A DNA stretch of 64,000 bases from Singulisphaera sp. GP187 (GCA_945905925.1 CAMDQN010000001.1:62001-126000); one strand, 5' to 3'. Counted from the first letter of the stretch, positions 1 through 64,000 are shown. A program made the numbers and translations. Notes: generated by a model from the sequence alone, not told the origin.

Positions 1-299
1 AACCCGCGCAGCCGATGGTGAATCACCTCGCCGCTGCCGTGCGGAACCCAGATACGGTTGCCCTTCGCGGTGCGGTCGAAGTTCAGTCGAAAGAACAAAT
101 CAAAACCCGACACGTGATCCATGTGCAAGTGCGAGAAGCACAAGTGATCGACTTCGCGCAGTTCGGCGGGACCGACTTGATGTGGACAGCCGTCGCCGCA
201 GTCGAACAACAACCGCGTTTGTGACTGCCCGGTATCGACCTTCACGAACAGCGCGTTGTCCCGTCCCGGTTGACCGAGAACCTGGAATGTGAGGGGCAT
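1..299 (-). CDS. MBL-fold metallo-hydrolase (partial, runs off window)
   Basis: Ninety-nine codons are visible, from ATG at 299 leftwards off the window edge, with no stop. The metal-binding signature HLHMDH is at residues 57-62, after a beta strand ending in FDCG (32-35). This is the layout of RNase Z-like and other metallo-beta-lactamase-fold hydrolases that bind two metal ions. There is no signal peptide, so a cytoplasmic enzyme is likely. It follows the PMT-like membrane protein by 33 bp on the same strand and may be the last visible gene of that operon. The substrate cannot be told: the substrate-specific C-terminal half is missing. The fold call is firm; RNase Z, lactonase or phosphodiesterase activity are all possible. 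Confidence 0.8.
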   Translation of the reverse strand, partial: MPLTFQVLGQPGRDNALFVKVDTGQSQTRLLFDCGDGCPHQVGPAELREVDHLCFSHLHMDHVSGFDLFFRLNFDRTAKGNRIWVPHGSGEVIHHRLRG

Positions 300-332
300 G
301 ACGAAGCTCTTATTTAGGAGGCCCCCAACCGC

Positions 333-1838
333 TCAATACTTCACCCAGCCGTTGTACTCCATCAGCTGAAGGAGCCACGGGTTCCGCCACGGGTTCCACG
401 CAGGGTAGAACACACTCAGCACACCGAAGCCTAACAGCACCGCGCAGAGCAACCGCCCTGCCCCGTTGCGCGCCAACCGGTCCGCGGCCGGAGGAATCGC
501 GATCACCCAGAGCGGTATCAGCCAGAACAGCCATCGGGGGCCGCTCGTGTTACCACCGTAGTTATAACTCTGTGTGCGCGTCAGGTAGAAGCAGAACACC
601 GTGATGGAGATTACCAGTGTCATCGCGGCGAACAGTTCAGGCGTCCAGCCGGTGGTCTTCTTCGCGCCGAACAACTTCCGCACCGCGGGCGCGCTCTTGA
701 TGGCGGTGAAGAACAAACCCGCGAACGCGATCAACCACACCGGCGTGAGGCTGAACCACCCGTGATGCCCGAACGATAGGTGGAACGCGTACACCGACGT
801 GGATTCGTTGTTGAAGTCGATGCCCTTCGCGGCGGGCGTGCCGCGCTTCGCCCAGTGGCTCCCGGCGAAGTCGTACCATGGCCCGCCGAACTCGCTGTAC
901 GCGGGGAGCAGTTTGCCCATCGCCGCGTAGTTCGTGGCGAACAGCGCCGCGAATGGCAGCAGCGCGCATGGCACGAAGAACATAAGCGTGTTGCGCGGCC
1001 GCGCGACGAGCAGCGGAAGGAATAGCGCCGCGAAGAAGCACAGCGATGGCAACTCGAACGTGGCCGCGAACGCCGCGAAGAACCCACAGATGCAATAGCC
1101 CGCGGGGGTCATGTCGCGGTTCTCGCGAATCGCGCGCAGCAATGGATAACTCGCGAACAGCACACAATACGCGGCCGGCAGGTGATTGTTCAGCGTACCG
1201 GAGAACGTGAGCAAAAACGTGCCCAGCGCCGCGACCGCAAACGCGAGCAACTTCCCGAAGTCGGTCTTCCCGGTGATGTCGAGCAACCGACCCAGAAGCA
1301 GAAGGTAGATCGCGAACGGGAGCACGTTCCACGTGAGTACGATCGCGGGAATCACGAGCCAGCGGTCGCGCACGATGTCCCACCCGAGAGTGCGATTGAG
1401 CAACCAGTACTCGCACGCGACGAGCGTCGCCATAAGTGGCGGTTTGCTCGAATAGAACTCCTTCGTGTCGGGGTTCATCACGATGTCGAGGCTTCGGTAG
1501 CCAGGGTCCGCGACGATGCCCTCGTCCTTGTACTTCGTGAGGTCGTTCGGGTCGGGATAGGTGCGATTACCGATGACGAATGTGCGGTCGTGAACGAGCG
1601 CGCGAACGGTGGCCCAGCGCGATTTGTCGTTGGAACTGAATGTCGGAATCGGGTCCGGGCGCGTGTCGGGCCACCTGCGGTCAGGCTCGGAGCCGTACCC
1701 GCCCGGCTCCGCGGCCTTGTAGCGGCTCGGCTCGATCACGTTCTCGGCGCCGACGGTCTTCGCGGCAGCAATGGCCACCGCCATGACCATCAGGAGAAGG
1801 AACACCGAGCGGCGCATATCGGTCGAGTCGGCGGCCAT
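333..1838 (-). CDS. Polytopic membrane protein, PMT/ArnT-like glycosyltransferase
   Basis: A 501-residue integral membrane protein. An N-terminal hydrophobic helix (about 11-28) is followed by a roughly 110-residue polar loop, then about ten hydrophobic segments to the C-terminus. The phrase YSSKPPL at 129-135 sits just before the second membrane helix. It resembles the loop motif of PMT/GT39-type enzymes that move sugars from polyprenyl phosphate carriers. It follows a GT2 glycosyltransferase of the DPM1/GtrB type and a flippase-like protein on the same strand, which fits a carrier-lipid glycosylation pathway. ATG at 1838 is used; an in-frame ATG at 1817 would trim seven residues. The acceptor is unknown, and the GT assignment rests on topology and the one motif. 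Confidence 0.65.
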   Translation of the reverse strand: MAADSTDMRRSVFLLLMVMAVAIAAAKTVGAENVIEPSRYKAAEPGGYGSEPDRRWPDTRPDPIPTFSSNDKSRWATVRALVHDRTFVIGNRTYPDPNDLTKYKDEGIVADPGYRSLDIVMNPDTKEFYSSKPPLMATLVACEYWLLNRTLGWDIVRDRWLVIPAIVLTWNVLPFAIYLLLLGRLLDITGKTDFGKLLAFAVAALGTFLLTFSGTLNNHLPAAYCVLFASYPLLRAIRENRDMTPAGYCICGFFAAFAATFELPSLCFFAALFLPLLVARPRNTLMFFVPCALLPFAALFATNYAAMGKLLPAYSEFGGPWYDFAGSHWAKRGTPAAKGIDFNNESTSVYAFHLSFGHHGWFSLTPVWLIAFAGLFFTAIKSAPAVRKLFGAKKTTGWTPELFAAMTLVISITVFCFYLTRTQSYNYGGNTSGPRWLFWLIPLWVIAIPPAADRLARNGAGRLLCAVLLGFGVLSVFYPAWNPWRNPWLLQLMEYNGWVKY

Positions 1839-1849
1839 ATGTGTTCTTT

Positions 1850-1960
1850 AGTAGGTACCGCTTGCCGAGCGGCACAGCTCTACAACTCGAATCGTTTCAG
1901 TGGGTGTCCGCACCGCTCACACGCGGGCCGACCCGTGCCGCTCGGCAAGCGGCACCTACT
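1850..1960. repeat. Family A inverted-repeat element, copy 1
   Basis: About 111 bp with terminal arms of about 26 bp built on TAGGTGCCGCTTGCC plus its GAGCGGCAC continuation; the left arm has one A for G. The spacer shares CTACAACTCGAATCG with copy 2 in opposite orientation, so the whole element is homologous, not just its ends. It fills the gap between the GT2 gene and the PMT-like gene. Its right end contains the TAG stop of the GT2 gene (1956-1958). Confidence 0.9.
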
Positions 1961-2978
1961 CCGTGCGCTCCGCGACGCTGTACGGGTCGTTGTCGAGCCA
2001 CTTCCGCGCGACAGTCATTTCCGCCGTCAGGCCCGCGAGCAAACACTGCGCACCGAGCAGACCACAACCCACCGACAGAATCAACGCGACCATTTGCGTC
2101 ATCGGCCCCACACCGAGGATCTCGTCGATTAGCCTGACGAGCAGATTCACCAGCAAGAGGAAGAAGCCGAACGCGCCGATTGCGCCGAACGTCAAGCCCC
2201 ACGAACCGAGGAAGTGGTTCGGGCGCCGACCGAAGCCGGTTAACAGGCGCACGGTGGTCACGTCGAGAGCGCCCTTGATGAACCGCTTCCACCCGTACTT
2301 AGAGCTACCGAACTTCCGCGCGCGGTGCTGAATCACTAACTCGCCAACCTTGAACCCGCGAGCGGTCGCGAGTACCGGCACGAATCGGTGCAGTTCGCCG
2401 TAGAGGTACACCTCGCGGATCGCTTCGGCATTGTACGCTTTCATCCCGCAGTTGTGATCGTGCAGGTAAACGCCGGTCAGCACACTCAGGAACTTGTTGA
2501 ACACGCGACTAGGGAACACCTTGTGCCACGGGTCGTGGCGCACCTTCTTCCAACCACTCACGACATCCAGCCCGCCGCGAAGCAATTCGAGGAATCGTGG
2601 AATCTCGTGCGGGTCGTCCTGAAGGTCCGCGTCCATCGTGATGATGACACTTCCGCGAGCCGCACTGAACCCGGCCGCGAGCGCCGCGGCCTTCCCGAAG
2701 TTCCGCCTGAACTTGATGCCCTTCACGCGATCGTCTTTCGCCGCGAGTTCGCGCACGATGTCCCACGAACCGTCCTTGCTGCCGTCATCGATGAAGAGAA
2801 TCTCGACGCGATCCGGCAGCGTCACGGCGACTTCCGCGACCTCCGCGTGCAGCGCGACGAGGCTCTCCCGTTCGTTGTAAACGGGAATCACGAGCGTTAG
2901 AAGGTCGGGAAGACCTGCCCCCCCACCCACCCCTGAAGGGAGGGGAGTCGGGGGGGTAGGTCGCCTTGGGTCAGACAT
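1956..2978 (-). CDS. GT2 glycosyltransferase, DPM1/GtrB-like
   Basis: A 340-residue family 2 glycosyltransferase that probably loads a sugar from a nucleotide donor onto polyprenyl phosphate at the membrane. The GT-A core shows TLVIPVYNE (28-36), FIDDGSKDG (62-70) and the metal-binding DAD at 116-118 followed by LQDD. Two membrane helices at about 252-275 and 290-315 end the protein, as in GtrB/ArnC-type enzymes. Its start overlaps the upstream flippase-like gene by 8 bp, and the PMT-like protein follows. Residues 6-22 are Pro/Gly-rich and are encoded by a C-rich inverted repeat (2912-2962). Its TAG stop lies inside a family A element. The family call is firm; the sugar is unknown. Confidence 0.9.
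   Translation of the reverse strand: MSDPRRPTPPTPLPSGVGGGAGLPDLLTLVIPVYNERESLVALHAEVAEVAVTLPDRVEILFIDDGSKDGSWDIVRELAAKDDRVKGIKFRRNFGKAAALAAGFSAARGSVIITMDADLQDDPHEIPRFLELLRGGLDVVSGWKKVRHDPWHKVFPSRVFNKFLSVLTGVYLHDHNCGMKAYNAEAIREVYLYGELHRFVPVLATARGFKVGELVIQHRARKFGSSKYGWKRFIKGALDVTTVRLLTGFGRRPNHFLGSWGLTFGAIGAFGFFLLLVNLLVRLIDEILGVGPMTQMVALILSVGCGLLGAQCLLAGLTAEMTVARKWLDNDPYSVAERTE
2912..2962. repeat. C-rich inverted repeat inside the GT2 5' end
   Basis: Arms GACCTGCCCCCC (2912-2923) and GGGGGGTAGGTC (2951-2962) pair with one mismatch around a core containing CCCCTGAAGGGAGGGG. It resembles a shortened copy of the C-rich elements at 44756-44864 and 53374-53480. Here it is translated as a Pro/Gly-rich N-terminal tail of the glycosyltransferase. 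Confidence 0.7.
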
Positions 2979-3987
2979 GGGGCTTCTCGTGGTGAATCGG
3001 GATCGTTTCGTCGTGGCGAACTGGTGGCTGGAGTGCGGGCTTGATTACGTACAGGATCGCGCCGGCAACAAGTTCGGCCACGGTCCAGGTGATCCGTAAC
3101 GTCAGCGCGATCAACAGCGCGACTTCGCCGGCCTGCTTCTCGCCCAGCGCCTGGGCGAACTGCCCCGCGAGCGCCCACTTCAACACGGTTTCGCGCGCTC
3201 CCAGCCCGCCCGGAGCGACCACGACCACGAAGCCGGCAACGTAACATAGCGCGACGGCACCCAACTCGGTGACGAACGCGTCCATGCTCCAGTCCGGAGC
3301 GTTCACGACCAACCCACGAATCGTTAGCCCGAGACTGAGCGCCAACAAACAGTATCCGGCTGCACCATGAATCAGCCCCTGCGTCAGCAACCACACCGAC
3401 GGCGCGGGCAGCGGGCGCGCGTCCGGTCCGCGATTCTTCTTCGCGATCCGGGCCGCGAGTTTGTTCAGAATCCCCAGCCCCAGCGGCAGCGCCAGCAGCG
3501 CGAACAGCGCCGTTGTGTTCAGCGACAACCACGGCGGAAGCACGCCGAGCCGTGGCAAGAACAGCACCGCGAGCAGCGCCCCAGCCGACATGCTCGTGAG
3601 CGTCTCGTACACCGCGGTCACGCCGACCGGAACCGGGTGCCCGCCGTGCGGTCGCAGCATAACCACACGCATTAATGGAACGAGAAACTTCCCCGGCACG
3701 TACTTCCCGAACTGGCTGATGTAGTACGTCCGCAACCCGACGTACCATGATACGCGCACGCCTTCGTAATGCAGCAGTCGCACCCAGAAGGTAGACCAGC
3801 ACAAGTGCGCGAGCAGGTAAAGCACGCCCGCCGGGACGAGCAGTTCCACCCGCACCCGCAGCGGCAGCGTGCCGGGTTCGACGCCCTTCAGTATGCCGCG
3901 GAAGCTCCAACCGACGGCGCTGATGAGCAGCACGGCCACGATTGTTTCGACCGTGAGCCAAAGTTTCCTGCGATTGCCTTGAGACAT
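2971..3987 (-). CDS. UPF0104/YbhN-type membrane protein (flippase-like)
   Basis: A 338-residue polytopic membrane protein of the lysylphosphatidylglycerol synthase transmembrane-region family (UPF0104, AglD2-like). The family hallmark is YISQFGKYVPGK at 89-100, with a Gly-rich segment APGGLGARE near 245-253. About eight hydrophobic helices are evident and no soluble catalytic domain is present, so it is not a full MprF synthase. It heads a minus-strand operon with the GT2 enzyme (8-bp overlap) and the PMT-like protein. Members of this family are often placed in polyprenyl-sugar or lipid translocation, a role this context supports but does not prove. ATG at 3987 begins MSQGNRRK, a short positively charged tail ahead of helix 1. 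Confidence 0.8.
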   Translation of the reverse strand: MSQGNRRKLWLTVETIVAVLLISAVGWSFRGILKGVEPGTLPLRVRVELLVPAGVLYLLAHLCWSTFWVRLLHYEGVRVSWYVGLRTYYISQFGKYVPGKFLVPLMRVVMLRPHGGHPVPVGVTAVYETLTSMSAGALLAVLFLPRLGVLPPWLSLNTTALFALLALPLGLGILNKLAARIAKKNRGPDARPLPAPSVWLLTQGLIHGAAGYCLLALSLGLTIRGLVVNAPDWSMDAFVTELGAVALCYVAGFVVVVAPGGLGARETVLKWALAGQFAQALGEKQAGEVALLIALTLRITWTVAELVAGAILYVIKPALQPPVRHDETIPIHHEKPHV

Positions 3988-4017
3988 GAACCGGATTCTA
4001 CAAGGCGTGAATGTTGG

Positions 4018-4080
4018 TGGTTAGCCGCGACTTGTAAGGGAACGCCCCGACATGCTCCCCATTCAAGTCGCGACTAACCA
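4018..4080. repeat. Family D inverted repeat (GTTAGCCGC type)
   Basis: Arms TGGTTAGCCGCGACTTG (4018-4034) and CAAGTCGCGACTAACCA (4064-4080) pair with one mismatch around a 29-nt loop. It lies in the divergent gap between the flippase-like gene and the S1-domain gene. It shares the GTTAGCCGC arm start with the palindrome at 24335-24405. Confidence 0.85.
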
Positions 4081-4149
4081 GGAAGGCACTGTTGTTGTCG
4101 TCATACTCCTCGTCTGATAAGGTTAACTCGTAGAAATGAGGAGCATGCG

Positions 4150-5685
4150 ATGAGCACCGAAAACGTCTCTCCGACCCCAGAGCAACCCAAACCGCCGGGC
4201 ACGACGCCCGCTGCTCCGCCGGTCTACGGTGCGGCGCCGGTTGGCGCGCCCAAACCGGGTGGGACACCGCCGCACACCGGCAAGGGACCACCGCAACCGG
4301 GCGGGCCGAACCGCGGGGGCCAAACCCGCGGGCCGAATCGCGGACCCACCAACCGCGGCGACAAACCAAACCGTAGCGACAAGCCGTACAACGCTGGCGG
4401 GCCGCCGCAGCAACTCTACTTCGGCGGGGAAAAGCCGAACGCGCGCGAACTCGACAAACTGATCGAGGACGAACTCGCGCAAGCGATGGGCGACTTCGAC
4501 GTGTCGAAGACCGTCGCGGCCGTCGAGTCGGTGCAGAAGCCACGCGCCGCGGGGACCGTGGGCGGCGGGAAGAAGGTCGGCGTGATCGTCGGCGTTCACG
4601 GCAACGACGTGTTCGTGGAAGTCCCCGGCGGGCGCAGTCAAGGCGTGCTGCCTCTTCAACAATTCGACGGCCGTAAACCCGCACTCGGCGAATCGGTCGA
4701 GTTCGACATCGACCACTACGACTCCGCCGACGGCCTGCTCATCCTCACACGTCAAGGCTCCACGCAGGTCGTTCACGACTGGTCGCAGGTCGTCTACGGC
4801 ATGATCGTGGAAGCCAAGGTCACCGGCACGAACAAGAACAAGACCGGGCTGACGATCGAGGTCGCGGGCATCAAGGGATTCATGCCCGCGAGCCAACTCG
4901 ACCTGTATCGCGTCGAGAGCATCGACCAGTTCGTCAACCAGCGCCTCAAGGTAATGGTCACGGAGGTCAACCCGGAAGAGCGGAACCTGCTCGTGAGCCG
5001 CCGCGCGGTTCTGGAACGCGAAAAGCAGGTGAAAGCCGAGGAGTTCTGGAAGACGGTCGCGGAAGGCCAGGTGCTGAAGGGCATCGTGCGAAGCATCAAG
5101 CCGTTCGGTGCGTTCGTCGATCTTGGTGGCGCCGACGGACTCATCCCGGCGTCCGAGTTCTCCTGGCAACACGTCACCGACTTGAGTGAGTTCGTCAAGG
5201 TCGGGCAGCAAGTCGAGGTGAAAATCAACCGCGTGGACTTCGACGCGCGGAAGATCGGGTTGAGCATGAAGCAGTTGACGGTCAGCCCGTTCGAGGAATA
5301 CGCGAAACAGGTGCAGGCCGGTGCTCGCGTCACGGGCAAGGTGACTCGCATCGCGGACTTCGGTGCCTTCGTGGAACTGATCCCCGGCGTCGAGGGCTTG
5401 ATTCACATCTCGGAACTTTCAACGCAGCGCATCCGGCGTGTGCGCGACGTGCTGAACGAGGGCCAAACGGTCATCGTCGAAGTATTGAGCATGGACCCGA
5501 CAACACGCCGGATTGCTCTGAGCCTGAAGAAGATCGCGACCGAGGAGGAAGCGGCGGCGAGCGCTGCGGAAGACGCCGAACACGAAGCCGACCTGAAGGC
5601 GGCGGAGGAAGCGATGGCGAACCGCCCGGTGAACCCGAATCTGCGCGGTGGCATCGGCGGCCCGATAAAATTCGGCGTGGAGTGA
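4150..5685 (+). CDS. S1-domain RNA-binding protein (ribosomal protein S1-like)
   Basis: A 511-residue protein with four S1-type OB folds at about 142-202, 216-288, 307-375 and 390-460. The last two are the most canonical, with FGAFVDLGGADGLIPASE and FGAFVELIPGVEGLIHISE. The first 90 residues are a disordered Pro/Gly/Asn/Arg tail (repeated GPNRG) and the last 50 are acidic and Ala-rich. E. coli S1 has six domains, so this is a shortened, tailed version; such proteins bind mRNA at the 30S subunit or act in RNA turnover. ATG 4150 follows GAGGA at a good distance. A MoxR operon starts 87 bp downstream after a perfect 18-bp inverted repeat. It could be the main S1 or an accessory paralogue. Confidence 0.85.
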   Translation: MSTENVSPTPEQPKPPGTTPAAPPVYGAAPVGAPKPGGTPPHTGKGPPQPGGPNRGGQTRGPNRGPTNRGDKPNRSDKPYNAGGPPQQLYFGGEKPNARELDKLIEDELAQAMGDFDVSKTVAAVESVQKPRAAGTVGGGKKVGVIVGVHGNDVFVEVPGGRSQGVLPLQQFDGRKPALGESVEFDIDHYDSADGLLILTRQGSTQVVHDWSQVVYGMIVEAKVTGTNKNKTGLTIEVAGIKGFMPASQLDLYRVESIDQFVNQRLKVMVTEVNPEERNLLVSRRAVLEREKQVKAEEFWKTVAEGQVLKGIVRSIKPFGAFVDLGGADGLIPASEFSWQHVTDLSEFVKVGQQVEVKINRVDFDARKIGLSMKQLTVSPFEEYAKQVQAGARVTGKVTRIADFGAFVELIPGVEGLIHISELSTQRIRRVRDVLNEGQTVIVEVLSMDPTTRRIALSLKKIATEEEAAASAAEDAEHEADLKAAEEAMANRPVNPNLRGGIGGPIKFGVE

Positions 5686-5693
5686 CTCGATAC

Positions 5694-5740
5694 GCCGCTT
5701 GCGGCTTCGCGAGCGCCCCGCCCGCGAAGCCGCAAGCGGC
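5694..5740. repeat. Family B inverted repeat, perfect 18-bp arms
   Basis: GCCGCTTGCGGCTTCGCG (5694-5711) and its exact reverse complement (5723-5740) are separated by 11 nt. The stem follows the S1 gene stop by about 10 bp and precedes the MoxR start by 31 bp. It could form a terminator or processing hairpin, but no T-run follows. Confidence 0.9.
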
Positions 5741-5771
5741 GAAGAGAAGAGACCCACAAGAGGCCGCGCGC

Positions 5772-6737
5772 ATGGCCGACGGACAGCCGCATCAGCGATC
5801 CCCGCGTGAACTCGCGGCGCTGCTCGACACGCTCCAGCAAAACGTCGGGCGTGTGTTCTTAGGAAAACCGGAAGTGGTGCGGCTTGCAGCCGTCGCACTC
5901 CTCGCCGATGGCCACTTGCTTCTCGACGACGTGCCCGGCGTCGGCAAAACGCTACTCGCAAAGGCAATCGCGCGAAGCCTCGCGTGCAAGTTCAACCGCA
6001 TCCAGTTCACGCCAGACCTGTTACCCGGCGACCTGCTCGGGGTCACCATCTACCGCGCGCAAACCGGCGAGTTCATCTTCCAGCCCGGCCCGGTGTTCGC
6101 CGAAGTCGTGCTCGCCGACGAGATCAACCGCGCGACCCCGCGAACCCAGTCCGCTCTACTCGAAGCGATGCAGGAACGACAAGTCACAGTCGATGGTAAC
6201 ACTCGCCCGCTCGGCCCGCCGTTCCTAGTCGTTGCGACGCAGAATCCGCACGAGTTCGAGGGCACGTACCCACTACCGGAGAGCCAACTCGACCGGTTCA
6301 TGCTTCGCGTGAAAGTCGGGTATCCAGACCGCGAGGCCGAACGCGCGATCCTCACGCAGCACCGCGCCGGTGAACCAGTCGAACACCTCGATCCGGTTCT
6401 TCAACCGGACGACATCATGGCGCTTCAGGCCCACGTTCGTACAGTGCGCGTCGATCCCGCGATCGCGGAGTACGTTCTCGATCTAGTCGGCGCGACGCGA
6501 ACGCACACCGAACTCGCGCTCGGCGCAAGTACCCGCGCCGCGCTCGCGCTGTACCGCGCCGTGCAGGCACTCGCAGTCACCAATGGACGCGACTACGCGG
6601 TTCCGGACGACGTGAAGGCACTCGCGGAACCGGTCCTCGCGCACCGCCTCGTAACGCGAAGTTGGGCCGCCGGCGGGCACCCGGACGCCGGGCCGGTGAT
6701 GCGCGAGATTCTCGCCAAAACAAAGGTGCCGACGTGA
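5772..6737 (+). CDS. MoxR-family AAA+ ATPase
   Basis: A 321-residue AAA+ ATPase of the MoxR group, which acts as a chaperone or assembly factor with vWA/DUF58 partners. Walker A is DVPGVGKT (53-60), Walker B LADEINR (114-120), followed by ATPRTQSALLEAMQERQVTV, typical of MoxR, and sensor 1 VVATQNP near 150. ATG 5772 is preferred: the upstream GTG at 5682 would translate through the palindromic repeat. Its stop overlaps the GTG start of the DUF58 gene, and a transglutaminase-like gene follows, giving the common MoxR / DUF58 / TgpA-like trio. The family is firm; the client is unknown. Confidence 0.93.
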   Translation: MADGQPHQRSPRELAALLDTLQQNVGRVFLGKPEVVRLAAVALLADGHLLLDDVPGVGKTLLAKAIARSLACKFNRIQFTPDLLPGDLLGVTIYRAQTGEFIFQPGPVFAEVVLADEINRATPRTQSALLEAMQERQVTVDGNTRPLGPPFLVVATQNPHEFEGTYPLPESQLDRFMLRVKVGYPDREAERAILTQHRAGEPVEHLDPVLQPDDIMALQAHVRTVRVDPAIAEYVLDLVGATRTHTELALGASTRAALALYRAVQALAVTNGRDYAVPDDVKALAEPVLAHRLVTRSWAAGGHPDAGPVMREILAKTKVPT

Positions 6738-7867
6738 AACGCACTGTGGGCGAGGGCGCACCGTCACTTCAGTTCACCGAGTCCGGCCTTGCGTGGCTCG
6801 GCGTGGCGCTGCTGGTCGGCGGCGTCGCTTGGTACAAGAGCATCAACCTGGTGCTCCTCATCGTTTACGCTATGGTCGCGTTGGTGGCGCTGAACGGATT
6901 CCTCGCGTGGCGGAACGTGCGCCGCTCGCGGGCGAACCGGCTCGCGGTGCTCCCGCTGTTCGCGGGAGAACGGTCCCAATATGGCGTGCGCGTGACGAAC
7001 GACGCACAACACCCGGTCTCCGTCTCCGTCGAGGATCGATCCGCTGCGGGCACGACGAACTTCCTCGCGTACCGCGTGCCGCCAAACGGCGGAATCAACT
7101 GCCCTGCGTCGCGCGAATTCCCGAACCGCGGGCGATTCGCCGGACCACTCACGCTCCTGTCGAGTTTCCCGTTCGGCTTCGTGACGTGCCAGCGCCCCGC
7201 CGACGCGAGCGGCGAAGTGGTTGTACTCCCGCGCCCGGGGTTCGCGGAACCTGACGGGCTTCGGCGCTGGGTCTCGCGTCAAGCCGGCGGCGACGGGCGC
7301 GCTCGCAAGGTGCTGCGCCGCGTCACGACGGACCGGGCGGAAGTACGCGGCGTGCGCGCGTACCGGCCCGGCGATCCGATCCGCGATATTCATTGGCGCA
7401 CGACCGCGCGGCGCGGCGAGCCGATGGTGCGCGAGTACGACACCGCTCCCTCGCCGGAACTGGTTCTGGTCGTGGAAGCGTGGCTCCCGCTGAACCCCAC
7501 GCCCGCGGACCTCGACCAACTCGAAGCGGCGCTTAGTCTCGCGGTGACGATCGCGGTGACATGGCGTCATGCGTTCGACAGTCCCGTAACGATCGTTGTG
7601 CCGGGCGTGGGCGTCTCAACGGCCACTTCCGACGAACACCTGCGCGAGGCGCTAACGCCACTCGCGGACCTGCCCGGCGCTCCGAGTGTTGAGGCACCGC
7701 CCGCGTCCGCGTTCGCGGGGCGACTCGCGCGCGGCGCACGAGTTGTTGTGAGCAGCCGGCCGAACACGCCCTACGCTGGCGCGCTGGCGCGGTCGACGGG
7801 CAAGCCGTTCGCGACCGTCAGCCCCGGCGACCGGCTCCCGTGGTATCAGCCGCCGACTCTGAAGTAG
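6734..7867 (+). CDS. DUF58 (vWA-like) membrane-anchored protein
   Basis: A 377-residue protein with two adjacent membrane helices (about 18-58) and a DUF58 domain, recognised by the block VRAYRPGDPIRDIHWRTTAR at about 204-223. DUF58 proteins carry a vWA-like module and pair with MoxR ATPases. GTG 6734 is chosen because it overlaps the MoxR stop by four bases (GTGA), the normal coupling in this operon. The TAG stop at 7865-7867 forms part of the left terminus of a family A inverted repeat, which separates this gene from the transglutaminase gene. Confidence 0.9.
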   Translation: MKRTVGEGAPSLQFTESGLAWLGVALLVGGVAWYKSINLVLLIVYAMVALVALNGFLAWRNVRRSRANRLAVLPLFAGERSQYGVRVTNDAQHPVSVSVEDRSAAGTTNFLAYRVPPNGGINCPASREFPNRGRFAGPLTLLSSFPFGFVTCQRPADASGEVVVLPRPGFAEPDGLRRWVSRQAGGDGRARKVLRRVTTDRAEVRGVRAYRPGDPIRDIHWRTTARRGEPMVREYDTAPSPELVLVVEAWLPLNPTPADLDQLEAALSLAVTIAVTWRHAFDSPVTIVVPGVGVSTATSDEHLREALTPLADLPGAPSVEAPPASAFAGRLARGARVVVSSRPNTPYAGALARSTGKPFATVSPGDRLPWYQPPTLK

Positions 7868-7971
7868 GTGCCGCTTGCCGAGCGGCACGCGATAACCCAC
7901 GCTGGCGCGACGCGGACCTTCCCGAAGCGATTCGAGTTGTACAGCCGTGCCGCTCGGCAAGCGGCACCTAC
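7864..7971. repeat. Family A inverted-repeat element, copy 2
   Basis: A 108-bp element with near-perfect terminal arms of about 25 bp (TAGGTGCCGCTTGCC plus GAGCGGCAC). The inner part shares the reverse complement of ACAACTCGAATCG with copy 1. It begins within the DUF58 stop codon and ends 12 bp before the start of the next gene. It therefore occupies nearly the whole gap between two genes of one operon. Confidence 0.92.
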
Positions 7972-7983
7972 CCGAACGAACCC

Positions 7984-10287
7984 ATGCCGACCGAAGCGAC
8001 CTTCCGGTTCAGCACGTACCTCACGCTCGCGCTCGCGTGCGTCGCGCTGGGGTACGCGCAAGCGCCAATGCTCCCCGAGGTGCCGGTGTTCGCGGGCCTC
8101 GCAGTGACTGCGCTTGGCGTACTGTACTTCGTTGAAACGCGGGTCGCGCTGCTCTCGATCCCGGCCGCCAACCGGCTCGGGGCCGTCGTCGGCACCGCGT
8201 TCGTGTTCTGGGCCGCGTTCCGGATCAAGCGCGAACTGGACATCGCAACTGCCGAGTTCGCGAGCCTGGGTTGGCACATGCTCATCGTGGCGATGTGCGG
8301 ACCGCTAGTGATGCTTCTGCTGGCGGCGAAGGTGGCCCGCGACGAGAAGCACGCGGGCGACTACTGGACGCTCCACGGGACCGCACTCGCGGGCGTCGGG
8401 CTGGCCGCGGCGTTCGCCGAGGAACCGCTCTGCTTCGCGCTCGTCGGATTCTACCTCGTCGCGGCCGTCTGGAGTCTAACGTTGTTCCACCTGAACCGCG
8501 CCGCCGGAATCGTCGCGCCGGTTCCCAACCCGAAAGCACCGCCCGCGCGAATCGCCGCCACGTCTGCCGAACCGCACGGCGCGCGATCGGGGTTCCGCGC
8601 GGCGATCCTGTGGGCCACGAGCGCGGGGGCGGTCGCGGTGCCGCTGTACCTGCTGACCCCGCGCTCACAGGCGATGAAGGCCGACTTCGGGAAACCCCGC
8701 ATCGAGATCGGGTACTCCGCCGGACAGATGGTGGATCTGAACCTGACCGGGCCGTTGGCGACGAATGACGAAACCGCGTTCGAGGTGACCGCGAAGTACC
8801 CCGACGGAACCCCGAAGACGGACCTCGACCCCGGGCAGCGATGGCGCGGGCGCACGCACCACCAGTACGCGCGCGGCGCATGGAGTAAGGATCAGGGGCG
8901 GCTGCCGAATATCTATCCGATCGCGAAGACGGCTGTTCCGTGGGTGCCCCCGAACCTCGGACCGGGGCAGTTCTCGCTCGAGTTCACCGTTCCGCCGCTG
9001 GCGCCGCAGTTCGTCGCCGACCCGATCGTGTGGCTGCCGAACGAGCCGGTCCCGCTATCAAGGACAACCGAGGACCGACCGCGCGGGTGGACCGCCAGTT
9101 TCGACGGCACCTTCTACATGGATCGCGAGCAGACCGTTCCCACTCGACCCGTGCAGTACGTCCAGGCGTACCACCGCGGGCCAGACCCGGACCTCGGGCC
9201 GGGCTTCCAACTCACCGGGGCGCTGCTCGACGACACACTGAGGCAACTCTGCGACAACCCGGTCGAGCGGGTCAAGAAGTACGCCGACAAACTGGTGATC
9301 GACTTGATCGACGCGGGCAAATTGCCGTCAGAGTGGCGCGACCCGGCCACGCTCCGCGACCCCCGGCGGCGCCTCCCGCGCGAGGCGCACCACGACCGGC
9401 TCGCGAAAGCGTTCGCCGCGCACCTCGCGACCACCCCGGAACTGCAATACACCACCGACCTCCGGCGCGAAAACCTGCAGGTCGACCCCATCGAGGACTT
9501 CCTGTATCACTCGAAGGCCGGGCACTGCGAGCGGTTCGCGACCGCACTTGTGCTCATGCTCCGTTCGCAGGGCATCCCGGCGGTGTTGGTGCTCGGTTTC
9601 AAGGGCTGTGAACATGTCGGCGACGGGCGATATCTCGTGAAGCAAGAATCCGCGCACGCCTGGGTCGAAGCACTCGTGTCAATGCCGATTCCCGCTGCCG
9701 AACACCGCCCAGGCGGGCCAGATCGCCACTACCACTGGCGCAGCCTCGACCCCACTCCGGGCGGTGAGAGTACGAACGCCGACACCAACGGTGCCCGGCG
9801 GCAACAGGCGAACTCCTGGATCGGCGAACGGTTCCGCCAGTACTTCGTCAACTACACCCCGGAGCAGCGCCGGAAGAAACTCGCGGCCTTCGTGAACCGC
9901 GTCACCCGGCTCGAAACGCTGCTCGCCCTCGCGGTCGCGATCGCGTTACTTCTGGTCGCGCGAATGATTGTCCGACGCCGCGCGGTCCGGGCGGCGGAAC
10001 CACCTCCGCCCGCAGCACCGACGCGATGGTTCGGGGAACTGGTCGCAGTCCTTAACGCGCACGGGATCACGCACGGCTCGGGCGAGACCCCGATGGAGTT
10101 CGCGATCGTCGCCGCAGCCGCGCTCCGCGCACGAACCGGGTGCGAGCCGGTCGCGGAGGTTCCAATCGCGTGGGCGGAAGCATATTATCAAGATCGGTTT
10201 GGTGGGATTCCGGCGTCGGCCACCCGGCTCGCGGAACTGGCCAGCGAACTGGCCCGACTCCGGGTCGCCCTTGAAACACGAGTGTAG
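7984..10287 (+). CDS. Transglutaminase-like membrane protein (TgpA/DUF3488 type)
   Basis: A 767-residue protein with about six N-terminal membrane helices, a long extracytoplasmic region, a transglutaminase-like core and one more helix near 640-660 before a C-terminal DUF4129-like tail. The catalytic triad is visible: Cys515 in GHCERFA, His558 in SAHAWVE and Asp589 in RSLDPTPGG. ATG 7984 is preferred: an upstream in-frame GTG would translate the family A repeat. It follows MoxR and DUF58 genes, the usual partners of this family. Bacterial members are thought to act on peptides or the cell surface; the substrate is not known. Family assignment is strong. Confidence 0.9.
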   Translation: MPTEATFRFSTYLTLALACVALGYAQAPMLPEVPVFAGLAVTALGVLYFVETRVALLSIPAANRLGAVVGTAFVFWAAFRIKRELDIATAEFASLGWHMLIVAMCGPLVMLLLAAKVARDEKHAGDYWTLHGTALAGVGLAAAFAEEPLCFALVGFYLVAAVWSLTLFHLNRAAGIVAPVPNPKAPPARIAATSAEPHGARSGFRAAILWATSAGAVAVPLYLLTPRSQAMKADFGKPRIEIGYSAGQMVDLNLTGPLATNDETAFEVTAKYPDGTPKTDLDPGQRWRGRTHHQYARGAWSKDQGRLPNIYPIAKTAVPWVPPNLGPGQFSLEFTVPPLAPQFVADPIVWLPNEPVPLSRTTEDRPRGWTASFDGTFYMDREQTVPTRPVQYVQAYHRGPDPDLGPGFQLTGALLDDTLRQLCDNPVERVKKYADKLVIDLIDAGKLPSEWRDPATLRDPRRRLPREAHHDRLAKAFAAHLATTPELQYTTDLRRENLQVDPIEDFLYHSKAGHCERFATALVLMLRSQGIPAVLVLGFKGCEHVGDGRYLVKQESAHAWVEALVSMPIPAAEHRPGGPDRHYHWRSLDPTPGGESTNADTNGARRQQANSWIGERFRQYFVNYTPEQRRKKLAAFVNRVTRLETLLALAVAIALLLVARMIVRRRAVRAAEPPPPAAPTRWFGELVAVLNAHGITHGSGETPMEFAIVAAAALRARTGCEPVAEVPIAWAEAYYQDRFGGIPASATRLAELASELARLRVALETRV

Positions 10288-10290
10288 AAC

Positions 10291-10851
10291 ATGAGTACCG
10301 TGAAGCACCTGCGCGTCGAAACGTCCGTCCTGGTGGTGATCGATATTCAGGATAAACTCCTGGTGAGGATACCCACGGCCGCGGTTCTCGTGCGAAACGC
10401 CGGATTCGTGCTCGACGTCGCGGCGTTGCTGGAAGTGCCGGTGCGCGCAACCGAGCAGTACCCGAGAGGTCTGGGGCCGACCACTCCCGAGATCGCACGC
10501 CGGCTCCCCGCAGCGATCCCAGCGAAGACAACCTTCAGTTGCTGTGGTGCCGGAACGTTTCTCGAAGAACTCGAAATGCTGCGCCGGCCGAACGTGGTAC
10601 TGGTCGGGATGGAAACACACGTGTGTGTCGCGCAGACTGCGCTCGATCTGCTCCACGCCGGGTTGCACGTGTTCCTGCCGGTAGACGCACTCGCCGCGCG
10701 CGGCGAGGTGGATCACAACACCGCGCTGCGCCGGCTCGAACAAGCGGGCGCAGTTCCCACGACCTCCGAGGCGATCGCGTTCGAGTGGGTTCGCAACGCC
10801 TCGCACCCGCAGTTCAAGGCAATCAGCGCACTAATCAAAGAGAAGGAGTGA
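10291..10851 (+). CDS. Isochorismatase-family cysteine hydrolase
   Basis: A 186-residue hydrolase of the isochorismatase-like superfamily (YcaC-like). The catalytic triad is readable: Asp18 in VVIDIQ, Lys79 in PAKTTFSC and Cys112 in METHVCVAQ. The fold covers the whole length and there is no signal peptide, so it is cytosolic. It starts 4 bp after the transglutaminase gene but is probably functionally unrelated to it. YcaC-type proteins cleave small amides or related bonds; the natural substrate cannot be read from sequence. A polypurine/polypyrimidine inverted repeat follows directly after the stop. Confidence 0.9.
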   Translation: MSTVKHLRVETSVLVVIDIQDKLLVRIPTAAVLVRNAGFVLDVAALLEVPVRATEQYPRGLGPTTPEIARRLPAAIPAKTTFSCCGAGTFLEELEMLRRPNVVLVGMETHVCVAQTALDLLHAGLHVFLPVDALAARGEVDHNTALRRLEQAGAVPTTSEAIAFEWVRNASHPQFKAISALIKEKE

Positions 10852-10853
10852 GA

Positions 10854-10923
10854 GTGAAGGGGAGAAGGGGTGAGAAAGTGTGGCACTTGGCGTTTTCGGC
10901 TTTTCACCCCTTCTCCCCTTCAC
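10854..10923. repeat. Polypurine/polypyrimidine inverted repeat
   Basis: GTGAAGGGGAGAAGGGGTGA at 10854 and TCACCCCTTCTCCCCTTCAC ending at 10923 form 20-bp perfect arms, extended with one mismatch, around a loop of about 25 nt. CACCCTTTCACCCTTTC continues the pyrimidine tract. It lies between the isochorismatase and aminotransferase genes and could form a stem or a mirror-type triplex structure. Confidence 0.85.
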
Positions 10924-10984
10924 CCTTTCACCCTTTCATGACACTCGACAACCCTAACCTCTCGACGAACGAGTAAAAACCATC

Positions 10985-12163
10985 ATGACAACGATCCCAG
11001 GCCAACTCTCGCCCACGCCGCGCTTGCTCCTCGGGCCGGGTCCGAGCGACGCGCACCCGCGGGTTCTCTCCGCGATGTCCACGCCGCTGCTGGGTCACCT
11101 CGACCCGCAGTTCCTGGAGATCATGAACGACACGCAGACCATGCTGCGCGAGGTCTACAAGACGAAGAACCAGCTCACGTTCCCGGTCAGCGCGACCGGC
11201 ATGGCCGGCATGGAAACGTGCTTCGTCAATCTGATCGAACCGGGCGACGCGGTCACGGTGTGTAGCATCGGCTACTTCGGCACACGAATGATCGATGTGG
11301 CCGGGCGCACTGGGTGCAAACTCACGGTAAAGGAGAAACCGTGGGGGCAAGTGTTCAGCCTCGATGAACTGCGCGACATCTTGAAGACGACGCGGCCGAA
11401 GGTTCTCGGGTTGGTTCACGCGGAGACTTCCACTGGTGCGCTGCAAGACATCTCCGAAGTTGGAAAGCTGTGCCACGAGTTCGACGCGCTGCTGCTTACC
11501 GACTGCGTGACCTCACTCGGCTGCACGCCGGTGGAACTGGACAAGTGGGAAGTGGACGCGGCCTTCAGTTGCTCGCAGAAGGGGTTAAGCTGCCCGCCCG
11601 GGATGTCACCGGTCAGCCTCAGCCCCCGCGCGGTGGACGCGCTGAAAGCCCGCAAGACGAAGGTGCAAAGCTGGTATCTCGACCTCTCGTCGATCATGAG
11701 CTACTGGGGCGGTGACCGGGCGTACCACCACACGGCCCCGATCACGATGGTCTACGCGCTGCGCGAAGGCTTGCGCCTCGTGCTGGAAGAAGGGTTGGAG
11801 GCGCGGCACGCGCGGCACGTTCGCAACCACCTCGCACTGAAGGCGGGTCTGGAAGCGATCGGCCTGGAGTACATCGCGGCCGAAGCGTACCGACTCCCGC
11901 AACTGAACGCGGTGAAGATTCCGGCGGGCGTCGATGATGTCGCGGGCCGCAAGCGCCTGCTCACGGAGTTCGGCATCGAGATCGGCGGCGGTTTGGGCGA
12001 ATTCAAGGGCAAGGCGTGGCGGATCGGGATCATGGGCTACAACAGCCGCGCGATCTGCGTGCTGTCGGTGCTAGCGGCACTGGAACACGTCCTCCGCGGT
12101 CTCGGCGTGAAGGTAACTCCCGGGAGCGGCGTGGCGGCGGCCGAACTCGCTTACTCCGCGTGA
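10985..12163 (+). CDS. Serine-pyruvate / alanine-glyoxylate type aminotransferase
   Basis: A 392-residue PLP enzyme of fold type I, class V, as expected for alanine-glyoxylate or serine-glyoxylate aminotransferase. Key features are LLLGPGPSDAHP (14-25), SATGMAGME (69-77), VHAETSTG (144-151), LTDCVTSLG (171-179) and the PLP lysine Lys199 in SQKGLSCPPG. It has the family's usual length and no signal. It probably moves an amino group from alanine or serine to glyoxylate in the cytosol; the two donors cannot be separated by eye. The next gene starts 9 bp downstream. Confidence 0.92.
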   Translation: MTTIPGQLSPTPRLLLGPGPSDAHPRVLSAMSTPLLGHLDPQFLEIMNDTQTMLREVYKTKNQLTFPVSATGMAGMETCFVNLIEPGDAVTVCSIGYFGTRMIDVAGRTGCKLTVKEKPWGQVFSLDELRDILKTTRPKVLGLVHAETSTGALQDISEVGKLCHEFDALLLTDCVTSLGCTPVELDKWEVDAAFSCSQKGLSCPPGMSPVSLSPRAVDALKARKTKVQSWYLDLSSIMSYWGGDRAYHHTAPITMVYALREGLRLVLEEGLEARHARHVRNHLALKAGLEAIGLEYIAAEAYRLPQLNAVKIPAGVDDVAGRKRLLTEFGIEIGGGLGEFKGKAWRIGIMGYNSRAICVLSVLAALEHVLRGLGVKVTPGSGVAAAELAYSA

Positions 12164-12171
12164 GGTGAACC

Positions 12172-12765
12172 ATGAACCTGAGCGCACCGTGGCCCGCGGA
12201 CATTCTCGAAAGGATGGGGCGAGCCGTGGAAAAAGTACAAGAACGGTTACTGCGAGCCGCCCGAGCGTTGGAAGGCGGAAGCGTTCCCTACGCCATAATC
12301 GGAGGGAACGCGGTCGCGGCGTGGGTCGCAAAGGTCGATGAGGGTTCCGTGCGCAATACACGCGACGTCGACATCCTCATTCGACGCGCCGACCTCGACG
12401 GGGCGAAGATCGCAATGGACGGAGCCGGGTTCGAGTACGCGTTCACCTACGGCGTCCACCTGTTCTACGAGCGGCCGGACGGCAAGCCGAGCGAAGGGGT
12501 TCACTTGCTCTTCGCGGGTGAGAAGGTGAAGCCGACCGACCCGGTTCCCGCACCGGACATGTCAGAGTCCGAACGCGGAGCCGCATTCCAAGTGATCGCG
12601 CTCGACGCGCTCATTCGGATGAAGCTCGTTGCGAACCGGGATAAAGACCGGACGCACCTGCGAGATATGATCGCCCTCGGCCTGATCGACGCGACGTGGC
12701 CGGAGCGATTCCCCGAAGTGCTCGCGGACCGGCTCCGGCAGATTCTCGCTAACCCCGACGGCTGA
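12172..12765 (+). CDS. Nucleotidyltransferase-fold protein (AbiEii/MNT-like)
   Basis: A 197-residue protein with the minimal nucleotidyltransferase signature: IIGGNAVAAW (42-51) then RDVDILI (64-70), where Asp65 and Asp67 would bind metal. A helical C-terminal half contains DALIRMKLVANRDKDRTHLRD, similar to the region after the catalytic part in AbiEii-type and related proteins. It begins 9 bp after the aminotransferase, with GAGGTG as a ribosome site. No antitoxin-like gene is adjacent, so a toxin role is not supported here. A lone NTase-superfamily protein modifying an RNA or protein is equally possible. Confidence 0.7.
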   Translation: MNLSAPWPADILERMGRAVEKVQERLLRAARALEGGSVPYAIIGGNAVAAWVAKVDEGSVRNTRDVDILIRRADLDGAKIAMDGAGFEYAFTYGVHLFYERPDGKPSEGVHLLFAGEKVKPTDPVPAPDMSESERGAAFQVIALDALIRMKLVANRDKDRTHLRDMIALGLIDATWPERFPEVLADRLRQILANPDG

Positions 12766-12858
12766 CCGGCGAATAACTCCAAAAGGTGCGCCCGCACTGG
12801 CGAACGCACCCTACTGTGGTACGCTCGACGCGTTCCCCACATCACCGGAGGTTGCCCA

Positions 12859-13716
12859 ATGTTCACCCGCATCTCGAACGGCTTTGCTCTCGCCGGGAGC
12901 ACCTGGCGCGTCCTATCGCGCGACAAGCACCTGCTGTTCTTCCCGCTCGTCAGCGGCTTCCTGTTCCTGCTCGTTATGCTCAGCTTCGCGGTGCCGCTCG
13001 CGACGTTGGTCGATTGGAACCAGTTCCAGCAACAGCTTCAACAGAACAACAACAAGCCGCCGGTGTGGGTGTACGCGGTGTCGTTCGCGTTCTACTTCTG
13101 CACGTACTTCGTCATCATCTTCTGTAACTCGGCGCTCATCAGTTGCGCTATGCTGAGGTTCAACGGCGAAACCCCGCGAATCAGCGACGGGTTCCGCATG
13201 GCGATGGCCCGGCTGCCCCAGATTTTCGTGTGGGCGATGGTGTCGTCCACGGTCGGCGTGCTGCTGAAGGTAATCGAGAACTCGCACGAGAAGGCCGGTG
13301 CGCTCATCGCGTGGTTGGTCGGCAGCGCGTGGTCGATCATGACGTTCTTTGTGGTGCCGGTGTTGGTCGTGGAGAAGATCGGGCCGATGGCCGCGGTGGG
13401 CCGGTCGCTGTCGCTGCTGCGCAAAACGTGGGGCGAAGCGATCGTCGGGAACATGGGCCTGAACTTCATCCTGTTCCTGCTGTTCATCCCGGTAATCCTG
13501 CTGTTCCTCGTCGGCGTGCTCCTCGTCGCGCAAGGCATTACCGTGCCGGGCATCGCGATGTTCGTCGTGGCCGGGATCGCGTTCCTGATTCACATGGCGG
13601 TCAGTTCGGCGCTGCACACGATCTTCCTGGCCGCGCTGTATCAGTACGCGGCCGAGGATCGCGTGCCCGAAGGGTTCGACCGCAGCGTGATGGAATCGGC
13701 GTTTGCACGCGGGTGA
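12859..13716 (+). CDS. DUF6159-family integral membrane protein
   Basis: A 285-residue membrane protein with about six helices. The N-terminus MFTRISNGFALAGSTWRVL with RDKHLLFFPLVSG, and the block FFVVPVLVVEKIGPMAAVGRS, match the DUF6159 family as I know it. The function of that family is unknown. ATG 12859 follows CGGAGG, a strong ribosome site. The gene stands alone, converging on the BBP7 gene; an inverted repeat lies between the two stops. The sequence shows no catalytic motif. Confidence 0.75.
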   Translation: MFTRISNGFALAGSTWRVLSRDKHLLFFPLVSGFLFLLVMLSFAVPLATLVDWNQFQQQLQQNNNKPPVWVYAVSFAFYFCTYFVIIFCNSALISCAMLRFNGETPRISDGFRMAMARLPQIFVWAMVSSTVGVLLKVIENSHEKAGALIAWLVGSAWSIMTFFVVPVLVVEKIGPMAAVGRSLSLLRKTWGEAIVGNMGLNFILFLLFIPVILLFLVGVLLVAQGITVPGIAMFVVAGIAFLIHMAVSSALHTIFLAALYQYAAEDRVPEGFDRSVMESAFARG

Positions 13717-13720
13717 TTTT

Positions 13721-13757
13721 GTAGGGTGGGCCTGCGCGAAGCTCTGTCCCACCCTAC
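13721..13757. terminator. Inverted repeat GTAGGGTGGG between convergent genes (family E)
   Basis: GTAGGGTGGG (13721-13730) pairs with CCCACCCTAC (13748-13757) across a 17-nt loop. It lies 4 bp after the DUF6159 stop and 1 bp before the BBP7 stop on the other strand, so it could serve as a two-way terminator. It shares its arms with the element at 21344-21403. Confidence 0.7.
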
Positions 13758-13758
13758 G

Positions 13759-15117
13759 TCAATACCGCGTTTCCAACCCGATGATCAGCCCCTGCGCCCA
13801 GAAGTCGGAGCGGGTCACGATCCGGGCCGGGCGGTCGGCGGCGAACACCGGACCGGTACCGTTCACGAGCGGAATCTGCGCCGGGTTCAGCGTTCGGTCG
13901 ATCTGGTCGCCGGGGCGCACCGCGTCGCTCAAGTAAATGAAACTGTAGCCGCAATACACGCGGCCCGCGTCGCCGATGCGGAACCCAAACTTGATCGTCC
14001 CCTCCGGCACCACCGCGAACACGCCGTTCGCGGTGCGGCCCGCGTTCGACGGCTGCACGTAGATGCCGCTGCCGCCGAACGCCCGCGTCGCGGTGCCGCC
14101 CTGAACCGGTGACTGAAGAATCGTCATGCCCTCGTTCTTCACCACTTCGTAGTTCTGGCCGAACGCGACCTTCGCCGTCATCTCGCAGAACAAGGCGCCG
14201 CGGCGAGCGTCCGCGTGCAGCCCGAGTTGCCCACCGTGGAACCGGTTGTGCGCGTCGAACTGGTCGGCTGTGCGCACCATTCCCGGCAGGTCGGCGAACC
14301 GCAGTTGCGTTTGCTCCAGGCGCAACCCTTCGTGAACCTGGAAGTACCGCCAGCCCGCGAGCGCATTGATCTTCAGGTGCTTGTCGTCGAGCACATTCGC
14401 GACCGTGTTGACTTCCCACCCTTGCACGCGGGTCGAAGTGGCCACACTGAGTAGCGAACTGTTCGCGCCAGGTTGCGCGAGCGTCAGGACTTCGTTCGCG
14501 CCGGTGACGGCGTTCGTGTACGGCAGACCGAAGCTCCGAACGCGGTTCGCGCCGAGATCCGTTACGCGATTGCGGAGAGTGCGCGTACCAAGGAAGTAGT
14601 AGGTGATTTCGTAACCAACCGTCTCGGAGGAGTTGAGCGCGGAACCGGTGGTGAAGCGCCCGCCAGCGTGCGGTTCCGTGTCGATCGCGTTAGCTCCGAC
14701 GAGCAGCGACGTATTGGGGTCCCCAAAGACCTGCGGAAGCCCGGTTCGCGTACCGACCACGAGCGGCGGCACCGGCTGGCGCATCGGCCACCAGTACAGC
14801 AGTTCGTAACTGCTCCAGTTCGGTCCAAGTGGCCCGCGCGGGCGATCCGGCGGAACCGGTTTCGTTTCGGGTTTCGGTTCCGGGACGGGCGCCGGATCCG
14901 GTACGAGCGCCGGTAATTCAACTGGCGCCGGGCCGACCGGCGTGAGTGGTTGCGATACTTCCTTGCCGGGTTGCAGGAAGGGCGGTTCGACGCCGAGCGG
15001 CAGCACCTGACCCTGTGGCAGCGGCGCGGGTGGCGGCGGCGCAGGGACCGGCATCGGTTGAGCGATTGCCGCGACCGACATGAATGCGAAGGCGACCACG
15101 GCGAACACCGTGCGCAT
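13759..15117 (-). CDS. BBP7-family outer-membrane beta-barrel protein
   Basis: A 452-residue exported protein. A signal peptide ([20 protein letters not shown]) is followed by a Pro-rich stretch to about residue 85 and then a beta-rich body starting at [10 protein letters not shown]. Aromatic/hydrophobic alternation, [13 protein letters not shown] and [17 protein letters not shown]-like strands fit the planctomycete BBP7 barrel family. ATG 15117 is chosen because AGGAG lies just upstream; a GTG at 15132 would precede that site. It is divergent from hemB and alone in its unit. The cargo or role of the barrel is unknown. Confidence 0.85.
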
Positions 15118-15246
15118 ACGCGAACTCCTCACGTGAATCTCGTGTCGCGCCGTATGCCGAAGTGCGAAGAACGTGTCCAGATGAACCCTTCGGGCGGTAG
15201 GATGGGTGGGACGCTAACCTCGCTTCCCTCAACGCGCACGGCACCG

Positions 15247-16269
15247 ATGAACCACCCAATCTGCGGCGACACACCACCAATCCCAACCTTCCCCGTCGCG
15301 CGCCCGCGGCGCCTGCGGTACAACCCGCTCGTGCGCGAACTGGTCCGCGAAACGGAACTTAGCGCCCGTGACCTGATCCTGCCGCTGTTCGTGCGGCCCG
15401 GCAAAGGCGTGCGCACCGAGATCAGTTCGATGCCGGGGAATTTCCAACTCAGCACCGACACGCTTGTTGACGAGGTCGGAAACGCGCGCGACCTCGGCAT
15501 CAAAGGGTTCATTCTGTTCGGCATCCCCGAATACAAGGACGCGACCGGTTCCAGCGCACTCAAGGACGAAGGCATCGTCCAACAATCGCTGCGCGCACTT
15601 CGCAAGGCGCACGGCTCGGACGTGCTGCTCGTCACTGATGAGTGCTTCTGCGAGTACACGGATCACGGGCACTGCGGCATCCTGTGCGACCGCGGCGGCA
15701 TCCTCGATGTGGACAACGACGCGACACTCCCCATCCTCGCGCAGCAGTGCGTGAGCCACGCGCGCGCTGGCGCCGACGTGATCGCGCCGAGCGGCATGAT
15801 GGACGGCATGGTACGCGCGATCCGCACCGGCCTGGACGACGCGGGCTTTACGGACATCCCGATTCTGAGCTACGCGGCGAAGTACGCGAGCGGGTTCTAC
15901 GGTCCATTCCGCGACGCGGCCGAATCGCCGCCGTCGTTCGGGGACCGCAATACTTACCAAATGGACCCTGGCAACGGCGACGAGGCGATGAAGGAAGTCG
16001 CGATCGACCTGGCCGAAGGCGCGGACATGATCATGGTGAAGCCGGCGCTGTCGTACCTGGACATCATCCGTCGCGTGAAGGAGAAGTTCCGCGTACCGGT
16101 AGCGGCGTACAACGTGAGCGGCGAGTTCGCGATGGTTAAGGCCGCGGCCGCGAAGGGCTGGATCGACGAGCGCCGCGTGACACTGGAGATCCTCACTAGC
16201 ATCCGCCGCGCGGGCGCCGACATGGTGCTGACGTACCACGCGCGCGACGTCGCGAAGTGGCTGAAGTAG
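15247..16269 (+). CDS. hemB: Delta-aminolevulinic acid dehydratase (porphobilinogen synthase)
   Basis: A 340-residue HemB that condenses two 5-aminolevulinates to porphobilinogen in tetrapyrrole synthesis. Zinc-site cysteines Cys133, Cys135 and Cys143 ([13 protein letters not shown]) mark the zinc-dependent type. The Schiff-base lysines are Lys212 ([14 protein letters not shown]) and Lys265 ([12 protein letters not shown]). PSGMMDGMV and YNVSGEFAM are also canonical. The start at 15247 gives the usual family length; the open frame extends upstream, but that part overlaps the divergent BBP7 promoter region and lacks homology signals. hemE lies 27 kb away in this window, so haem genes are scattered. 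Confidence 0.96.
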
Positions 16270-16494
16270 TCTGCGTACTCACGTGACCAGCGGCCACCGG
16301 TCGGCGCAGGCTATTGCACCCGTCTCGCCGTCGGGTTAGACTCGCCCTATTGAACCGTCTGTGTTTGCGCTCACGCGATTCTCTCGTCTCGGAATCGGCA
16401 ACTCGTTACGTTTTCCCGCTCGCGTTCTTTCAGACCCTGACGGTGGCGTCGGCACCCACCGCCTTTCATTCAGCAGGTCGAAGGAGTAATCATC

Positions 16495-17568
16495 ATGTCC
16501 ACGCACATCGAGCGGTCCGGTCACCAGCCACGGGGTTTCACGCTGATCGAGTTACTGGTGGTGATCGCCATTATCGCGATCCTCATCGGGCTACTTCTGC
16601 CTGCGGTCCAGAAGGTGCGCGAAGCCGCCGCACGGATGAAATGCCAGAATAACCTCAAGCAACTCGCCCTTGGGTGCATGAACTTCGAGTCCGCGCACGG
16701 GAAGTTTCCCCGCGGAAACGCCGCGTCCGGCACCTTCCCGGACGGCGGGAACACGAGCTGGATGTTCGTCGCCCTCGGGTACAGCGAGCAGAACGCACTT
16801 TACGACAAGGTCGTCGCGAGCGGGAGTTTGGCGAACGCCGTAACTGCTGGCCTCTTGCCGGCACGCATCCCGCTCTCGCGGTGCCCGAGCGACGGATACC
16901 AACTGCAGGACGGCCGGCTGTCGAGTTACGTCGCCAGCACTGGCCCGCAGTGTAACAACCCTTCCGGCGGGTGCGGCAGCCCGTTCCAGATGCACTGTAA
17001 CGGGCAGGTGAATGGCACGGACCCGCCGGCGCCACTCAACACCTACCCGGGCTACGACCCCAGCGCGAGTTGGGGGGGCGGCACCAACGCGGCACTCGTC
17101 CGCGGGATGTTCAACCGGGGCGGGGCGACGATCCGCATCGCCGATGCGACCGATGGAACCTCGAATACGCTTCTGCTCGGGGAGACGCTCCCAGAGTTCT
17201 GCGAGTTCCAGCGATACAACAGCGTCACCGGGCAGGATCCTGGCTGGGCCGGGGGGAATTCGGTCGCCCAGGGTCAGACCATCCAGCCGATCAACTGGAA
17301 GATCGACAAGGTTCCCGCGTCCGCCGCTCCTCCGACCGACTGGGGCAACTCGTGCAACTCGTGCAACGCGACCACCAACCCATCCGGGGACCGGAACCGG
17401 TGTCTGTGGAACTGGTCGGTCACGTGGGGATTCAAGTCGAACCACTCCGGCGGGGCCAACTTCGCCCTGGCCGACGGCTCGGTCCGGTTGATCTCCGAGT
17501 CGATCGATCACCGGACGTACCAGTACCTCGGGTGTCGGCACGACGGCCAGCCGGTGCCCCTCCCCTGA
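16495..17568 (+). CDS. DUF1559 pilin-like secreted protein
   Basis: A 357-residue member of the large planctomycete DUF1559 family. The type IV pilin-like leader is [20 protein letters not shown], with predicted cleavage after Gly14 and the conserved Glu19. It continues [25 protein letters not shown] and ends with the family's C-terminal [14 protein letters not shown] box. It should be processed by a prepilin peptidase and displayed or secreted through a type II secretion or pilus-like machine. The following gene encodes the small lipoprotein that commonly accompanies DUF1559 genes. The 225 bp upstream hold no feature I recognise. The exact function is unknown. Confidence 0.95.
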
Positions 17569-17588
17569 CCGGCCGTTGAGGAGTAACG

Positions 17589-18038
17589 ATGCGATACTCG
17601 ATCGTTCGTCGCGGGAACTGGTTCGGGCTGGTGCTCCTCGCGAGTGCCGGTTGCGGAAGCCCACCGGGACTGGTGCCAGTGAAGGGCACCGTCACGCTGG
17701 ACGGCAAACAGCTCGCCACTGCGTCCGTCCAGTTCGTCGCCCAAGATCCAGGTGGTCGCGATGCGACCGGGACTACGGACGAGGACGGCGTGTTCACCCT
17801 CTCGACTCTGAAGCCCGGCGACGGGGCGATTCCCGGAAAGTACAAGGTGGTGATCCAAGCATCAACGCCAGTGAGCGGCCCGCCAGCCGCCTCGATGGAG
17901 GATGCCCAGAAGTCTGCTCGCGATAAGGCGCCTCGCGGGATCACGCTGCCCGACCGCTACACCCGTCCAGATCGGACGGTTCTCTGGCAAGATGTCCCCG
18001 CGTCGGGACCGGTGGTGTTCGAGTTGACGAGCAAATAG
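17589..18038 (+). CDS. Small lipoprotein with carboxypeptidase-regulatory-like fold
   Basis: A 149-residue lipoprotein. The lipobox is LASAGC with lipidated Cys22. The mature part begins PVKGTVTLDGKQLATASVQF and continues with TGTTDEDGVFTLSTLKPGDG and IPGKYKVVI, the beta-sandwich pattern of carboxypeptidase-regulatory/transthyretin-like domains. It lies 20 bp behind the DUF1559 gene after GAGGAG. Such lipoprotein/DUF1559 pairs recur across planctomycetes, so the two products probably act together at the envelope. No enzymatic residue is apparent. Confidence 0.85.
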   Translation: MRYSIVRRGNWFGLVLLASAGCGSPPGLVPVKGTVTLDGKQLATASVQFVAQDPGGRDATGTTDEDGVFTLSTLKPGDGAIPGKYKVVIQASTPVSGPPAASMEDAQKSARDKAPRGITLPDRYTRPDRTVLWQDVPASGPVVFELTSK

Positions 18039-18346
18039 CTGCGGCCTTCCGCCCGATCCGACCCGGATGCGCCTTGTTGCCAAATCTTTCGGCACGTGCT
18101 TTGCCATAGTTTCCGCACTACTTTCTCGCGCAAGCGGCGGGTGTAGCACAATCGTCCAACGATTCGCCGATGAGCCACAGTCGCGTGCATGCTAATCCAC
18201 CGTTCGTGAGCGACACAAAACCGGTTTGTAGGTCCGCGAGCGTGGACTCGCGCGTCCGCAATTCAGTCTACCCCACCGCAGGCGCTGCTACAATTCGCTC
18301 TGCGTTCGTGCTGAACCGCGTACCCCTTCCAAGTGTCCGTGCTGGC
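18039..18346. other. Intergenic region upstream of rtcA
   Basis: No convincing coding sequence here. The only structure I see is a short stem CGCGAG-CGTGGA-CTCGCG at 18235-18252. An rtcA promoter is probably in this stretch, but I cannot place boxes with confidence. Confidence 0.5.
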
Positions 18347-19393
18347 ATGAGCGATGGCATGATCGAAATTGACGGCTCGGAAGGCGAAGGCGGCGGGCAG
18401 ATCCTGCGGTCCGCGCTAGCGCTCTCGATCCTCACTGGGCGGCCGTTCAAACTGACTAACATTCGCGCGAACCGCAGCAAGCCGGGACTGCAACCGCAAC
18501 ACCTCATGTGTGTGCGCGCCGCGGGTACGATCAGCGGGGCGCAGTACAAGGGCGGGGCGGTCGGGTCGTCGGTGCTGTACTTCGAGCCGGGCGCGGTGAA
18601 GTCGGGCAACTACACCTTCAGCATCGGCACCGCGGGCGCGACGTCGCTCGTGCTTCACACCGTGTACCTGCCGCTCGCGCTCAGGTGTGAAGCCGCAACC
18701 AGCGTCACCATCACCGGCGGCACTCACAACGCACACGCGCCCTGCTACCACTTCCTCGAAACGACGTGGGCCGCGTACCTCGCGCGGCTCGGCATACGCG
18801 TCGAATTGGAAATGACGCGGCCCGGTTTCTACCCGCGCGGTGGCGGCGAGATCCGCGCCGTCATTCATCCCTGTACTAAAGTGAACGGGCTATCGTTGCT
18901 CACGTGCCCGGAGTTGACCACCGCGGGCGGATTCAGCGCGTTCGCGGGACTACCGGAATCGGTCGGGAGAAAACAGGCGGGGCGTCTCTCGGTGCGGCTG
19001 AAATCGGAAGGTGTCGAGTCACACATTCCGATGGAGGAGTGGGAGGCCGCGAACCCAGGAAGTGTCGCGGCCGTGATCTTCCGACAAGCCCCGGTGCCAC
19101 CACTGTTCTTCGGGTTAGGCGAACGCGGCAAACCCTCCGAAAGCGTCGCGGATGACGCGGCCGATGAAGCCATCGCGTTCCGCGACGCGAAGTGTCCCGT
19201 CGATCCGCATTCGGCCGATCAGTTGCTGCTCCCGCTCGCATTCAGCGACGACGCGAGCGAATACAAAACATCGGAAGTCACGCGACACCTGACAACCAAC
19301 GTGGAAACTGTGCGGCAATTTGCGGATCGTGTCATTCAGATTGATGATGGAGAGGGCAAATCGGGGGTTGTGCGCGTCAACCAACGGATATAA
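18347..19393 (+). CDS. rtcA: RNA 3'-terminal phosphate cyclase
   Basis: A 348-residue RtcA that uses ATP to turn RNA 3'-phosphates into 2',3'-cyclic phosphates. The nucleotide/substrate region GEGGGQILRSALALS lies near 11-25 and RANRSKPGLQPQH near 38-50. RLGIRVELEMTRPGFYPRGGG and the catalytic His314 in TRHLTTNVETV are family hallmarks. ATG 18347 gives the normal length; ATG 18359 is a possible internal start. No rtcB or rtcR lies nearby, which is unusual compared with the classical rtcBA operon. The FtsH-like cluster begins 82 bp downstream on the same strand, separated by a family B inverted repeat, so a link to that cluster is possible but unproven. Confidence 0.92.
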   Translation: MSDGMIEIDGSEGEGGGQILRSALALSILTGRPFKLTNIRANRSKPGLQPQHLMCVRAAGTISGAQYKGGAVGSSVLYFEPGAVKSGNYTFSIGTAGATSLVLHTVYLPLALRCEAATSVTITGGTHNAHAPCYHFLETTWAAYLARLGIRVELEMTRPGFYPRGGGEIRAVIHPCTKVNGLSLLTCPELTTAGGFSAFAGLPESVGRKQAGRLSVRLKSEGVESHIPMEEWEAANPGSVAAVIFRQAPVPPLFFGLGERGKPSESVADDAADEAIAFRDAKCPVDPHSADQLLLPLAFSDDASEYKTSEVTRHLTTNVETVRQFADRVIQIDDGEGKSGVVRVNQRI

Positions 19394-19416
19394 TGCGGCG
19401 AGCAACTTCTGAATTC

Positions 19417-19460
19417 TTGCCGCTTGCGGTTTCGCGAGACTCGCGAGCCGCAAGTGGCAA
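19417..19460. repeat. Family B inverted repeat before the FtsH-like cluster
   Basis: TTGCCGCTTGCGGTTTCGCG (19417-19436) and CGCGAGCCGCAAGTGGCAA (ending 19460) form imperfect arms of about 19 bp. They lie between the rtcA stop and the radical-SAM start. Same type as 5694-5740 and 36579-36620. Confidence 0.8.
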
Positions 19461-19475
19461 TACGATGGAGCAAGG

Positions 19476-20150
19476 GTGGCCGAAGAATTGACTATGCAGA
19501 TCGCGCAGGTCGTCCCCTGCACCGAAGCCGAAGGGCCGGGCAAGCGGTTTGCGCTGTGGTTCCAGGGGTGCCCGCTGCGCTGCCCAGGGTGCTGCAACCC
19601 GGAGTTCCTCGCATTCAAGGGCGGCACGACCAAGACGCTCCGCGAAATGGCGGTGTGGATTCAGAAGGCGCGGGATGAAAGCGGCATCGAAGGGATCACG
19701 CTTCTCGGCGGCGAACCCACGTCACACGCGCCCGCCGCACTCGCGCTCGCGAAAGCGTCGCGCGAACTCGGGTTGTCTGTGATGGCCTTCAGCGGATTCA
19801 CCATCGAAGAGTTGCAGGAGCGAGCGGAACCGGACGTTGTGGAGCTGATCGGCTTGACGGATATTCTCGTCGATGGACCGTACCTTCGCGAGCAGCCCGA
19901 CACGGAGCGCCGGTGGATCGGCTCGAAGAACCAGCGCATCCACTTCTTGACGCCGCGATACTCTTATGACGAGCAGTGGCGCACGAAGAACACGTTGGAG
20001 ATTCGCGTCGTGGGGCGTGAGATCAGCGTGAATGGTTTTCCGGCCGCGAATGCTGTAGGCTTGTGGAAAGGCTGGAAGCGCAAAAAAACGGTTCCGCTAC
20101 CCGTTGTGACCGAGACGAAAAGTGCCGCTCAAGGGACCGACACGAAATGA
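19476..20150 (+). CDS. Radical SAM 4Fe-4S protein (activase-like) of the FtsH-like cluster
   Basis: A 224-residue radical S-adenosylmethionine protein. The cluster motif is GCPLRCPGC with Cys32, Cys36 and Cys39 (CxxxCxxC), followed by the GGE motif in LLGGEPTSHA near 78-87. Its compact size, early motif and WFQGCPLRC opening resemble NrdG/PflA-type activating enzymes and single-4Fe-4S-domain proteins. GTG 19476 is preferred because GGAG precedes it by 5 nt; ATG 19494 is the alternative. Its stop overlaps the next gene's ATG (ATGA), so the two are translationally coupled. It leads the FtsH-like cluster and may modify or activate a cluster protein; no glycyl-radical enzyme is nearby. Confidence 0.88.
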   Translation: MAEELTMQIAQVVPCTEAEGPGKRFALWFQGCPLRCPGCCNPEFLAFKGGTTKTLREMAVWIQKARDESGIEGITLLGGEPTSHAPAALALAKASRELGLSVMAFSGFTIEELQERAEPDVVELIGLTDILVDGPYLREQPDTERRWIGSKNQRIHFLTPRYSYDEQWRTKNTLEIRVVGREISVNGFPAANAVGLWKGWKRKKTVPLPVVTETKSAAQGTDTK

Positions 20151-21325
20151 CCCGTACCGTGCCCCCACCGACTCAACCGCCGGAACCGGACGGGCCGCGG
20201 CAGGTGTCGAAGTTCGAGTACAACCTGCTCCGCATCCTGAAATTCCTCGTCGGGCATTTTCCCGCCGACCAGGGGTTGCAACTCGTCCGCACCGCGACCA
20301 CCAAACCCGAATGCATCAGCGTGGGCGCGGTGGATCTGGTAAAGGACGTGTTGAGCAAGGCGCTGGTGTTGTTCCTCACGCGCGCCGGCGGCTGGCGGAA
20401 CGACAAGTATTTGCGGAATAACACGCCAGCAAGTGGTCGAGTCTGGGGTCGCATCCCACTCGACGAACGCACCCTTGAGTTCTCGCGCCCAGTGCTCGAC
20501 TTCCTGTTCTGGCTAACGGCCGAGAAGGTTCACGAAACGAAGCAAGCGTGGGACGCGGCCCCGAAGGCGCTCACACCGACCGACGAACTGTTCTTCGCAC
20601 TGGCCTTCGACGCGATGCGGTCGGATCCAGATGTGCTTGCGATGTTGCGGCGTAAAGACACGTTCTCGCGGAACCCATTCTGCTGGCTGACCGCACCGCA
20701 GGACGTGGCCGACCCGGAAGCGACCAAACCGCAGGCGCCCGACTTCACACCGATGTTCGGAGGTCTTCGCGCGGTCCTGTTGGAGTGCCTGCAAACGCAC
20801 TTAACACATCGTTGGATTCGCTCGGAGCGAGACAAGGGGCAACTAGGCGACTGGAAGCGGATGCGGCATCAAGGCAACGCAGAGTTCGTCGCGCTGCGCG
20901 ACTTCCTGAAGGCCGCGGAAGCCGCCCGACGCGCAGACCTTGCGAGGTTCGTGCTGCGAACCAACGCGGCCGTGCTTCAGTCTGACCTGACGCCAGTGTT
21001 CTGGACGGGTGGTTTGCAGGGTAGTGGCCCGCAGCGACTCGCTGACCGGCTCGAAACGCAGCGCGCCGCGCTCGCGTTTCCGCGACAGATGGAAACGCTC
21101 GAAGTTTGGCAGGAGCGTGCCCGCTACGTTGGGTACTTCGACGACGATTACCAGGCGAGCCAAATGTGGAAAGCCGACTGGGAAGCGGTGAATGGTGATC
21201 GCGTCGCCGCTCGCGCTCGCGCCGCGGTGGAGATGCTCGAACCGCTTCGCGGCCCGATCGCCGGCCAACCGGCCACGGGCACCGGAACACCCGGCGGCGA
21301 GAACCCCGAAGGCAGTTCCGGCTGA
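20147..21325 (+). CDS. Unknown cytosolic protein of the FtsH-like cluster
   Basis: A 392-residue soluble protein I cannot assign with confidence. It is mostly helical by composition, with Trp-rich patches such as LTRAGGWRNDKYLRN (about 78-92), LDFLFWLTAEKVHETKQAW and THRWIRSERDKGQLGDWKRM. The C-terminus is a Gly/Thr/Pro tail. It has no signal peptide or membrane helix. ATG 20147 overlaps the radical-SAM stop by four bases, so the pair is coupled. By position it could be one of the accessory 'X' domains reported with FtsH-type ternary systems. A domain search is needed to name it. Confidence 0.8.
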   Translation: MTRTVPPPTQPPEPDGPRQVSKFEYNLLRILKFLVGHFPADQGLQLVRTATTKPECISVGAVDLVKDVLSKALVLFLTRAGGWRNDKYLRNNTPASGRVWGRIPLDERTLEFSRPVLDFLFWLTAEKVHETKQAWDAAPKALTPTDELFFALAFDAMRSDPDVLAMLRRKDTFSRNPFCWLTAPQDVADPEATKPQAPDFTPMFGGLRAVLLECLQTHLTHRWIRSERDKGQLGDWKRMRHQGNAEFVALRDFLKAAEAARRADLARFVLRTNAAVLQSDLTPVFWTGGLQGSGPQRLADRLETQRAALAFPRQMETLEVWQERARYVGYFDDDYQASQMWKADWEAVNGDRVAARARAAVEMLEPLRGPIAGQPATGTGTPGGENPEGSSG

Positions 21326-21343
21326 GATTCCGAACGACGCTTT

Positions 21344-21403
21344 TGTAGGGTGGGCAGTGCCCACCTCTTCGTTAACCGAATGGTGGGCACTACCCACCCT
21401 ACA
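21344..21403. repeat. Family E inverted repeat, GTAGGGTGGGCA type
   Basis: TGTAGGGTGGGCAGTGCCCA at 21344 mirrors TGGGCACTACCCACCCTACA ending at 21403, with one mismatch in 20 pairs and nested self-complementary parts (GGGCAGTGCCC). The last bases join AAGGAG, the ribosome site of the next gene. A stem here would place that site at its foot. Confidence 0.88.
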
Positions 21404-21413
21404 AGGAGAAGAC

Positions 21414-21986
21414 ATGAGCCGCGCCTACCGCATTACCGTGAAAGAATCCGAGACCCGCAATCTCAAGGCCGGGGACGAGATCTGCACGGAACTCGAAATC
21501 CTCGAAATCCTGCCGCCCGAAGACATGGCCACGCTCCTCAAAGAGGAACTGAAAAAGCGCGGCTTTGAAGAGCAAGACGACGGCACGATGGTCCGTAAGG
21601 ACGGCGAACTGACGGTGAAGATCGACCCGTGCTCGGGCGAGGTTTCTGTCAAAGCCGAGACCGAAGAAACCGTGAACCAGGAAGCGAAGCGCGAGGCCAC
21701 CGGCTTCAACGACGTCGGCCCCAACGAGAAGAACCTCCGCGAGAAAGTCAAAGACCAACTCAAGCAAGACCTCGACAAGAAGTTCGACCAGGAGCAGTCG
21801 CGGCTTCAGGGCAAAGCGACCGAGGCGCTCGAAAAGCACCTGCAAGACCTTCAGCCCGAGATCAGCGAAGTCGTGAACCAGGTGACCCGCGACGCGCTCA
21901 AGCAGAAGGCCCAACAGATAGGCACCGTGAAGGAGATCAGCGAAGACGCCGAAAGCGGTTCGCTCACGATCAAGGTCGAAGTTTAG
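21414..21986 (+). CDS. Unknown coiled-coil-type protein of the FtsH-like cluster
   Basis: A 190-residue acidic soluble protein. The first 80 residues alternate strand- and helix-like segments (RAYRITVKESETRNL, then DMATLLKEELKKRGFEEQDD). Residues from about 98 to 170 are highly charged and helical (LREKVKDQLKQDLDKKFDQE), probably a coiled coil. The last residues GSLTIKVEV end in a strand. ATG 21414 follows AAGGAG. Neighbours are the unknown 392-residue protein and the FtsH-like peptidase. It could be an adaptor for the AAA+ ring, by analogy with coiled-coil adaptors; that is inference. Confidence 0.8.
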   Translation: MSRAYRITVKESETRNLKAGDEICTELEILEILPPEDMATLLKEELKKRGFEEQDDGTMVRKDGELTVKIDPCSGEVSVKAETEETVNQEAKREATGFNDVGPNEKNLREKVKDQLKQDLDKKFDQEQSRLQGKATEALEKHLQDLQPEISEVVNQVTRDALKQKAQQIGTVKEISEDAESGSLTIKVEV

Positions 21987-21989
21987 TGT

Positions 21990-22103
21990 TCGGTGTTTGG
22001 TGTTTAGTGTTTCGAGAACAGGTCGGGGTCATTTCTCCACCCTGTTCAGCCACTCAACGCTGAAGCCAAACGGGTCGTGACTAAAAACTAAACACAAAAC
22101 ACC
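21990..22103. repeat. Inverted repeat of GTGTTTGG/AAACAC type flanking the FtsH-like start
   Basis: TGGTGTTTAGTG near 21999 is complementary to ACTAAACACAAAACACC ending at 22103, with imperfect arms of about 19 bp around an 80-nt loop. The right arm ends 4 bp before the ATG of the FtsH-like gene. No clear ribosome site is present there. Confidence 0.6.
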
Positions 22104-22107
22104 ATCT

Positions 22108-24330
22108 ATGAGCATCACCATCACGGAAAAAGACCTGCCTTCCGCACTCACACCCGTGGAGGCGGTGGAAGCAGCATACAGTCAGGAACTCGCGGAGGTG
22201 GCGAGCAAGCTCATCCGCGGACTGCCCACACTCATCGAGTGCGACAAGGAACTCGCGCCGTACCTGTTCATGAACGTGCGCGACCGACTACGCCAGGCCA
22301 AACTGCAGTGCATCTATCTCGACGGGCGGCAACGCGACCCGCAACAAGGCGCGCTGCCGATGGGCCTTATCGGAACCATGATCGCGCAACTGCGCGACGC
22401 GGTCCGCGGAGCCACCGAGCGCCGCGTCGTCGTCCTGCCGCACCTCGACCTGCTCACCACGAGCCAGGGCGGGCTGACCGGCGAAGCACGCGAAGTGATT
22501 CCGCTCCTCTACGAGAACCCGGAACTGGTTTGGTTGGGCTTCAAGGATCCGTCGTTCCCGCTGCCGAAAGTCATCGAGAACCTCTTCCCGCACTGGTTGA
22601 GCATCCTCGGCATCTCGCGCAATCGACTGCGACACCTCATCACACAGAAAGAGTCACGGAAGTTCGGCAAGGACTTCTCGCCATGGCAGCTCTACAAGTA
22701 CGTCTCCGGTGTGAACGCGGTGCGCCTCCGCAGGTTGCTCTCGACCCTCGAGGGCGAAGACTACCCCGCTGACCCCAAGCGCGCGTACCATCAGGTGCGG
22801 CAATCCACCCTCAGCGGGAACATGGAGATTCCGTCCGTCGATCTCGAAAAGGAGATCGGCGGCTACAAGAAAGTGAAGTCGAAGCTCCAGAGCGAAATCC
22901 TCGACACGCTCTCGAAGCGCGACCGCGCGACCGACGCGGAGGAGATTGCGCGACTTGAAGAACTGATCCCGCGCGGCATGATCTTCTGGGGGCCGCCCGG
23001 TACCGGTAAGACGTACTTCGCGAAGGCCATCGCCGCCAGCATCGGGGCCGCGATCACCATTGTGAGCGGTCCCGAACTGAAGTCGAAGTGGGTCGGTGAG
23101 AGCGAAGAGAACCTGCGCCAGATCTTCCACAAGGCCAGGCAGTCAGCCCCGTCGATTATCGTGTTCGACGAAATCGACTCGTTCGCGACCGCGCGCGGTA
23201 CCTACACCGGCAGCGGCGTCGAACACTCGATGGTCAACCAACTGCTCACCGAAATGGACGGCTTCCACAAAGACGAACTCGTCTTCGTGGTCGGCACGAC
23301 CAACTTCGTGGAGTCGCTCGACCCCGCCCTCCTCCGCCCGGGTCGGTTCGAATTCCACATCCACATTCCGTACCCGGATGACGAGGACCGGAAGGCCATC
23401 TTCGAGATCTACAACAAGAAGATGAAGTTGCAGTTCACCGAAGAAGCGATGGAGTACGCGGTCAACCGCACCGGCAACCGGTACATGACAGCCACCGGCA
23501 CCGCGTTCAGCGGCGACCACGTCAACGCCATCTGCCGCTCGGTGGCGCGCCTCCGCATGCGCGAGGACGTGAAGGGCGATACCACGCCGAAGCTGATCGA
23601 GAAGGCGCTGACCGAGTTCGACGAGAAAGTGGAGTTGCACGAGAAGGACTTGCCGATCGTCGCGACGCACGAAGCCGGACACTTCTTGGTGTCCATCTTC
23701 TGCCCGCACCACGCGCCGCCCGAAAAGGTGACGATCCAGAGCGACATGCCGTGGGCACCATTCTTCACGCAGTTCAAGCACGAGAAGAAGCGGATCGGTA
23801 TGAGCCGGCTCGAACTGCTCGACATTCTCACCGTACTCTACGGCGGCATCGAAGCCGAGCGTCTGCTGTGCGGCGATGTCTCCACCGGCGCGAGCGGCAT
23901 GGGCAGTCCCGGCTCGGACCTGTACCGCGCCTCCGATATCGCGGAGATGCTCGTCGAGGTGTGCGGTATGAGTAACCTCGCCGCGCCGCTGCGGTCATTC
24001 CACGACCACGAAGGCAAGCGCGTGGTCCTGTCCGGGTCGATGGCCGAGGCGATTGACCGGCAGGTGAACACGATCATCGTGGAGGCACAAGCGAAGGCCT
24101 CCGCGATCCTTCTGAAGCACAAAGCCGACCTCATCAAGATTCGCGACGAACTGATGAAGGTGAAGACGATCGAGGGCGATCGCACACGCGACATCATCGA
24201 GGAACTGCGGGAGAAGTACCCTAAGGATGTGGGCGCACCTGGCCCGGAAGTGAAACTCGGTAGCGGCGCGGGCACCACGACCGACGCTACCAGCGCCGAG
24301 AAGAAGATCACGAAGAAGAAAGACGAGTAA
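22108..24330 (+). CDS. Soluble FtsH-like AAA+ zinc metallopeptidase
   Basis: A 740-residue ATP-dependent protease with the FtsH core but no membrane helix. Residues 1-260 form a divergent domain that looks like a degenerate AAA module (VVVLPHLDLL; PELVWLGFKDPSFPLP), reminiscent of Ycf46-like proteins. The active AAA+ domain has Walker A GPPGTGKT (295-302), Walker B VFDEID (352-357), GTTN sensor 1 and RPGRFEF with the arginine finger. The peptidase has HEAGH (521-525) and a third zinc ligand Asp604 in GSDLYRASDIAEM, so both activities should be intact. The C-terminus is Lys-rich. It is the central enzyme of the 19476-31819 cluster. Housekeeping FtsH has two N-terminal membrane helices, so this is a specialised paralogue. 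Confidence 0.92.
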   Translation: MSITITEKDLPSALTPVEAVEAAYSQELAEVASKLIRGLPTLIECDKELAPYLFMNVRDRLRQAKLQCIYLDGRQRDPQQGALPMGLIGTMIAQLRDAVRGATERRVVVLPHLDLLTTSQGGLTGEAREVIPLLYENPELVWLGFKDPSFPLPKVIENLFPHWLSILGISRNRLRHLITQKESRKFGKDFSPWQLYKYVSGVNAVRLRRLLSTLEGEDYPADPKRAYHQVRQSTLSGNMEIPSVDLEKEIGGYKKVKSKLQSEILDTLSKRDRATDAEEIARLEELIPRGMIFWGPPGTGKTYFAKAIAASIGAAITIVSGPELKSKWVGESEENLRQIFHKARQSAPSIIVFDEIDSFATARGTYTGSGVEHSMVNQLLTEMDGFHKDELVFVVGTTNFVESLDPALLRPGRFEFHIHIPYPDDEDRKAIFEIYNKKMKLQFTEEAMEYAVNRTGNRYMTATGTAFSGDHVNAICRSVARLRMREDVKGDTTPKLIEKALTEFDEKVELHEKDLPIVATHEAGHFLVSIFCPHHAPPEKVTIQSDMPWAPFFTQFKHEKKRIGMSRLELLDILTVLYGGIEAERLLCGDVSTGASGMGSPGSDLYRASDIAEMLVEVCGMSNLAAPLRSFHDHEGKRVVLSGSMAEAIDRQVNTIIVEAQAKASAILLKHKADLIKIRDELMKVKTIEGDRTRDIIEELREKYPKDVGAPGPEVKLGSGAGTTTDATSAEKKITKKKDE

Positions 24331-24334
24331 CGCC

Positions 24335-24405
24335 TCTTGTTAGCCGCAACCCCGGAGGGGTGCGCGAAAGTTCCGCGCACCCCTCCGGGGTTGCGGCTAA
24401 CAAGA
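24335..24405. repeat. Perfect 32-bp palindrome after the FtsH-like gene (family D)
   Basis: The left arm 24335-24366 starts TCTTGTTAGCCGCAACCCCG. The right arm 24374-24405 is its exact reverse complement, with a 7-nt loop AAAGTTC. This is the longest perfect stem in the window. It lies 4 bp after the FtsH-like stop and 22 bp before the next start. Confidence 0.95.
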
Positions 24406-24427
24406 CAAACAATACGCAGGAGAATAC

Positions 24428-24685
24428 ATGGCCGAAATGATTATCATGCTCCGGCGCGACCCGAACACCGGCAAGCAGAACATCATCATCAAACTCGACT
24501 CGGAGCCGGACGCGTTGCCGATCGAGCACGAGCAGATGCACAAGGCGCTCGCCGAGAAGGTTCTTGGCCGGAAGCTCGATGACAACGACGAAATCATCGT
24601 CGAGCGAGAGAGCGAGCAGCAACCCACCGGCCCGGTGTCGCAGCCCAACGAGCCGCAGAAACAGAAGCAGAGCAACAAAGGATAA
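24428..24685 (+). CDS. Small unknown protein, possibly beta-grasp, of the FtsH-like cluster
   Basis: An 85-residue protein. Residues 3-62 suggest a strand-strand-helix-strand order: EMIIMLRRD, NIIIKLDSE, HEQMHKALAEKVLG and EIIVERE. That order would suit a small ubiquitin- or YukD-like beta-grasp core, but this is a reading by eye only. Residues 63-85 are a Gln/Pro/Lys-rich tail. ATG 24428 has AGGAG upstream. It sits between the protease and the two giant paralogues. A tag, adaptor or small regulatory subunit is a reasonable guess. I do not recognise the family with certainty. Confidence 0.75.
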   Translation: MAEMIIMLRRDPNTGKQNIIIKLDSEPDALPIEHEQMHKALAEKVLGRKLDDNDEIIVERESEQQPTGPVSQPNEPQKQKQSNKG

Positions 24686-24698
24686 CCCCAGCACAACC

Positions 24699-24720
24699 CC
24701 CACCCATCGCAATGGGTGGG
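24699..24720. repeat. Short GC hairpin CCCACCCAT / ATGGGTGGG
   Basis: Nine perfect pairs around CGCA, 13 bp after the small protein's stop and about 50 bp before the next start. No T-run follows, so it is a weak terminator candidate, or an attenuating or RNA-stabilising stem. Confidence 0.7.
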
Positions 24721-24770
24721 CGTGATGCGATATCCACTTTCGGTCAAGCCACCAAGCACAGTAGAAGCCA

Positions 24771-27700
24771 ATGATCCTTCTGTTCCCCAACCTCGACACG
24801 ATCCGATTGGCACTCACCAGCGGCATCGTTCCCGCCGACGTCACGCTCACGCCCGCGGCAGTCAGCTTCAACGCCGAGGGGAAGATCTACGTCGAGCCGA
24901 CCGCGAACCTCTCGCGCGCGGTCACCAAGAACCTCGACCGCATCGGCGTGAAAGGCTCGAAGCGCCACGCCTCCGACGACCCCCAAGAAGTCACCTGCTG
25001 GCCGCAGTTGCTCCCGGTCACACGCGACACCGCGGCGCCCACCATCTCGAATCAGGCACCGGTTCTCTTCGAACTTGAGAAACCCGAAGACCTGTCCAGT
25101 CTGGTCGCGGAGATGTTGCGGTTGGGGAACGACCGGCAGGGTTTCCGGTGGTTCGCGGCCGACGGCGACAGTGAGAGCAAGCGAGTCCTGCTCCGCGTCA
25201 TCGGCCCGCCATACTACACGCTGCTCCGCGCGATTGACAAGGATTCGTCCGGCACTGCAGGAACCGTGCGTGCCTACCTGGAACGCGCGCCACGCGTGTG
25301 GGTCGAAGTCGGGCACACGCTCCCGCTCGCGTCGCAACTGCGCGTCGCCGACAAGCAACTCTTGTTGATCCGCGAACCGCGTGAATGGCTCTACCTGGAC
25401 GAATCGCCGTTCCAGGATGTCTACGACATCATGCAGTTCAAGTTGCCGGCATCGCCGGTCGGCTGGACCGAAGCCAAAGCGCCCAAGAAGATGTCCGTTC
25501 CGCTGAGGCTCACCGCGGGCAGCGGGAACGAAACCGCCGAACTGTGGGTGCTGCGCGAGAACGCGGTCGAGCAACTCGACACGCTCGTGCGTGACTCCGA
25601 TGAACGGTTGCTTCAGAGGCTCATGTTCGCGGTCGCCACCGACGCGAAGGGCGCGAGCACAGTCATCCTCCGCGTGCGGCCGTCGAAACTCACGCCTCCG
25701 GTACTCGCGATCGACAACGCGATCGCGTTCAAGCCGTTCTTGAAGCTCCCGAACCTGTTCCTGCCCGTCGGGCGCCGGCTGCACCCAACGCTGCGGCGCG
25801 ACGCGGTGCGCAAGCTCCTCGCCGACGACGCGGATCAAGTGGTGTGGCTCTACCCCGACGACAAGAACGGGTTCGTGCCGGAGTTCGTGCCGGACGCCGC
25901 GTTCCGCTCGCTCGAAGACTGGGTCGATTACGTCATTGAAGCGGAACAGCAACCGCTCGCCGCGTGGATCGAAGCGACGCGATTCGACTTCGACCACTTC
26001 GTCTGCAAGGACGTGGGCGGCCCAAAGACCAAGCCGGATAAATCTGACAAAGACCCGAAGGATCAGGACGACGTGAAGGCGCCGAAAGGCGGCGCGGCAC
26101 CAAAGGCCGGCGCAAAGGGCAAACCGACAGCGACCAAGCCGACAGCGACGGCCGAGTTCCTGCCGCCGGTCGAAGATGTGAAGAAGCCGAACGAGTGGAA
26201 GATTAAGGCGACCGAGTTGGAAGGGCAGTTCCTCGCGGTCGAAGGGTCGCTCGATTCACCGGAGCGGCAAGCGATCTGGCCGGAACTCGCGGCGGCATAC
26301 GCCGGCGCGAAGGAACCGATGGACGCGGCCATCTGCTGGCTCGACGCGCTTTGGGATTCGGACCCGCTGCCCCCGGAGTGGCTGGCGGGATGGGTCCGGA
26401 GCGAACTGCCGGACCACAAAAGCGCGACCATCAAGGCCGACGAGTACGACAAGCTCCTGAACCACACCGGCACGGGGTTGGCCGAGTCGCGCGCCGTGGT
26501 GTCCGCGTTCCTGTGGCTCGCGGCTCAGAACCCGGTTCCGCAGTGGCTCCTCACGCGGCTCCCCGCGGTCCAGAGCTACATGGAAACGCACGACAGTTCA
26601 CTGCCGGTGCGGGCTGTATGGCTCGTTGGCTTCAGGCTCGCGCAACTCTCCGGCGCCGACGTGCTGGGCCTCGCTCGCGTCCGCGACCGGCTGCTGAAGC
26701 GGTTGCTCGAACAGGGGCTGCAGGCCGAGCGCGACCTGCCGTACTTCCTCCGCGTCGCCGGTGTGAAGGACTCGGAGCGCATGCGCGTCGTGCGAGACAA
26801 GTCGATGGAGTTGCACGGGACGATCCGCAAGTGGCTCGACGATACCGCCGCGGTGCAGAAGAACGAGCACATCAAGACGAACCACCCGCTCGTGGACCTG
26901 CTGTTCGCGTTCGCGGTCGCAAAGCTCGGCGAAACGACACAGGCGAAGAAACTCCTCGACGACGCGAAGAAGGTGCTCGAAAAGCCGATCCCGACCTCGT
27001 GGCAGGACAACAAGCTGTTCGAGAACGTGGTGTCCGCGGTCGCGAGCAACTTCATGTACAAGGCGTACAAGTACCGCGTCGAGCAGGTGCTGGCCGGCAA
27101 GCAACCGACCGGTCAGTTGTCCGCGGAACTCACGGCCGAACTCGAAGAACTCGCGAACAAGGCGCGGACCGTCGGCACCAACAACCCGTTCCTGCGCGGC
27201 GAGTACGTCATCGGGCGTCTCCGCGAGCAATCGCGCATCCTCGAACCGCAAGAGCGGCTCGACCCGTACAGTTACTGGACCAAGAACCAGGATCCGCTGA
27301 AAAAGGAACTCGCGGATCTGCACACTGTCAAGGATCCGAACAAGCTCGCGGCCCGCATCCGCAAGCTCTACACGGACGGTGTCACCGGGAAGACGCTCAA
27401 GGAAGTGCAGTTCCACGTGTTGCACGAAGGGCTACCACTCGCGGCCCGCGGGAGCGAGAACTTCACCGTCGAGCTTCTCGCGCTAGTGCCCGCGGCGCTG
27501 CAAGGCACCGGTGCGGCTAACGAATCGCCGGACCTGCCGAAGAAGCAGGGCGAGTTACTGGAACGCGCGATGTTCCACGCGGGGCACTTCAACCGCGACG
27601 ACCTCGTAAAGAAGTTCGTGGACGACTTTACCACGCTCGTCCACTCGAAGCCGCAGGACATGCGGTTCAAGTTGATCAACGTGGTCGCGGGCCAGTGCAT

Positions 27701-28271
27701 GCGGAGCCTCAAGAAACTCGGCCTGTCGAACGAGATCGACCGGTTCCTGACGAAACTCCATAGCGAGGTATTGGGCGGCGCGTCCACCGCGGAACTGAAG
27801 AAGAAGCACCAGGCCAAGCCGGAGGTGTGGTCCGCGGTGCTTCAAACGCTGCTCAACCTCGCCGGCGGGTGGCTCCACTTCGGCCGTCAGGACCGGGCGG
27901 AACCGATCCTCGTCGAAGCGCGTAGCGAGTTGCTGAACCAGGGCGCGGTGTCACTCCAACCGAAGGACTACACCGAACTGGCGCGTGCCTACGTGACCGC
28001 GTTGGGCCAGGGTAACGCCGAAACCGCGTTGACGCGCATGATTGAGCTGTTCAAGAAAATGTCGCCCGCGAAGATCACGAACACGTGGACGACCGCGCAG
28101 TACTACTCGCGATTCCACCTGAACCTTGTGGAAGACGTGATTCGCGCCGTAGTGAACGAGGACGCGGCGCTCGGCCCGTCCGGCCGCCGGTGGCTCGACG
28201 ACGACGAATATCTGGTCCGTCGCCGCATCCACGCGGACATGAAGCGGAACCTGGAAAAGAACCACCTCTGA
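24771..28271 (+). CDS. Giant unknown protein 1 of the FtsH-like cluster
   Basis: A 1166-residue soluble protein and a paralogue of the next gene. Residues 1-410 form a mixed domain opening MILLFPNLDTIRLALTSGIV. A disordered Lys/Pro/Ala linker at about 417-461 (KPDKSDKDPKDQDD, GAAPKAGAKGKPTATK) leads to a long helical region of repeat-like character. Conserved blocks shared with the paralogue include DAAICWLDALW, ADVLGLARVRDRLLKRL and the C-terminal WLDDDEYLVRRRIHADM. There is no signal peptide, Walker motif or known catalytic motif. The TGA stop lies inside an 8-bp hairpin. A scaffold, sensor or substrate-recognition subunit for the protease is the simplest reading. Confidence 0.85.
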   Translation: MILLFPNLDTIRLALTSGIVPADVTLTPAAVSFNAEGKIYVEPTANLSRAVTKNLDRIGVKGSKRHASDDPQEVTCWPQLLPVTRDTAAPTISNQAPVLFELEKPEDLSSLVAEMLRLGNDRQGFRWFAADGDSESKRVLLRVIGPPYYTLLRAIDKDSSGTAGTVRAYLERAPRVWVEVGHTLPLASQLRVADKQLLLIREPREWLYLDESPFQDVYDIMQFKLPASPVGWTEAKAPKKMSVPLRLTAGSGNETAELWVLRENAVEQLDTLVRDSDERLLQRLMFAVATDAKGASTVILRVRPSKLTPPVLAIDNAIAFKPFLKLPNLFLPVGRRLHPTLRRDAVRKLLADDADQVVWLYPDDKNGFVPEFVPDAAFRSLEDWVDYVIEAEQQPLAAWIEATRFDFDHFVCKDVGGPKTKPDKSDKDPKDQDDVKAPKGGAAPKAGAKGKPTATKPTATAEFLPPVEDVKKPNEWKIKATELEGQFLAVEGSLDSPERQAIWPELAAAYAGAKEPMDAAICWLDALWDSDPLPPEWLAGWVRSELPDHKSATIKADEYDKLLNHTGTGLAESRAVVSAFLWLAAQNPVPQWLLTRLPAVQSYMETHDSSLPVRAVWLVGFRLAQLSGADVLGLARVRDRLLKRLLEQGLQAERDLPYFLRVAGVKDSERMRVVRDKSMELHGTIRKWLDDTAAVQKNEHIKTNHPLVDLLFAFAVAKLGETTQAKKLLDDAKKVLEKPIPTSWQDNKLFENVVSAVASNFMYKAYKYRVEQVLAGKQPTGQLSAELTAELEELANKARTVGTNNPFLRGEYVIGRLREQSRILEPQERLDPYSYWTKNQDPLKKELADLHTVKDPNKLAARIRKLYTDGVTGKTLKEVQFHVLHEGLPLAARGSENFTVELLALVPAALQGTGAANESPDLPKKQGELLERAMFHAGHFNRDDLVKKFVDDFTTLVHSKPQDMRFKLINVVAGQCMRSLKKLGLSNEIDRFLTKLHSEVLGGASTAELKKKHQAKPEVWSAVLQTLLNLAGGWLHFGRQDRAEPILVEARSELLNQGAVSLQPKDYTELARAYVTALGQGNAETALTRMIELFKKMSPAKITNTWTTAQYYSRFHLNLVEDVIRAVVNEDAALGPSGRRWLDDDEYLVRRRIHADMKRNLEKNHL

Positions 28272-28347
28272 CTTTCGGTCAGAGGCAATTCGAAGCACGA
28301 AATTCGAAAGAAGGCACCAGACGAACCGGTGTCTTCTTTCGAATTTC
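28264..28347. repeat. Two inverted repeats between the giant paralogues
   Basis: The first, CCTCTGAC-TTTCG-GTCAGAGG at about 28264-28284, includes the stop codon of the upstream gene. The second pairs GAAATTCGAAAGAAGGCACC (28299-28318) with GGTGTCTTCTTTCGAATTTC (28328-28347) with one mismatch. The second is AT-richer than its surroundings. Together they fill most of the gap before the start at 28382. Confidence 0.88.
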
Positions 28348-28381
28348 GAATTTCCCCCGCTTCGGGCACTACACTTCGGTC

Positions 28382-31300
28382 ATGCCCGCGCTGTTCTTCC
28401 CGAATCTGGATACGCTCCGACTCGCGCTCGCCAGCGGACTCGTGCCCACTCGGGTCACGTTGGCACCCGTGCGCGCCGGACTGGACGCTCCTCACCTCTG
28501 GCTCGATCTGGATGAACTCCTTCCGCGTGAAACGCTCACCGCGCTCGGGCGCCTCGGTGTTGTTGCGCTCGGCGCGCCGAGTGTGCCCACCTTACCGACC
28601 CGTTGTTGGGCCGAACTGCTCCCGCTCCGAAAAACCGTGCCCGGCACCGGGCCGGTTCTATTCGACGTGCCGGACAAGCACCTCACCACATTCGTCGCGC
28701 GCCTTCGGAGGCTCCGCGCCGGGCCAGCCGGTGTGTACCTGCTGCCCGAACCGCACGCGAGCCGCGCCTGGGTAACAGTTACTGCGCCGCCGCTCGCGGT
28801 TCTGTTGTGGACCGAGGAACCGGATTCGCCGATTTACGCGTACCAGAAGCAGTTACCGGAAGTTTGGACCGCGCGCGGCTGGGAACACCCGCTCGCGGGG
28901 CAACTCGTGATTCCGGTCGGGTGTGTCCTCCTGTGCGACCTGGAACGTGGCGTGACCGCGTTCGCCGCCCCAGTGCCGCCCCCCCTCAACGACGAGTTCT
29001 TCCTCCGGCGCCGACCCGCGACCGTGCCCGCAACCGGACGGCCGGCGCGAATCGAAGTCCGCCTCCGGCTCGCGCGGTGCGATGTCGCCGCGCCGGAATC
29101 ACTTTGGGTTCTCACGCCGCAAGAGCAAGACAGCTTCCGCGAGTTTTGTTGCGGTGCCGACGAACGACTCCTGCGCCGGTTCGAGATCGCGACTCTTCAG
29201 TCCGGTGAATCAACCCGACTGATCGTGCGGCGCGCGCCGGACGAAGACAGCGTGATCCTCCCGGTGGTGAGCGGCGGATATCGCGTCGATCCGCGGTTGC
29301 CGTCGCTGTTCGTTCCAGCAGGGTACGCGCTGCGCCCACGGACCCGCGCGGCCGAACTCGTGCGCGAGTTGGGCCTGACTTCCGACCGCGTGACGTGGCT
29401 CGAACCGACCGGCGCCGACGGGTTCACCGCGCACGCGGTCGCGGTCAGCACGTTCCGCCCGCTCTGCGACCTGCTCGAGTACAGCGCGGAACCGGCCTCG
29501 CCGATGACCGCGATGCGGATACCGGCCGACCCGTTCCCGTTCACGAAGTTCGCGCTCCGCCTCGATCCGGTCGCCGATCTCGAACCGGAGGACGGCGACG
29601 AACTGATTGAGGAAGAAGCGCCAGCGCCCGCCGAGGGCGAGCCGGGTTGGGTCGCGAAATCGGTTGGCAAAATGGTGCGATGGGTTCGGGGTCGTGCGCG
29701 CCCCGACCCCGCCGACGCGTCGGCGCCCGATCCCAAACCGCGACACGGCGAGCGGAAGTCACGTCACGCGGAACCGGCCGGCGGGCACGTCGAGCAGAAA
29801 CTAAGTTCCGCGGACGCGCTGTTGCACGGGTACGACCGCGCGGCCCGGCGCCACGAACTGGAAAACCGGTTGCTCGCGGACTTCCCGAAGCTCGGGCCGG
29901 ACGAGCGGGCGGCGCGCTGGGCCGAACTCGCGGGCGTCTACGGTGCGACCGGTCAGTCGCTCGACGCGGCCGTGTGCTGGGTGAACGCGACCTGGGAATA
30001 CGCCACCCCGCCGACGGAGTGGCTCGAACGCTGGGTCGATGCGGAGTGCCACGCGGCGAAGCGCGGCGACCGTTCGGCCGACCTCGACCGGTGGCTCGCC
30101 GAACCCGGGCGCCCCGGCACCGGGAGAGTGGTCGCCGCGCTCGCGGCACACGCCGGGTTCCAGCCGATGCCGGCACCGGAGTTCGTCGCGTTGCTTCCTC
30201 GCGTCCTCGCGGTGTTAGAACAGCATCTCGACGACATCCCCGTGCGTGGCGCGTGGCTGGCAAGGCTGGCGGTGGCGAGGTCGTGCGACGGCGACGTATT
30301 GGGTCTGGCGCGCTGGCGCGACAAGTTGATCCACCGGTTGCGCGATCGCGGACCTGGGCTGGATCTGGATGAACCGTCGTTCCTACGGTTCCATGGCACG
30401 GCGACCGCCGAGCGATTCAAGACCGCGCGTGAATGGCTCACACGCGTGAAGGAGCCGGTGTTGGCGTGGGTTCAGCGGCACGGCGGAAGCAATCGGATGC
30501 AGTGGACCGGCCTCGAAGCCGAAACGGAAGCGACCGCGATTTACGCACAGTTCATCCTCGCATGGGGATTGGGCGCGCTCGGCGAGAGAGCCAGAGCAAG
30601 AGATTGGTCGGCGCGCGCTCGCAAAGCACTTGCAAAAGTCGGAGGGCCGCGAGCTGACCCGGCCACACACGCGCTGCTCGGCGACCTGTTCTTACACCGC
30701 ATCAAGGAGGCACACGAAGGCCACACGCCGAAGCCCGGTCTACCGCCGGAATTGCGGGAGCGATTGGACGAGTTACCGTACTTCGCACGGTACTCGGTCG
30801 ACCGCATCCGCGAACACTGCCGCGTGCTTCAACCGCTCGGCGGGGGGCGCGGCTCCGCGCTGTCGTTGATGGTGTTCTGGGGAACCGACCGCCTCGGCGA
30901 GCGCCTCTCGGTACTCGACTCGCACACTGGCACGGCACAACTCAACGACGAGGCCCGCGCACTTCTGGGCATCGTCATAGAGGAATCGACCACCTCAACG
31001 GTGCCACGCGTCGTCTTCGCGCTGTTGGAAGTCGCTGGGTTACTGGAACTGTCCGTGCTCGAACCGCTCCTCGCGCTTGTCCCGGCGGCGCTGGACTGGA
31101 TGAACAACTGGGTCCGCCCGGGAAGAGACGAAAGCGAGGAGAATCGCGCCGGTCGCGTGCTGAAGTACCAGAAAACGATGATCGACGCAGCGTTCGCGGT
31201 CGCGCCGGCGGGCACCGCAACCGTACTGCTCCGCCACTTGACGCGCGGCGCGGCGACCGGACACTTGCTCGCGGCTGCGACCGCAACCGCACCACGAACG

Positions 31301-31819
31301 GGTCGAGCGGCTCGCAAGTTTGGGCTGGCCGCGGACGCCGAAGCCCTGATGAATGCGCTCGACCCGGCACGCGCGGAGTGGGGAAAGGCACCGGTCACGG
31401 CGGAGCGCGTCGGGTTGGCGGTCGGGTGGTTCGCGGCCGGCGACGAGGACGCCGCGAACCGCATTCTGAACGCGGCCCGCGAGCAACTGTTCCTGACCGC
31501 TCCCAACGACTTGCAGGACCGCACAGCCATCGCGCTGGCTTACGCGGAGGCGCTCGGGTTCGCCCCATCCGGCATCGCGCTCGGGCGCCTCGAAGAACTG
31601 TTCCAGCGCCTCGACCGCGTCACCGTGGGCGGGTCCACGAATTGCTACTTCACGCTGCAACCCCTGCGACTCATCGACACCGTGGTGAGGTCAGTGGTCA
31701 CGGACGAGTTTACACTCGGCGCCGCGGTCCGCGCTTGGCTCGACGAGGACGAGTTTCTCATCCGCCAGCGCGTTCACCGCGACATGGCCTCGCTTCTGTG
31801 CGAGAGCGAACTGGGTTAG
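28382..31819 (+). CDS. Giant unknown protein 2 of the FtsH-like cluster
   Basis: A 1145-residue soluble protein, clearly paralogous to the preceding one along its whole length. The N-terminus MPALFFPNLDTLRLALASGLV mirrors its opening, and DAAVCWVNATW, GDVLGLARWRDKLIHRL and WLDEDEFLIRQRVHRDM mirror its later blocks. The disordered linker is in the same place (about 399-472) but is acidic then Arg/Pro-rich, so linkers diverged faster than domains. ATG 28382 is chosen because it aligns with the paralogue's start; the frame is open further upstream across the inverted repeats. No catalytic motif is seen. Two diverged copies suggest a heterodimer or two specificities. Confidence 0.85.
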   Translation: MPALFFPNLDTLRLALASGLVPTRVTLAPVRAGLDAPHLWLDLDELLPRETLTALGRLGVVALGAPSVPTLPTRCWAELLPLRKTVPGTGPVLFDVPDKHLTTFVARLRRLRAGPAGVYLLPEPHASRAWVTVTAPPLAVLLWTEEPDSPIYAYQKQLPEVWTARGWEHPLAGQLVIPVGCVLLCDLERGVTAFAAPVPPPLNDEFFLRRRPATVPATGRPARIEVRLRLARCDVAAPESLWVLTPQEQDSFREFCCGADERLLRRFEIATLQSGESTRLIVRRAPDEDSVILPVVSGGYRVDPRLPSLFVPAGYALRPRTRAAELVRELGLTSDRVTWLEPTGADGFTAHAVAVSTFRPLCDLLEYSAEPASPMTAMRIPADPFPFTKFALRLDPVADLEPEDGDELIEEEAPAPAEGEPGWVAKSVGKMVRWVRGRARPDPADASAPDPKPRHGERKSRHAEPAGGHVEQKLSSADALLHGYDRAARRHELENRLLADFPKLGPDERAARWAELAGVYGATGQSLDAAVCWVNATWEYATPPTEWLERWVDAECHAAKRGDRSADLDRWLAEPGRPGTGRVVAALAAHAGFQPMPAPEFVALLPRVLAVLEQHLDDIPVRGAWLARLAVARSCDGDVLGLARWRDKLIHRLRDRGPGLDLDEPSFLRFHGTATAERFKTAREWLTRVKEPVLAWVQRHGGSNRMQWTGLEAETEATAIYAQFILAWGLGALGERARARDWSARARKALAKVGGPRADPATHALLGDLFLHRIKEAHEGHTPKPGLPPELRERLDELPYFARYSVDRIREHCRVLQPLGGGRGSALSLMVFWGTDRLGERLSVLDSHTGTAQLNDEARALLGIVIEESTTSTVPRVVFALLEVAGLLELSVLEPLLALVPAALDWMNNWVRPGRDESEENRAGRVLKYQKTMIDAAFAVAPAGTATVLLRHLTRGAATGHLLAAATATAPRTGRAARKFGLAADAEALMNALDPARAEWGKAPVTAERVGLAVGWFAAGDEDAANRILNAAREQLFLTAPNDLQDRTAIALAYAEALGFAPSGIALGRLEELFQRLDRVTVGGSTNCYFTLQPLRLIDTVVRSVVTDEFTLGAAVRAWLDEDEFLIRQRVHRDMASLLCESELG

Positions 31820-31970
31820 CACTTCGACTGGAAAACCGGTTCAGTTCGTGAGAAAACCACGTGCGACGGCCCGCGCCATCTGATACGCTTATTCCAACCC
31901 TCCCTGCCCCAACCGACCCACCTTCGCACTCGCTATCCCACCACGACGCGCACAGCCGCGAGAACGCATA

Positions 31971-34900
31971 ATGAAGCACCCGCTCTCTGTACTTTCGCGA
32001 GTCTGCCTTGTCCCTGTCGTCGCAGCGATCATCCTGCTCGCCACGACGAACGGCGCTATCGCGGCCGACCCGTATCAGGACAAGGTGCTGCCGTTCCTCA
32101 ACACGTACTGCGTCAAGTGCCACACGAAAGAGAAGCCGAGCGGCGACCTCGACCTGACCAAGTTCACTTCCTCAGCAAAGATCGTCGAAGACTTCAGGCA
32201 GTGGGAACACGTGGTTACATTCCTGAAGAAAGCGGAGATGCCGCCCGCGAAATCGAAGCAACCGTCTGACGAGTTGCGCGCGGAGATGGTCGCGACGATC
32301 GAGAAAGTGCTGATGTCGGAGGCACGGAAGCTCGCGGGCGATCCGGGCGCGGTGCCCCCGCGGCGCCTCACCAACGCGGAGTACGACTACACAATTCTTG
32401 ACCTCACCGGCGCGGACATTCGCCCCGCAAAGTCGTTCCCGGTCGATCCCGCGTCCGGCGAAGGCTTCAACAACACCGGCGAAGCGCTCGCGATGTCGCC
32501 AAGCCTGTTCAAAAAGTATTACTCCGCAGGTGAGCAGGTCGCGGACCACGCCTTGCTTAGCACCACGGGGCTGAAGTTTGCCCCGCATCAGGTCGTCACG
32601 TTCGCGGACCGCCAGAAGTTCTACGAACAACAGATCATCCGCTTCTACGAGGCGCACGCGGTCGATTACGAAAAGTATTTCACTGTGCTGTGGCTGTACA
32701 AGCACCGACCAGTCGCGCAGAAGTCCGTGACCATCGATGAGTGGGCGAAGGAAAAGGGGATGAATCTCAAGGAGTTCAGCCCGAAGTACGCCCGACGCCT
32801 CTGGGATGCACTAACGGGCGACACGCCCGACACGTTCGCAATCCACTGGCTGCGGCAGCGGTGGAACGCACTCCCGGAGAACGGGGCGCAATCGGCTATC
32901 CGCGTCCTCGTCGCTGACGTTCAGAAGCTGAGCCGCGAACTGTGCCCGCGTGAGACGCCACCGATCGTGGCCGACGCCGGGAACGGCCCGATCGACCATC
33001 TCGCGCGCCGCCGCAAGACCGCCGACACGCGCGACACGTTCGACAAGCCCACGGCCGCGTCAAAGTTTTCGTTCGAGTTCAAGAACGCGACCGACAAGCC
33101 AACCCTCACGTTGGTGATTCAGATCGCGGACGCGGGCGGCGCGAAGGCCGACGGCTACGTCATCGTTAACGGCACACTCACCACGAACAACCAGACCACC
33201 GACAACGTGAAGAAGTGGTCGCTGCGGAGCATCCTCGCGGCACACGCCCCCGACCAATTGGAGAAACTAAAGTTCGGCACGCACCCAAGTGGCGGAAAGC
33301 TCGACGCGGACAGCTTCGCAATCAAAGCGCCCGCGACGCTGGAAATCACGATCCCGACGAGGGCGTTCCCGTTCAAGGACAAGGGGAGCGTGACCTTCAC
33401 CGCGGAAGGCGCGCTGGACGGCTCCACGGCGGGCGCGGTATTGGTTCGCGTCCTCGACCGCAAGCCGACCACCGACGAGCGCGGAGTCGCACGCCCGCTG
33501 ATCGACCCGAAGCACGCAGACAAGTTTGAAGCCTCGGGCAACGCATTCTGCCGGCTGTTCCCAAGCCGATTCTTCTACGTCGATTCAACGCGCGGCCTCT
33601 CCGCCGGGTTCCACCTCATCGAAGGATTCTTCCGCGACGATGTGCCGCTCTGCCGCTCCGTGCTGAGCGACGCGGACAAGCGCGAGTTGGATAGCCTGTG
33701 GGCGGAATTGTACTTCGCGACCAACATCTGGGAGAAGATGCTTCGCGGCTTCGTGTTCTTCGAGCGATCGGAGCGGAACTTCCTCAAGCACCAGGATTTC
33801 GATTCCTTCAAGGAAGAAGACCCCGACCTCACGAAAGATGAGACGCTCGTGCGTTTCAAAGAGGCGTACCTGAAGCGAGCCGGCGTGAAACTCACGGGCG
33901 ACGACCTCGCGAAGCACCCTATCAGCGTGTTCTTCGACGACGTGCGAACCGGGCTGAAGTGGCAAGCCGAAACGCTGAATCGCACCGAAGCGATGTACCT
34001 GAAGGATTTACTCGCGTTCGCGGAGAAGGCATACCGTCGCCCGCTTACAGACGCGGAGCGGCAGAAGCTCGAAAAGTTCTTCACTGACGTGAGTCGTGAC
34101 AAGGATCACGGCACCGATGCCGCGGTTCGAGCGTCCGTCATTCGCGTGCTGGTGTCCCCGCACTTCGCGATGCGATTCGATGCAACGCCGGCCGGTGAAT
34201 CGGTCGGGCCGCTTTCTGATCTTGCGCTCGCGTCTCGACTGAGCTATTTCATCTGGTCCGGGCCGCCGGACGCAGAGTTACTCACGCTCGCGGAAGCCGG
34301 CAAACTCCGCGACGAGAAGGTGATTCGCGAGCAGATCCGCCGCATGGTAAAAGACCCGAAGGTGAGCCGGTTCGCGCTGGAGTTCTTCGGTCAGTGGCTC
34401 GGGCACCGCGACTTCCTCTCGCAAGAAGCCGTGAACCGCACCGTGTTCCCCGCGTTCGACGACGCGCTGAAGAACGCGATGTTCGAGGAACCGACCCGAC
34501 TCATCACGTACCTGATTCAGAACGACAAGCCGATCACACAACTGCTCAACGGCGACTCCACGATTGTGAACAAGAAGCTCGCCACGCACTACGGGCTACC
34601 GTTCAGGCCCGCTGCGGACGAGTGGGAGATGGTCACCGGCTTGCACGCGAGCGGTCGCGGCGGTGTGTTGGGCATGGCGGTGTTCCTCACGAAGAACTCG
34701 CAGCCGCAGCGAACCAGCCCAGTCAAGCGCGGGTTCTGGGTCGTTCACAAGCTGCTCGGCGAACACATTCCACCGCCGCCGCCGGATGTCGCGGTGCTGC
34801 CAGCAAAAGAAACCGACACGAACGGCAAGACGATCCGCCAACTCCTGAAACTGCACGTCGAAGACGCGGCGTGTGCGCGATGCCACCAGCGATTCGATCC

Positions 34901-35291
34901 CATTGGCCTGTCGATGGAGGGCTTCGACCCGATCGGCCGGAGCCGCGCGAAAGACCTCGCGGGCCGACCGGTCGATAACGTCGTCGCGCTTCCAAGTGGG
35001 AAGGAAACACGCGGCGTGCCGGAGTTCGGCGAGTACCTCGCGAAGAACCGCAAAGCGGAGTTCGCGAAGACGCTCTCGTCCAAGTTCCTCGGCTACGCGC
35101 TCGGCCGCTCGCTGCAACTCTCCGACCAACCGCTTCTGGAGCGGATGCAGGCGGAGCTTGAGAAGACCGATTACAAACTGTCCGCGGTGTTTGAACTCGT
35201 GGCGACCAGCCCGCAGTTCCGCACGCAGCGGTGCAAGGATTTCTCCCCGACCAAATTCCGAACCGAACCACAACCCGGAGGCGAAAAGTGA
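31971..35291 (+). CDS. DUF1587/1592/1588/1585 secreted c-type protein
   Basis: A 1106-residue exported protein typical of planctomycetes. A signal peptide (about 1-31) is followed by a cytochrome-like start YCVKCH (Cys47, Cys50, His51). Next come DUF1587 at about 120-190 (RRLTNAEYDYTILDLTG), a middle region and DUF1592 (LALASRLSYFIWSGPPDAE). DUF1588 (GDSTIVNKKLATHYGL; NSQPQRTSPVKRGFWV) follows, and DUF1585 at the end contains a second haem motif CARCH near 968-972. It should be a periplasmic or surface c-type haem protein. The coupled DUF1552 gene follows at once, the standard pairing. Redox partners and substrates are unknown. Confidence 0.95.
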   Translation: MKHPLSVLSRVCLVPVVAAIILLATTNGAIAADPYQDKVLPFLNTYCVKCHTKEKPSGDLDLTKFTSSAKIVEDFRQWEHVVTFLKKAEMPPAKSKQPSDELRAEMVATIEKVLMSEARKLAGDPGAVPPRRLTNAEYDYTILDLTGADIRPAKSFPVDPASGEGFNNTGEALAMSPSLFKKYYSAGEQVADHALLSTTGLKFAPHQVVTFADRQKFYEQQIIRFYEAHAVDYEKYFTVLWLYKHRPVAQKSVTIDEWAKEKGMNLKEFSPKYARRLWDALTGDTPDTFAIHWLRQRWNALPENGAQSAIRVLVADVQKLSRELCPRETPPIVADAGNGPIDHLARRRKTADTRDTFDKPTAASKFSFEFKNATDKPTLTLVIQIADAGGAKADGYVIVNGTLTTNNQTTDNVKKWSLRSILAAHAPDQLEKLKFGTHPSGGKLDADSFAIKAPATLEITIPTRAFPFKDKGSVTFTAEGALDGSTAGAVLVRVLDRKPTTDERGVARPLIDPKHADKFEASGNAFCRLFPSRFFYVDSTRGLSAGFHLIEGFFRDDVPLCRSVLSDADKRELDSLWAELYFATNIWEKMLRGFVFFERSERNFLKHQDFDSFKEEDPDLTKDETLVRFKEAYLKRAGVKLTGDDLAKHPISVFFDDVRTGLKWQAETLNRTEAMYLKDLLAFAEKAYRRPLTDAERQKLEKFFTDVSRDKDHGTDAAVRASVIRVLVSPHFAMRFDATPAGESVGPLSDLALASRLSYFIWSGPPDAELLTLAEAGKLRDEKVIREQIRRMVKDPKVSRFALEFFGQWLGHRDFLSQEAVNRTVFPAFDDALKNAMFEEPTRLITYLIQNDKPITQLLNGDSTIVNKKLATHYGLPFRPAADEWEMVTGLHASGRGGVLGMAVFLTKNSQPQRTSPVKRGFWVVHKLLGEHIPPPPPDVAVLPAKETDTNGKTIRQLLKLHVEDAACARCHQRFDPIGLSMEGFDPIGRSRAKDLAGRPVDNVVALPSGKETRGVPEFGEYLAKNRKAEFAKTLSSKFLGYALGRSLQLSDQPLLERMQAELEKTDYKLSAVFELVATSPQFRTQRCKDFSPTKFRTEPQPGGEK

Positions 35292-36571
35292 CCGCCGAAA
35301 ACACTGTCTCACGTCGCGTGCTGCTCAAGGGTCTGGGCGTCACGGTCGCGCTACCCTGGCTCGAATCCGTACCCGCGATTGCGAGTGCCGCGCCAGCAAC
35401 GAAAACCGCGCAGCGGTTCGCGTGCCTGTTCATCGGCGACGGCATTTCGCCCCCGCACTGGTGGGCGAAAGGACAAGGCGCGGACATGGAGTTAGGTTCC
35501 AGTCTGACCCCACTCGCGCCGTTCAAGGACAAGTTGAACGTCATCAACGGACTGTGGAACAAGGAGGGCGACGGCGGCCACGCGAAGTGTACCGGCAATA
35601 TCCTGTCGGGTGCCGCTCTCAGCCGCGGGCGCACGATCAAGGGCGGCGTCAGCATGGATCAACTGCTGGCCAAACACTACGAAGACGACACCGCGCAACC
35701 GAGCTTGGTACTCGGTTGCGAACAGCCGGTGAGCGGGTTCCACGAGAGCCAGTACTCGATGGTGTACGCGTCGCACATTTCGTGGCGCAACTCCGAATCG
35801 CCGGTGCCGATCGAATTGTATCCGGCGCTCGCGTTCGATAGCCTGTTCGGGGGCAAGGCGGGCAAGCTCCAGGGCAGCATTCTCGACGACGTGTTGGCCC
35901 AGGCGAAAGACGTCACCGGTAAAGTGAGCGGCTCCGACAAGCAGAAGCTGGAAGAGTACCTGTCGTCGGTGCGCGAAACGGAACATCGCGTGCAGCGCCT
36001 CAACAAGATGGCGAAAGACGACGCACCCGTGGTGCCCGCGGGTCAGCGCCCGTCGCCGGCGCAACCAAAGGACTTCCGCGAGTACGCGAAGCTCATGTGC
36101 GACATCATCGCACTTGCCTTCCAGACGGACCGTTCGCGGATCGCTACGCTGCTCATGTCGCGTGACCTCTCCGGGCAGGTGTACCCGTTCCTCAACATCC
36201 GCGACGACCACCACAGCTACTCGCACTCGAACGAAGGCAAGGACTACCAGGCAATCGTGAAGTTCCACGTCGAGCAGTACGCGTACCTCCTCGACAAGTT
36301 GTCGAAGATGAAGGAAGGCGAAGGCACCGTTCTCGACAACTCGTGCATCATGTTCGTGTCGGAGCACTGGAACGCGCACAACGGAACGCGGGTGCCGCTG
36401 GTCCTCGCGGGCGGTCTCGGCGGCGCGCTGAAGACCGGGCGTTCACTCGACTACCTGAACGCGGGCAACGACAAGCGGAAGTTGTGCAGCCTCTACCTCA
36501 CGCTGATGGACAAGATGGGGCTGAAGGTGTCCGAGTTCGGCGACGCGAAGGCGCAACTCGCTGGCGTCTAA
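35288..36571 (+). CDS. DUF1552 Tat-type secreted protein
   Basis: A 427-residue DUF1552 protein. A twin-arginine-type leader (VSRRVLLKGLGVTVALPWLE) leads into FACLFIGDGISPPHWW, and HHSYSHSNEGKDYQ and SEHWNAHNGTRVPLVLAGG are family blocks. GTG 35288 is chosen because it overlaps the upstream stop (GTGA) and GGAGG precedes it by 7 nt. DUF1552 proteins are nearly always encoded behind a DUF1592-type c-type protein, as here, so both are probably exported and work together. Relatives in DUF1501 have an alkaline-phosphatase-like fold; activity is not established. A family B hairpin follows the stop. Confidence 0.93.
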   Translation: MTAENTVSRRVLLKGLGVTVALPWLESVPAIASAAPATKTAQRFACLFIGDGISPPHWWAKGQGADMELGSSLTPLAPFKDKLNVINGLWNKEGDGGHAKCTGNILSGAALSRGRTIKGGVSMDQLLAKHYEDDTAQPSLVLGCEQPVSGFHESQYSMVYASHISWRNSESPVPIELYPALAFDSLFGGKAGKLQGSILDDVLAQAKDVTGKVSGSDKQKLEEYLSSVRETEHRVQRLNKMAKDDAPVVPAGQRPSPAQPKDFREYAKLMCDIIALAFQTDRSRIATLLMSRDLSGQVYPFLNIRDDHHSYSHSNEGKDYQAIVKFHVEQYAYLLDKLSKMKEGEGTVLDNSCIMFVSEHWNAHNGTRVPLVLAGGLGGALKTGRSLDYLNAGNDKRKLCSLYLTLMDKMGLKVSEFGDAKAQLAGV

Positions 36572-36578
36572 TCGTCGG

Positions 36579-36620
36579 AGCCGCTTGTAGCTTCGCAAGT
36601 TGCGAAGCCACAAGCGGCTC
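36579..36620. terminator. Family B hairpin between convergent genes
   Basis: GAGCCGCTTGTAGCTTCGCA (36579-36598) pairs with TGCGAAGCCACAAGCGGCTC (36601-36620) with one mismatch and almost no loop. It lies between the convergent DUF1552 and quinoprotein-like genes and probably ends both transcripts. Confidence 0.75.
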
Positions 36621-36644
36621 TGAACATTTCAGGAATCGTCGCAA

Positions 36645-37910
36645 TCACTTCTGTTTGACGTCGTAGCAGAGCATCATTCCCTGGTCGCGGACGTACAACT
36701 TCCCGTTGGTAACAACCGGGTGCGCCCAGGCCTCGGAGTTCTTGCCAGTCGAGCGGTCTGGCTGGTCGAACCGGCCCTTCTCGACGTACTTCTTCGGGTT
36801 CGCTTCAATTAGAAGCACAGTCCCCTTCCCGCCCTCGTTGCGATGGTACAGGTGCCCGTCGGCGTAGGTCACCGACCCCTTCGACGCCGACCCGGCTGGC
36901 GCGGACCAGACGATCTCGCCCGTCTTGAAGTTGACGCACGCGAGCTTGCCGCTCGCCTCGCCGTACATGAAACCGTCGATCAGAACCAAACCGCCGTGGT
37001 GGTTCTGAATCTTCTTCTCGAAATAAACTTCCGTTGCCGCGAACTTGCCGTCGGCCTGTTCGACCTTCGCGGCGCCGCCGCCTTTGCCGTAAGACGAGGC
37101 CGCGAATACGTGGCCGTCGTGGAAGATCGGGGTGGAGCAGTTCGCGGTGCCGTTGGCCGGCGCGTCGTACCGCCACAGGAACGCACCGTCGGACGCGCCG
37201 ATGGAAACCACGCCGCCGCGGACGAACTGAATGTATTGCTTCTGCCCGCCGCTCTCGACGGTGATCGCCGAGGCATACTGCGCCGAGTCGCCCTTCGGCA
37301 CCGCCGACTTCCAGATCAACTTACCGTTCGTCTTGTCGAGCGCCACGAGGGTCGCGTTCTTCCCGCCTGGCGTGCAGATCAGTTTGTCGCCGTCGATGAG
37401 CGGCGACTCGGTGAAGCCCCAACTGGGCACGCTTCCGCCGAAATCCTTCACGAAGTCGGCCTGCCAGTCGAGCTTCCCGGTCTTCGCTTCGAGACAGACC
37501 AGTTTGCCCTTGCTGCTGACCGCGTAGGCCTTCCCGCCGTGAATCGTGGGCGTGCCGCTGGGGCCGTTGTTCTGGTTGGTGTTGCGCGGTTCGTCGAAGG
37601 TGGTGAACCAGAGTTCCTTGCCGTCGGCCTCGTTCAGCGCCCAGACCCCGTCCTTGCCGTCGCGGGTGCCGAGGCCGTAGATCTTGCCGTCGGACACAGA
37701 CGGCGTGCCGTAGCCAAGTCCGAGGTTCTTCGCGGACCAGAGTTTGGCCGGTCCGTCTTTCGACCACTCCTTGAGCAGACCGGTTTCTTTGCTCAGTCCG
37801 TCGCGGTTCGGACCGCGAAACTGCGGCCAGTCGGCCGCGTTCGTGCCTCCAGCAATGCCGAGGAGCGCGCCGAGTACAAGTCCCTGCAAGAGGAATCGTG
37901 GGTAGAACAT
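36645..37910 (-). CDS. Secreted PQQ-like beta-propeller protein
   Basis: A 421-residue exported propeller. The signal peptide MFYPRFLLQGLVLGALLGIAGGTNA is followed at once by DWPQFRGPNRDG, the characteristic opening of planctomycete quinoprotein-like proteins. Repeats such as DGKIYGLGTRDGKDGVWALN, GGKAYAVSSKGKLVCLEAKT and NGKLYVRDQGMMLCYDVK mark successive blades. ATG 37910 is chosen over an upstream ATG (38093) because it begins the signal peptide directly. No PQQ-dehydrogenase catalytic residues are evident, so a binding or scaffolding role is as likely as an enzymatic one. Confidence 0.9.
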   Translation of the reverse strand: MFYPRFLLQGLVLGALLGIAGGTNAADWPQFRGPNRDGLSKETGLLKEWSKDGPAKLWSAKNLGLGYGTPSVSDGKIYGLGTRDGKDGVWALNEADGKELWFTTFDEPRNTNQNNGPSGTPTIHGGKAYAVSSKGKLVCLEAKTGKLDWQADFVKDFGGSVPSWGFTESPLIDGDKLICTPGGKNATLVALDKTNGKLIWKSAVPKGDSAQYASAITVESGGQKQYIQFVRGGVVSIGASDGAFLWRYDAPANGTANCSTPIFHDGHVFAASSYGKGGGAAKVEQADGKFAATEVYFEKKIQNHHGGLVLIDGFMYGEASGKLACVNFKTGEIVWSAPAGSASKGSVTYADGHLYHRNEGGKGTVLLIEANPKKYVEKGRFDQPDRSTGKNSEAWAHPVVTNGKLYVRDQGMMLCYDVKQK

Positions 37911-38220
37911 GGCAGGTAGGTTCCGAGAGGTAGGGAGTGAGCTAGGTGGGATGGAGACAGGATACACGAACGAAGTCGATTCGGCTGTGAGCGACTCCGG
38001 TTCCACGGCGATTTCCGACCTTGTCGTCCTTGAACCGGAACTCCATTGCCCGTCGGATCGCCACTTCAGGTTTCCATCTTTTTCATCTGGCAACTCCGCT
38101 CTTGTGTATATTTGATAAATGGCGGCTTGGCAATCGGTTCGATTGGTGGCCGCGTCGGGACCGTGAGGCTACGGTCCCCAATTCCCTTCTCAGTTCACGT
38201 CACATCTTTGGGAGGCTGAC
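37911..38220. other. Divergent intergenic region
   Basis: This region carries the promoters of the propeller gene and the unknown secreted protein. An AT-rich island at 38101-38119 (CTTGTGTATATTTGATAAA) stands out from the GC-rich surroundings and could be the core promoter of the rightward gene. I see no other structure. Confidence 0.45.
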
Positions 38221-39813
38221 ATGAAACGGTTCGCAAGATCACTCTCCCGCGCCGGGACGCTCCTCGGCCTCGTCGCTCTGGTGCTATGCATCAACCAACC
38301 CGCGACGGGGGACGCCGCGCAGCCCCCGCCCGCCGCGCCGGGCACCGAACACACCTACGTCGGCACGCTCACCGGCGGTGACGATTCCGCCCGCATCGGG
38401 GTGGTCGTCGATGACAAGAACTTCCTGGCCTACGTGTGCAGCCAGGACAAGGAGTTCAACGCGGAACACGCGGCTTGGTTCAAAGGCGCCCGCAGCGATG
38501 ACGAACTCGAAGCGACGAACACCGGGCGCACGCTGAAGGCGACCGTCGCCGCCGACCAGGTGATCGGTGAACTCAGGTCCGGCGACAAGACGATGACCTT
38601 CACCGCGAAAGCGTGCGACGACCACATGGTGGCCGGGTTGTACCGCGCGGAAGAAACCGACGACGGACAGAAGTGCGTGTTCGGCTGGGTCATCGACGAG
38701 GACGGTTTCGTCGCTGGCGGCATTCAGCGGCAGAACTTGAAGGGCACGGGCGTGGTTCCCAACAACGGCGTCCTCGGTGGCGTCAACGGACAGGTTAACC
38801 CGAAGGCGAACCCGATTGCCGGGCAACGCGTGCAGAACCCCGCGAACCCGCCCACGGGCAGGAAGGTGAAAGGCTTCTCGCCCGCGCGACGTCAGGAGTT
38901 CCTCGACCGCATCCAGGCCAAGACACCCCAGAACGGCAACCCACTTCTGCCCGGTCTGATCCACCTCGTCAAGCGGTTCAACTCGGGAGTGAAGCCGGAA
39001 AACCCAGTGGAAGAGGCCGCGTTCGCCCAGTTCCGCAAGTTGCCCAAGCAGTCACTCGTCGATTACGTTAACAACTGGGAGAAGATTCCGCTCGCGGTGC
39101 GCCAGCGGTTGGCCGGGCCGGAATTGGCGAACATGGACCCGAAAAAGGCAGTCACGGCCGAGCGCATCTCGGCACTCGTAAAGCAAACCGGCCTCCAACC
39201 GGCCGGGCCGCCCGTGACACGTTCGGCCGTCACGCCGATCGTGAAGCAGGTGAAGATCAAAGAACTGAAGGCGCTGGACACGACGGGTGAGGCGAAGGAC
39301 GAAATCTTCGCGATCTATGTGATCGGCACCGGAAACCAGTTGTTCACCAAGACGACCGCGGTGATCGAAAAGGTGGGCAACGGTGACACGAAGAACTTCG
39401 CTGCGGCAGACCAGATCGTCTTCCCTCCGGCAGAACAGCCAAACTTGGTGTCCGCCGAGGACGTGTTGGTGACAGCCACGTTGTTCGAGCAGGACGGGAA
39501 CGTCGCGCTCATCAAGAACTTGGTGAAGGTGCTCGTGGACGCAGCCATCGTGACCGTCGCGATCGTCACCGCGCCGGCGGGCGCCGCGGCCGGCGGGTTC
39601 GTGGTGCCAGCCAACCTGCTCATCGACCAAATCGCCGCCGGTATCCCGGATGCCCAGACGCTCGGCACGGACACCTTCCGCGCCACGCCCGACGGGAAGA
39701 TCAGGGAGATCAGCAACAACTCCTCGAAGACCGAACTGAAGTTCAAGGAGACGGCCAAGAAAGGCCCCGGCCCATTCGACTTCCGGCTCCGGGGCCTCGA
39801 CGTGAAGAACTAG
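38221..39813 (+). CDS. Secreted protein of unknown function
   Basis: A 530-residue exported protein. A signal peptide (about 1-33, ending near NQPATGDAA) is followed by a beta-rich domain (about 43-165) with HTYVGTLTGGDDSARIGVVV and KCVFGWVIDEDGFVAGG. Then come an Asn/Pro/Gly linker and a C-terminal part with a hydrophobic Ala/Val/Gly stretch near 435-465 that could insert in a membrane. ATG 38221 is supported by GGGAGG upstream. I do not recognise the family. A strong 14-bp terminator hairpin follows, so it is a single-gene unit. Confidence 0.8.
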   Translation: MKRFARSLSRAGTLLGLVALVLCINQPATGDAAQPPPAAPGTEHTYVGTLTGGDDSARIGVVVDDKNFLAYVCSQDKEFNAEHAAWFKGARSDDELEATNTGRTLKATVAADQVIGELRSGDKTMTFTAKACDDHMVAGLYRAEETDDGQKCVFGWVIDEDGFVAGGIQRQNLKGTGVVPNNGVLGGVNGQVNPKANPIAGQRVQNPANPPTGRKVKGFSPARRQEFLDRIQAKTPQNGNPLLPGLIHLVKRFNSGVKPENPVEEAAFAQFRKLPKQSLVDYVNNWEKIPLAVRQRLAGPELANMDPKKAVTAERISALVKQTGLQPAGPPVTRSAVTPIVKQVKIKELKALDTTGEAKDEIFAIYVIGTGNQLFTKTTAVIEKVGNGDTKNFAAADQIVFPPAEQPNLVSAEDVLVTATLFEQDGNVALIKNLVKVLVDAAIVTVAIVTAPAGAAAGGFVVPANLLIDQIAAGIPDAQTLGTDTFRATPDGKIREISNNSSKTELKFKETAKKGPGPFDFRLRGLDVKN

Positions 39814-40129
39814 CACCGACCGCCGCGAGTGAACCCGAACACGAGACGCAGGCATCTCGTGTTCGGGTGTACGCCACGGGCCGGTTAGTTCTCGGTGTCG
39901 GGGAGTTGGGTGGTGCCACCGAAGGTTTGGTCCCAGCTCCCGAACTCAACGGCCGACAGCCTCGACCGCTGCCTTCACTCTGTTTCCATCGCACATTTCC
40001 TGAGTATCCTTGTTATGTGGCACCCCGCTTGCGTTCTTGACCCGCGGTGCGGGATCGGAGTGCAGGCGGGACACCTCTGGACCTAACCTACCCTCACCAG
40101 CCGGCCTTCATCTTCGGCCGGGAGAGAAC
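39814..40129. other. Intergenic region before the sulfatase
   Basis: It holds the terminator hairpin at 39833-39868 and a short stem CCGGCC...GGCCGG at about 40101-40121, just before the sulfatase ribosome site. No coding sequence is supported. Confidence 0.5.
39833..39868 (+). terminator. Perfect 14-bp hairpin after the unknown secreted protein
   Basis: ACCCGAACACGAGA (39833-39846) and TCTCGTGTTCGGGT (39855-39868) pair perfectly with an 8-nt loop, 20 bp past the stop. There is no long T-run, as is common for GC-rich terminators. Confidence 0.75.
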
Positions 40130-41500
40130 ATGATATTCAGTCGCGCCGCGCTCGCTCTCGTCTGCGTGCTGACCGTACCGGCTCTCACACGAGCCGCCGA
40201 GCCGAAGCCGATGAACGTGGTTGTGCTGCTCGCCGACGACTGGCGGCACGACACTCTCGGTTGCGCTGGACACCCCATCCTCAAGACGCCAAATCTTGAT
40301 GCGCTCGCGCGCGACGGGTTCCGCTTCACACGCGCGAACGTGACCACATCGATTTGCGGCGTGAGTCGCGCGACGCTGTTAACCGGCCAGTGGATGTCCA
40401 GGCACGGCAACGAAGCGTTCCAGATGTTCAAAACGCCGTGGGCCGAAACCTTCCCCGGACTGCTCCGCGCGAATGGCTACTGGGTCGGCCACGTCGGGAA
40501 ATGGCACAACGGGCCATTCCCGAAAGAACGCTTCGATTTCGGGCGGAGTTACGCCGGCACGCACTGGATCAAGCGTCCCAACACCGAACCGGTTCACGTG
40601 ACGCAGCTCAACGAAACCGACGCGCTAGAGTTCCTGCAGAAACGTCCGGCAGACAAGCCGTTTTCCCTGACGGTGGCGTTCTTCGCGGCGCACGCGGAGG
40701 ACGGCAATCCGAAACAGTACCTCCCGCAACCCGGCAGCGCGGAACTCTACGAAAAGGACACGATTCCCGTTCCCGCGCTCGCGACCGACGAAGCGCTGAA
40801 GCGGTTGCCGCCGTTCCTGCAACTCCCCGCGAACGAGGGCCGCAAGCGCTGGACGTGGCGGTTCGACACGCCCGAAAAGTACCAGACCATGATGAAGAAT
40901 TACTACCGGCTCTGCACCGAAGTTGACACGACCGCAGGTCGTGTCCTCGCGGAGTTGAAGAAGCAAGGTGTACTCGACAACACGCTCGTCATCTTCACGG
41001 GCGACAACGGCTACTTCCACGGCGAGCGCGGTCTCGCGGACAAATGGTATCCCTACGAGGAGAGCATTCGCGTGCCGCTCATTGTCCACGACCCGCGAAT
41101 GCTTGCCGCCCAGAAGGGCAAGACGAACGGCGACTTCGTGCTGAACGTGGACATCGCGCCCACGATTCTGGCCGCGACGAATGTTGCCACGCCGAAGACG
41201 ATGCAGGGGCGCGACTTCGCACCACTTTACCGCGACGCGAAGAAGCTGGCCAAGCCGTGGCGCGACGAATTCTACTACGAACACGCGATCATTAGCAACA
41301 AGGACCGCATCCCGGCGTCGCAGGCGCTGGTGCGGCACGACGCGAAGTACATCTACTGGCCGGACTTCAAACACGAGGAACTCTTCGACATGAAGACGGA
41401 CCCGCAGGAGCAAAAGAATCTGATCGCCGACCCGAGGCGTGAGAAACAACTCTCGGAGATGAAACAGCGATTCGATAAACTCAAGGAACAGGCGAAATGA
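40130..41500 (+). CDS. Secreted sulfatase (Cys-type)
   Basis: A 456-residue arylsulfatase-family enzyme with a signal peptide (1-22). Metal ligands Asp36-Asp37 lie in [12 protein letters not shown]. The modification motif is [12 protein letters not shown], where Cys76 would become formylglycine; the usual CxPSR proline is Val here, a known natural variant. [13 protein letters not shown] carries the second metal pair. ATG 40130 is supported by GGAGAG. It should remove sulfate from a carbohydrate outside the cytoplasm. An anaerobic or FGE-type maturase must be supplied elsewhere. The DUF1111-type gene begins 14 bp downstream. Confidence 0.92.
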
Positions 41501-41514
41501 CTCCACGGTGACAC

Positions 41515-43437
41515 ATGATACGTGCACGCGTTCGCTCCCGTAGTTCGGTTGTGCTTCTTGTCGGCATGTGCATCGCGACCGCTTCGTTGCCGTCCGCGGC
41601 GCAAGACTCAACGCCTGGCACGCCGGTCCCGCTATTCAACAGTAAGACCAAACTCGACCCGGCCACGATCGAGGACGCGCCGGAAGCGATCATCACCCGC
41701 GTCGGCGACCGCGTGCGCGACCGGCACGCACGCGAAGGGAAGTTCCACGCCTACGACCACTACCTGCCGCTGTACTGGGAGAACCGTACGGTCGCGATCG
41801 AAATCATCGACCGCGTCGCGAAGGGCGGCGACAGCGTCACCTACAACATGACCTCGCTCGCCCCGCTGAACTCGCCCAACCTGCGCCTCTTCTTCGAGGG
41901 CAAGGGCACGGTCGCGCAGTACTCGAACAACCTCATCTCCAAGCAAATCGACCCGCTTCACTACACGGTCACCGTCAAGACCAACACGAACGAGCGGCGC
42001 CCGCTCAAGATGGGCGACCGTATCGAAATGGAGTTCAGTCCGTTCCTGAAGCCGCCGGTCGCGGGGCGCACGAACTACTATGGCACCGCACTGCTGTACG
42101 TCGTCGGCAAGGGTGGGTTCGCTCCGTGGGAGGGTCGCGGACCGCGACTCGATTCGTTCCCGATGACCGATGAGGCTCTGCTCGGCGGAATGACCACCTC
42201 GCACCGGCAGTATTCCGACGAGCCGAAAGAACTCTTCAAGCAGATGGCTACGAACATCGCCCCAACCGACGCGCAACCGTTCGTCCTCGGTCGCAGGTTG
42301 CACCACAGCGATTTCGGCACCGGCACGCACTCCGAACGCGGCAACCCGGTGTACAAGGAACTCGTGGACAAACTCGGCCAGCACTTCGTCGGCCGGAGTT
42401 GCATCGCGTGCCACACCAACAACGGGCGAGCACTGCCCGCGAACGTCGGCGCCCCAATGACCTCGTATCTGGTTCGCGTCGGGAGCGATGCGAAGGGCAC
42501 ACCGCACCCGAAACTCGGCGCCTCGCTGCAATCGCAAACCGCGAAAGGGAGCGACGGCGAAGCCGGGGTGACCATCAGCGGTTGGGTGACGACAGACGGC
42601 ACCTACGGCGACGGCACCGCGTTCACGTTGCGAAAGCCGACGTACAAGTTCACGGGCATCGTGCCGGAGTTTTTCTCCGTCCGAATCACGCCACCGCTCG
42701 TCGGCCAGGGTCTACTCGAATCGCTCGACGAAGGCGACATCAGCGCCGGTGCCAAGCCGAAAAATGGCCGCATCCGCACGGTCACCGATCCTGAGACGAA
42801 TGAGCTGCGACTGGGCCGATTCGGCTGGAAGGCCGGGCAAGCAACTCTGAAACATCAAATCGCCGGCGCCCTCAACAACGACATGGGCGTGACCACTTCC
42901 ATTTTCCCGAAGCTCGACCAGGGTTCGGAACAGCCCGATCGCGGGACGGTCACTAAACTCGCCGACGCGGACCTGGAAAACATGTACCGCTACGTCGCGA
43001 CACTCGGCGTTCCGCCGCGTCGCGACCTGGAAGACGCGGACGCGAAACGCGGCGAGAAAATGTTCGCCGACGCGAACTGCGCAACGTGTCACGTGACCAA
43101 GATGAAAACGAGCGCGTTCCACCCGCTCGCGGAACTGCGGAGCCAGACGATCCGGCCGTACACAGACTTGTTGCTTCACGACTTGGGCGCGGGTCTGGCG
43201 GACAACATGAGTGAAGGCAACGCGTCCGGCGCGGAGTGGCGCACGGCGCCGCTGTGGGGCATTGGTTCGACCGCGGGCGTCAGTGGCGGTGAATCGTATC
43301 TCCACGACGGCCGGGCACGCACGCTCAGCGAGGCCATCCTCTGGCACGGCGGCGAAGCACAGGACGCACGAGAAGCGTTCCGCAAAATGCCGGCCGCAGA
43401 CCGGGACGCGCTGCTCAAGTTCCTGAAGTCGCTGTAA
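41515..43437 (+). CDS. DUF1111-like di-haem oxidoreductase, secreted
   Basis: A 640-residue exported protein with a signal peptide (about 1-30). Two c-type haem motifs are seen: CIACH at 296-300 and CATCH at 522-526. The surrounding NNGRALPANVG, LHDLGAGLADNM and TAPLWGIGSTAGVSGGESYLHDGRARTL match DUF1111 proteins, relatives of the MauG/CcpA peroxidases. Residues 40-250 form an extra beta-rich N-terminal region. It follows the sulfatase closely and both are exported. Electron-transfer partner and substrate are unknown. Confidence 0.88.
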   Translation: MIRARVRSRSSVVLLVGMCIATASLPSAAQDSTPGTPVPLFNSKTKLDPATIEDAPEAIITRVGDRVRDRHAREGKFHAYDHYLPLYWENRTVAIEIIDRVAKGGDSVTYNMTSLAPLNSPNLRLFFEGKGTVAQYSNNLISKQIDPLHYTVTVKTNTNERRPLKMGDRIEMEFSPFLKPPVAGRTNYYGTALLYVVGKGGFAPWEGRGPRLDSFPMTDEALLGGMTTSHRQYSDEPKELFKQMATNIAPTDAQPFVLGRRLHHSDFGTGTHSERGNPVYKELVDKLGQHFVGRSCIACHTNNGRALPANVGAPMTSYLVRVGSDAKGTPHPKLGASLQSQTAKGSDGEAGVTISGWVTTDGTYGDGTAFTLRKPTYKFTGIVPEFFSVRITPPLVGQGLLESLDEGDISAGAKPKNGRIRTVTDPETNELRLGRFGWKAGQATLKHQIAGALNNDMGVTTSIFPKLDQGSEQPDRGTVTKLADADLENMYRYVATLGVPPRRDLEDADAKRGEKMFADANCATCHVTKMKTSAFHPLAELRSQTIRPYTDLLLHDLGAGLADNMSEGNASGAEWRTAPLWGIGSTAGVSGGESYLHDGRARTLSEAILWHGGEAQDAREAFRKMPAADRDALLKFLKSL

Positions 43438-43711
43438 CCGCGTGTGAAACCGAGCGCCGTGGGGCGAGAACGAGCATGGCCCGTCGGTCCACGGGAGGAA
43501 GTGGCGGCAGTTCAGGGAGCGGGCTACCCGGCTTGAACGACTGCACGCGTTCGAACACGTTCCCAACCGGTGCCGGTGGATCGCCCGTCGGGTTGGGGTT
43601 CTCCTTTGTTGGCGGGTCGGCCTGCGCGACAGGTTTCTCGTCCGGTCCGCTGAACGCAACCACCGCTGTGACATGATGTGCGTTACGACGGCACACTCCA
43701 TGTGCCGACAT
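43415..43711 (-). CDS. Possible small Pro-rich protein
   Basis: A 98-codon frame downstream of hemE on the same strand, overlapping the 3' end of the DUF1111 gene by 23 bp. The centre is rich in Pro, Asp and Lys (EKPVAQADPPTKENPNPTGD), then ELPPLPPVDRR. It fills an otherwise empty 290-bp gap. No signal peptide, ribosome site or family is evident, and GC-rich DNA makes chance frames common. I list it only as a possibility. Confidence 0.2.
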   Translation of the reverse strand: MSAHGVCRRNAHHVTAVVAFSGPDEKPVAQADPPTKENPNPTGDPPAPVGNVFERVQSFKPGSPLPELPPLPPVDRRAMLVLAPRRSVSHAVTATSGT

Positions 43712-43729
43712 TATCCGAAAGTACAGCGA

Positions 43730-44746
43730 TCACTCGCCCTTCGCGGCGCGCACGTAGGTCTCGAAGTTCGCGACCGGCGTGCCCTTATCGACGCCGTGAT
43801 TCAGGTTCACGATGTGGCGACTTCCACCGCCGGCGAGGAGGCACGCTTTGACCGCATCGCGCACCTGCTCCGGTGTGCCGCCGCGAACGATTTCCTCATC
43901 GACATTGCCCTGGAAGATGAGGTGCGGGTAGTCGCGCCGCGCGGCCGCGAGGTCGTGAATGCTCCCGAGGCTAATCACTTCCGCGCCCGAATGGCACATC
44001 CGCTCCAGGTACGGCCCTTCCTTCACGAACAGAATGCGAGGAACACCGGTCGCGCCTCTGAGAATGCTCGCGTGATAAGGCTGTGCCCACTGCTCGTACT
44101 CTTCGGGCGTGAGCGCGCCGGCCCAGGAATCGAACAACTGGTAAGCGTCCGCGCCGTCGTCGATGAGCGTGCGAAGGAACCCGACCGTCGCGCCGGATAG
44201 TCGGTCGAGCAACCCTTTCCATACAGCAGGTTGTTCCGCAGCGAATTGTCGGGTTGCGTTCACGTCCTTGCCGGTGCCGATGCAGTACGTTGCGACCGTG
44301 AACGGCGCGCCCGCGAACACCAGCACCGGTAGGTCGCCCCGCAGTTCTTCTTTCACGCGATTCAGCAGTTGCCGAATGTGCGCGTACGAGTCGGGCGCGG
44401 GCGTCGGGTTGAGCCGATCAAGGTCCGCGAGCGTGCGAATCGGTCGATCGGGCACTGGCCCGGCACCGGTCTTCAGTTCAAACGGAAGCCCCATCGCGAG
44501 CGGCAGCGTGGTGATGTCGTAGAAGAGGATGATCGCGTCCACACCGAAGCGTCGCGGGCACAACGACGCGCGCGTCGCGGCTTCGACGTTCTCGGAGAAC
44601 TCGAAAAACGACATTCCGGCGCGGACCGCGCGGAATTCGGGATCCCACCGCCCGGCCTGGCGCATGGCCCACACCGGGGCGCGTTCGACACACTCGCCTC
44701 GCGCGGCGCGGATCAGCAGGTGCTTGTTGTGGAATGAGTCAGGCAT
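43730..44746 (-). CDS. hemE: Uroporphyrinogen decarboxylase
   Basis: A 338-residue HemE that removes four carboxyl groups from uroporphyrinogen III to give coproporphyrinogen III. The signature APVWAMRQAGRWDPEFR is at 23-39 with catalytic arginines Arg29 and Arg33, and DAIILFYDITTLP follows. LDRLSGATVGFLRTLIDDGADAYQLFDSWAG and the C-terminal NLNHGVDKGTPVANFETYV are canonical. The length is normal and there is no signal. It lies behind ubiE/menG on the same strand, separated by a 109-bp C-rich inverted repeat. Confidence 0.96.
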   Translation of the reverse strand: MPDSFHNKHLLIRAARGECVERAPVWAMRQAGRWDPEFRAVRAGMSFFEFSENVEAATRASLCPRRFGVDAIILFYDITTLPLAMGLPFELKTGAGPVPDRPIRTLADLDRLNPTPAPDSYAHIRQLLNRVKEELRGDLPVLVFAGAPFTVATYCIGTGKDVNATRQFAAEQPAVWKGLLDRLSGATVGFLRTLIDDGADAYQLFDSWAGALTPEEYEQWAQPYHASILRGATGVPRILFVKEGPYLERMCHSGAEVISLGSIHDLAAARRDYPHLIFQGNVDEEIVRGGTPEQVRDAVKACLLAGGGSRHIVNLNHGVDKGTPVANFETYVRAAKGE

Positions 44747-44755
44747 GGCTTCTCG

Positions 44756-44864
44756 AAGAACCTATCCCCCCAACCCCCTTCCCTAAGAAGGAAGGGGGAG
44801 AAAGCAGTCTGTTATCTTACTCCCCCTTCCTTCTTAGGGAAGGGGGTTGGGGGGATAGGTTCTT
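44756..44864. repeat. C-rich inverted-repeat element (family C), near-perfect 45-bp arms
   Basis: Left arm from AAGAACCTATCCCCCCAACC (44756) and right arm to GGTTGGGGGGATAGGTTCTT (44864) match over about 45 bp with a spacer of about 20 nt. Each arm has its own inner palindrome around CCTAAGAAGG. It fills the gap between ubiE/menG and hemE, and its right end touches the ubiE stop codon. Confidence 0.93.
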
Positions 44865-45592
44865 CAGGGCTTCACACCAACATACAGAGTCGCGACCCCG
44901 AAGGTGAACGGTAGGTATTGAACCTCACCCAACCCGGCCGCGCGCATCTTCTCCGCGAGTGCGTCGTAGTCGGGGAAATTCAGCACGCTGGCGGGGAGAT
45001 AGCGGTACGCGCTCTCGCGACTCCGTGAGATCAGTTGGCCCACCAACGGAAGCAAGTAGCGGAAGTACCAGCCGTACAGCCGACACATGACTGGGTTCCG
45101 CGGCTTCGAGAACTCCAGCACCGCCACCCGCCCGCCGGACCGTGTCACGCGAACCATCTCCGCTAGTCCCTTGTCGGTGTCGGTAACGTTGCGAAGGCCA
45201 AATGCGTTCGTCACGAGTTGGAAGGTGTCATCGGCAAACGGCAACGCCTGCGCGTCGGCTTCGACGAATTGCACGCGGGCGCCTGCACCGGCGGCTTCGG
45301 CCTTCTTCACCGCGCGGACCAGCATTTCGTGTGAGAAGTCGGCACCGATCACTGGAACAGAGCCTTTTGCGTCGCGGTCGTAGGTGAGCGCGAGATCGCC
45401 GGTGCCGGTGCAAAGATCGAGGATCGGCCCAAGCGACGCGGGCCCAGGCGGGACGAGTCGCGCTGTGCGGTCCCGCCACTGTTTGTCGATGTTCAGACTC
45501 AACAGGTGGTTAAGGAAATCGTACCACGGCGCGATCTGGCCGAACATGCGCCTGATGCGGACTTCGCGTTTGTCGAGCAGTTGTGAAGACAC
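44864..45592 (-). CDS. ubiE: Demethylmenaquinone/ubiquinone C-methyltransferase
   Basis: A 242-residue class I SAM methyltransferase of the UbiE/MenG family, which methylates the ring of demethylmenaquinone (or the ubiquinone precursor). Typical blocks are VRRMF-like VRIRRMFGQIAPWYDFLNHLLS (11-32), the SAM loop DLCTGTGDLAL (59-69), DAQALPFADDTFQLV and VTNAFGLRNVTD. The C-terminus YLPFTFGVATLYVGVKP is diagnostic. Planctomycetes normally use menaquinone, so the MenG role is likely. hemE follows after the C-rich repeat. Confidence 0.95.
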   Translation of the reverse strand: MSSQLLDKREVRIRRMFGQIAPWYDFLNHLLSLNIDKQWRDRTARLVPPGPASLGPILDLCTGTGDLALTYDRDAKGSVPVIGADFSHEMLVRAVKKAEAAGAGARVQFVEADAQALPFADDTFQLVTNAFGLRNVTDTDKGLAEMVRVTRSGGRVAVLEFSKPRNPVMCRLYGWYFRYLLPLVGQLISRSRESAYRYLPASVLNFPDYDALAEKMRAAGLGEVQYLPFTFGVATLYVGVKP

Positions 45593-45685
45593 GGCATGAT
45601 CTCGGGACGCTGGTAGCCGGGTGTGCGCTGGTGTATAACTTCAACCGTTGCCCGGCCCGTTGCATAACTCATCCCGGAGCGCCCC

Positions 45686-46312
45686 GTGCTGGAATGCAAC
45701 ACGTTCGCGATCACCGAGCACAAGAAGATTTTCTCTTCGGTTCAGAGTTACGAAATCAAGAACGGCGAGAACGGCGAACCGGTCGGCGCCGCAACCGAGA
45801 ACATCAGCGGGTTGACCCAGGCGCTACGGTGGGTGATGAGTAAGCAACTCCTCCCAACCCTGGTGGAGGTGCGAGAAAAACCAGACGATTCGCTCGTGTT
45901 CACGCTGCGCCGCGGGTGGTATCTGTTCCGGTCGCGCGTCGAAGTGCGGGACGCACAGGGGCAACTCATCGGTACCTTCAAGAGCAAGTTCTTGACGATC
46001 AGCGGCGGGTTCCACGTGTACGACAAGGACGACAACTACTTTGCCAACGTGAAGGGCAAAATGTTTGGGTTCAACTACAAGTTCCTCACGGAAGATGGGA
46101 AAGTGGAACTCGGCGAGGTGTCGAAGAAGCTCGGCGGCCTTGCGGGCCTGGCGAAGGAAATGTTCTTCTCGGCCGACAACTACTACCTGAAAGTGAACCC
46201 GGAACTCGCGGAGCAACCGCTCGCGAAGATGCTCCTTCTTGCCGCGACGCTCGCGGTGGACATCATCTACAAATCGGAATCGAAGGGCAGTTCGGACCTG
46301 CTAGGGGAATAA
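45686..46312 (+). CDS. LURP-one/phospholipid-scramblase-like protein
   Basis: A 208-residue protein with the tubby-like beta-barrel pattern of LURP-one-related and scramblase-like proteins. Strands such as TLRRGWYLFRSRVEVRDAQG, LIGTFKSKFLTISGGFHVYD and NYFANVKGKMFGFNYKFLTE alternate regularly around a central hydrophobic helix position near the C-terminus (KMLLLAATLAVDIIY). GTG 45686 has GGAG seven bases upstream; no in-frame ATG is close. It lies 9 bp before the M24 peptidase gene. Its function in bacteria is unknown; lipid binding is a guess from the fold. Confidence 0.75.
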   Translation: MLECNTFAITEHKKIFSSVQSYEIKNGENGEPVGAATENISGLTQALRWVMSKQLLPTLVEVREKPDDSLVFTLRRGWYLFRSRVEVRDAQGQLIGTFKSKFLTISGGFHVYDKDDNYFANVKGKMFGFNYKFLTEDGKVELGEVSKKLGGLAGLAKEMFFSADNYYLKVNPELAEQPLAKMLLLAATLAVDIIYKSESKGSSDLLGE

Positions 46313-46321
46313 GGAAACACC

Positions 46322-47395
46322 ATGCTCACCGCTGAAGGCTGTAAAGCGCGTCGCCTGCGATTTCTGGATCGCCTAAAACCCGGGCACGCGGTCGTGCTCG
46401 CGGACCCGCTTCACCTGAGGTACTTTGCGAACTTCCACGTCGATGGCGTGAGCATGTCCGCGGATTTCGGCGGACTGCTCGTGATCCACGAAGACGGGCA
46501 CGCCACGCTGTTCCACGACAGCAAACTTCCCAAGAGCGTCGAACTGTCTCACGTCGATGAGCGGAAGCCGCTCCCGTGGTACAGCGGACAGGAAGCCGCA
46601 CTCGCCCCCCGTCGCCTTATTCTGCGACCGTCGCTCGTTGCCAACGGCGGGCGCATCCACGATGGCCTCGCGGACGAACTCGCGCCGAAGATCATCGACA
46701 TCGTTACAGACATGCGCCGGCGAAAAGACCCGGACGAAGTCTCGCAACTCCAGACGTGCATGAAGGCGTGCGACGTGGGGCACGCGTGGGCACGCGCGAA
46801 CATCAAGCCAGGGATGACCGAACTCGAGGTGTACGCGGGAGTCGCGAACGCGGTGTACGCGGCGCTCGGTCACTGGGCCGTCGTGTACGGCGACTTCACA
46901 GTGTCACCCGGCAGCAAGAAACGCGGCGGCCCACCCACGTCGCACAAACTCGAAGCCGGCGAATTCTTCATTCTCGATTACTCGGTAATCGTTCAGGGCT
47001 ACCGCAGCGACTTCACGAACACCATTTGCGTCGGCGGGAAGCCGACGGCCGACCAACAGAAGTCGATGGACCTGAGCCTCGGCGCGATTGCGGCCGGCGC
47101 GAAGGCGCTGAAGGCTGGCGTGGCGTGTCAACACGTTTACGACGCGATGCGCACCGCGTTCGGGGACATGGCGGACTACTTCACCACGCACGGCGGTCAC
47201 GGGCTGGGCATCTCGCACCCGGAACCGCCGTACATCGTGCGGAACTCGTCCGAAACGCTGGTGGCGGGCGATGTGGTCACGCTCGAACCGGGGTTGTACG
47301 TCGATGGCGTAGGCGGTCTTCGCATTGAACACAACTATCTCGTCACAGAGAAGGGCAGCGAGCAGTTGAGTAACCACACCATTGCGCTGGTGTGA
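46322..47395 (+). CDS. M24 metallopeptidase (Xaa-Pro aminopeptidase-like)
   Basis: A 357-residue M24 (pita-bread) enzyme with an N-terminal creatinase-type domain (about 1-125). All five metal ligands are visible: Asp219 (FILDYS), Asp230 (RSDFTN), His293 (GGHGLG), Glu322 (TLEPGLY) and Glu336 (RIEHN). Glu322 and the following GLYVDGVGGLRIEHN block are typical of prolidase/aminopeptidase P-like members. It probably cleaves N-terminal residues before proline in the cytosol, with two Mn or Co ions. It is likely cotranscribed with the scramblase-like gene. Confidence 0.92.
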   Translation: MLTAEGCKARRLRFLDRLKPGHAVVLADPLHLRYFANFHVDGVSMSADFGGLLVIHEDGHATLFHDSKLPKSVELSHVDERKPLPWYSGQEAALAPRRLILRPSLVANGGRIHDGLADELAPKIIDIVTDMRRRKDPDEVSQLQTCMKACDVGHAWARANIKPGMTELEVYAGVANAVYAALGHWAVVYGDFTVSPGSKKRGGPPTSHKLEAGEFFILDYSVIVQGYRSDFTNTICVGGKPTADQQKSMDLSLGAIAAGAKALKAGVACQHVYDAMRTAFGDMADYFTTHGGHGLGISHPEPPYIVRNSSETLVAGDVVTLEPGLYVDGVGGLRIEHNYLVTEKGSEQLSNHTIALV

Positions 47396-47459
47396 TACGT
47401 CCAGAACCATTTGGCCCCTTCGGGTCCAACGCTAAACGGCGATTGAGTGGCGCAGGTGT

Positions 47460-48116
47460 TCACTTCAGCTTCTTCAGAACCACATCCTTGAAGTGAACCT
47501 CTGCGCCCTCTGATTGGAGGGCGATGCGCCCTTTGGTGAGGTTGCCGTTCTTCCCCTCGTTCACCTGCACTCCGTTGATGACGAGGGTGATGTCGCCGCC
47601 TTTGCAGGTCACTTCGAGGTCGTTCCACTCGCCCAACTTCTTCTCAAGGGGCGCTTTCGTCTCGGCGCGGAAGTAGCGGCGTTCCAGTTTCGGATCCTGG
47701 CGGGCCTTGTCCCCTTCGAGCTTCGCGTCGGGCGGGTTGGTGAGCAGAATGTCCCCCGCGCGGCCAGTCAACAGTTGCACTTCGATCGACGTGGGCCAGT
47801 ACTTCTCGTCTTGAACGTGGAGCAACACGCCGGTGTTGCCGCCAGTGGTGTTCGCGGGGAAACGCCACTTCAGTTTCAGAACGTAGTCGGCGTATTCGCT
47901 CTTCGTAACCAGGCAACCGTTCGGCTTGCCGGTACAGCGGATGTAGCCGTCGGTCGCACTCCACGTGTCCTTCGGGTCCGCCTTCTTCCCGTCCTTGTCG
48001 AGTTTCACGATGAACGTCCACCCGTCGAGCGTCTTGCCGTCGAACAGTGGCCTGAAGTCGTCGGCACGCGCGGAGGAGCCGAGCGCGAACGCGGTGAGGC
48101 AGAACAAGGTGCGCAT
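47460..48116 (-). CDS. DUF1080 (3-keto-disaccharide hydrolase-like) secreted protein
   Basis: A 218-residue exported protein with a signal peptide (MRTLFCLTAFALGSSARA) and a concanavalin-like DUF1080 domain. Hallmarks are FRPLFDGKTLDGW, YADYVLKLKWRFP, GGNTGVLLHVQ and EWNDLEVTCKGGDITLVINGVQVNE. Members of this family are very common in planctomycetes; some hydrolyse 3-keto sugars, so a role in glycan breakdown is plausible. It follows the DUF1501 gene by 9 bp, and the two are probably cotranscribed. Confidence 0.92.
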   Translation of the reverse strand: MRTLFCLTAFALGSSARADDFRPLFDGKTLDGWTFIVKLDKDGKKADPKDTWSATDGYIRCTGKPNGCLVTKSEYADYVLKLKWRFPANTTGGNTGVLLHVQDEKYWPTSIEVQLLTGRAGDILLTNPPDAKLEGDKARQDPKLERRYFRAETKAPLEKKLGEWNDLEVTCKGGDITLVINGVQVNEGKNGNLTKGRIALQSEGAEVHFKDVVLKKLK

Positions 48117-48125
48117 GTGTGATAC

Positions 48126-49502
48126 TCAGCGGAACAGTTTCGTAACCGGGCTACCCGCGACCGCGCGATACGGTCGGTCGGTGGCGTCGGTGTAGTGCGC
48201 GTCGGGGCTGATGCCGAGCGCAGAAAACATTGTTGCCGCGAGGTCGCCTGGTGTGGTCGGATCGTTCGCGGGGTACGCCGCGAACCGGTCCGACTTCCCG
48301 TACAAAGCACCAGGCACGACGCCGGCACCCGCGAGCAGCACGGTGTAGCACGCACCCCAGTGCTTCCGACCGGGCGAAGTTCCCGCGAAGTTCTTCTCTA
48401 CAGCCACCAACGGCGCGCGGCCGAACTCGCCCATCACCACCACGAGCGTCGTTTCCAACAACCCCCGCGAACCCATGTCTTCGAGGAACGCGGAGACGCT
48501 GTGGTCGAATCGCGGGAGCAGATGCGTTTTCAACGAATCGAAGACGTCGTTGTGCGTGTCCCAGCCGTACTCGTCGGTGTCGTCGGGGTGATCGTCCTGT
48601 CCGCGAATGCCGTGGTTGAAGAACACCGTGAGCCAGGGAACCCCAGCTTCGACGAGCCGGCGCGCCATGAGGCACGCTTGCCCTGAGCGGTGCCGGCCGT
48701 AGCGGTCGCGGAGCTTCTCCGGTTCGCGGTCGAGGTCGAACGCGGCTTGCACGCGCGGCGCGTTCACCAACTCGAACGCCTTCCGCGCAAGCGGGTCGGC
48801 GTTCGTGCCAGGATCGAGTTTCGCGAGCAGGTCGCGGCGCGACGCGAGCCGGTCCGCAGGAACGTCCGAAGGCAGATTCAGCGACTCGACGAGCCGGTCC
48901 GTGTCGGTGACGTTACCGAGTTCGGCCGGTTCGTACGCGCGCCCCAAGAAGCCGCCGTACTGCCCCGGCGAAACCTCCTTTGGTGCGAGCAGTGGACCGT
49001 TCACGTGAACCGCGGTGTGCGGGAATTCCTTCGCCGTCCGCAACCGCTTCAACACAGCGCCGAGAGCGGGGAAGTCGGTTGGGCGCGGCGGTGGGTTGGA
49101 CGACTTCCGCGGGTGGTGCTGACCGGTGAGCGCGAGGTAGCACGCGGAGCCGTGGTCGAGGTCGTCGTGTGTCATCGATCGCAGGATCGCGTAGCGATTC
49201 GCTATCTCAGCCATGCGAGGCAGATGTTCGCAGACTCGCAGTTCGGGATTGCGCGTCTGAATCGTGCGGAACGCGCCGCGAATCTCCTCCGGCGCGTTCG
49301 GCTTTGGATCCCAGGTGTCGAGCTGGCTCTGCCCGCCGCTGGTGAAGATCACGACAACGGACTTCGCGCGGCCGAAACCCTCGCCTTCAGGCGAGGGTTT
49401 CCCTTGCACCCGCGGCAACAGCGCGCCGATTGCGGCGGGAACGCCGATGCGGAGCCAGTCGCGGCGCGACGGGAGACCGGAATTGTGGATGGCAGCGGGC
49501 AT
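48126..49502 (-). CDS. DUF1501 Tat-type secreted protein
   Basis: A 458-residue DUF1501 protein. A twin-arginine-type leader (LPSRRDWLRIGVPAAIGALL) is followed by SVVVIFTSGGQSQLDTWDPKP, the usual start of the domain. Other family blocks are ILRSMTHDDLDHGSACYLAL, DTHNDVFDSLK and LVVVMGEFGRAP. ATG 49502 is chosen because AAGGA precedes it and it opens the leader directly. The junction between leader and mature part (QGKPSPEGEGFGRAK) is encoded by a perfect 13-bp inverted repeat. The fold is alkaline-phosphatase-like; activity is unknown. Confidence 0.93.
   Translation of the reverse strand: MPAAIHNSGLPSRRDWLRIGVPAAIGALLPRVQGKPSPEGEGFGRAKSVVVIFTSGGQSQLDTWDPKPNAPEEIRGAFRTIQTRNPELRVCEHLPRMAEIANRYAILRSMTHDDLDHGSACYLALTGQHHPRKSSNPPPRPTDFPALGAVLKRLRTAKEFPHTAVHVNGPLLAPKEVSPGQYGGFLGRAYEPAELGNVTDTDRLVESLNLPSDVPADRLASRRDLLAKLDPGTNADPLARKAFELVNAPRVQAAFDLDREPEKLRDRYGRHRSGQACLMARRLVEAGVPWLTVFFNHGIRGQDDHPDDTDEYGWDTHNDVFDSLKTHLLPRFDHSVSAFLEDMGSRGLLETTLVVVMGEFGRAPLVAVEKNFAGTSPGRKHWGACYTVLLAGAGVVPGALYGKSDRFAAYPANDPTTPGDLAATMFSALGISPDAHYTDATDRPYRAVAGSPVTKLFR
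49374..49401. repeat. Perfect 13-bp palindrome inside the DUF1501 gene
   Basis: GAAACCCTCGCCT (49374-49386) and AGGCGAGGGTTTC (49389-49401) pair perfectly with a 2-nt loop. The stretch encodes KPSPEGEGF between the signal leader and the mature domain, a spot where an insertion would be tolerated. Confidence 0.85.
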
Positions 49503-49625
49503 GAGTCCTTTATCTCGTATCATGCCGCGCGTAGCAAGCTCGCGTAACCGCAAGCGGCGGAAGAAACCGTTCCGCCGCGCGGCGCGACGTGGGCATCGTT
49601 TCGCCGCCGTTCTTATAATCTCGGA

Positions 49626-50471
49626 ATGCTGTTCGACCAGATTACGATTGTCGGCGTCGGTTTGATCGGTGGCTCCGTTGGCCTCGCGGCGAAATCGCGG
49701 GGGGTGGTCGGTCGCGTCGTCGGTGTGGACCGCAACACGGACGCCATCGCGCGCGTTCTCGCCGGAGCAGCTCTCGATGACTATCGCACGGACCTGGCCG
49801 AAGGTGTTGCCGGCTCGGGGTTGGTCGTCGTCTGCACGCCCGTGGACCGGATCGCAGAGGTCATCATCGCCGCCGCGCAGTACGTGAAACCGGGCACGCT
49901 GTTCACCGATGCCGGCAGCACGAAGGCCGCGATCGTCGCCGCGGTTCGTGGAAACCTGCCTCAGGGCGTGGAGTACGTCCCGGCTCACCCGTTGGCTGGG
50001 TCCGAGAAGTCCGGTTCGGGATTCAGTTGCGCCGATCTGTTCGTGAACCGCGTCACCGCGGTCATCATGAGTCCGTTCGGCGCGAACTGGGAGCGCACAC
50101 TCGCGGTCGGTCGGTTCTGGGAGGCGCTAGGTTCGCGAGTCGTGCTGATGAACGCCGAGGAGCACGACCGCACGCTCGCGTTCACCAGTCACCTGCCGCA
50201 CGCGGTTGCGTCCGCAGTGGCCGGGGTGACGCAATCGGACTGGCTCCGCCTCACCGCTGGTGGATTCCGTGATGTCACTCGCGTCGCGGCGGGCGACCCC
50301 GAACTGTGGGCCGCGATCTTCGCCGCGAACAAAGACAGTGTTCTCTCCGCGCTCTCTACGTTCACGCAACGATTACAAGAATTCCGTTCGCTACTCGAAA
50401 CCGGTGACCATGCCGGACTCGTGCAGTGGTTAACCGAAGGGAAGCAGGTACGCGATGCTCTGGGAACTTGA
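49626..50471 (+). CDS. tyrA: Prephenate dehydrogenase
   Basis: A 281-residue prephenate/arogenate dehydrogenase that gives 4-hydroxyphenylpyruvate (or tyrosine) in tyrosine synthesis. The NAD loop GVGLIGGSVGLA (10-21), FTDAGSTK (93-100), VPAHPLAGSEKSG (118-130) with His121, and TSHLPHAVA (188-196) with catalytic-region His189 are clear. There is no chorismate mutase or ACT domain, so this is the minimal form. It overlaps the start of the purL gene by 17 bp, so the two are coupled. Confidence 0.94.
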   Translation: MLFDQITIVGVGLIGGSVGLAAKSRGVVGRVVGVDRNTDAIARVLAGAALDDYRTDLAEGVAGSGLVVVCTPVDRIAEVIIAAAQYVKPGTLFTDAGSTKAAIVAAVRGNLPQGVEYVPAHPLAGSEKSGSGFSCADLFVNRVTAVIMSPFGANWERTLAVGRFWEALGSRVVLMNAEEHDRTLAFTSHLPHAVASAVAGVTQSDWLRLTAGGFRDVTRVAAGDPELWAAIFAANKDSVLSALSTFTQRLQEFRSLLETGDHAGLVQWLTEGKQVRDALGT

Positions 50472-53358
50472 AATTCGCCCGCTTGGTAAGGACGGCGAGC
50501 GCGAACGCGTCTGCGACGAGTTCGATCTGCTCACGCACGGCGACCGCGGCGGCGACCTGATCTCCGCGAGCGCGCGCGGCTTCCTGCTCGAAGGCGAACT
50601 CACCGACGAACAGCGCGCGCGCCTCGCCAGCGAGGTGCTTGCCGACCCGCTCGTTGAGAGCGCGGAGTTTAGCCTGGTCGGTTCGCGCACCGCGCATTCG
50701 TACACGGTGCTGCTGAAGCCCGGCGTGATGGACCCGGTGGCGCAAACGGTTCTCGACGCGGTGAAAATGCTCGGCGTGCCGGTCACTGCGGTGCGCACGT
50801 TCCGGCGCTACTACGGCACACCCGAACTCCCGTCGCTCGACCGCGACGTGCTGTTCCGCAAGGTGCTCGCGAACGACGCCATCGAGCAAATCGTGGTCGG
50901 ACCCGTTAAGGCGGATCATCTTGGTTTTGGTTCGCCGTACCAGTTCAAACTCGTCACTGTTCCGATCGCGCATCTCGACGACGCGGGCTTACTCAAAGCG
51001 AGCAAAGACGGCACCCTCGCACTCTCGCTCGATGAGATGAAAGTGGTTCAGGCGCACTTCCAGGACCTAAACCGCGGGCCGACCGACGCGGAACTCGAAA
51101 GCATCGCGCAAACGTGGTCCGAACACTGCTCGCACAAGACACTCAAAGGCACGATCACGTTTACGGACCACGGCACCGGGCAAACGCGTGTCTACAAGAA
51201 CCTTCTGAAAGAGACGGTGTTCGGGGCGACGCAGACGATTCGGCAAACGCTTGGTGCGGACGACTGGTGCGTGAGCGTGTTCAGCGACAACGCGGGGATC
51301 GTGAAGTTCGACGACGACTTCCACATTTGCATCAAGGTCGAAACACACAACCACCCCAGCGCGATCGAGCCATACGGCGGCGCGAACACCGGCCTGGGCG
51401 GCGTGATTCGCGACCTGCTCGGCACCGGACTCGGCGCGAAACCGGTGTGCAACACCGACGTGTTTTGCTTCGCGCCGCCGGACTTCGACGCGAACCTACT
51501 CCCGCAGGGCGTGCTGCACCCGCGACGCGTAATGCGCGGCGTGGTCGCGGGTGTGCGCGACTACGGCAACCGGATGGGCATTCCCACTGTGAATGGGGCA
51601 ATTCTCTTCGACGAGCGATACCTCGCGAACCCGTTGGTGTTCTGCGGCACCATCGGAATGATCCCGCACGACAAGGCGTTCAAGAAGGTTCTCGATGGCG
51701 ACCTGATCGTCGCGGTCGGCGGGCGCACCGGGCGCGACGGGATTCACGGTGCGACGTTCTCCAGTCTCGAACTCACGCACGAATCGGAAACCGTCAGCGG
51801 CGGCGCGGTGCAGATCGGCAACGCGATCACCGAGAAGAAGGTGCAGGATGTCATCATTCAGGCGCGCGATCGCGGACTGTTCACCGCGATCACCGACTGC
51901 GGGGCCGGCGGCTTTTCGTCGGCCGTCGGCGAGATGGGTGCGGACCTCGGCGCGACCGTGCAACTGGACAAAGCTCCGCTCAAGTATGAAGGACTGAGCT
52001 ACACCGAGATCTGGATTAGCGAATCGCAAGAGCGAATGGTGCTGTCCGTGCCAGCAGGTAAGTGGGATGAGCTTCGCGTCCTGTGCGCGAGCGAAGAAGT
52101 GGAAGCTGCCGTGCTGGGCACATTTGAAGCAAGTGGGCGACTCAAGCTTTCGTACCAGGGGAATGTGGTCGCCGATCTCGACATGCACTTCCTTCATGAA
52201 GGACGCCCCACTGTCGTCAAGAGCGCCGAGTGGGCGCCAGCGAGCGCCCACTCGGCGCAGCGAGTGGGCATGGAGGTGGCTGGTGGAGAGGAGAAAGCGA
52301 GTGCGCCGCAAGATGTTCTGGTGGCGATTCTGTCGAACTACTCAGTGTGTTCCAAGGAATGGGTGATTCGCCAGTACGACCACGAGGTTCAGGGCGGCAG
52401 CGTGATCAAGCCGCTCGTTGGCGTGGCGAACGACGGGCCTTCCGATGCGGCGGTCGTGATGCCGGTTCTCGGGAAGTGGACCGGGGCCGCGGTGGGCTGT
52501 GGCATCAACCCGCGGTTCGCGGACATCGACCCCTATGCCGCCGCCGCGTGCGCGATTGACGAGGCTGTTCGCAACGTGGTCGCGGTCGGCGCGGACCCGA
52601 AGCGCGTCGCGATCCTCGACAACTTCTGCTGGGGCAACATCCACGACCCGAAGGTGCTCGGCGCGCTGGTTCGCACCGCGGAGGCGTGTCGCGATGTGGC
52701 GGTCGCGTTCGGCACGCCGTTCATCAGCGGCAAAGACAGTTTGAACAACACCTACACGGGGAAGGGCGGCGAGCGGTTAGACATTCCGCACACGCTGCTC
52801 GTGACAGCGATGGGTCGCGTGCCGGACGTGCGCAAGTGCGTCACGATGGATCTGAAGGAAGTCGGCAACGCGCTCTATCTGGTCGGGACCACGAAGGACG
52901 AACTCGGCGCTTCGCACTTCAATCTCGTGACCGGGCGCAGCGGCGGGAGTGTGCCGCAAGTTGATCTGACGACCGCGCCCAAAACGTTTGCCGCGGTGCA
53001 TTCCGCCATCGCGCGTGGCTTGGTTCGCGCCTGTCACGACCTGAGCGAAGGCGGGGTCGCGGTCGCGGTCGCGGAGATGTGCTTCGCGGGCGGAATCGGG
53101 GCCGACATCACTGCGCTGCCGGGCGCGCTGTCCGACGAGGCGAAACTGTTCAGCGAATCCCCGACGCGATTCCTGGTGGAAGTGAAGCCGGAGAATGCCA
53201 CCGCGTTCGAGGTGTGTTTCGCGGGCGTGCCGGTTACGCGGGTGGGGGTCACCGTCTCCGACGCGCGATTGCGCGTCGCTGGTGCCAACGGCGAGTGGCT
53301 GCTTTGGGTTAAGCTCGGTGTGCTCAAAGAAGCGTGGCAGAAACCGCTCCGCTGGTGA
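50455..53358 (+). CDS. purL: Phosphoribosylformylglycinamidine synthase, PurS-PurL fusion
   Basis: A 967-residue FGAM synthase subunit of purine synthesis. Residues 1-80 are an extra N-terminal segment, 83-150 resemble PurS (YTVLLKPGVMDPVAQTVLDA; VLANDAIEQIVVG), and the PurL core starts near 215 with TWSEHCSHKTLKG. ETHNHPSAIEPYGGANTG, TDCGAGGFSSAVGEMG and FISGKDSLNN are canonical. It is longer than small PurL (about 740) but lacks the glutaminase domain of large PurL (about 1300), so a separate PurQ is expected. Residues 590-602 (SAEWAPASAHSAQ region) are encoded by a perfect 15-bp palindrome in an inter-domain linker. It is coupled to tyrA. Confidence 0.93.
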   Translation: MLWELEIRPLGKDGERERVCDEFDLLTHGDRGGDLISASARGFLLEGELTDEQRARLASEVLADPLVESAEFSLVGSRTAHSYTVLLKPGVMDPVAQTVLDAVKMLGVPVTAVRTFRRYYGTPELPSLDRDVLFRKVLANDAIEQIVVGPVKADHLGFGSPYQFKLVTVPIAHLDDAGLLKASKDGTLALSLDEMKVVQAHFQDLNRGPTDAELESIAQTWSEHCSHKTLKGTITFTDHGTGQTRVYKNLLKETVFGATQTIRQTLGADDWCVSVFSDNAGIVKFDDDFHICIKVETHNHPSAIEPYGGANTGLGGVIRDLLGTGLGAKPVCNTDVFCFAPPDFDANLLPQGVLHPRRVMRGVVAGVRDYGNRMGIPTVNGAILFDERYLANPLVFCGTIGMIPHDKAFKKVLDGDLIVAVGGRTGRDGIHGATFSSLELTHESETVSGGAVQIGNAITEKKVQDVIIQARDRGLFTAITDCGAGGFSSAVGEMGADLGATVQLDKAPLKYEGLSYTEIWISESQERMVLSVPAGKWDELRVLCASEEVEAAVLGTFEASGRLKLSYQGNVVADLDMHFLHEGRPTVVKSAEWAPASAHSAQRVGMEVAGGEEKASAPQDVLVAILSNYSVCSKEWVIRQYDHEVQGGSVIKPLVGVANDGPSDAAVVMPVLGKWTGAAVGCGINPRFADIDPYAAAACAIDEAVRNVVAVGADPKRVAILDNFCWGNIHDPKVLGALVRTAEACRDVAVAFGTPFISGKDSLNNTYTGKGGERLDIPHTLLVTAMGRVPDVRKCVTMDLKEVGNALYLVGTTKDELGASHFNLVTGRSGGSVPQVDLTTAPKTFAAVHSAIARGLVRACHDLSEGGVAVAVAEMCFAGGIGADITALPGALSDEAKLFSESPTRFLVEVKPENATAFEVCFAGVPVTRVGVTVSDARLRVAGANGEWLLWVKLGVLKEAWQKPLRW
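52223..52258. repeat. Perfect 15-bp palindrome inside purL
   Basis: GCGCCGAGTGGGCGC (52223-52237) and GCGCCCACTCGGCGC (52244-52258) pair perfectly with a 6-nt loop. A third copy of GAGTGGGC follows within 10 bp. The stretch is translated in frame in a region of PurL that normally tolerates length change. Confidence 0.88.
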
Positions 53359-53373
53359 GTGTATAATGGGTGG

Positions 53374-53480
53374 TGCACAGAACCTCTCCCCCCAACCCCC
53401 TCCCCTAAGAAGGGAGGGGGGGCCGGATCTTCTCCCCCTCCCTTCTTAGGGGAGGGGGTTGGGGGGAGAGGTTCTGTACA
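53374..53480. repeat. C-rich inverted-repeat element (family C)
   Basis: The left arm runs from TGCACAGAACCTCTCCCCCC and the right arm ends GGGGGGAGAGGTTCTGTACA. They match over about 44 bp with one or two mismatches, and each arm holds an inner palindrome around CCTAAGAAGG. It begins 15 bp after the purL stop and ends 19 bp before the next start, filling the operon gap. Close relative of 44756-44864. Confidence 0.92.
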
Positions 53481-53499
53481 CGTCTCGGAGGTTCACGAC

Positions 53500-56055
53500 A
53501 TGACCCGTTCGCTGTTGGCCGTCGGCCTTGCGCTGTGCGTAGGGCTGTTGCTCACTTCCTCGGCGCCCACCGCCGCACAACCGGCACCGGCACCGGCGCA
53601 GGCAGCGAACCCGGATGGCGAACTTGTCGGCAAGGTCAAGGACTCCATCGACAAGGGCGTGAAGTACCTCAAGGACACCGCCGCGAAGAACAACGGCCAC
53701 TGGGAAGGGGTCGTCCTCAAGTCGCTCGTGGACATGGACGGCGGCACCACCGCACTCGCGGTCCTCGCGCTACTCAACTCCGGCGAGAAGGTCGATAGCC
53801 CCACCGTCAAGGGCGGACTCGACTACCTCCGCAAACTCAACCCGACCAAAACCTACGTCGTCGCGCTTCAGACGATGGCACTATCCGAGGCGCTGATCTT
53901 GTCGCGCGACAAGAAAGACCTTCCGAAGATTGCGAAAAACGTGGAGTGGTTCGAGAAGAACGTGATCCGCCGCGGCGGGAAACTGGAAGGCTGGAGCTAC
54001 CCCGGTAACGACATCGCGGACAACTCGAACACGCAATACGCGCTGCTCGGGCTGTACGCCGCGAAGACCGCGGGCGTGAAGGTCGAGGATCAACTCTGGA
54101 AGGACATTCAGGATTACTACACCCGAACCCAGAAGCCGGACCGGCTGAACCCGAAGGCCGGGTACTGGATGTACCACAATGCCGGTGGCGAGGGACCGAG
54201 CTACACCATGAGCGTCGGCGGCGCGTGCGGGCTGCTCATCGCGAACATGGGCTTGGACAAGAGCGAACAGGAGTTGAACGCGACTACTGGTATCGCCGCG
54301 AAGTGCGGTATCTACCCGGACAACAGCGCGCTCGCGAAGGGCATGTTCTACATCGGGGCGCATTTCAACTTCGAGCAGGGCAAGTCGTACTTCTACAACT
54401 ACTACGGCATCGAGCGTCTCGGCCGGCTCTCCGGGCAGCGGTTCATCGGCAAAATGGACTGGTATCGCGAGGGATGCGAGAAGCTCGTGAAGCTCCAACA
54501 GAGCGACGGCTCGTTCGCGTACACTTCCGGCGCACCCGGTATCGACAAGGGCTATCCGACCATCACCTCCGCCTTCGCGCTGCTCTACCTCTCGAAGGGT
54601 CGCACGCCGGTACTCGTGAGCAAATTCGCGTGGGGCAACTACATCAAGGGCGAAGTCGGCAAACTCGATCAGGCCATTCTCACCGAGCGTGACTCAGACG
54701 GCACCATCACCGATGCGCCGAACTGGAACCGGAAGCACAGCGACTGCCGCAACATGGTCGAGTTCGCGCAGCGCGAAATCTTCGACGGTGCCCCGCTGTC
54801 GTGGCAGGTCTATGACATGCGCCTTCAAGACCTCTCCACGCAAGCGAAGATCGACTCTGAAGTCGGGCTGCTGTTGCAATCGCCGCTGGTGTACCTGAAC
54901 GGCCACGGGCCGATGCCGTTCGTGTCGCGACCGACCGAACCCGCGCTCACGGTTCCCGAACAAATCCTGAAACGGTACGTCGAAGAAGGAGGGTTCCTGC
55001 TTGGTGAAGCGTGCTGCGGCGACAAGGAATTCGCAGGCTCCTTCGAGAAACTGCTGGCGCGAATCTTCCCCGGTAGTTCGCTCAAAAAGCTGCCACCGGA
55101 ACACGCGATCTGGACCATGTTCCCCGGCGTGAACCCGGCGGACTTCCCGGACCTGTTGTACCTCGATCGCGGGTGTCGCACTGTTGCCATCTTTAGTCCC
55201 TCGCCGCTCGCGGGGTACTGGGAAGAGCGGCGATTCATTCCGGCCGACGGGCGCGACCCGAAGAACCGCGGCGAGAAAGCGTTCTGCCTGTCGCGCAACA
55301 TCATCGCCTACGCGACCGGTATGGAACTGCCCAAGCCTAAGCTCACGAAGACGATCTTGGTCACGCCCGACAGCGGGATCGCGCGGAGCAAGTTCCGCGC
55401 GCTGCAACTGAAGTACATCAGTGACGCGAGCGTTCAGCAGCCGCCGGCGTCCGACGCCTTGCGGAACCTGATGGCCTACCTCGGCCAGCACGCGAAGCTC
55501 GATGTGGCGCTGACTAGCGAGGTGCTTCAGCCTTCTGACGACAAACTGACGAAATACAAGTTCATGTACCTGCACGGGCGCAAGCCAGTGACGTTCACGC
55601 CGGACGAGTCCGACAACATCAAGGCTAACTTGCAAACCGGCGGCCTCTTGCTCGCGGACGCAGCGTGCAACGAGATCAAGCAGTGGCGCGCGTTCGATCA
55701 ATCCTTCCGAGACGCGATGCTGAAGATGTTCCCGGACCAAAAACTGATGACGATTCCGATCACGGCGGACGGCAAGGAACCGCTTGCGAAGATCGCGTCG
55801 CAGGCGGGGATCAATTTGGGAAGCGTGAGGTGCCGTCGCGAGAACGCCGAGGGAACCGGCGCGGAGAAAGAACTGCGCTCTTACCCGGTGATGCTGGAGG
55901 GCATCAAGATTGATGGCCGCTGGGTGGTGATTTACAGCAAGTACGACATCGGTTGCGCGATCGAGGGCCACAAGTCCGCGGACTGTCTCGGCCACGACAA
56001 GGAGAGCGCGTTGCGCATCGCGAGCGCGATCGTGCTGTACTCGTTGCGGCGGTAA
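53500..56055 (+). CDS. Secreted prenyltransferase/cyclase-fold protein with two DUF4159 domains
   Basis: An 851-residue exported protein. The signal peptide (about 1-27) is followed by an alpha/alpha-barrel region (about 45-405) with repeats such as GGTTALAVLALLNSGEKVD, NTQYALLGLYAAK and YPTITSAFALLYLSKG, as in squalene-hopene cyclase/prenyltransferase folds but without a DxDD-type acid motif. Two DUF4159 domains follow at about 420-610 and 614-850, each with a GGFLLGEACC or GGLLLADAAC block and a closing region of IRSKYDIGCAIEGHKS type. ATG 53500 has GGAGG 8 bases upstream. Planctomycetes encode many such proteins; the double DUF4159 seems less usual. The role is probably at the cell surface. 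Confidence 0.85.
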   Translation: MTRSLLAVGLALCVGLLLTSSAPTAAQPAPAPAQAANPDGELVGKVKDSIDKGVKYLKDTAAKNNGHWEGVVLKSLVDMDGGTTALAVLALLNSGEKVDSPTVKGGLDYLRKLNPTKTYVVALQTMALSEALILSRDKKDLPKIAKNVEWFEKNVIRRGGKLEGWSYPGNDIADNSNTQYALLGLYAAKTAGVKVEDQLWKDIQDYYTRTQKPDRLNPKAGYWMYHNAGGEGPSYTMSVGGACGLLIANMGLDKSEQELNATTGIAAKCGIYPDNSALAKGMFYIGAHFNFEQGKSYFYNYYGIERLGRLSGQRFIGKMDWYREGCEKLVKLQQSDGSFAYTSGAPGIDKGYPTITSAFALLYLSKGRTPVLVSKFAWGNYIKGEVGKLDQAILTERDSDGTITDAPNWNRKHSDCRNMVEFAQREIFDGAPLSWQVYDMRLQDLSTQAKIDSEVGLLLQSPLVYLNGHGPMPFVSRPTEPALTVPEQILKRYVEEGGFLLGEACCGDKEFAGSFEKLLARIFPGSSLKKLPPEHAIWTMFPGVNPADFPDLLYLDRGCRTVAIFSPSPLAGYWEERRFIPADGRDPKNRGEKAFCLSRNIIAYATGMELPKPKLTKTILVTPDSGIARSKFRALQLKYISDASVQQPPASDALRNLMAYLGQHAKLDVALTSEVLQPSDDKLTKYKFMYLHGRKPVTFTPDESDNIKANLQTGGLLLADAACNEIKQWRAFDQSFRDAMLKMFPDQKLMTIPITADGKEPLAKIASQAGINLGSVRCRRENAEGTGAEKELRSYPVMLEGIKIDGRWVVIYSKYDIGCAIEGHKSADCLGHDKESALRIASAIVLYSLRR

Positions 56056-56089
56056 CGAGTTGGTCGGTGGTGTTGAGCAATAACGAAAA

Positions 56090-56110
56090 CGGCCGGGATG
56101 AACCCGGCCG
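56090..56110. terminator. GC hairpin between convergent genes
   Basis: CGGCCGGG (56090-56097) and CCCGGCCG (56103-56110) pair perfectly around ATGAA. It lies 34 bp after the DUF4159 gene stop and 28 bp before the stop of the converging repeat-protein gene, so it is a likely shared terminator. Confidence 0.75.
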
Positions 56111-56138
56111 CGTGTGTGCTGCGATTGGGCGAGGGCGT

Positions 56139-56864
56139 TCAGTCGTTCTTCTTCTTCTTGCCTTTGCCCTTCTCGCCTTCCTTATTTTCGGTGCCGGTCA
56201 CCTTGCCGCTGGCGTCGATGGTGAGGTTCGTCTTGCCGCCTTTGGCGCCTTGCACCTCAACCTTGAAATCGATGGCGCCGTCCTCGGTCTTCCGCTCGGC
56301 TTTCACTGCGGTGCCCTGCGCGGTCTTCTCAGCGATGGCGATGGCATCGCCCAAACTGATCACCTTCGTGCCCGGCTTGACCGGCTCAGCGCCCGGCTTC
56401 ACCCCCGGCTTGACCGGCTCAACCGCGGGCTTCACGCCAGGCTTCACTGGCTCGGCGCCCGGCTTCACCCCCGGCTTGACCGGCTCAACCGCGGGCTTCA
56501 CGCCAGGCTTCACTGGCTCGGCGCCCGGCTTCACCCCCGGCTTGACCGGCTCGGCGCCCGGCTTCACCCCCGGCTTGACCGGCTCGGCGCCCGGCTTCAC
56601 CCCCGGCTTGACCGGCTCGGCGCCCGGCTTCACCCCCGGCTTGACCGGCTCAGCGATCTGCTTCGGCTTCTCGGCCAGTTGCAGGAGTTGTTTGAGCACA
56701 TCGGGCGGGAGTTTGCTCGCATCGATCTGGATGACGATGGTCTTCGCTGGCTCCGCGGCCGGTTGCGGCTTCTCGGGGTTCTTGTCGTCGGCGCGGGCCG
56801 TCGGCACGCCGACGAACCCGACACCGAGAGCTAGGACGAAGAGGACACGACACGTCGCGAACAT
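56139..56864 (-). CDS. Secreted protein with eleven-residue tandem repeats and PepSY-like C-terminus
   Basis: A 241-residue exported protein. The signal peptide (about 1-25, ending PTARA) is followed by a short domain IVIQIDASKLPPDVLKQLL. Eight full copies of AEPVKPGVKPG (variants end in A or start with V) then fill residues 71-158, with a partial copy to 167. The C-terminal 70 residues (ISLGDAIAIAEKTAQGTAVKAERK; AIDFKVEVQGAKGGKTNLTIDASGKV) look like a PepSY-type module, and a Lys-rich tail ends the protein. The Pro/Lys repeat should form an extended spacer, perhaps crossing peptidoglycan. The gene is a single unit. Confidence 0.82.
   Translation of the reverse strand: MFATCRVLFVLALGVGFVGVPTARADDKNPEKPQPAAEPAKTIVIQIDASKLPPDVLKQLLQLAEKPKQIAEPVKPGVKPGAEPVKPGVKPGAEPVKPGVKPGAEPVKPGVKPGAEPVKPGVKPAVEPVKPGVKPGAEPVKPGVKPAVEPVKPGVKPGAEPVKPGTKVISLGDAIAIAEKTAQGTAVKAERKTEDGAIDFKVEVQGAKGGKTNLTIDASGKVTGTENKEGEKGKGKKKKND
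56391..56654 (-). repeat. 33-bp tandem repeat in the coding region, eight units
   Basis: Units of 33 bp encode AEPVKPGVKPG with a few A/V changes. Part of the array also shows a 66-bp higher-order period where the KPA/VEP variant alternates with KPG/AEP. Near-identical units suggest recent expansion by slippage or unequal exchange. Confidence 0.93.
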
Positions 56865-56979
56865 GATTCACTCCGACGAGAGGAACGGACAGGGACAAAG
56901 TGTAATGCCGCGCCGTGGCGGTACCGGTCCACGATTTTTTCGGTGGTGGACTTCGAGCGCCGAACACCAACGCCCGATC

Positions 56980-58032
56980 TCAGCCCGGGATGGGCACTTT
57001 CAGCTCACCCGCGGCTTTCGTGATGAGTTCCCACGTGCCGTCTGGCACCGGGATGCCGGTCGCGAGCCGCTTCTCTTTTGTCAGTCGTTCGGGGTCGCCC
57101 GGGAGCGTGATTGGTCCCGCGCCCGCTGCCGTGGGACACGAGCGCACGTAGGACGTCAAGCCGGTCGTTTCCTTCAGGAAGTGATCGGTGCCGCCGAACA
57201 GCGCCGGGTTGAACAGCACGAATACGGCCGCGTTCCCCTGACCAGCGAGCGGGAACGTCGGGTTGCTGCACGAACCTCCCGACAGCCCGCCGCACAGTAG
57301 GTCGAGGAGCAACCCGAGGCCGAACCCTTTGTACGCTTGCGTCCCGCCGAACGGCAGCAGGTTGCCGCGCGGCTCGCTGTAGAGTACGCCGGGGTCGTTC
57401 GTGGGCGCGCCGGTGTGGTCGATGAGCCAACCGTCCGGCGCCGATTCCTTCTTCTGGAACTGCGCACGCACTTTGCCTTCGGCCGCGGCGCTCGTGCCGA
57501 AGTCGATGACCACTGGTGCGCCGGAGGTCGGTGCACCCATGCAGATGGGGTTGGTGCTGATGCGGCCTTCGGTGCCGCCAGGTGGTGCGACCCGGCGCCC
57601 GGAGCCGTGCGAGTTCACCGCCGCGAACAGCGCCATGTTTTCCTTCGCCGCGAACTCCGCGTACTCACCGAGGCGCCCGGTGTGCCCGCAGTTCCGCAGC
57701 GTGCCGGCCGCGATGCCCAGCGCCTTCGCCTTCGGCAATAGTTTGTCGAGCAGGCGGTACGTTTGAACCTGCCCCAACCCCCAACCCGCGTCGGCCGCGA
57801 CCACCGCGGGTGTTTCTGAGATTACCGTCAGCGCCGCGCCGGCCTTGTAAGTGCCCTTGCGTAAGAAGTCGATGTACTGCGGCACGCGCATCACACCGTG
57901 TGAGTCGTGCCCGCACAGGTTCGCGTCCACGAGGCTTCGCGCAACGATATTCGCGTCGGCCGCAGGTACGACAACGGCCTCGAACATCGCCTGCGCGAGA
58001 CTCGTGAGTTGGGAAGAGGAGAATGTCGGCAT
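56980..58032 (-). CDS. Ldh-family (malate/L-lactate-type) NAD(P) oxidoreductase
   Basis: A 350-residue oxidoreductase of the malate/L-lactate/ureidoglycolate dehydrogenase family. Family blocks are ANLCGHDSHGVMRVPQYIDF with the catalytic His, NCGHTGRLGEYAEFAA, STNPICMGAPTSGAPVVIDFGTS and GYKGFGL-like QAYKGFGLGLLLDLLCGGLSGG. ATG 58032 (MPTFSSSQ) is preferred over a TTG at 58071, because the shorter form starts at the usual point of the family. The substrate may be malate, sulfolactate, ureidoglycolate or another hydroxy acid. It is divergent from the epimerase gene. Confidence 0.9.
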   Translation of the reverse strand: MPTFSSSQLTSLAQAMFEAVVVPAADANIVARSLVDANLCGHDSHGVMRVPQYIDFLRKGTYKAGAALTVISETPAVVAADAGWGLGQVQTYRLLDKLLPKAKALGIAAGTLRNCGHTGRLGEYAEFAAKENMALFAAVNSHGSGRRVAPPGGTEGRISTNPICMGAPTSGAPVVIDFGTSAAAEGKVRAQFQKKESAPDGWLIDHTGAPTNDPGVLYSEPRGNLLPFGGTQAYKGFGLGLLLDLLCGGLSGGSCSNPTFPLAGQGNAAVFVLFNPALFGGTDHFLKETTGLTSYVRSCPTAAGAGPITLPGDPERLTKEKRLATGIPVPDGTWELITKAAGELKVPIPG

Positions 58033-58113
58033 CGGATGTTCCGTGAATTCGGTGTTGTGGGCGGAGTACAATCACCTCCGCACGACCTCATCTTAGAAGT
58101 TAAGGGGCACACA

Positions 58114-59148
58114 ATGGCTTTTGAAGTACGCACATCTCAGGGCAAGGCCGGCGACCGCGGCGGCGAGATTTACGAACTCATCAACGACACCAGGACAGTA
58201 CGCGCGGAAGTCTGGCCGCAGTGGGGGTTCAACTGCCTCAAGTGGCAAGTGAAGCAGGACGACAACCGCTGGGCCGACATCCTGTTCCACATGCCCGACT
58301 GGGAAAGTAACCCGGTTCCAACCCGAAGCGGGCACCCGATTCTGTTCCCATTCCCGGGGCGGCTGCGCGACGGCAAGTTCACATTTGAAGGCAAGACGTA
58401 TCAGCTTCCGCTGAACGAGTCGAGTAAACTCCACGCGATCCACGGGTTCACGCCACGGAATAAATGGCGCGTCACCGACTGGAACGGCGACGCGGATTTC
58501 GCGTTCGTAACAGGGGAGTTCAACCTCGCGAAAGACTTGCCTGAAGCGCTCCCGCTGTGGCCGTCGGACTTTGCTTTCAGCGTGACCTACCGGCTCTACG
58601 CGAACAAGCTCCGCGTTGACGCTCGCGTTGAGAACGTCGGCAACGGGCCGTTGCCCTTCGGCCTGGGTTATCACGGCTACTTCCGTCTTCCTGGCATGAA
58701 CGACCCGGGCATCGCCGACTGTGTGTTGAAGGCGAATGTGAATGAAGTTTGGGACGTGGACGCCGGCAACCTGCCCACCGGTCGGCGGAAGGAACTGCCT
58801 TCAGAGTTTGACTTCCGTGCGCCGCGAACGGTGGGTGCGACCGCACTCGACCATGTGTTTAACGGCGTGACTGGCTCGACATCGCCGAACAGCGAACTGA
58901 TCGAAGTCGCGACCCTCTCGCATCCCAACGCTCACGGCAAACTTCGCGTGCTGGCCGATGCATCGTTCCGCGATCTCGTGCTGTTCACGCCGGCGCACCG
59001 GCACGCGGTCGCGATCGAGCCGTACTCGTGTTCTGCTGACGCCTCAAACCTTCAGGCTCGCGGGGTCGATAGTGGGTGGCGCGTACTCCCGCCGGGCGGT
59101 GTGTGGGAGAGTGCAGTTGAGTACCGGTGGGAACCGAACGAACTGTAG
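58114..59148 (+). CDS. Aldose 1-epimerase (mutarotase)-family protein
   Basis: A 344-residue galactose-mutarotase-fold enzyme that interconverts alpha and beta anomers of a hexose or related sugar. Signatures are GHPILFPFPGRL (72-83), the catalytic His in LHAIHGFTPRN, GLGYHGYFRLP and the catalytic Glu in VAIEPYSCSADA. ATG 58114 follows AAGGGG. There is no signal, so it is cytosolic. It stands between the divergent Ldh-type gene and the kinase gene. The sugar specificity cannot be read here. Confidence 0.9.
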   Translation: MAFEVRTSQGKAGDRGGEIYELINDTRTVRAEVWPQWGFNCLKWQVKQDDNRWADILFHMPDWESNPVPTRSGHPILFPFPGRLRDGKFTFEGKTYQLPLNESSKLHAIHGFTPRNKWRVTDWNGDADFAFVTGEFNLAKDLPEALPLWPSDFAFSVTYRLYANKLRVDARVENVGNGPLPFGLGYHGYFRLPGMNDPGIADCVLKANVNEVWDVDAGNLPTGRRKELPSEFDFRAPRTVGATALDHVFNGVTGSTSPNSELIEVATLSHPNAHGKLRVLADASFRDLVLFTPAHRHAVAIEPYSCSADASNLQARGVDSGWRVLPPGGVWESAVEYRWEPNEL

Positions 59149-59234
59149 CGCGGCGCGGTTCGGAGGTGTTTGCCGCGCGGCCGAAAGCATCCTAGCCTTG
59201 CGTAACTTGAAGCACGCTCGGCGGGGGTACACGG

Positions 59235-60572
59235 ATGGTGGGAACGACCGCGCTCGGCAAGTACCGGCTGCTCCACGCGCTCGGTATTGGCAGCAACGCC
59301 GAAGTATTCCTGGCTTCTCCGATCAAGTACCCCAACTACCGCGTTGTGGTGAAGCGGATTCACGATCACGTCGTCGCGCACTCGAACTTCCGCCAATTTT
59401 TCGAGGCGGAAGTCAAGTCGATGGCGAACTTCAACCACCCTTACGCAGTGCGGTTGTTTGAAGCAGCGGCCGATGACCCGATCGGCCCGTGTCTCGTGAT
59501 GGAGTACGTGCCCGGCATCACGCTCGAAGAGTTCCTCGCGCGGAACCGCAACCTCGCTCCTGAACGTGTCGGCCGGTTGCTCGGCTGCTTCTGTCACGCG
59601 CTCCAGGCCGCGCACGCCGCCGGTATCGTTCACAGAGATCTCAAGCCCGCGAACTTGATGGTGCTGAACACGGACACCGATCAGGAATCGCTGAAAGTGA
59701 TGGATTTTGGGTTCGCCGGGTTCGCCGCGAAACCGCACATTCAACTCGCCGAACTTACCGGGCACGGGCCGATTTATGCGATCGGCACCCCGAGCTACGT
59801 CAGCCCAGAAATGATTCGCGGCGACCGTGTCGATTCTCGCAGCGATCTCTACTCGGTCGGCATCATCCTCTACGAAATGCTCACGGGACGGTTGCCGTTC
59901 AACTACTCCTATCAGGAGCGGTTGCTCGCGGCGCACATCAAGGAATCGCCACCGCGGTTCTCGCGTATCGGCTGCGAGTTCCTCCCCGCGGCGCTCGAAG
60001 CGGTGGTACAACTCGCTCTCTCGAAGTACCCGAATGAGCGCCAGCAGAGCGCGCAAGAACTCGCATTGATGTTCGGGCAGGCACTCGGCGAGAATTACTG
60101 GGAAGCGACGATGCCGGAGGGCTGGGAGCCGACGGCCCCGACGGAAGAACAACCGCAGGTGCTACAACCGCCTACCGACCCATACCACGTGACACATGCG
60201 TTCGAGGCATTCATGCCGGAGCGCCTTGCCGCAGCGAAACTCCGCGGGTTCGTTGAAGACTTCGGCGGTCAGGTTCTCGCGAGCGAGCCAGGCGTGATTC
60301 GCATGAGACTGGGCATTCCAACCGGCTACAAGGAAGCGAAAGGCGGGAGCGGCATTTTCAGCTGGTTCGCGGCGCGCCGACCGGCCGTTCCGATAGGTCA
60401 GGAGCCAATCGAACTGGAACTTCAGATGGACAAACCGGACCCCGGCCAACTGCGTTTGTGCGTGGTCGCCGCGTTCCGCCCGGTGAAGGAATATATGCCG
60501 AAAGACCAGCGCAACTGGCACGACCGCTGCGACAACCTTCACATGGCGTTGCGGCAGTACCTCGGGGCGTAG
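59235..60572 (+). CDS. Hanks-type Ser/Thr protein kinase with unknown C-terminal domain
   Basis: A 445-residue kinase. The kinase domain (about 10-275) shows GIGSNAEVFLAS (17-28), Lys40 in VVVK, HRDLKPANL with Asp135, DFGFAG (157-162), the GTPSYVSPE activation segment and a complete C-lobe (DLYSVGIILYEMLTGRLPF). All catalytic residues are present. There is no transmembrane segment, so it is cytosolic, unlike many planctomycete kinases. Residues about 315-445 form a separate domain (RLGIPTGYKEAKGG; PIELELQMDKPDPGQLRL) that I do not recognise and that may bind a regulator. Substrates are unknown. Confidence 0.93.
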   Translation: MVGTTALGKYRLLHALGIGSNAEVFLASPIKYPNYRVVVKRIHDHVVAHSNFRQFFEAEVKSMANFNHPYAVRLFEAAADDPIGPCLVMEYVPGITLEEFLARNRNLAPERVGRLLGCFCHALQAAHAAGIVHRDLKPANLMVLNTDTDQESLKVMDFGFAGFAAKPHIQLAELTGHGPIYAIGTPSYVSPEMIRGDRVDSRSDLYSVGIILYEMLTGRLPFNYSYQERLLAAHIKESPPRFSRIGCEFLPAALEAVVQLALSKYPNERQQSAQELALMFGQALGENYWEATMPEGWEPTAPTEEQPQVLQPPTDPYHVTHAFEAFMPERLAAAKLRGFVEDFGGQVLASEPGVIRMRLGIPTGYKEAKGGSGIFSWFAARRPAVPIGQEPIELELQMDKPDPGQLRLCVVAAFRPVKEYMPKDQRNWHDRCDNLHMALRQYLGA

Positions 60573-60575
60573 CCG

Positions 60576-61667
60576 TCACCCGCGCATCATCACTTGCGCG
60601 GGGTTGATCGCCTTGTGCCTTCCCTTGTTCGCAGTGATCTCGAACGCCTGCGGAACCGAATCGAGTCCGGGCAGGATGTGCGTGATGGTGGGTTTGAGCC
60701 GGACGCGGCCGGAAGCGACGAGCCGCACGGTGTGTTCGAGGTGGCCGAGCGTGCTGATGTCCGGGAAAAGATAGCGGAGGCTGCGCTCGCGGAGGAAGTC
60801 GATGTTCACTTCGAGCGGCGCGCCAAACCACGACACACCGATGATCTTCCCGCCGGAGCGTACCGAGTCGAGCGCGTTCAGCAGCGACTGGTTGCCCGCA
60901 AGACCCTGCTTCGGACTGCCGCCGGCGCACTCGAACACCACGTCCGCGCCGTTGCCTTCGGTGAGGTCGTGAATCACCCTGACGACGTCGCACCCCTTCG
61001 CGTTGAGCGCGTGGTCCGCACCGAGTTCGCGCGACATCGCGCACGCTTCCTCGCGCACGTCCACGGTGATGATTCGCCCCGCGCCGCTGATGCGGGCGAT
61101 CTGCAAACACTCCAACCCCATGCTCCCCTGACCGAAGATTACCACCGTATCCGCCATTCGCAGTTCGGCGGTCTCAACGGCCGCGACGCTGTCGCTGAGC
61201 GACTGAAGGCACGCGGCTTCGCTGTCCGAAATGCGGTCGTCCACGAGCGTCAGCGCGATCTCTGGAATGCGAGCCCGCTCCGCGAAACACCCCGGTAGGT
61301 CGAAGCCAATCACCGGCCCCTTGCGGCACAACGAACTGCGTTCGGAGAGGCACAGCGGGCACGTTCCGCACGGCAGCTTTGCCCGCGCTGCGACGCGATC
61401 ACCGACCTTCACTCGCTTCACACCCGGTCCGACTTCCAGAACGCGCGCACAGAACTCGTGCCCGAATAGCTGAAGTGGCGATTCCGTTTCGAGTCGCCGC
61501 TTGACGCGATCATACGCGAGCGTCGGGATGCCCTGCGCGAGTTGCGCTTCGGTGACGCTCGGCTGAACGCAGATCGGTTCGACGATGACGTGACCGGCAC
61601 CGCACGCGGGTTCGGGCACGTCGTCGAGTCGCATGTCCGCGAACGCATGGAACCGCCAAGCTTTCAT
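60576..61667 (-). CDS. Zinc-dependent medium-chain dehydrogenase
   Basis: A 363-residue zinc alcohol dehydrogenase-type enzyme. Catalytic-zinc ligands are likely Cys33 (EPICVQ) and His70-Glu71 (LFGHEFC). The structural zinc site is complete: Cys100, Cys103, Cys106 and Cys114. The Rossmann loop is VVIFGQGSMGLE with IITVDVREE, suggesting NAD. The segment after Cys33 (VQPSVTEAQ) differs from the usual CGTD/CGSD, so the active-site lid is altered. Polyol, threonine or other secondary alcohol dehydrogenation are possible. It follows the NHL gene on the same strand across a family A element. Confidence 0.88.
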   Translation of the reverse strand: MKAWRFHAFADMRLDDVPEPACGAGHVIVEPICVQPSVTEAQLAQGIPTLAYDRVKRRLETESPLQLFGHEFCARVLEVGPGVKRVKVGDRVAARAKLPCGTCPLCLSERSSLCRKGPVIGFDLPGCFAERARIPEIALTLVDDRISDSEAACLQSLSDSVAAVETAELRMADTVVIFGQGSMGLECLQIARISGAGRIITVDVREEACAMSRELGADHALNAKGCDVVRVIHDLTEGNGADVVFECAGGSPKQGLAGNQSLLNALDSVRSGGKIIGVSWFGAPLEVNIDFLRERSLRYLFPDISTLGHLEHTVRLVASGRVRLKPTITHILPGLDSVPQAFEITANKGRHKAINPAQVMMRG

Positions 61668-61679
61668 GGTATTGTCCGG

Positions 61680-61767
61680 GTAGGTGCCGCTTGCCGGGCG
61701 GCACTGCTGACCATCTCGGATAGCTCAACGAATCTGCTCCCAGTGCCGCCCGGCAAGCGGCACCTAT
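61680..61767. repeat. Family A inverted-repeat element, copy 3 (short)
   Basis: An 88-bp copy with arms of about 25 bp (TAGGTGCCGCTTGCC then GGGCGGCAC, and its complement). The spacer is shorter and more diverged than in copies 1 and 2. It fills the gap between the NHL gene and the dehydrogenase gene. Its right end includes the TAG stop of the NHL gene (61764-61766). Confidence 0.9.
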
Positions 61768-62744
61768 TTCGAGAACTTCTGCAGTGCGTGACAGTCCGGT
61801 GCCACCAGTCCACGATTGCCGCCCGCGGACCACGTGACTTCGGAAACGTACACCGCGCCTCGCGAATCGACGCAGAGGTCGTGCGGGGCGAAGAAGTCGC
61901 CGGGCGCGGTCGGGTTTTCTCCGCCTCCCCAGCGAGCGATGAGGTTCCGCTGTGGATCGAACACGCTCACACATCCACCGGTCGCGTCGGGCGTGGGTGC
62001 CGTCGTGCCGGGCCACATCCCGGCGCGGTAGCCCAACTCCGCGACGAAGAACCGCCCGGCACGGTCGATGAACACCTGCGACGGCCGCGCCAACCCGGTC
62101 CATTCAGAAAGAAAGTCGCCATTCGGCGTGAAACACTGAATGCGGCTGTTCTCGCGATCCGCGACATGCACCACGCCGTTGCGATCAATCGCAATTCCGT
62201 GCGGCACGTGGAACTGGCCCGGCCCGCTGCCCGGTTCGCCCCACGAGAAGAGTAGCCGCCCGTCGGGCGCGAACACGTGAACGCGCGAGTTGCCGTAACC
62301 ATCGGTCACGTAAAGTTCGCCGCCTGGCGCGATCGCGAGGTTCGTTGGGTAGTGGAACGGCGGTCCGGCATGCTTGATCGTGCGAAAATCGATGCTGGTC
62401 GCGCCGGTGTCAGCCGGCGCTCCGTGCGTGCCGAGCGTAAACAGCAACTCGCCGGTTGGTGAGAACTTGCGCACGGTGTGCCCCATGTCGTCGGTGCAAT
62501 ACACCGCGTCGTCCGGTCCGATGGTGATGCCGTGCGGCCGAACGAACATCGACGCGTCCCATTCTTCACTGAACGTGCCATCGGGGTCGAACACCATGAG
62601 CGGGTGTTGACCGCGACTGAACACGAACACGCGGTCGCGTGAGTCGGTGGCGACCGCGGCGACTTCTTTCCAGCCGAAGCCGGGTGGGAGTTTTGCCCAG
62701 CGGTCGTTCGCGGTGTAGCCGAAATCGCGGCTGTCGGTGGGCAT
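61764..62744 (-). CDS. NHL-repeat beta-propeller protein
   Basis: A 326-residue propeller with about six NHL-type repeats, for example FVRPHGITIGPDDAVYCTDD, YPTNLAIAPGGELYVTDGYG and HVPHGIAIDRNGVVHVADRE. The start at 62744 (MPTDSRDFGYT) is chosen; upstream codons are Arg-rich and lack propeller character. There is no clear signal peptide, so the site of action is uncertain. Some relatives are peptidyl-glycine lyase-like, but no catalytic motif stands out here. It lies upstream of the zinc dehydrogenase on the same strand. Confidence 0.85.
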   Translation of the reverse strand: MPTDSRDFGYTANDRWAKLPPGFGWKEVAAVATDSRDRVFVFSRGQHPLMVFDPDGTFSEEWDASMFVRPHGITIGPDDAVYCTDDMGHTVRKFSPTGELLFTLGTHGAPADTGATSIDFRTIKHAGPPFHYPTNLAIAPGGELYVTDGYGNSRVHVFAPDGRLLFSWGEPGSGPGQFHVPHGIAIDRNGVVHVADRENSRIQCFTPNGDFLSEWTGLARPSQVFIDRAGRFFVAELGYRAGMWPGTTAPTPDATGGCVSVFDPQRNLIARWGGGENPTAPGDFFAPHDLCVDSRGAVYVSEVTWSAGGNRGLVAPDCHALQKFSK

Positions 62745-62798
62745 GGGAGAGGCTCGGCGGCGTGGAACGGAGCGGCACGACATTCTAACGATCATCGA

Positions 62799-62814
62799 CA
62801 TTCCACGTGGAACA
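62799..62814. promoter_or_regulatory. Candidate parS-like palindrome
   Basis: The 16-mer CATTCCACGTGGAACA contains the perfect 12-bp palindrome TTCCACGTGGAA. It matches 14 of 16 positions of the parS variant TGTTCCACGTGGAACA and shares the CACGTG core of ParB sites. It lies upstream of the NHL gene, outside any supported coding sequence. A single site is weak evidence, and no parA or parB is in the window. Confidence 0.35.
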
Positions 62815-62822
62815 TTTTACAA

Positions 62823-62870
62823 TTCGCGCCCTTCGCGGGGTGGGCGTCACTGCTTGCCAAGCACCTACTC
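62823..62870. repeat. Degenerate repeat remnant
   Basis: On the minus strand GAGTAGGTGCTTGGCAAGC resembles the family A terminus TAGGTGCCGCTTGCC. It is followed by a short stem CGCCC...GGGCG. It includes the TAG stop of the short CxxCH peptide, the same arrangement seen at the intact family A copies. Confidence 0.5.
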
Positions 62871-63032
62871 GCCGTGACACCGGACGCAATTCGCGTTGCG
62901 CAGCGGCGGAATCTCTTTCGGGAACGACGGAGTTGGTGAATCGGACGCGAATGCGGAACCGCTCGTGAGGAGTAACGTCAAGAGCCAGACCGAAAAGCAG
63001 ACACGGTGCACTGGCGACCTCGACGCGAGCAC
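62865..63032 (-). CDS. Short secreted CxxCH peptide, possibly a truncated cytochrome
   Basis: A 55-codon frame starting at GTG 63032 (or GTG 63011). A hydrophobic stretch VCFSVWLLTLLLTSG followed by SAFAS reads as a signal peptide with cleavage after SAFA. The mature part is about 26 residues: SDSPTPSFPKE, then IPPLRNANCVRCHGE and stop. CVRCH at 49-53 is a complete c-type haem motif, and NANCVRCHG resembles the start of planctomycete cytochrome domains. The stop follows two codons later inside a repeat remnant, so this looks like a cytochrome gene cut short by a repeat, or a real haem peptide. It lies 18 bp behind the hydratase gene. Confidence 0.5.
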   Translation of the reverse strand: MLASRSPVHRVCFSVWLLTLLLTSGSAFASDSPTPSFPKEIPPLRNANCVRCHGE

Positions 63033-63050
63033 AACGGGAGCTGCTGCAAG

Positions 63051-63842
63051 TCAGCGCGGTGTGAACGACAGTTCGACCCGACCGAGGGCGCCGAATTCGG
63101 CGGTGAGATGATCGCCGGGTTCCGCGAGGTAGATGCCGGTCGTGACACCGGTCGTCACCCGATCACCGCGAGACAACCGGCGTCCGAACTTTGGCAGTTC
63201 GTTCGCTAGCCACGCGACGACATTCAGCGGGTTGCCGAGCACAGCCGCGCCTGAACCAGCGAACGTCTTCTCGCCGTTTACGACAAGTGAAACCGGGTGG
63301 CTTGCGAAGTCGATGGTACGCCAACCGGAATACGGTTTGCCCGCGACCCACGCGCCGTGAATCGCGTTGTCGGCGAGCAGCGACGGCGCGCCGACTGTCT
63401 TCCAGTCGTGATACCGGTGATCGACGACTTCGATCGAGGGCATCGCGGTCCCGATGAACTCGCGAATCGAACCGGCCGTGTAGATCGCACCGGTGGGCAC
63501 ATCTTCGGCCATCTCAAACCCGAATTCGGATTCGACACAGCGAACGGTGAAGTTCGCGCACGGGAGTGTTGCCGGACTGCGGTGTGTCGAGTGCGAAAGG
63601 AGCACGCCGAAGAACGGGCCGTCAACGCCGAGCGCCTTCTGGGCGAGTTCGCTAGTGCAGGCGATCTTGTACCCGAGAGGCTGCGCCCCGAACTGATCCA
63701 ACAGGTTCTGCACGAGGCGCTGTTGAACTTGATATCCCTCCGCGAGCGACCGCGGCACGATGTCCGCAGGCAGAGCCGCGACTTGCTGTCGCGTTTGTCG
63801 TAGGTCGAAGAGGTATTCACACGCCGCGCTGACCCGATCCAT
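63051..63842 (-). CDS. 2-keto-4-pentenoate hydratase/fumarylacetoacetase-fold enzyme
   Basis: A 263-residue MhpD/FAH-like enzyme. GYKIACTSELAQKALGVDGP (57-76) with Lys59 and the metal-binding Glu104-x-Glu106 in VESEFGFEMAEDVP are the family signature; SLVVNGEKTFAGSGAAVLGNPL and PKFGRRLSRGDRVTTGV are typical of 2-oxopent-4-enoate hydratase and 4-oxalocrotonate decarboxylase. It probably hydrates or decarboxylates a 2-keto acid with Mg or Mn. The complete catabolic pathway is not present nearby, so the natural substrate is unclear. The start at 63842 gives the family's usual length. The 158 bp from here to the window end hold nothing I can identify. Confidence 0.88.
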   Translation of the reverse strand: MDRVSAACEYLFDLRQTRQQVAALPADIVPRSLAEGYQVQQRLVQNLLDQFGAQPLGYKIACTSELAQKALGVDGPFFGVLLSHSTHRSPATLPCANFTVRCVESEFGFEMAEDVPTGAIYTAGSIREFIGTAMPSIEVVDHRYHDWKTVGAPSLLADNAIHGAWVAGKPYSGWRTIDFASHPVSLVVNGEKTFAGSGAAVLGNPLNVVAWLANELPKFGRRLSRGDRVTTGVTTGIYLAEPGDHLTAEFGALGRVELSFTPR

Positions 63843-64000
63843 TTGCGCCGTCTCCGCACGATAATTGCCGGGGCTGATTTAGCAGCAGACTAGAAGGTAC
63901 AGGGGAGGGAGTCAAACCGGATGGAGCCTTCAAAGTAGCAGTCACCTGCCGTGTGCCGTCGCGACGCGGTGCCGATACCACCAAGCGGATTCGGCGTGTG

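Follow-up and report, generated by a model that had tools for sequence, protein, structure and literature searches.

Seven co-directional ORFs were found on the + strand at 19476-31819 of the window (the whole stretch of 64,000 nucleotides that was analysed), separated by -4 to +121 bases, as had been noted in a preliminary description of this DNA. The starts of X6, X5 and X7b were corrected by homology to 20147, 21414 and 28382, respectively. The conserved cluster starts one gene upstream of the radical-SAM gene, with an RtcA-type gene at 18347-19393, whose ORF has a possible start from 18170 and whose start in relatives fits 18347. The features of the locus are as follows:

18347..19393, + strand: RNA 3'-terminal phosphate cyclase (RtcA-type); PF01137, E 4.6e-72
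19476..20150, + strand: small radical-SAM protein, NrdG/PFL-activase-like, with the cluster motif CPLRCPGC; PF13353, E 3.6e-32
20147..20150, + strand: ATGA overlap of the radical-SAM stop and the X6 start (sequence)
20147..21325, + strand: fvmX6, all-helical, 392 aa; PF20004, E 1.1e-177
21414..21986, + strand: fvmX5, 190 aa, with a mixed N-terminal part and a long helical C-terminal region; PF20003, E 1.3e-87, and alignment
22108..24330, + strand: soluble FtsH-like AAA+ zinc peptidase, 740 aa; PF00004, E 4.9e-43, and PF01434, E 2.3e-26
22108..22842, + strand: N-terminal region of the FtsH-like protein, aa 1-245, without P-loop, found by co-occurrence to be specific to the FtsH ternary system, a putative inactive AAA domain (alignment; weak hhalign match)
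22978..23373, + strand: active AAA+ domain, aa 291-422 (Pfam)
23638..24192, + strand: M41 zinc peptidase domain, aa 511-695 (Pfam), with HEAGH at 23668-23682
24428..24685, + strand: fvmX3-analog, 85 aa, with an EHExxH motif; PF20002, E 6.3e-35
24771..28271, + strand: fvmX7 copy a (X7a), 1166 aa; PF20005, E 6.8e-134
28382..31819, + strand: fvmX7 copy b (X7b), 1145 aa; PF20005, E 7.9e-88

The ATGA overlap between the radical-SAM gene and X6 suggests translational coupling of the two. Elsewhere in the window, at 38221-39813, a 530-aa ORF gave no Pfam match at E 0.001.

The five proteins left without a recognisable function in the preliminary description fall into four types, all of which were matched by Pfam families (fvmX6, fvmX5, fvmX3-analog and, twice, fvmX7) at E 6e-35 to 1e-177; none matched an unrelated housekeeping family, and the two giant paralogues are both fvmX7 (PF20005). 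These families were written for the FtsH ternary (FtsH-vWA-MoxR) system described by Kaur, Burroughs, Iyer and Aravind (eLife 2020, PMC7159879), so that the earlier likening to such a system is borne out by its curated domains. According to these profile matches, the cluster is the FtsH/X part, the larger part, of a simple-type FtsH ternary system; the system and its domain families were already published and the cluster is a further instance of them. A radical-SAM leader was not associated with such systems in the preliminary description, but the accessible text of Kaur et al. (PMC7159879) gives a radical-SAM gene among the components of the simple subtype, so that one is expected here. In the same text the MoxR of these systems is described as often having a GXXXTAKS P-loop. 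An FtsH-type AAA+ protein with active P-loop and Walker B, the X families and a stand-alone radical-SAM protein were found at the locus, and a helical_N-vWA protein and a MoxR elsewhere in the genome, so that the FtsH-like AAA+ protein, helical_N-ivWA, GXXXTAKS MoxR, radical-SAM gene, X3-analog, X5, X6 and X7 are all shared with the published simple subtype. In contrast to that subtype, the window's genome carries ivWA and MoxR away from the FtsH operon, X7 is duplicated, an RtcA-type gene heads the run, and within the genus the gene content does not vary and is inherited vertically. In the open-access literature, as far as its accessible text extends, no description was found of the genes of this system being dispersed yet retained, of an RtcA gene next to them or of HExxH in X3, and no FtsH ternary system with experimental data came to light there.

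The FtsH-like protein contains the P-loop GPPGTGKT, the Walker B motif VFDEID and HEAGH as residues 521-525. From the alignment and from general knowledge of M41 peptidases, the third zinc ligand is presumably D604. The M41 catalytic motifs were intact in every full-length copy scanned. By hydropathy scan no membrane-helix-like stretch was detected (maximum 19-residue hydropathy 1.45), the N-terminal transmembrane helices of canonical FtsH included, in agreement with the earlier account of a peptidase with Walker A/B, HEAGH and third zinc ligand and without membrane helices. The AAA+ domain and the M41 zinc peptidase domain (HExxH plus downstream Asp) are shared with the canonical membrane protease FtsH (M41), from which the protein differs by its missing transmembrane helices, by an extra 245-aa N-terminal region and by a score of 256 bits against an FtsH cut-off of 600 bits. 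In the alignment this N-region was without P-loop in all relatives; its VVVLPHLDLL was aligned by hhalign to a Walker B strand (E 0.098, a weak match), and a search of the region against the PDB gave no match. Its assignment as an inactive AAA domain is tentative. The best solved-structure sequence relatives of the AAA module were VCP-like ATPases. With Cdc48/VCP and other two-ring AAA+ unfoldases the protein shares AAA-module sequence relatedness and possibly two AAA tiers, whereas it carries its own peptidase domain and its putative first tier is degenerate.

Several further copies of parts of this protein were observed. Stand-alone proteins of about 180-260 aa, which match the FtsH N-region only and are without AAA or peptidase domains, occur in five Gemmata genomes (L251 7815-8366, L252 7895-8446, L253 8064-8648, L254 7903-8685 and L255 7574-8164) and are possible regulators. 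Two Gemmata genomes have, away from the main cluster, a second FtsH-like paralogue that is divergent, with about 40% identity (L256 9061-11211 and L257 9921-11417). X6-X5-FtsH was also found on a contig labelled as a Deltaproteobacteria MAG (L100 1-3179), with an FtsH 62% identical to that of the window, which reflects either a horizontal acquisition or an error in binning.

The AlphaFold model of X6 (pLDDT 79) is helical and gave no useful structural match in the PDB, and only weak helical matches were obtained with the X5 profile against the PDB. In the AlphaFold model of X7a (pLDDT 78), a disordered linker joins an N-terminal alpha/beta domain (aa 1-384) to a helical solenoid that makes up the C-terminal part (aa 473-1163). 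In a structure search of the PDB with the model, the C-terminal half matched many HEAT/karyopherin-type solenoids (Z 9-14), a likeness to scaffolds that is generic and may reflect a common arrangement only. X7b is the fastest-evolving member and lies apart from the remaining genes in some relatives. The EHExxH motif of the X3-analog was present in the copies of 29/29 genomes, though identity drops to 24-36% in distant ones, and it may be a metal site of this very small protein. Relationship of X3 to beta-grasp proteins, as had been proposed earlier, or to DUF2997 was rejected, Pfam at E up to 10 returning only fvmX3-analog and fvmX3; a PDB profile search with X3 gave nothing clear.

The radical-SAM protein has the minimal radical-SAM fold and CX3CX2C of NrdG and the pyruvate formate-lyase activases. 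It differs from these in scoring under the NrdG cut-off (98.5 bits to TIGR02491 against 126.1) and in being co-inherited with the FtsH ternary system. In most Gemmataceae the RtcA-type gene is the immediate upstream neighbour of the radical-SAM gene, which it overlaps or abuts in some (L090, L098 and L102). RtcA as an obligate partner was rejected by the co-occurrence test, since it is present without the system and missing from some system-bearing genomes.

Within the window, no vWA or MoxR gene of the FtsH ternary kind is adjacent to the cluster, as had been stated earlier; both, however, are in the genome and co-inherited with it. The sole ivWA match in the genome is a 490-aa protein on contig C56 (G000:C56; PF19996, E 3.5e-31, and PF19997, E 2.9e-42), and a bpMoxR-type gene with GPPGTAKS lies on contig C17 (G000:C17; E 2.2e-63). 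The GPPGTAKS MoxR was orthologous in the 27 genomes scanned, and nearly all copies of ivWA were without the usual DxSxS metal motif. Where MoxR and ivWA stand alone, the genes around them vary among relatives. A MoxR-DUF58-transglutaminase-type run at 5682-10287 was considered as the missing MoxR and rejected, being an ordinary MoxR cluster with only 46 bits to bpMoxR.

About 18 genomes, from at least seven genera, have the order radical-SAM/X6/X5/FtsH/X3/X7a; RtcA usually precedes it and X7b often follows. Because the order recurs in this way, the seven-gene cluster is not due to chance, and its neighbours do not vary freely among relatives. X6-X5-FtsH-X3-X7-MoxR-ivWA form one run in G049, with the radical-SAM gene 1.7 Mb away, and in G418 the genes from RtcA to X7b are followed by MoxR, with ivWA elsewhere. 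Three blocks (radical-SAM-X6-X5-FtsH, X3-X7 and ivWA-MoxR) were found in G031; RtcA-radical-SAM-X6-X5-X7, FtsH, X3-MoxR and ivWA lie apart in G030; and X7 is linked to MoxR in G034. A single run of FtsH, a 916-aa protein, MoxR, ivWA, radical-SAM, a 300-aa protein and X5 was present in the distant phylum member G102, and the linked state was also found in the distant G097. The break points vary by genus, and the simplest reading is that an ancestral single run would have been broken at different points in each genus, with its parts retained.

X7 was detected in 32/59 and ivWA in 31/59 of the relatives' genomes, and the FtsH N-region in 30/59 with the same pattern. In 48 good genomes, X7 and ivWA were present together in 27 and both absent in 21; the probability of this match (4e-14) assumes independent genomes and, these genomes being related, is a guide only. 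The exceptions were all incomplete genomes, namely G006, which has ivWA and in which the contig ends inside the operon, shortly after the FtsH start (L274), and G015 and G018, which are 65-68% complete. The radical-SAM gene was found in nearly all system-bearing genomes, and three more distant homologues in genomes without the system. The MoxR class of about 200 bits occurred in the same genomes as the system, its orthology being checked by neighbourhood comparison. Through Gemmataceae the co-inheritance of X7, FtsH, radical-SAM, ivWA and MoxR is strict despite the differing operon breaks. In the phylum at large, ivWA was found in 17/391 and X6 in 12/391 genomes, every genome with X6 also having ivWA. 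One genome, G034 (L074 8461-14285; L120), has X7, X3, MoxR, ivWA and radical-SAM, and the FtsH N-region was not found in it; this could be an assembly loss or a protease-free system, and mutual dependence of the parts may not hold in every case.

The set is universal within Gemmata and is kept in nearly the whole Gemmata family (Gemmataceae). Median identities within the genus were 0.79 for AlaRS, 0.87 for FtsH, 0.87 for MoxR and 0.86 for X5, FtsH and MoxR thus being conserved as much as AlaRS or more, and 0.74 for ivWA, 0.72 for X6, 0.72 for radical-SAM, 0.70 for X7a and 0.50 for X7b. The trees of the system genes had 5-10/17 splits in common with the AlaRS tree, against about 0.2-0.3 with shuffled names, and some strongly supported splits of the system trees conflict with AlaRS. 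Pairwise dN/dS was 0-0.24 for all genes (0.08-0.21 for X7b), values which indicate that all of them are under purifying selection. The lineages without the system are scattered over several places of the AlaRS tree, and because of this a joint loss of the unlinked genes more than once is suggested; the tree was built from BLAST-trimmed rows, with two partial rows and some incomplete genomes, and the placement of the system-lacking lineages is rough.

We consider it likely that the locus belongs to a simple-type FtsH ternary system with its vWA and MoxR elsewhere in the genome, and that in Gemmata this system is a vertically kept, constitutive proteolysis or remodelling machine and not a mobile defence cassette. 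We infer the complex, its gating and its substrates as follows. The FtsH-like protein would form a cytosolic two-tier hexamer with an inactive N-terminal AAA tier, an active AAA+ tier and the zinc peptidase. X7a and X7b may be large solenoid scaffolds or substrate adaptors that act together with X5 and X6; the MoxR-ivWA pair would gate or remodel the complex, and the radical-SAM enzyme may modify a protein or peptide of the system. The whole would act in Gemmata as a slow-evolving machine for constitutive regulated proteolysis or complex remodelling. A stronger form of the proposal is put forward tentatively, at a little less than even probability: that the system of Gemmataceae is now a core machine for standing regulated proteolysis, namely a soluble two-tier AAA+ protease with gating by MoxR/vWA and with solenoid proteins as adaptors. 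Its former operon would be breaking up throughout the family, since the genes would have ceased to be passed on as one mobile unit.

The idea that the window's cluster alone is a derived FtsH-X machine, with MoxR and vWA no longer used, has in its favour that no such gene is adjacent in the window, and it is very improbable: though unlinked, ivWA and the GPPGTAKS MoxR follow the cluster genome by genome in retention and in loss, and partial linkages still join MoxR to X7, X3 and ivWA. A maturation machine, in which MoxR-ivWA and the radical-SAM enzyme would install a cofactor or radical in a target, like the metal insertion by NorQ-NorD, and FtsH and X3 would clear failed products, fits the known role of MoxR-vWA pairs in complex maturation and metal insertion (NorQD papers), the small activase-type radical-SAM enzyme, and the invariant HExxH by which X3 could hold a metal. 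We regard it as improbable, since no candidate target enzyme was linked or co-inherited in the data examined, the M41 catalytic motifs are intact in all full-length copies scanned and the DxSxS metal motif is missing from nearly all ivWA copies.

The more serious contender is a system of biological conflict (antiviral or cell-suicide), off until X7 senses an invader, upon which MoxR-vWA and FtsH would release or degrade an effector. In the accessible text of Kaur et al. (PMC7159879) such a role was proposed for the family, on the basis of its enrichment in multicellular bacteria and of parts common with other ternary systems, and the argument there draws on constant cores with effectors varying between close relatives. 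That X7b evolves fastest, with a median identity of 50% within the genus where AlaRS has 79%, and that the system is sparse in the phylum outside Gemmataceae both point the same way; such sparseness resembles accessory systems and counts against a constitutive role. On the other hand, no variable effector was seen, gene content and order being constant in the genus (an unlinked effector is possible), all genes including X7b are under purifying selection, and there are no defence-family neighbours above weak scores, PADLOC giving no system match beyond generic AAA and weak matches. Loss of linkage without gene loss would also be unexpected for a horizontally spread defence set. The distribution itself, universal in the genus with largely AlaRS-like trees, is yet sparse in the phylum, and purifying selection would also follow from a constitutive immune role. 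We therefore judge the conflict role rather unlikely here, and more weight is given to a constitutive role than to defence for the Gemmata lineage, standing immunity being possible, because no variable component and no defence neighbours beyond weak scores were found and the set occurs throughout the genus. Of the preliminary suggestion of a proteolysis or defence module, regulated proteolysis is a reasonable inference, while the defence half finds no support in the near-universal retention, the break-up of the operon without loss, the purifying selection and the constant gene content.

For the biology of Gemmata, the parts list of radical-SAM, X3, X5, X6, X7a/b, FtsH, MoxR and ivWA, the unlinked ones included, is a guide to the genes to be taken into experiments, and the Gemmata set offers a way to test whether the family provides mobile immunity or is a standing proteolysis machine.
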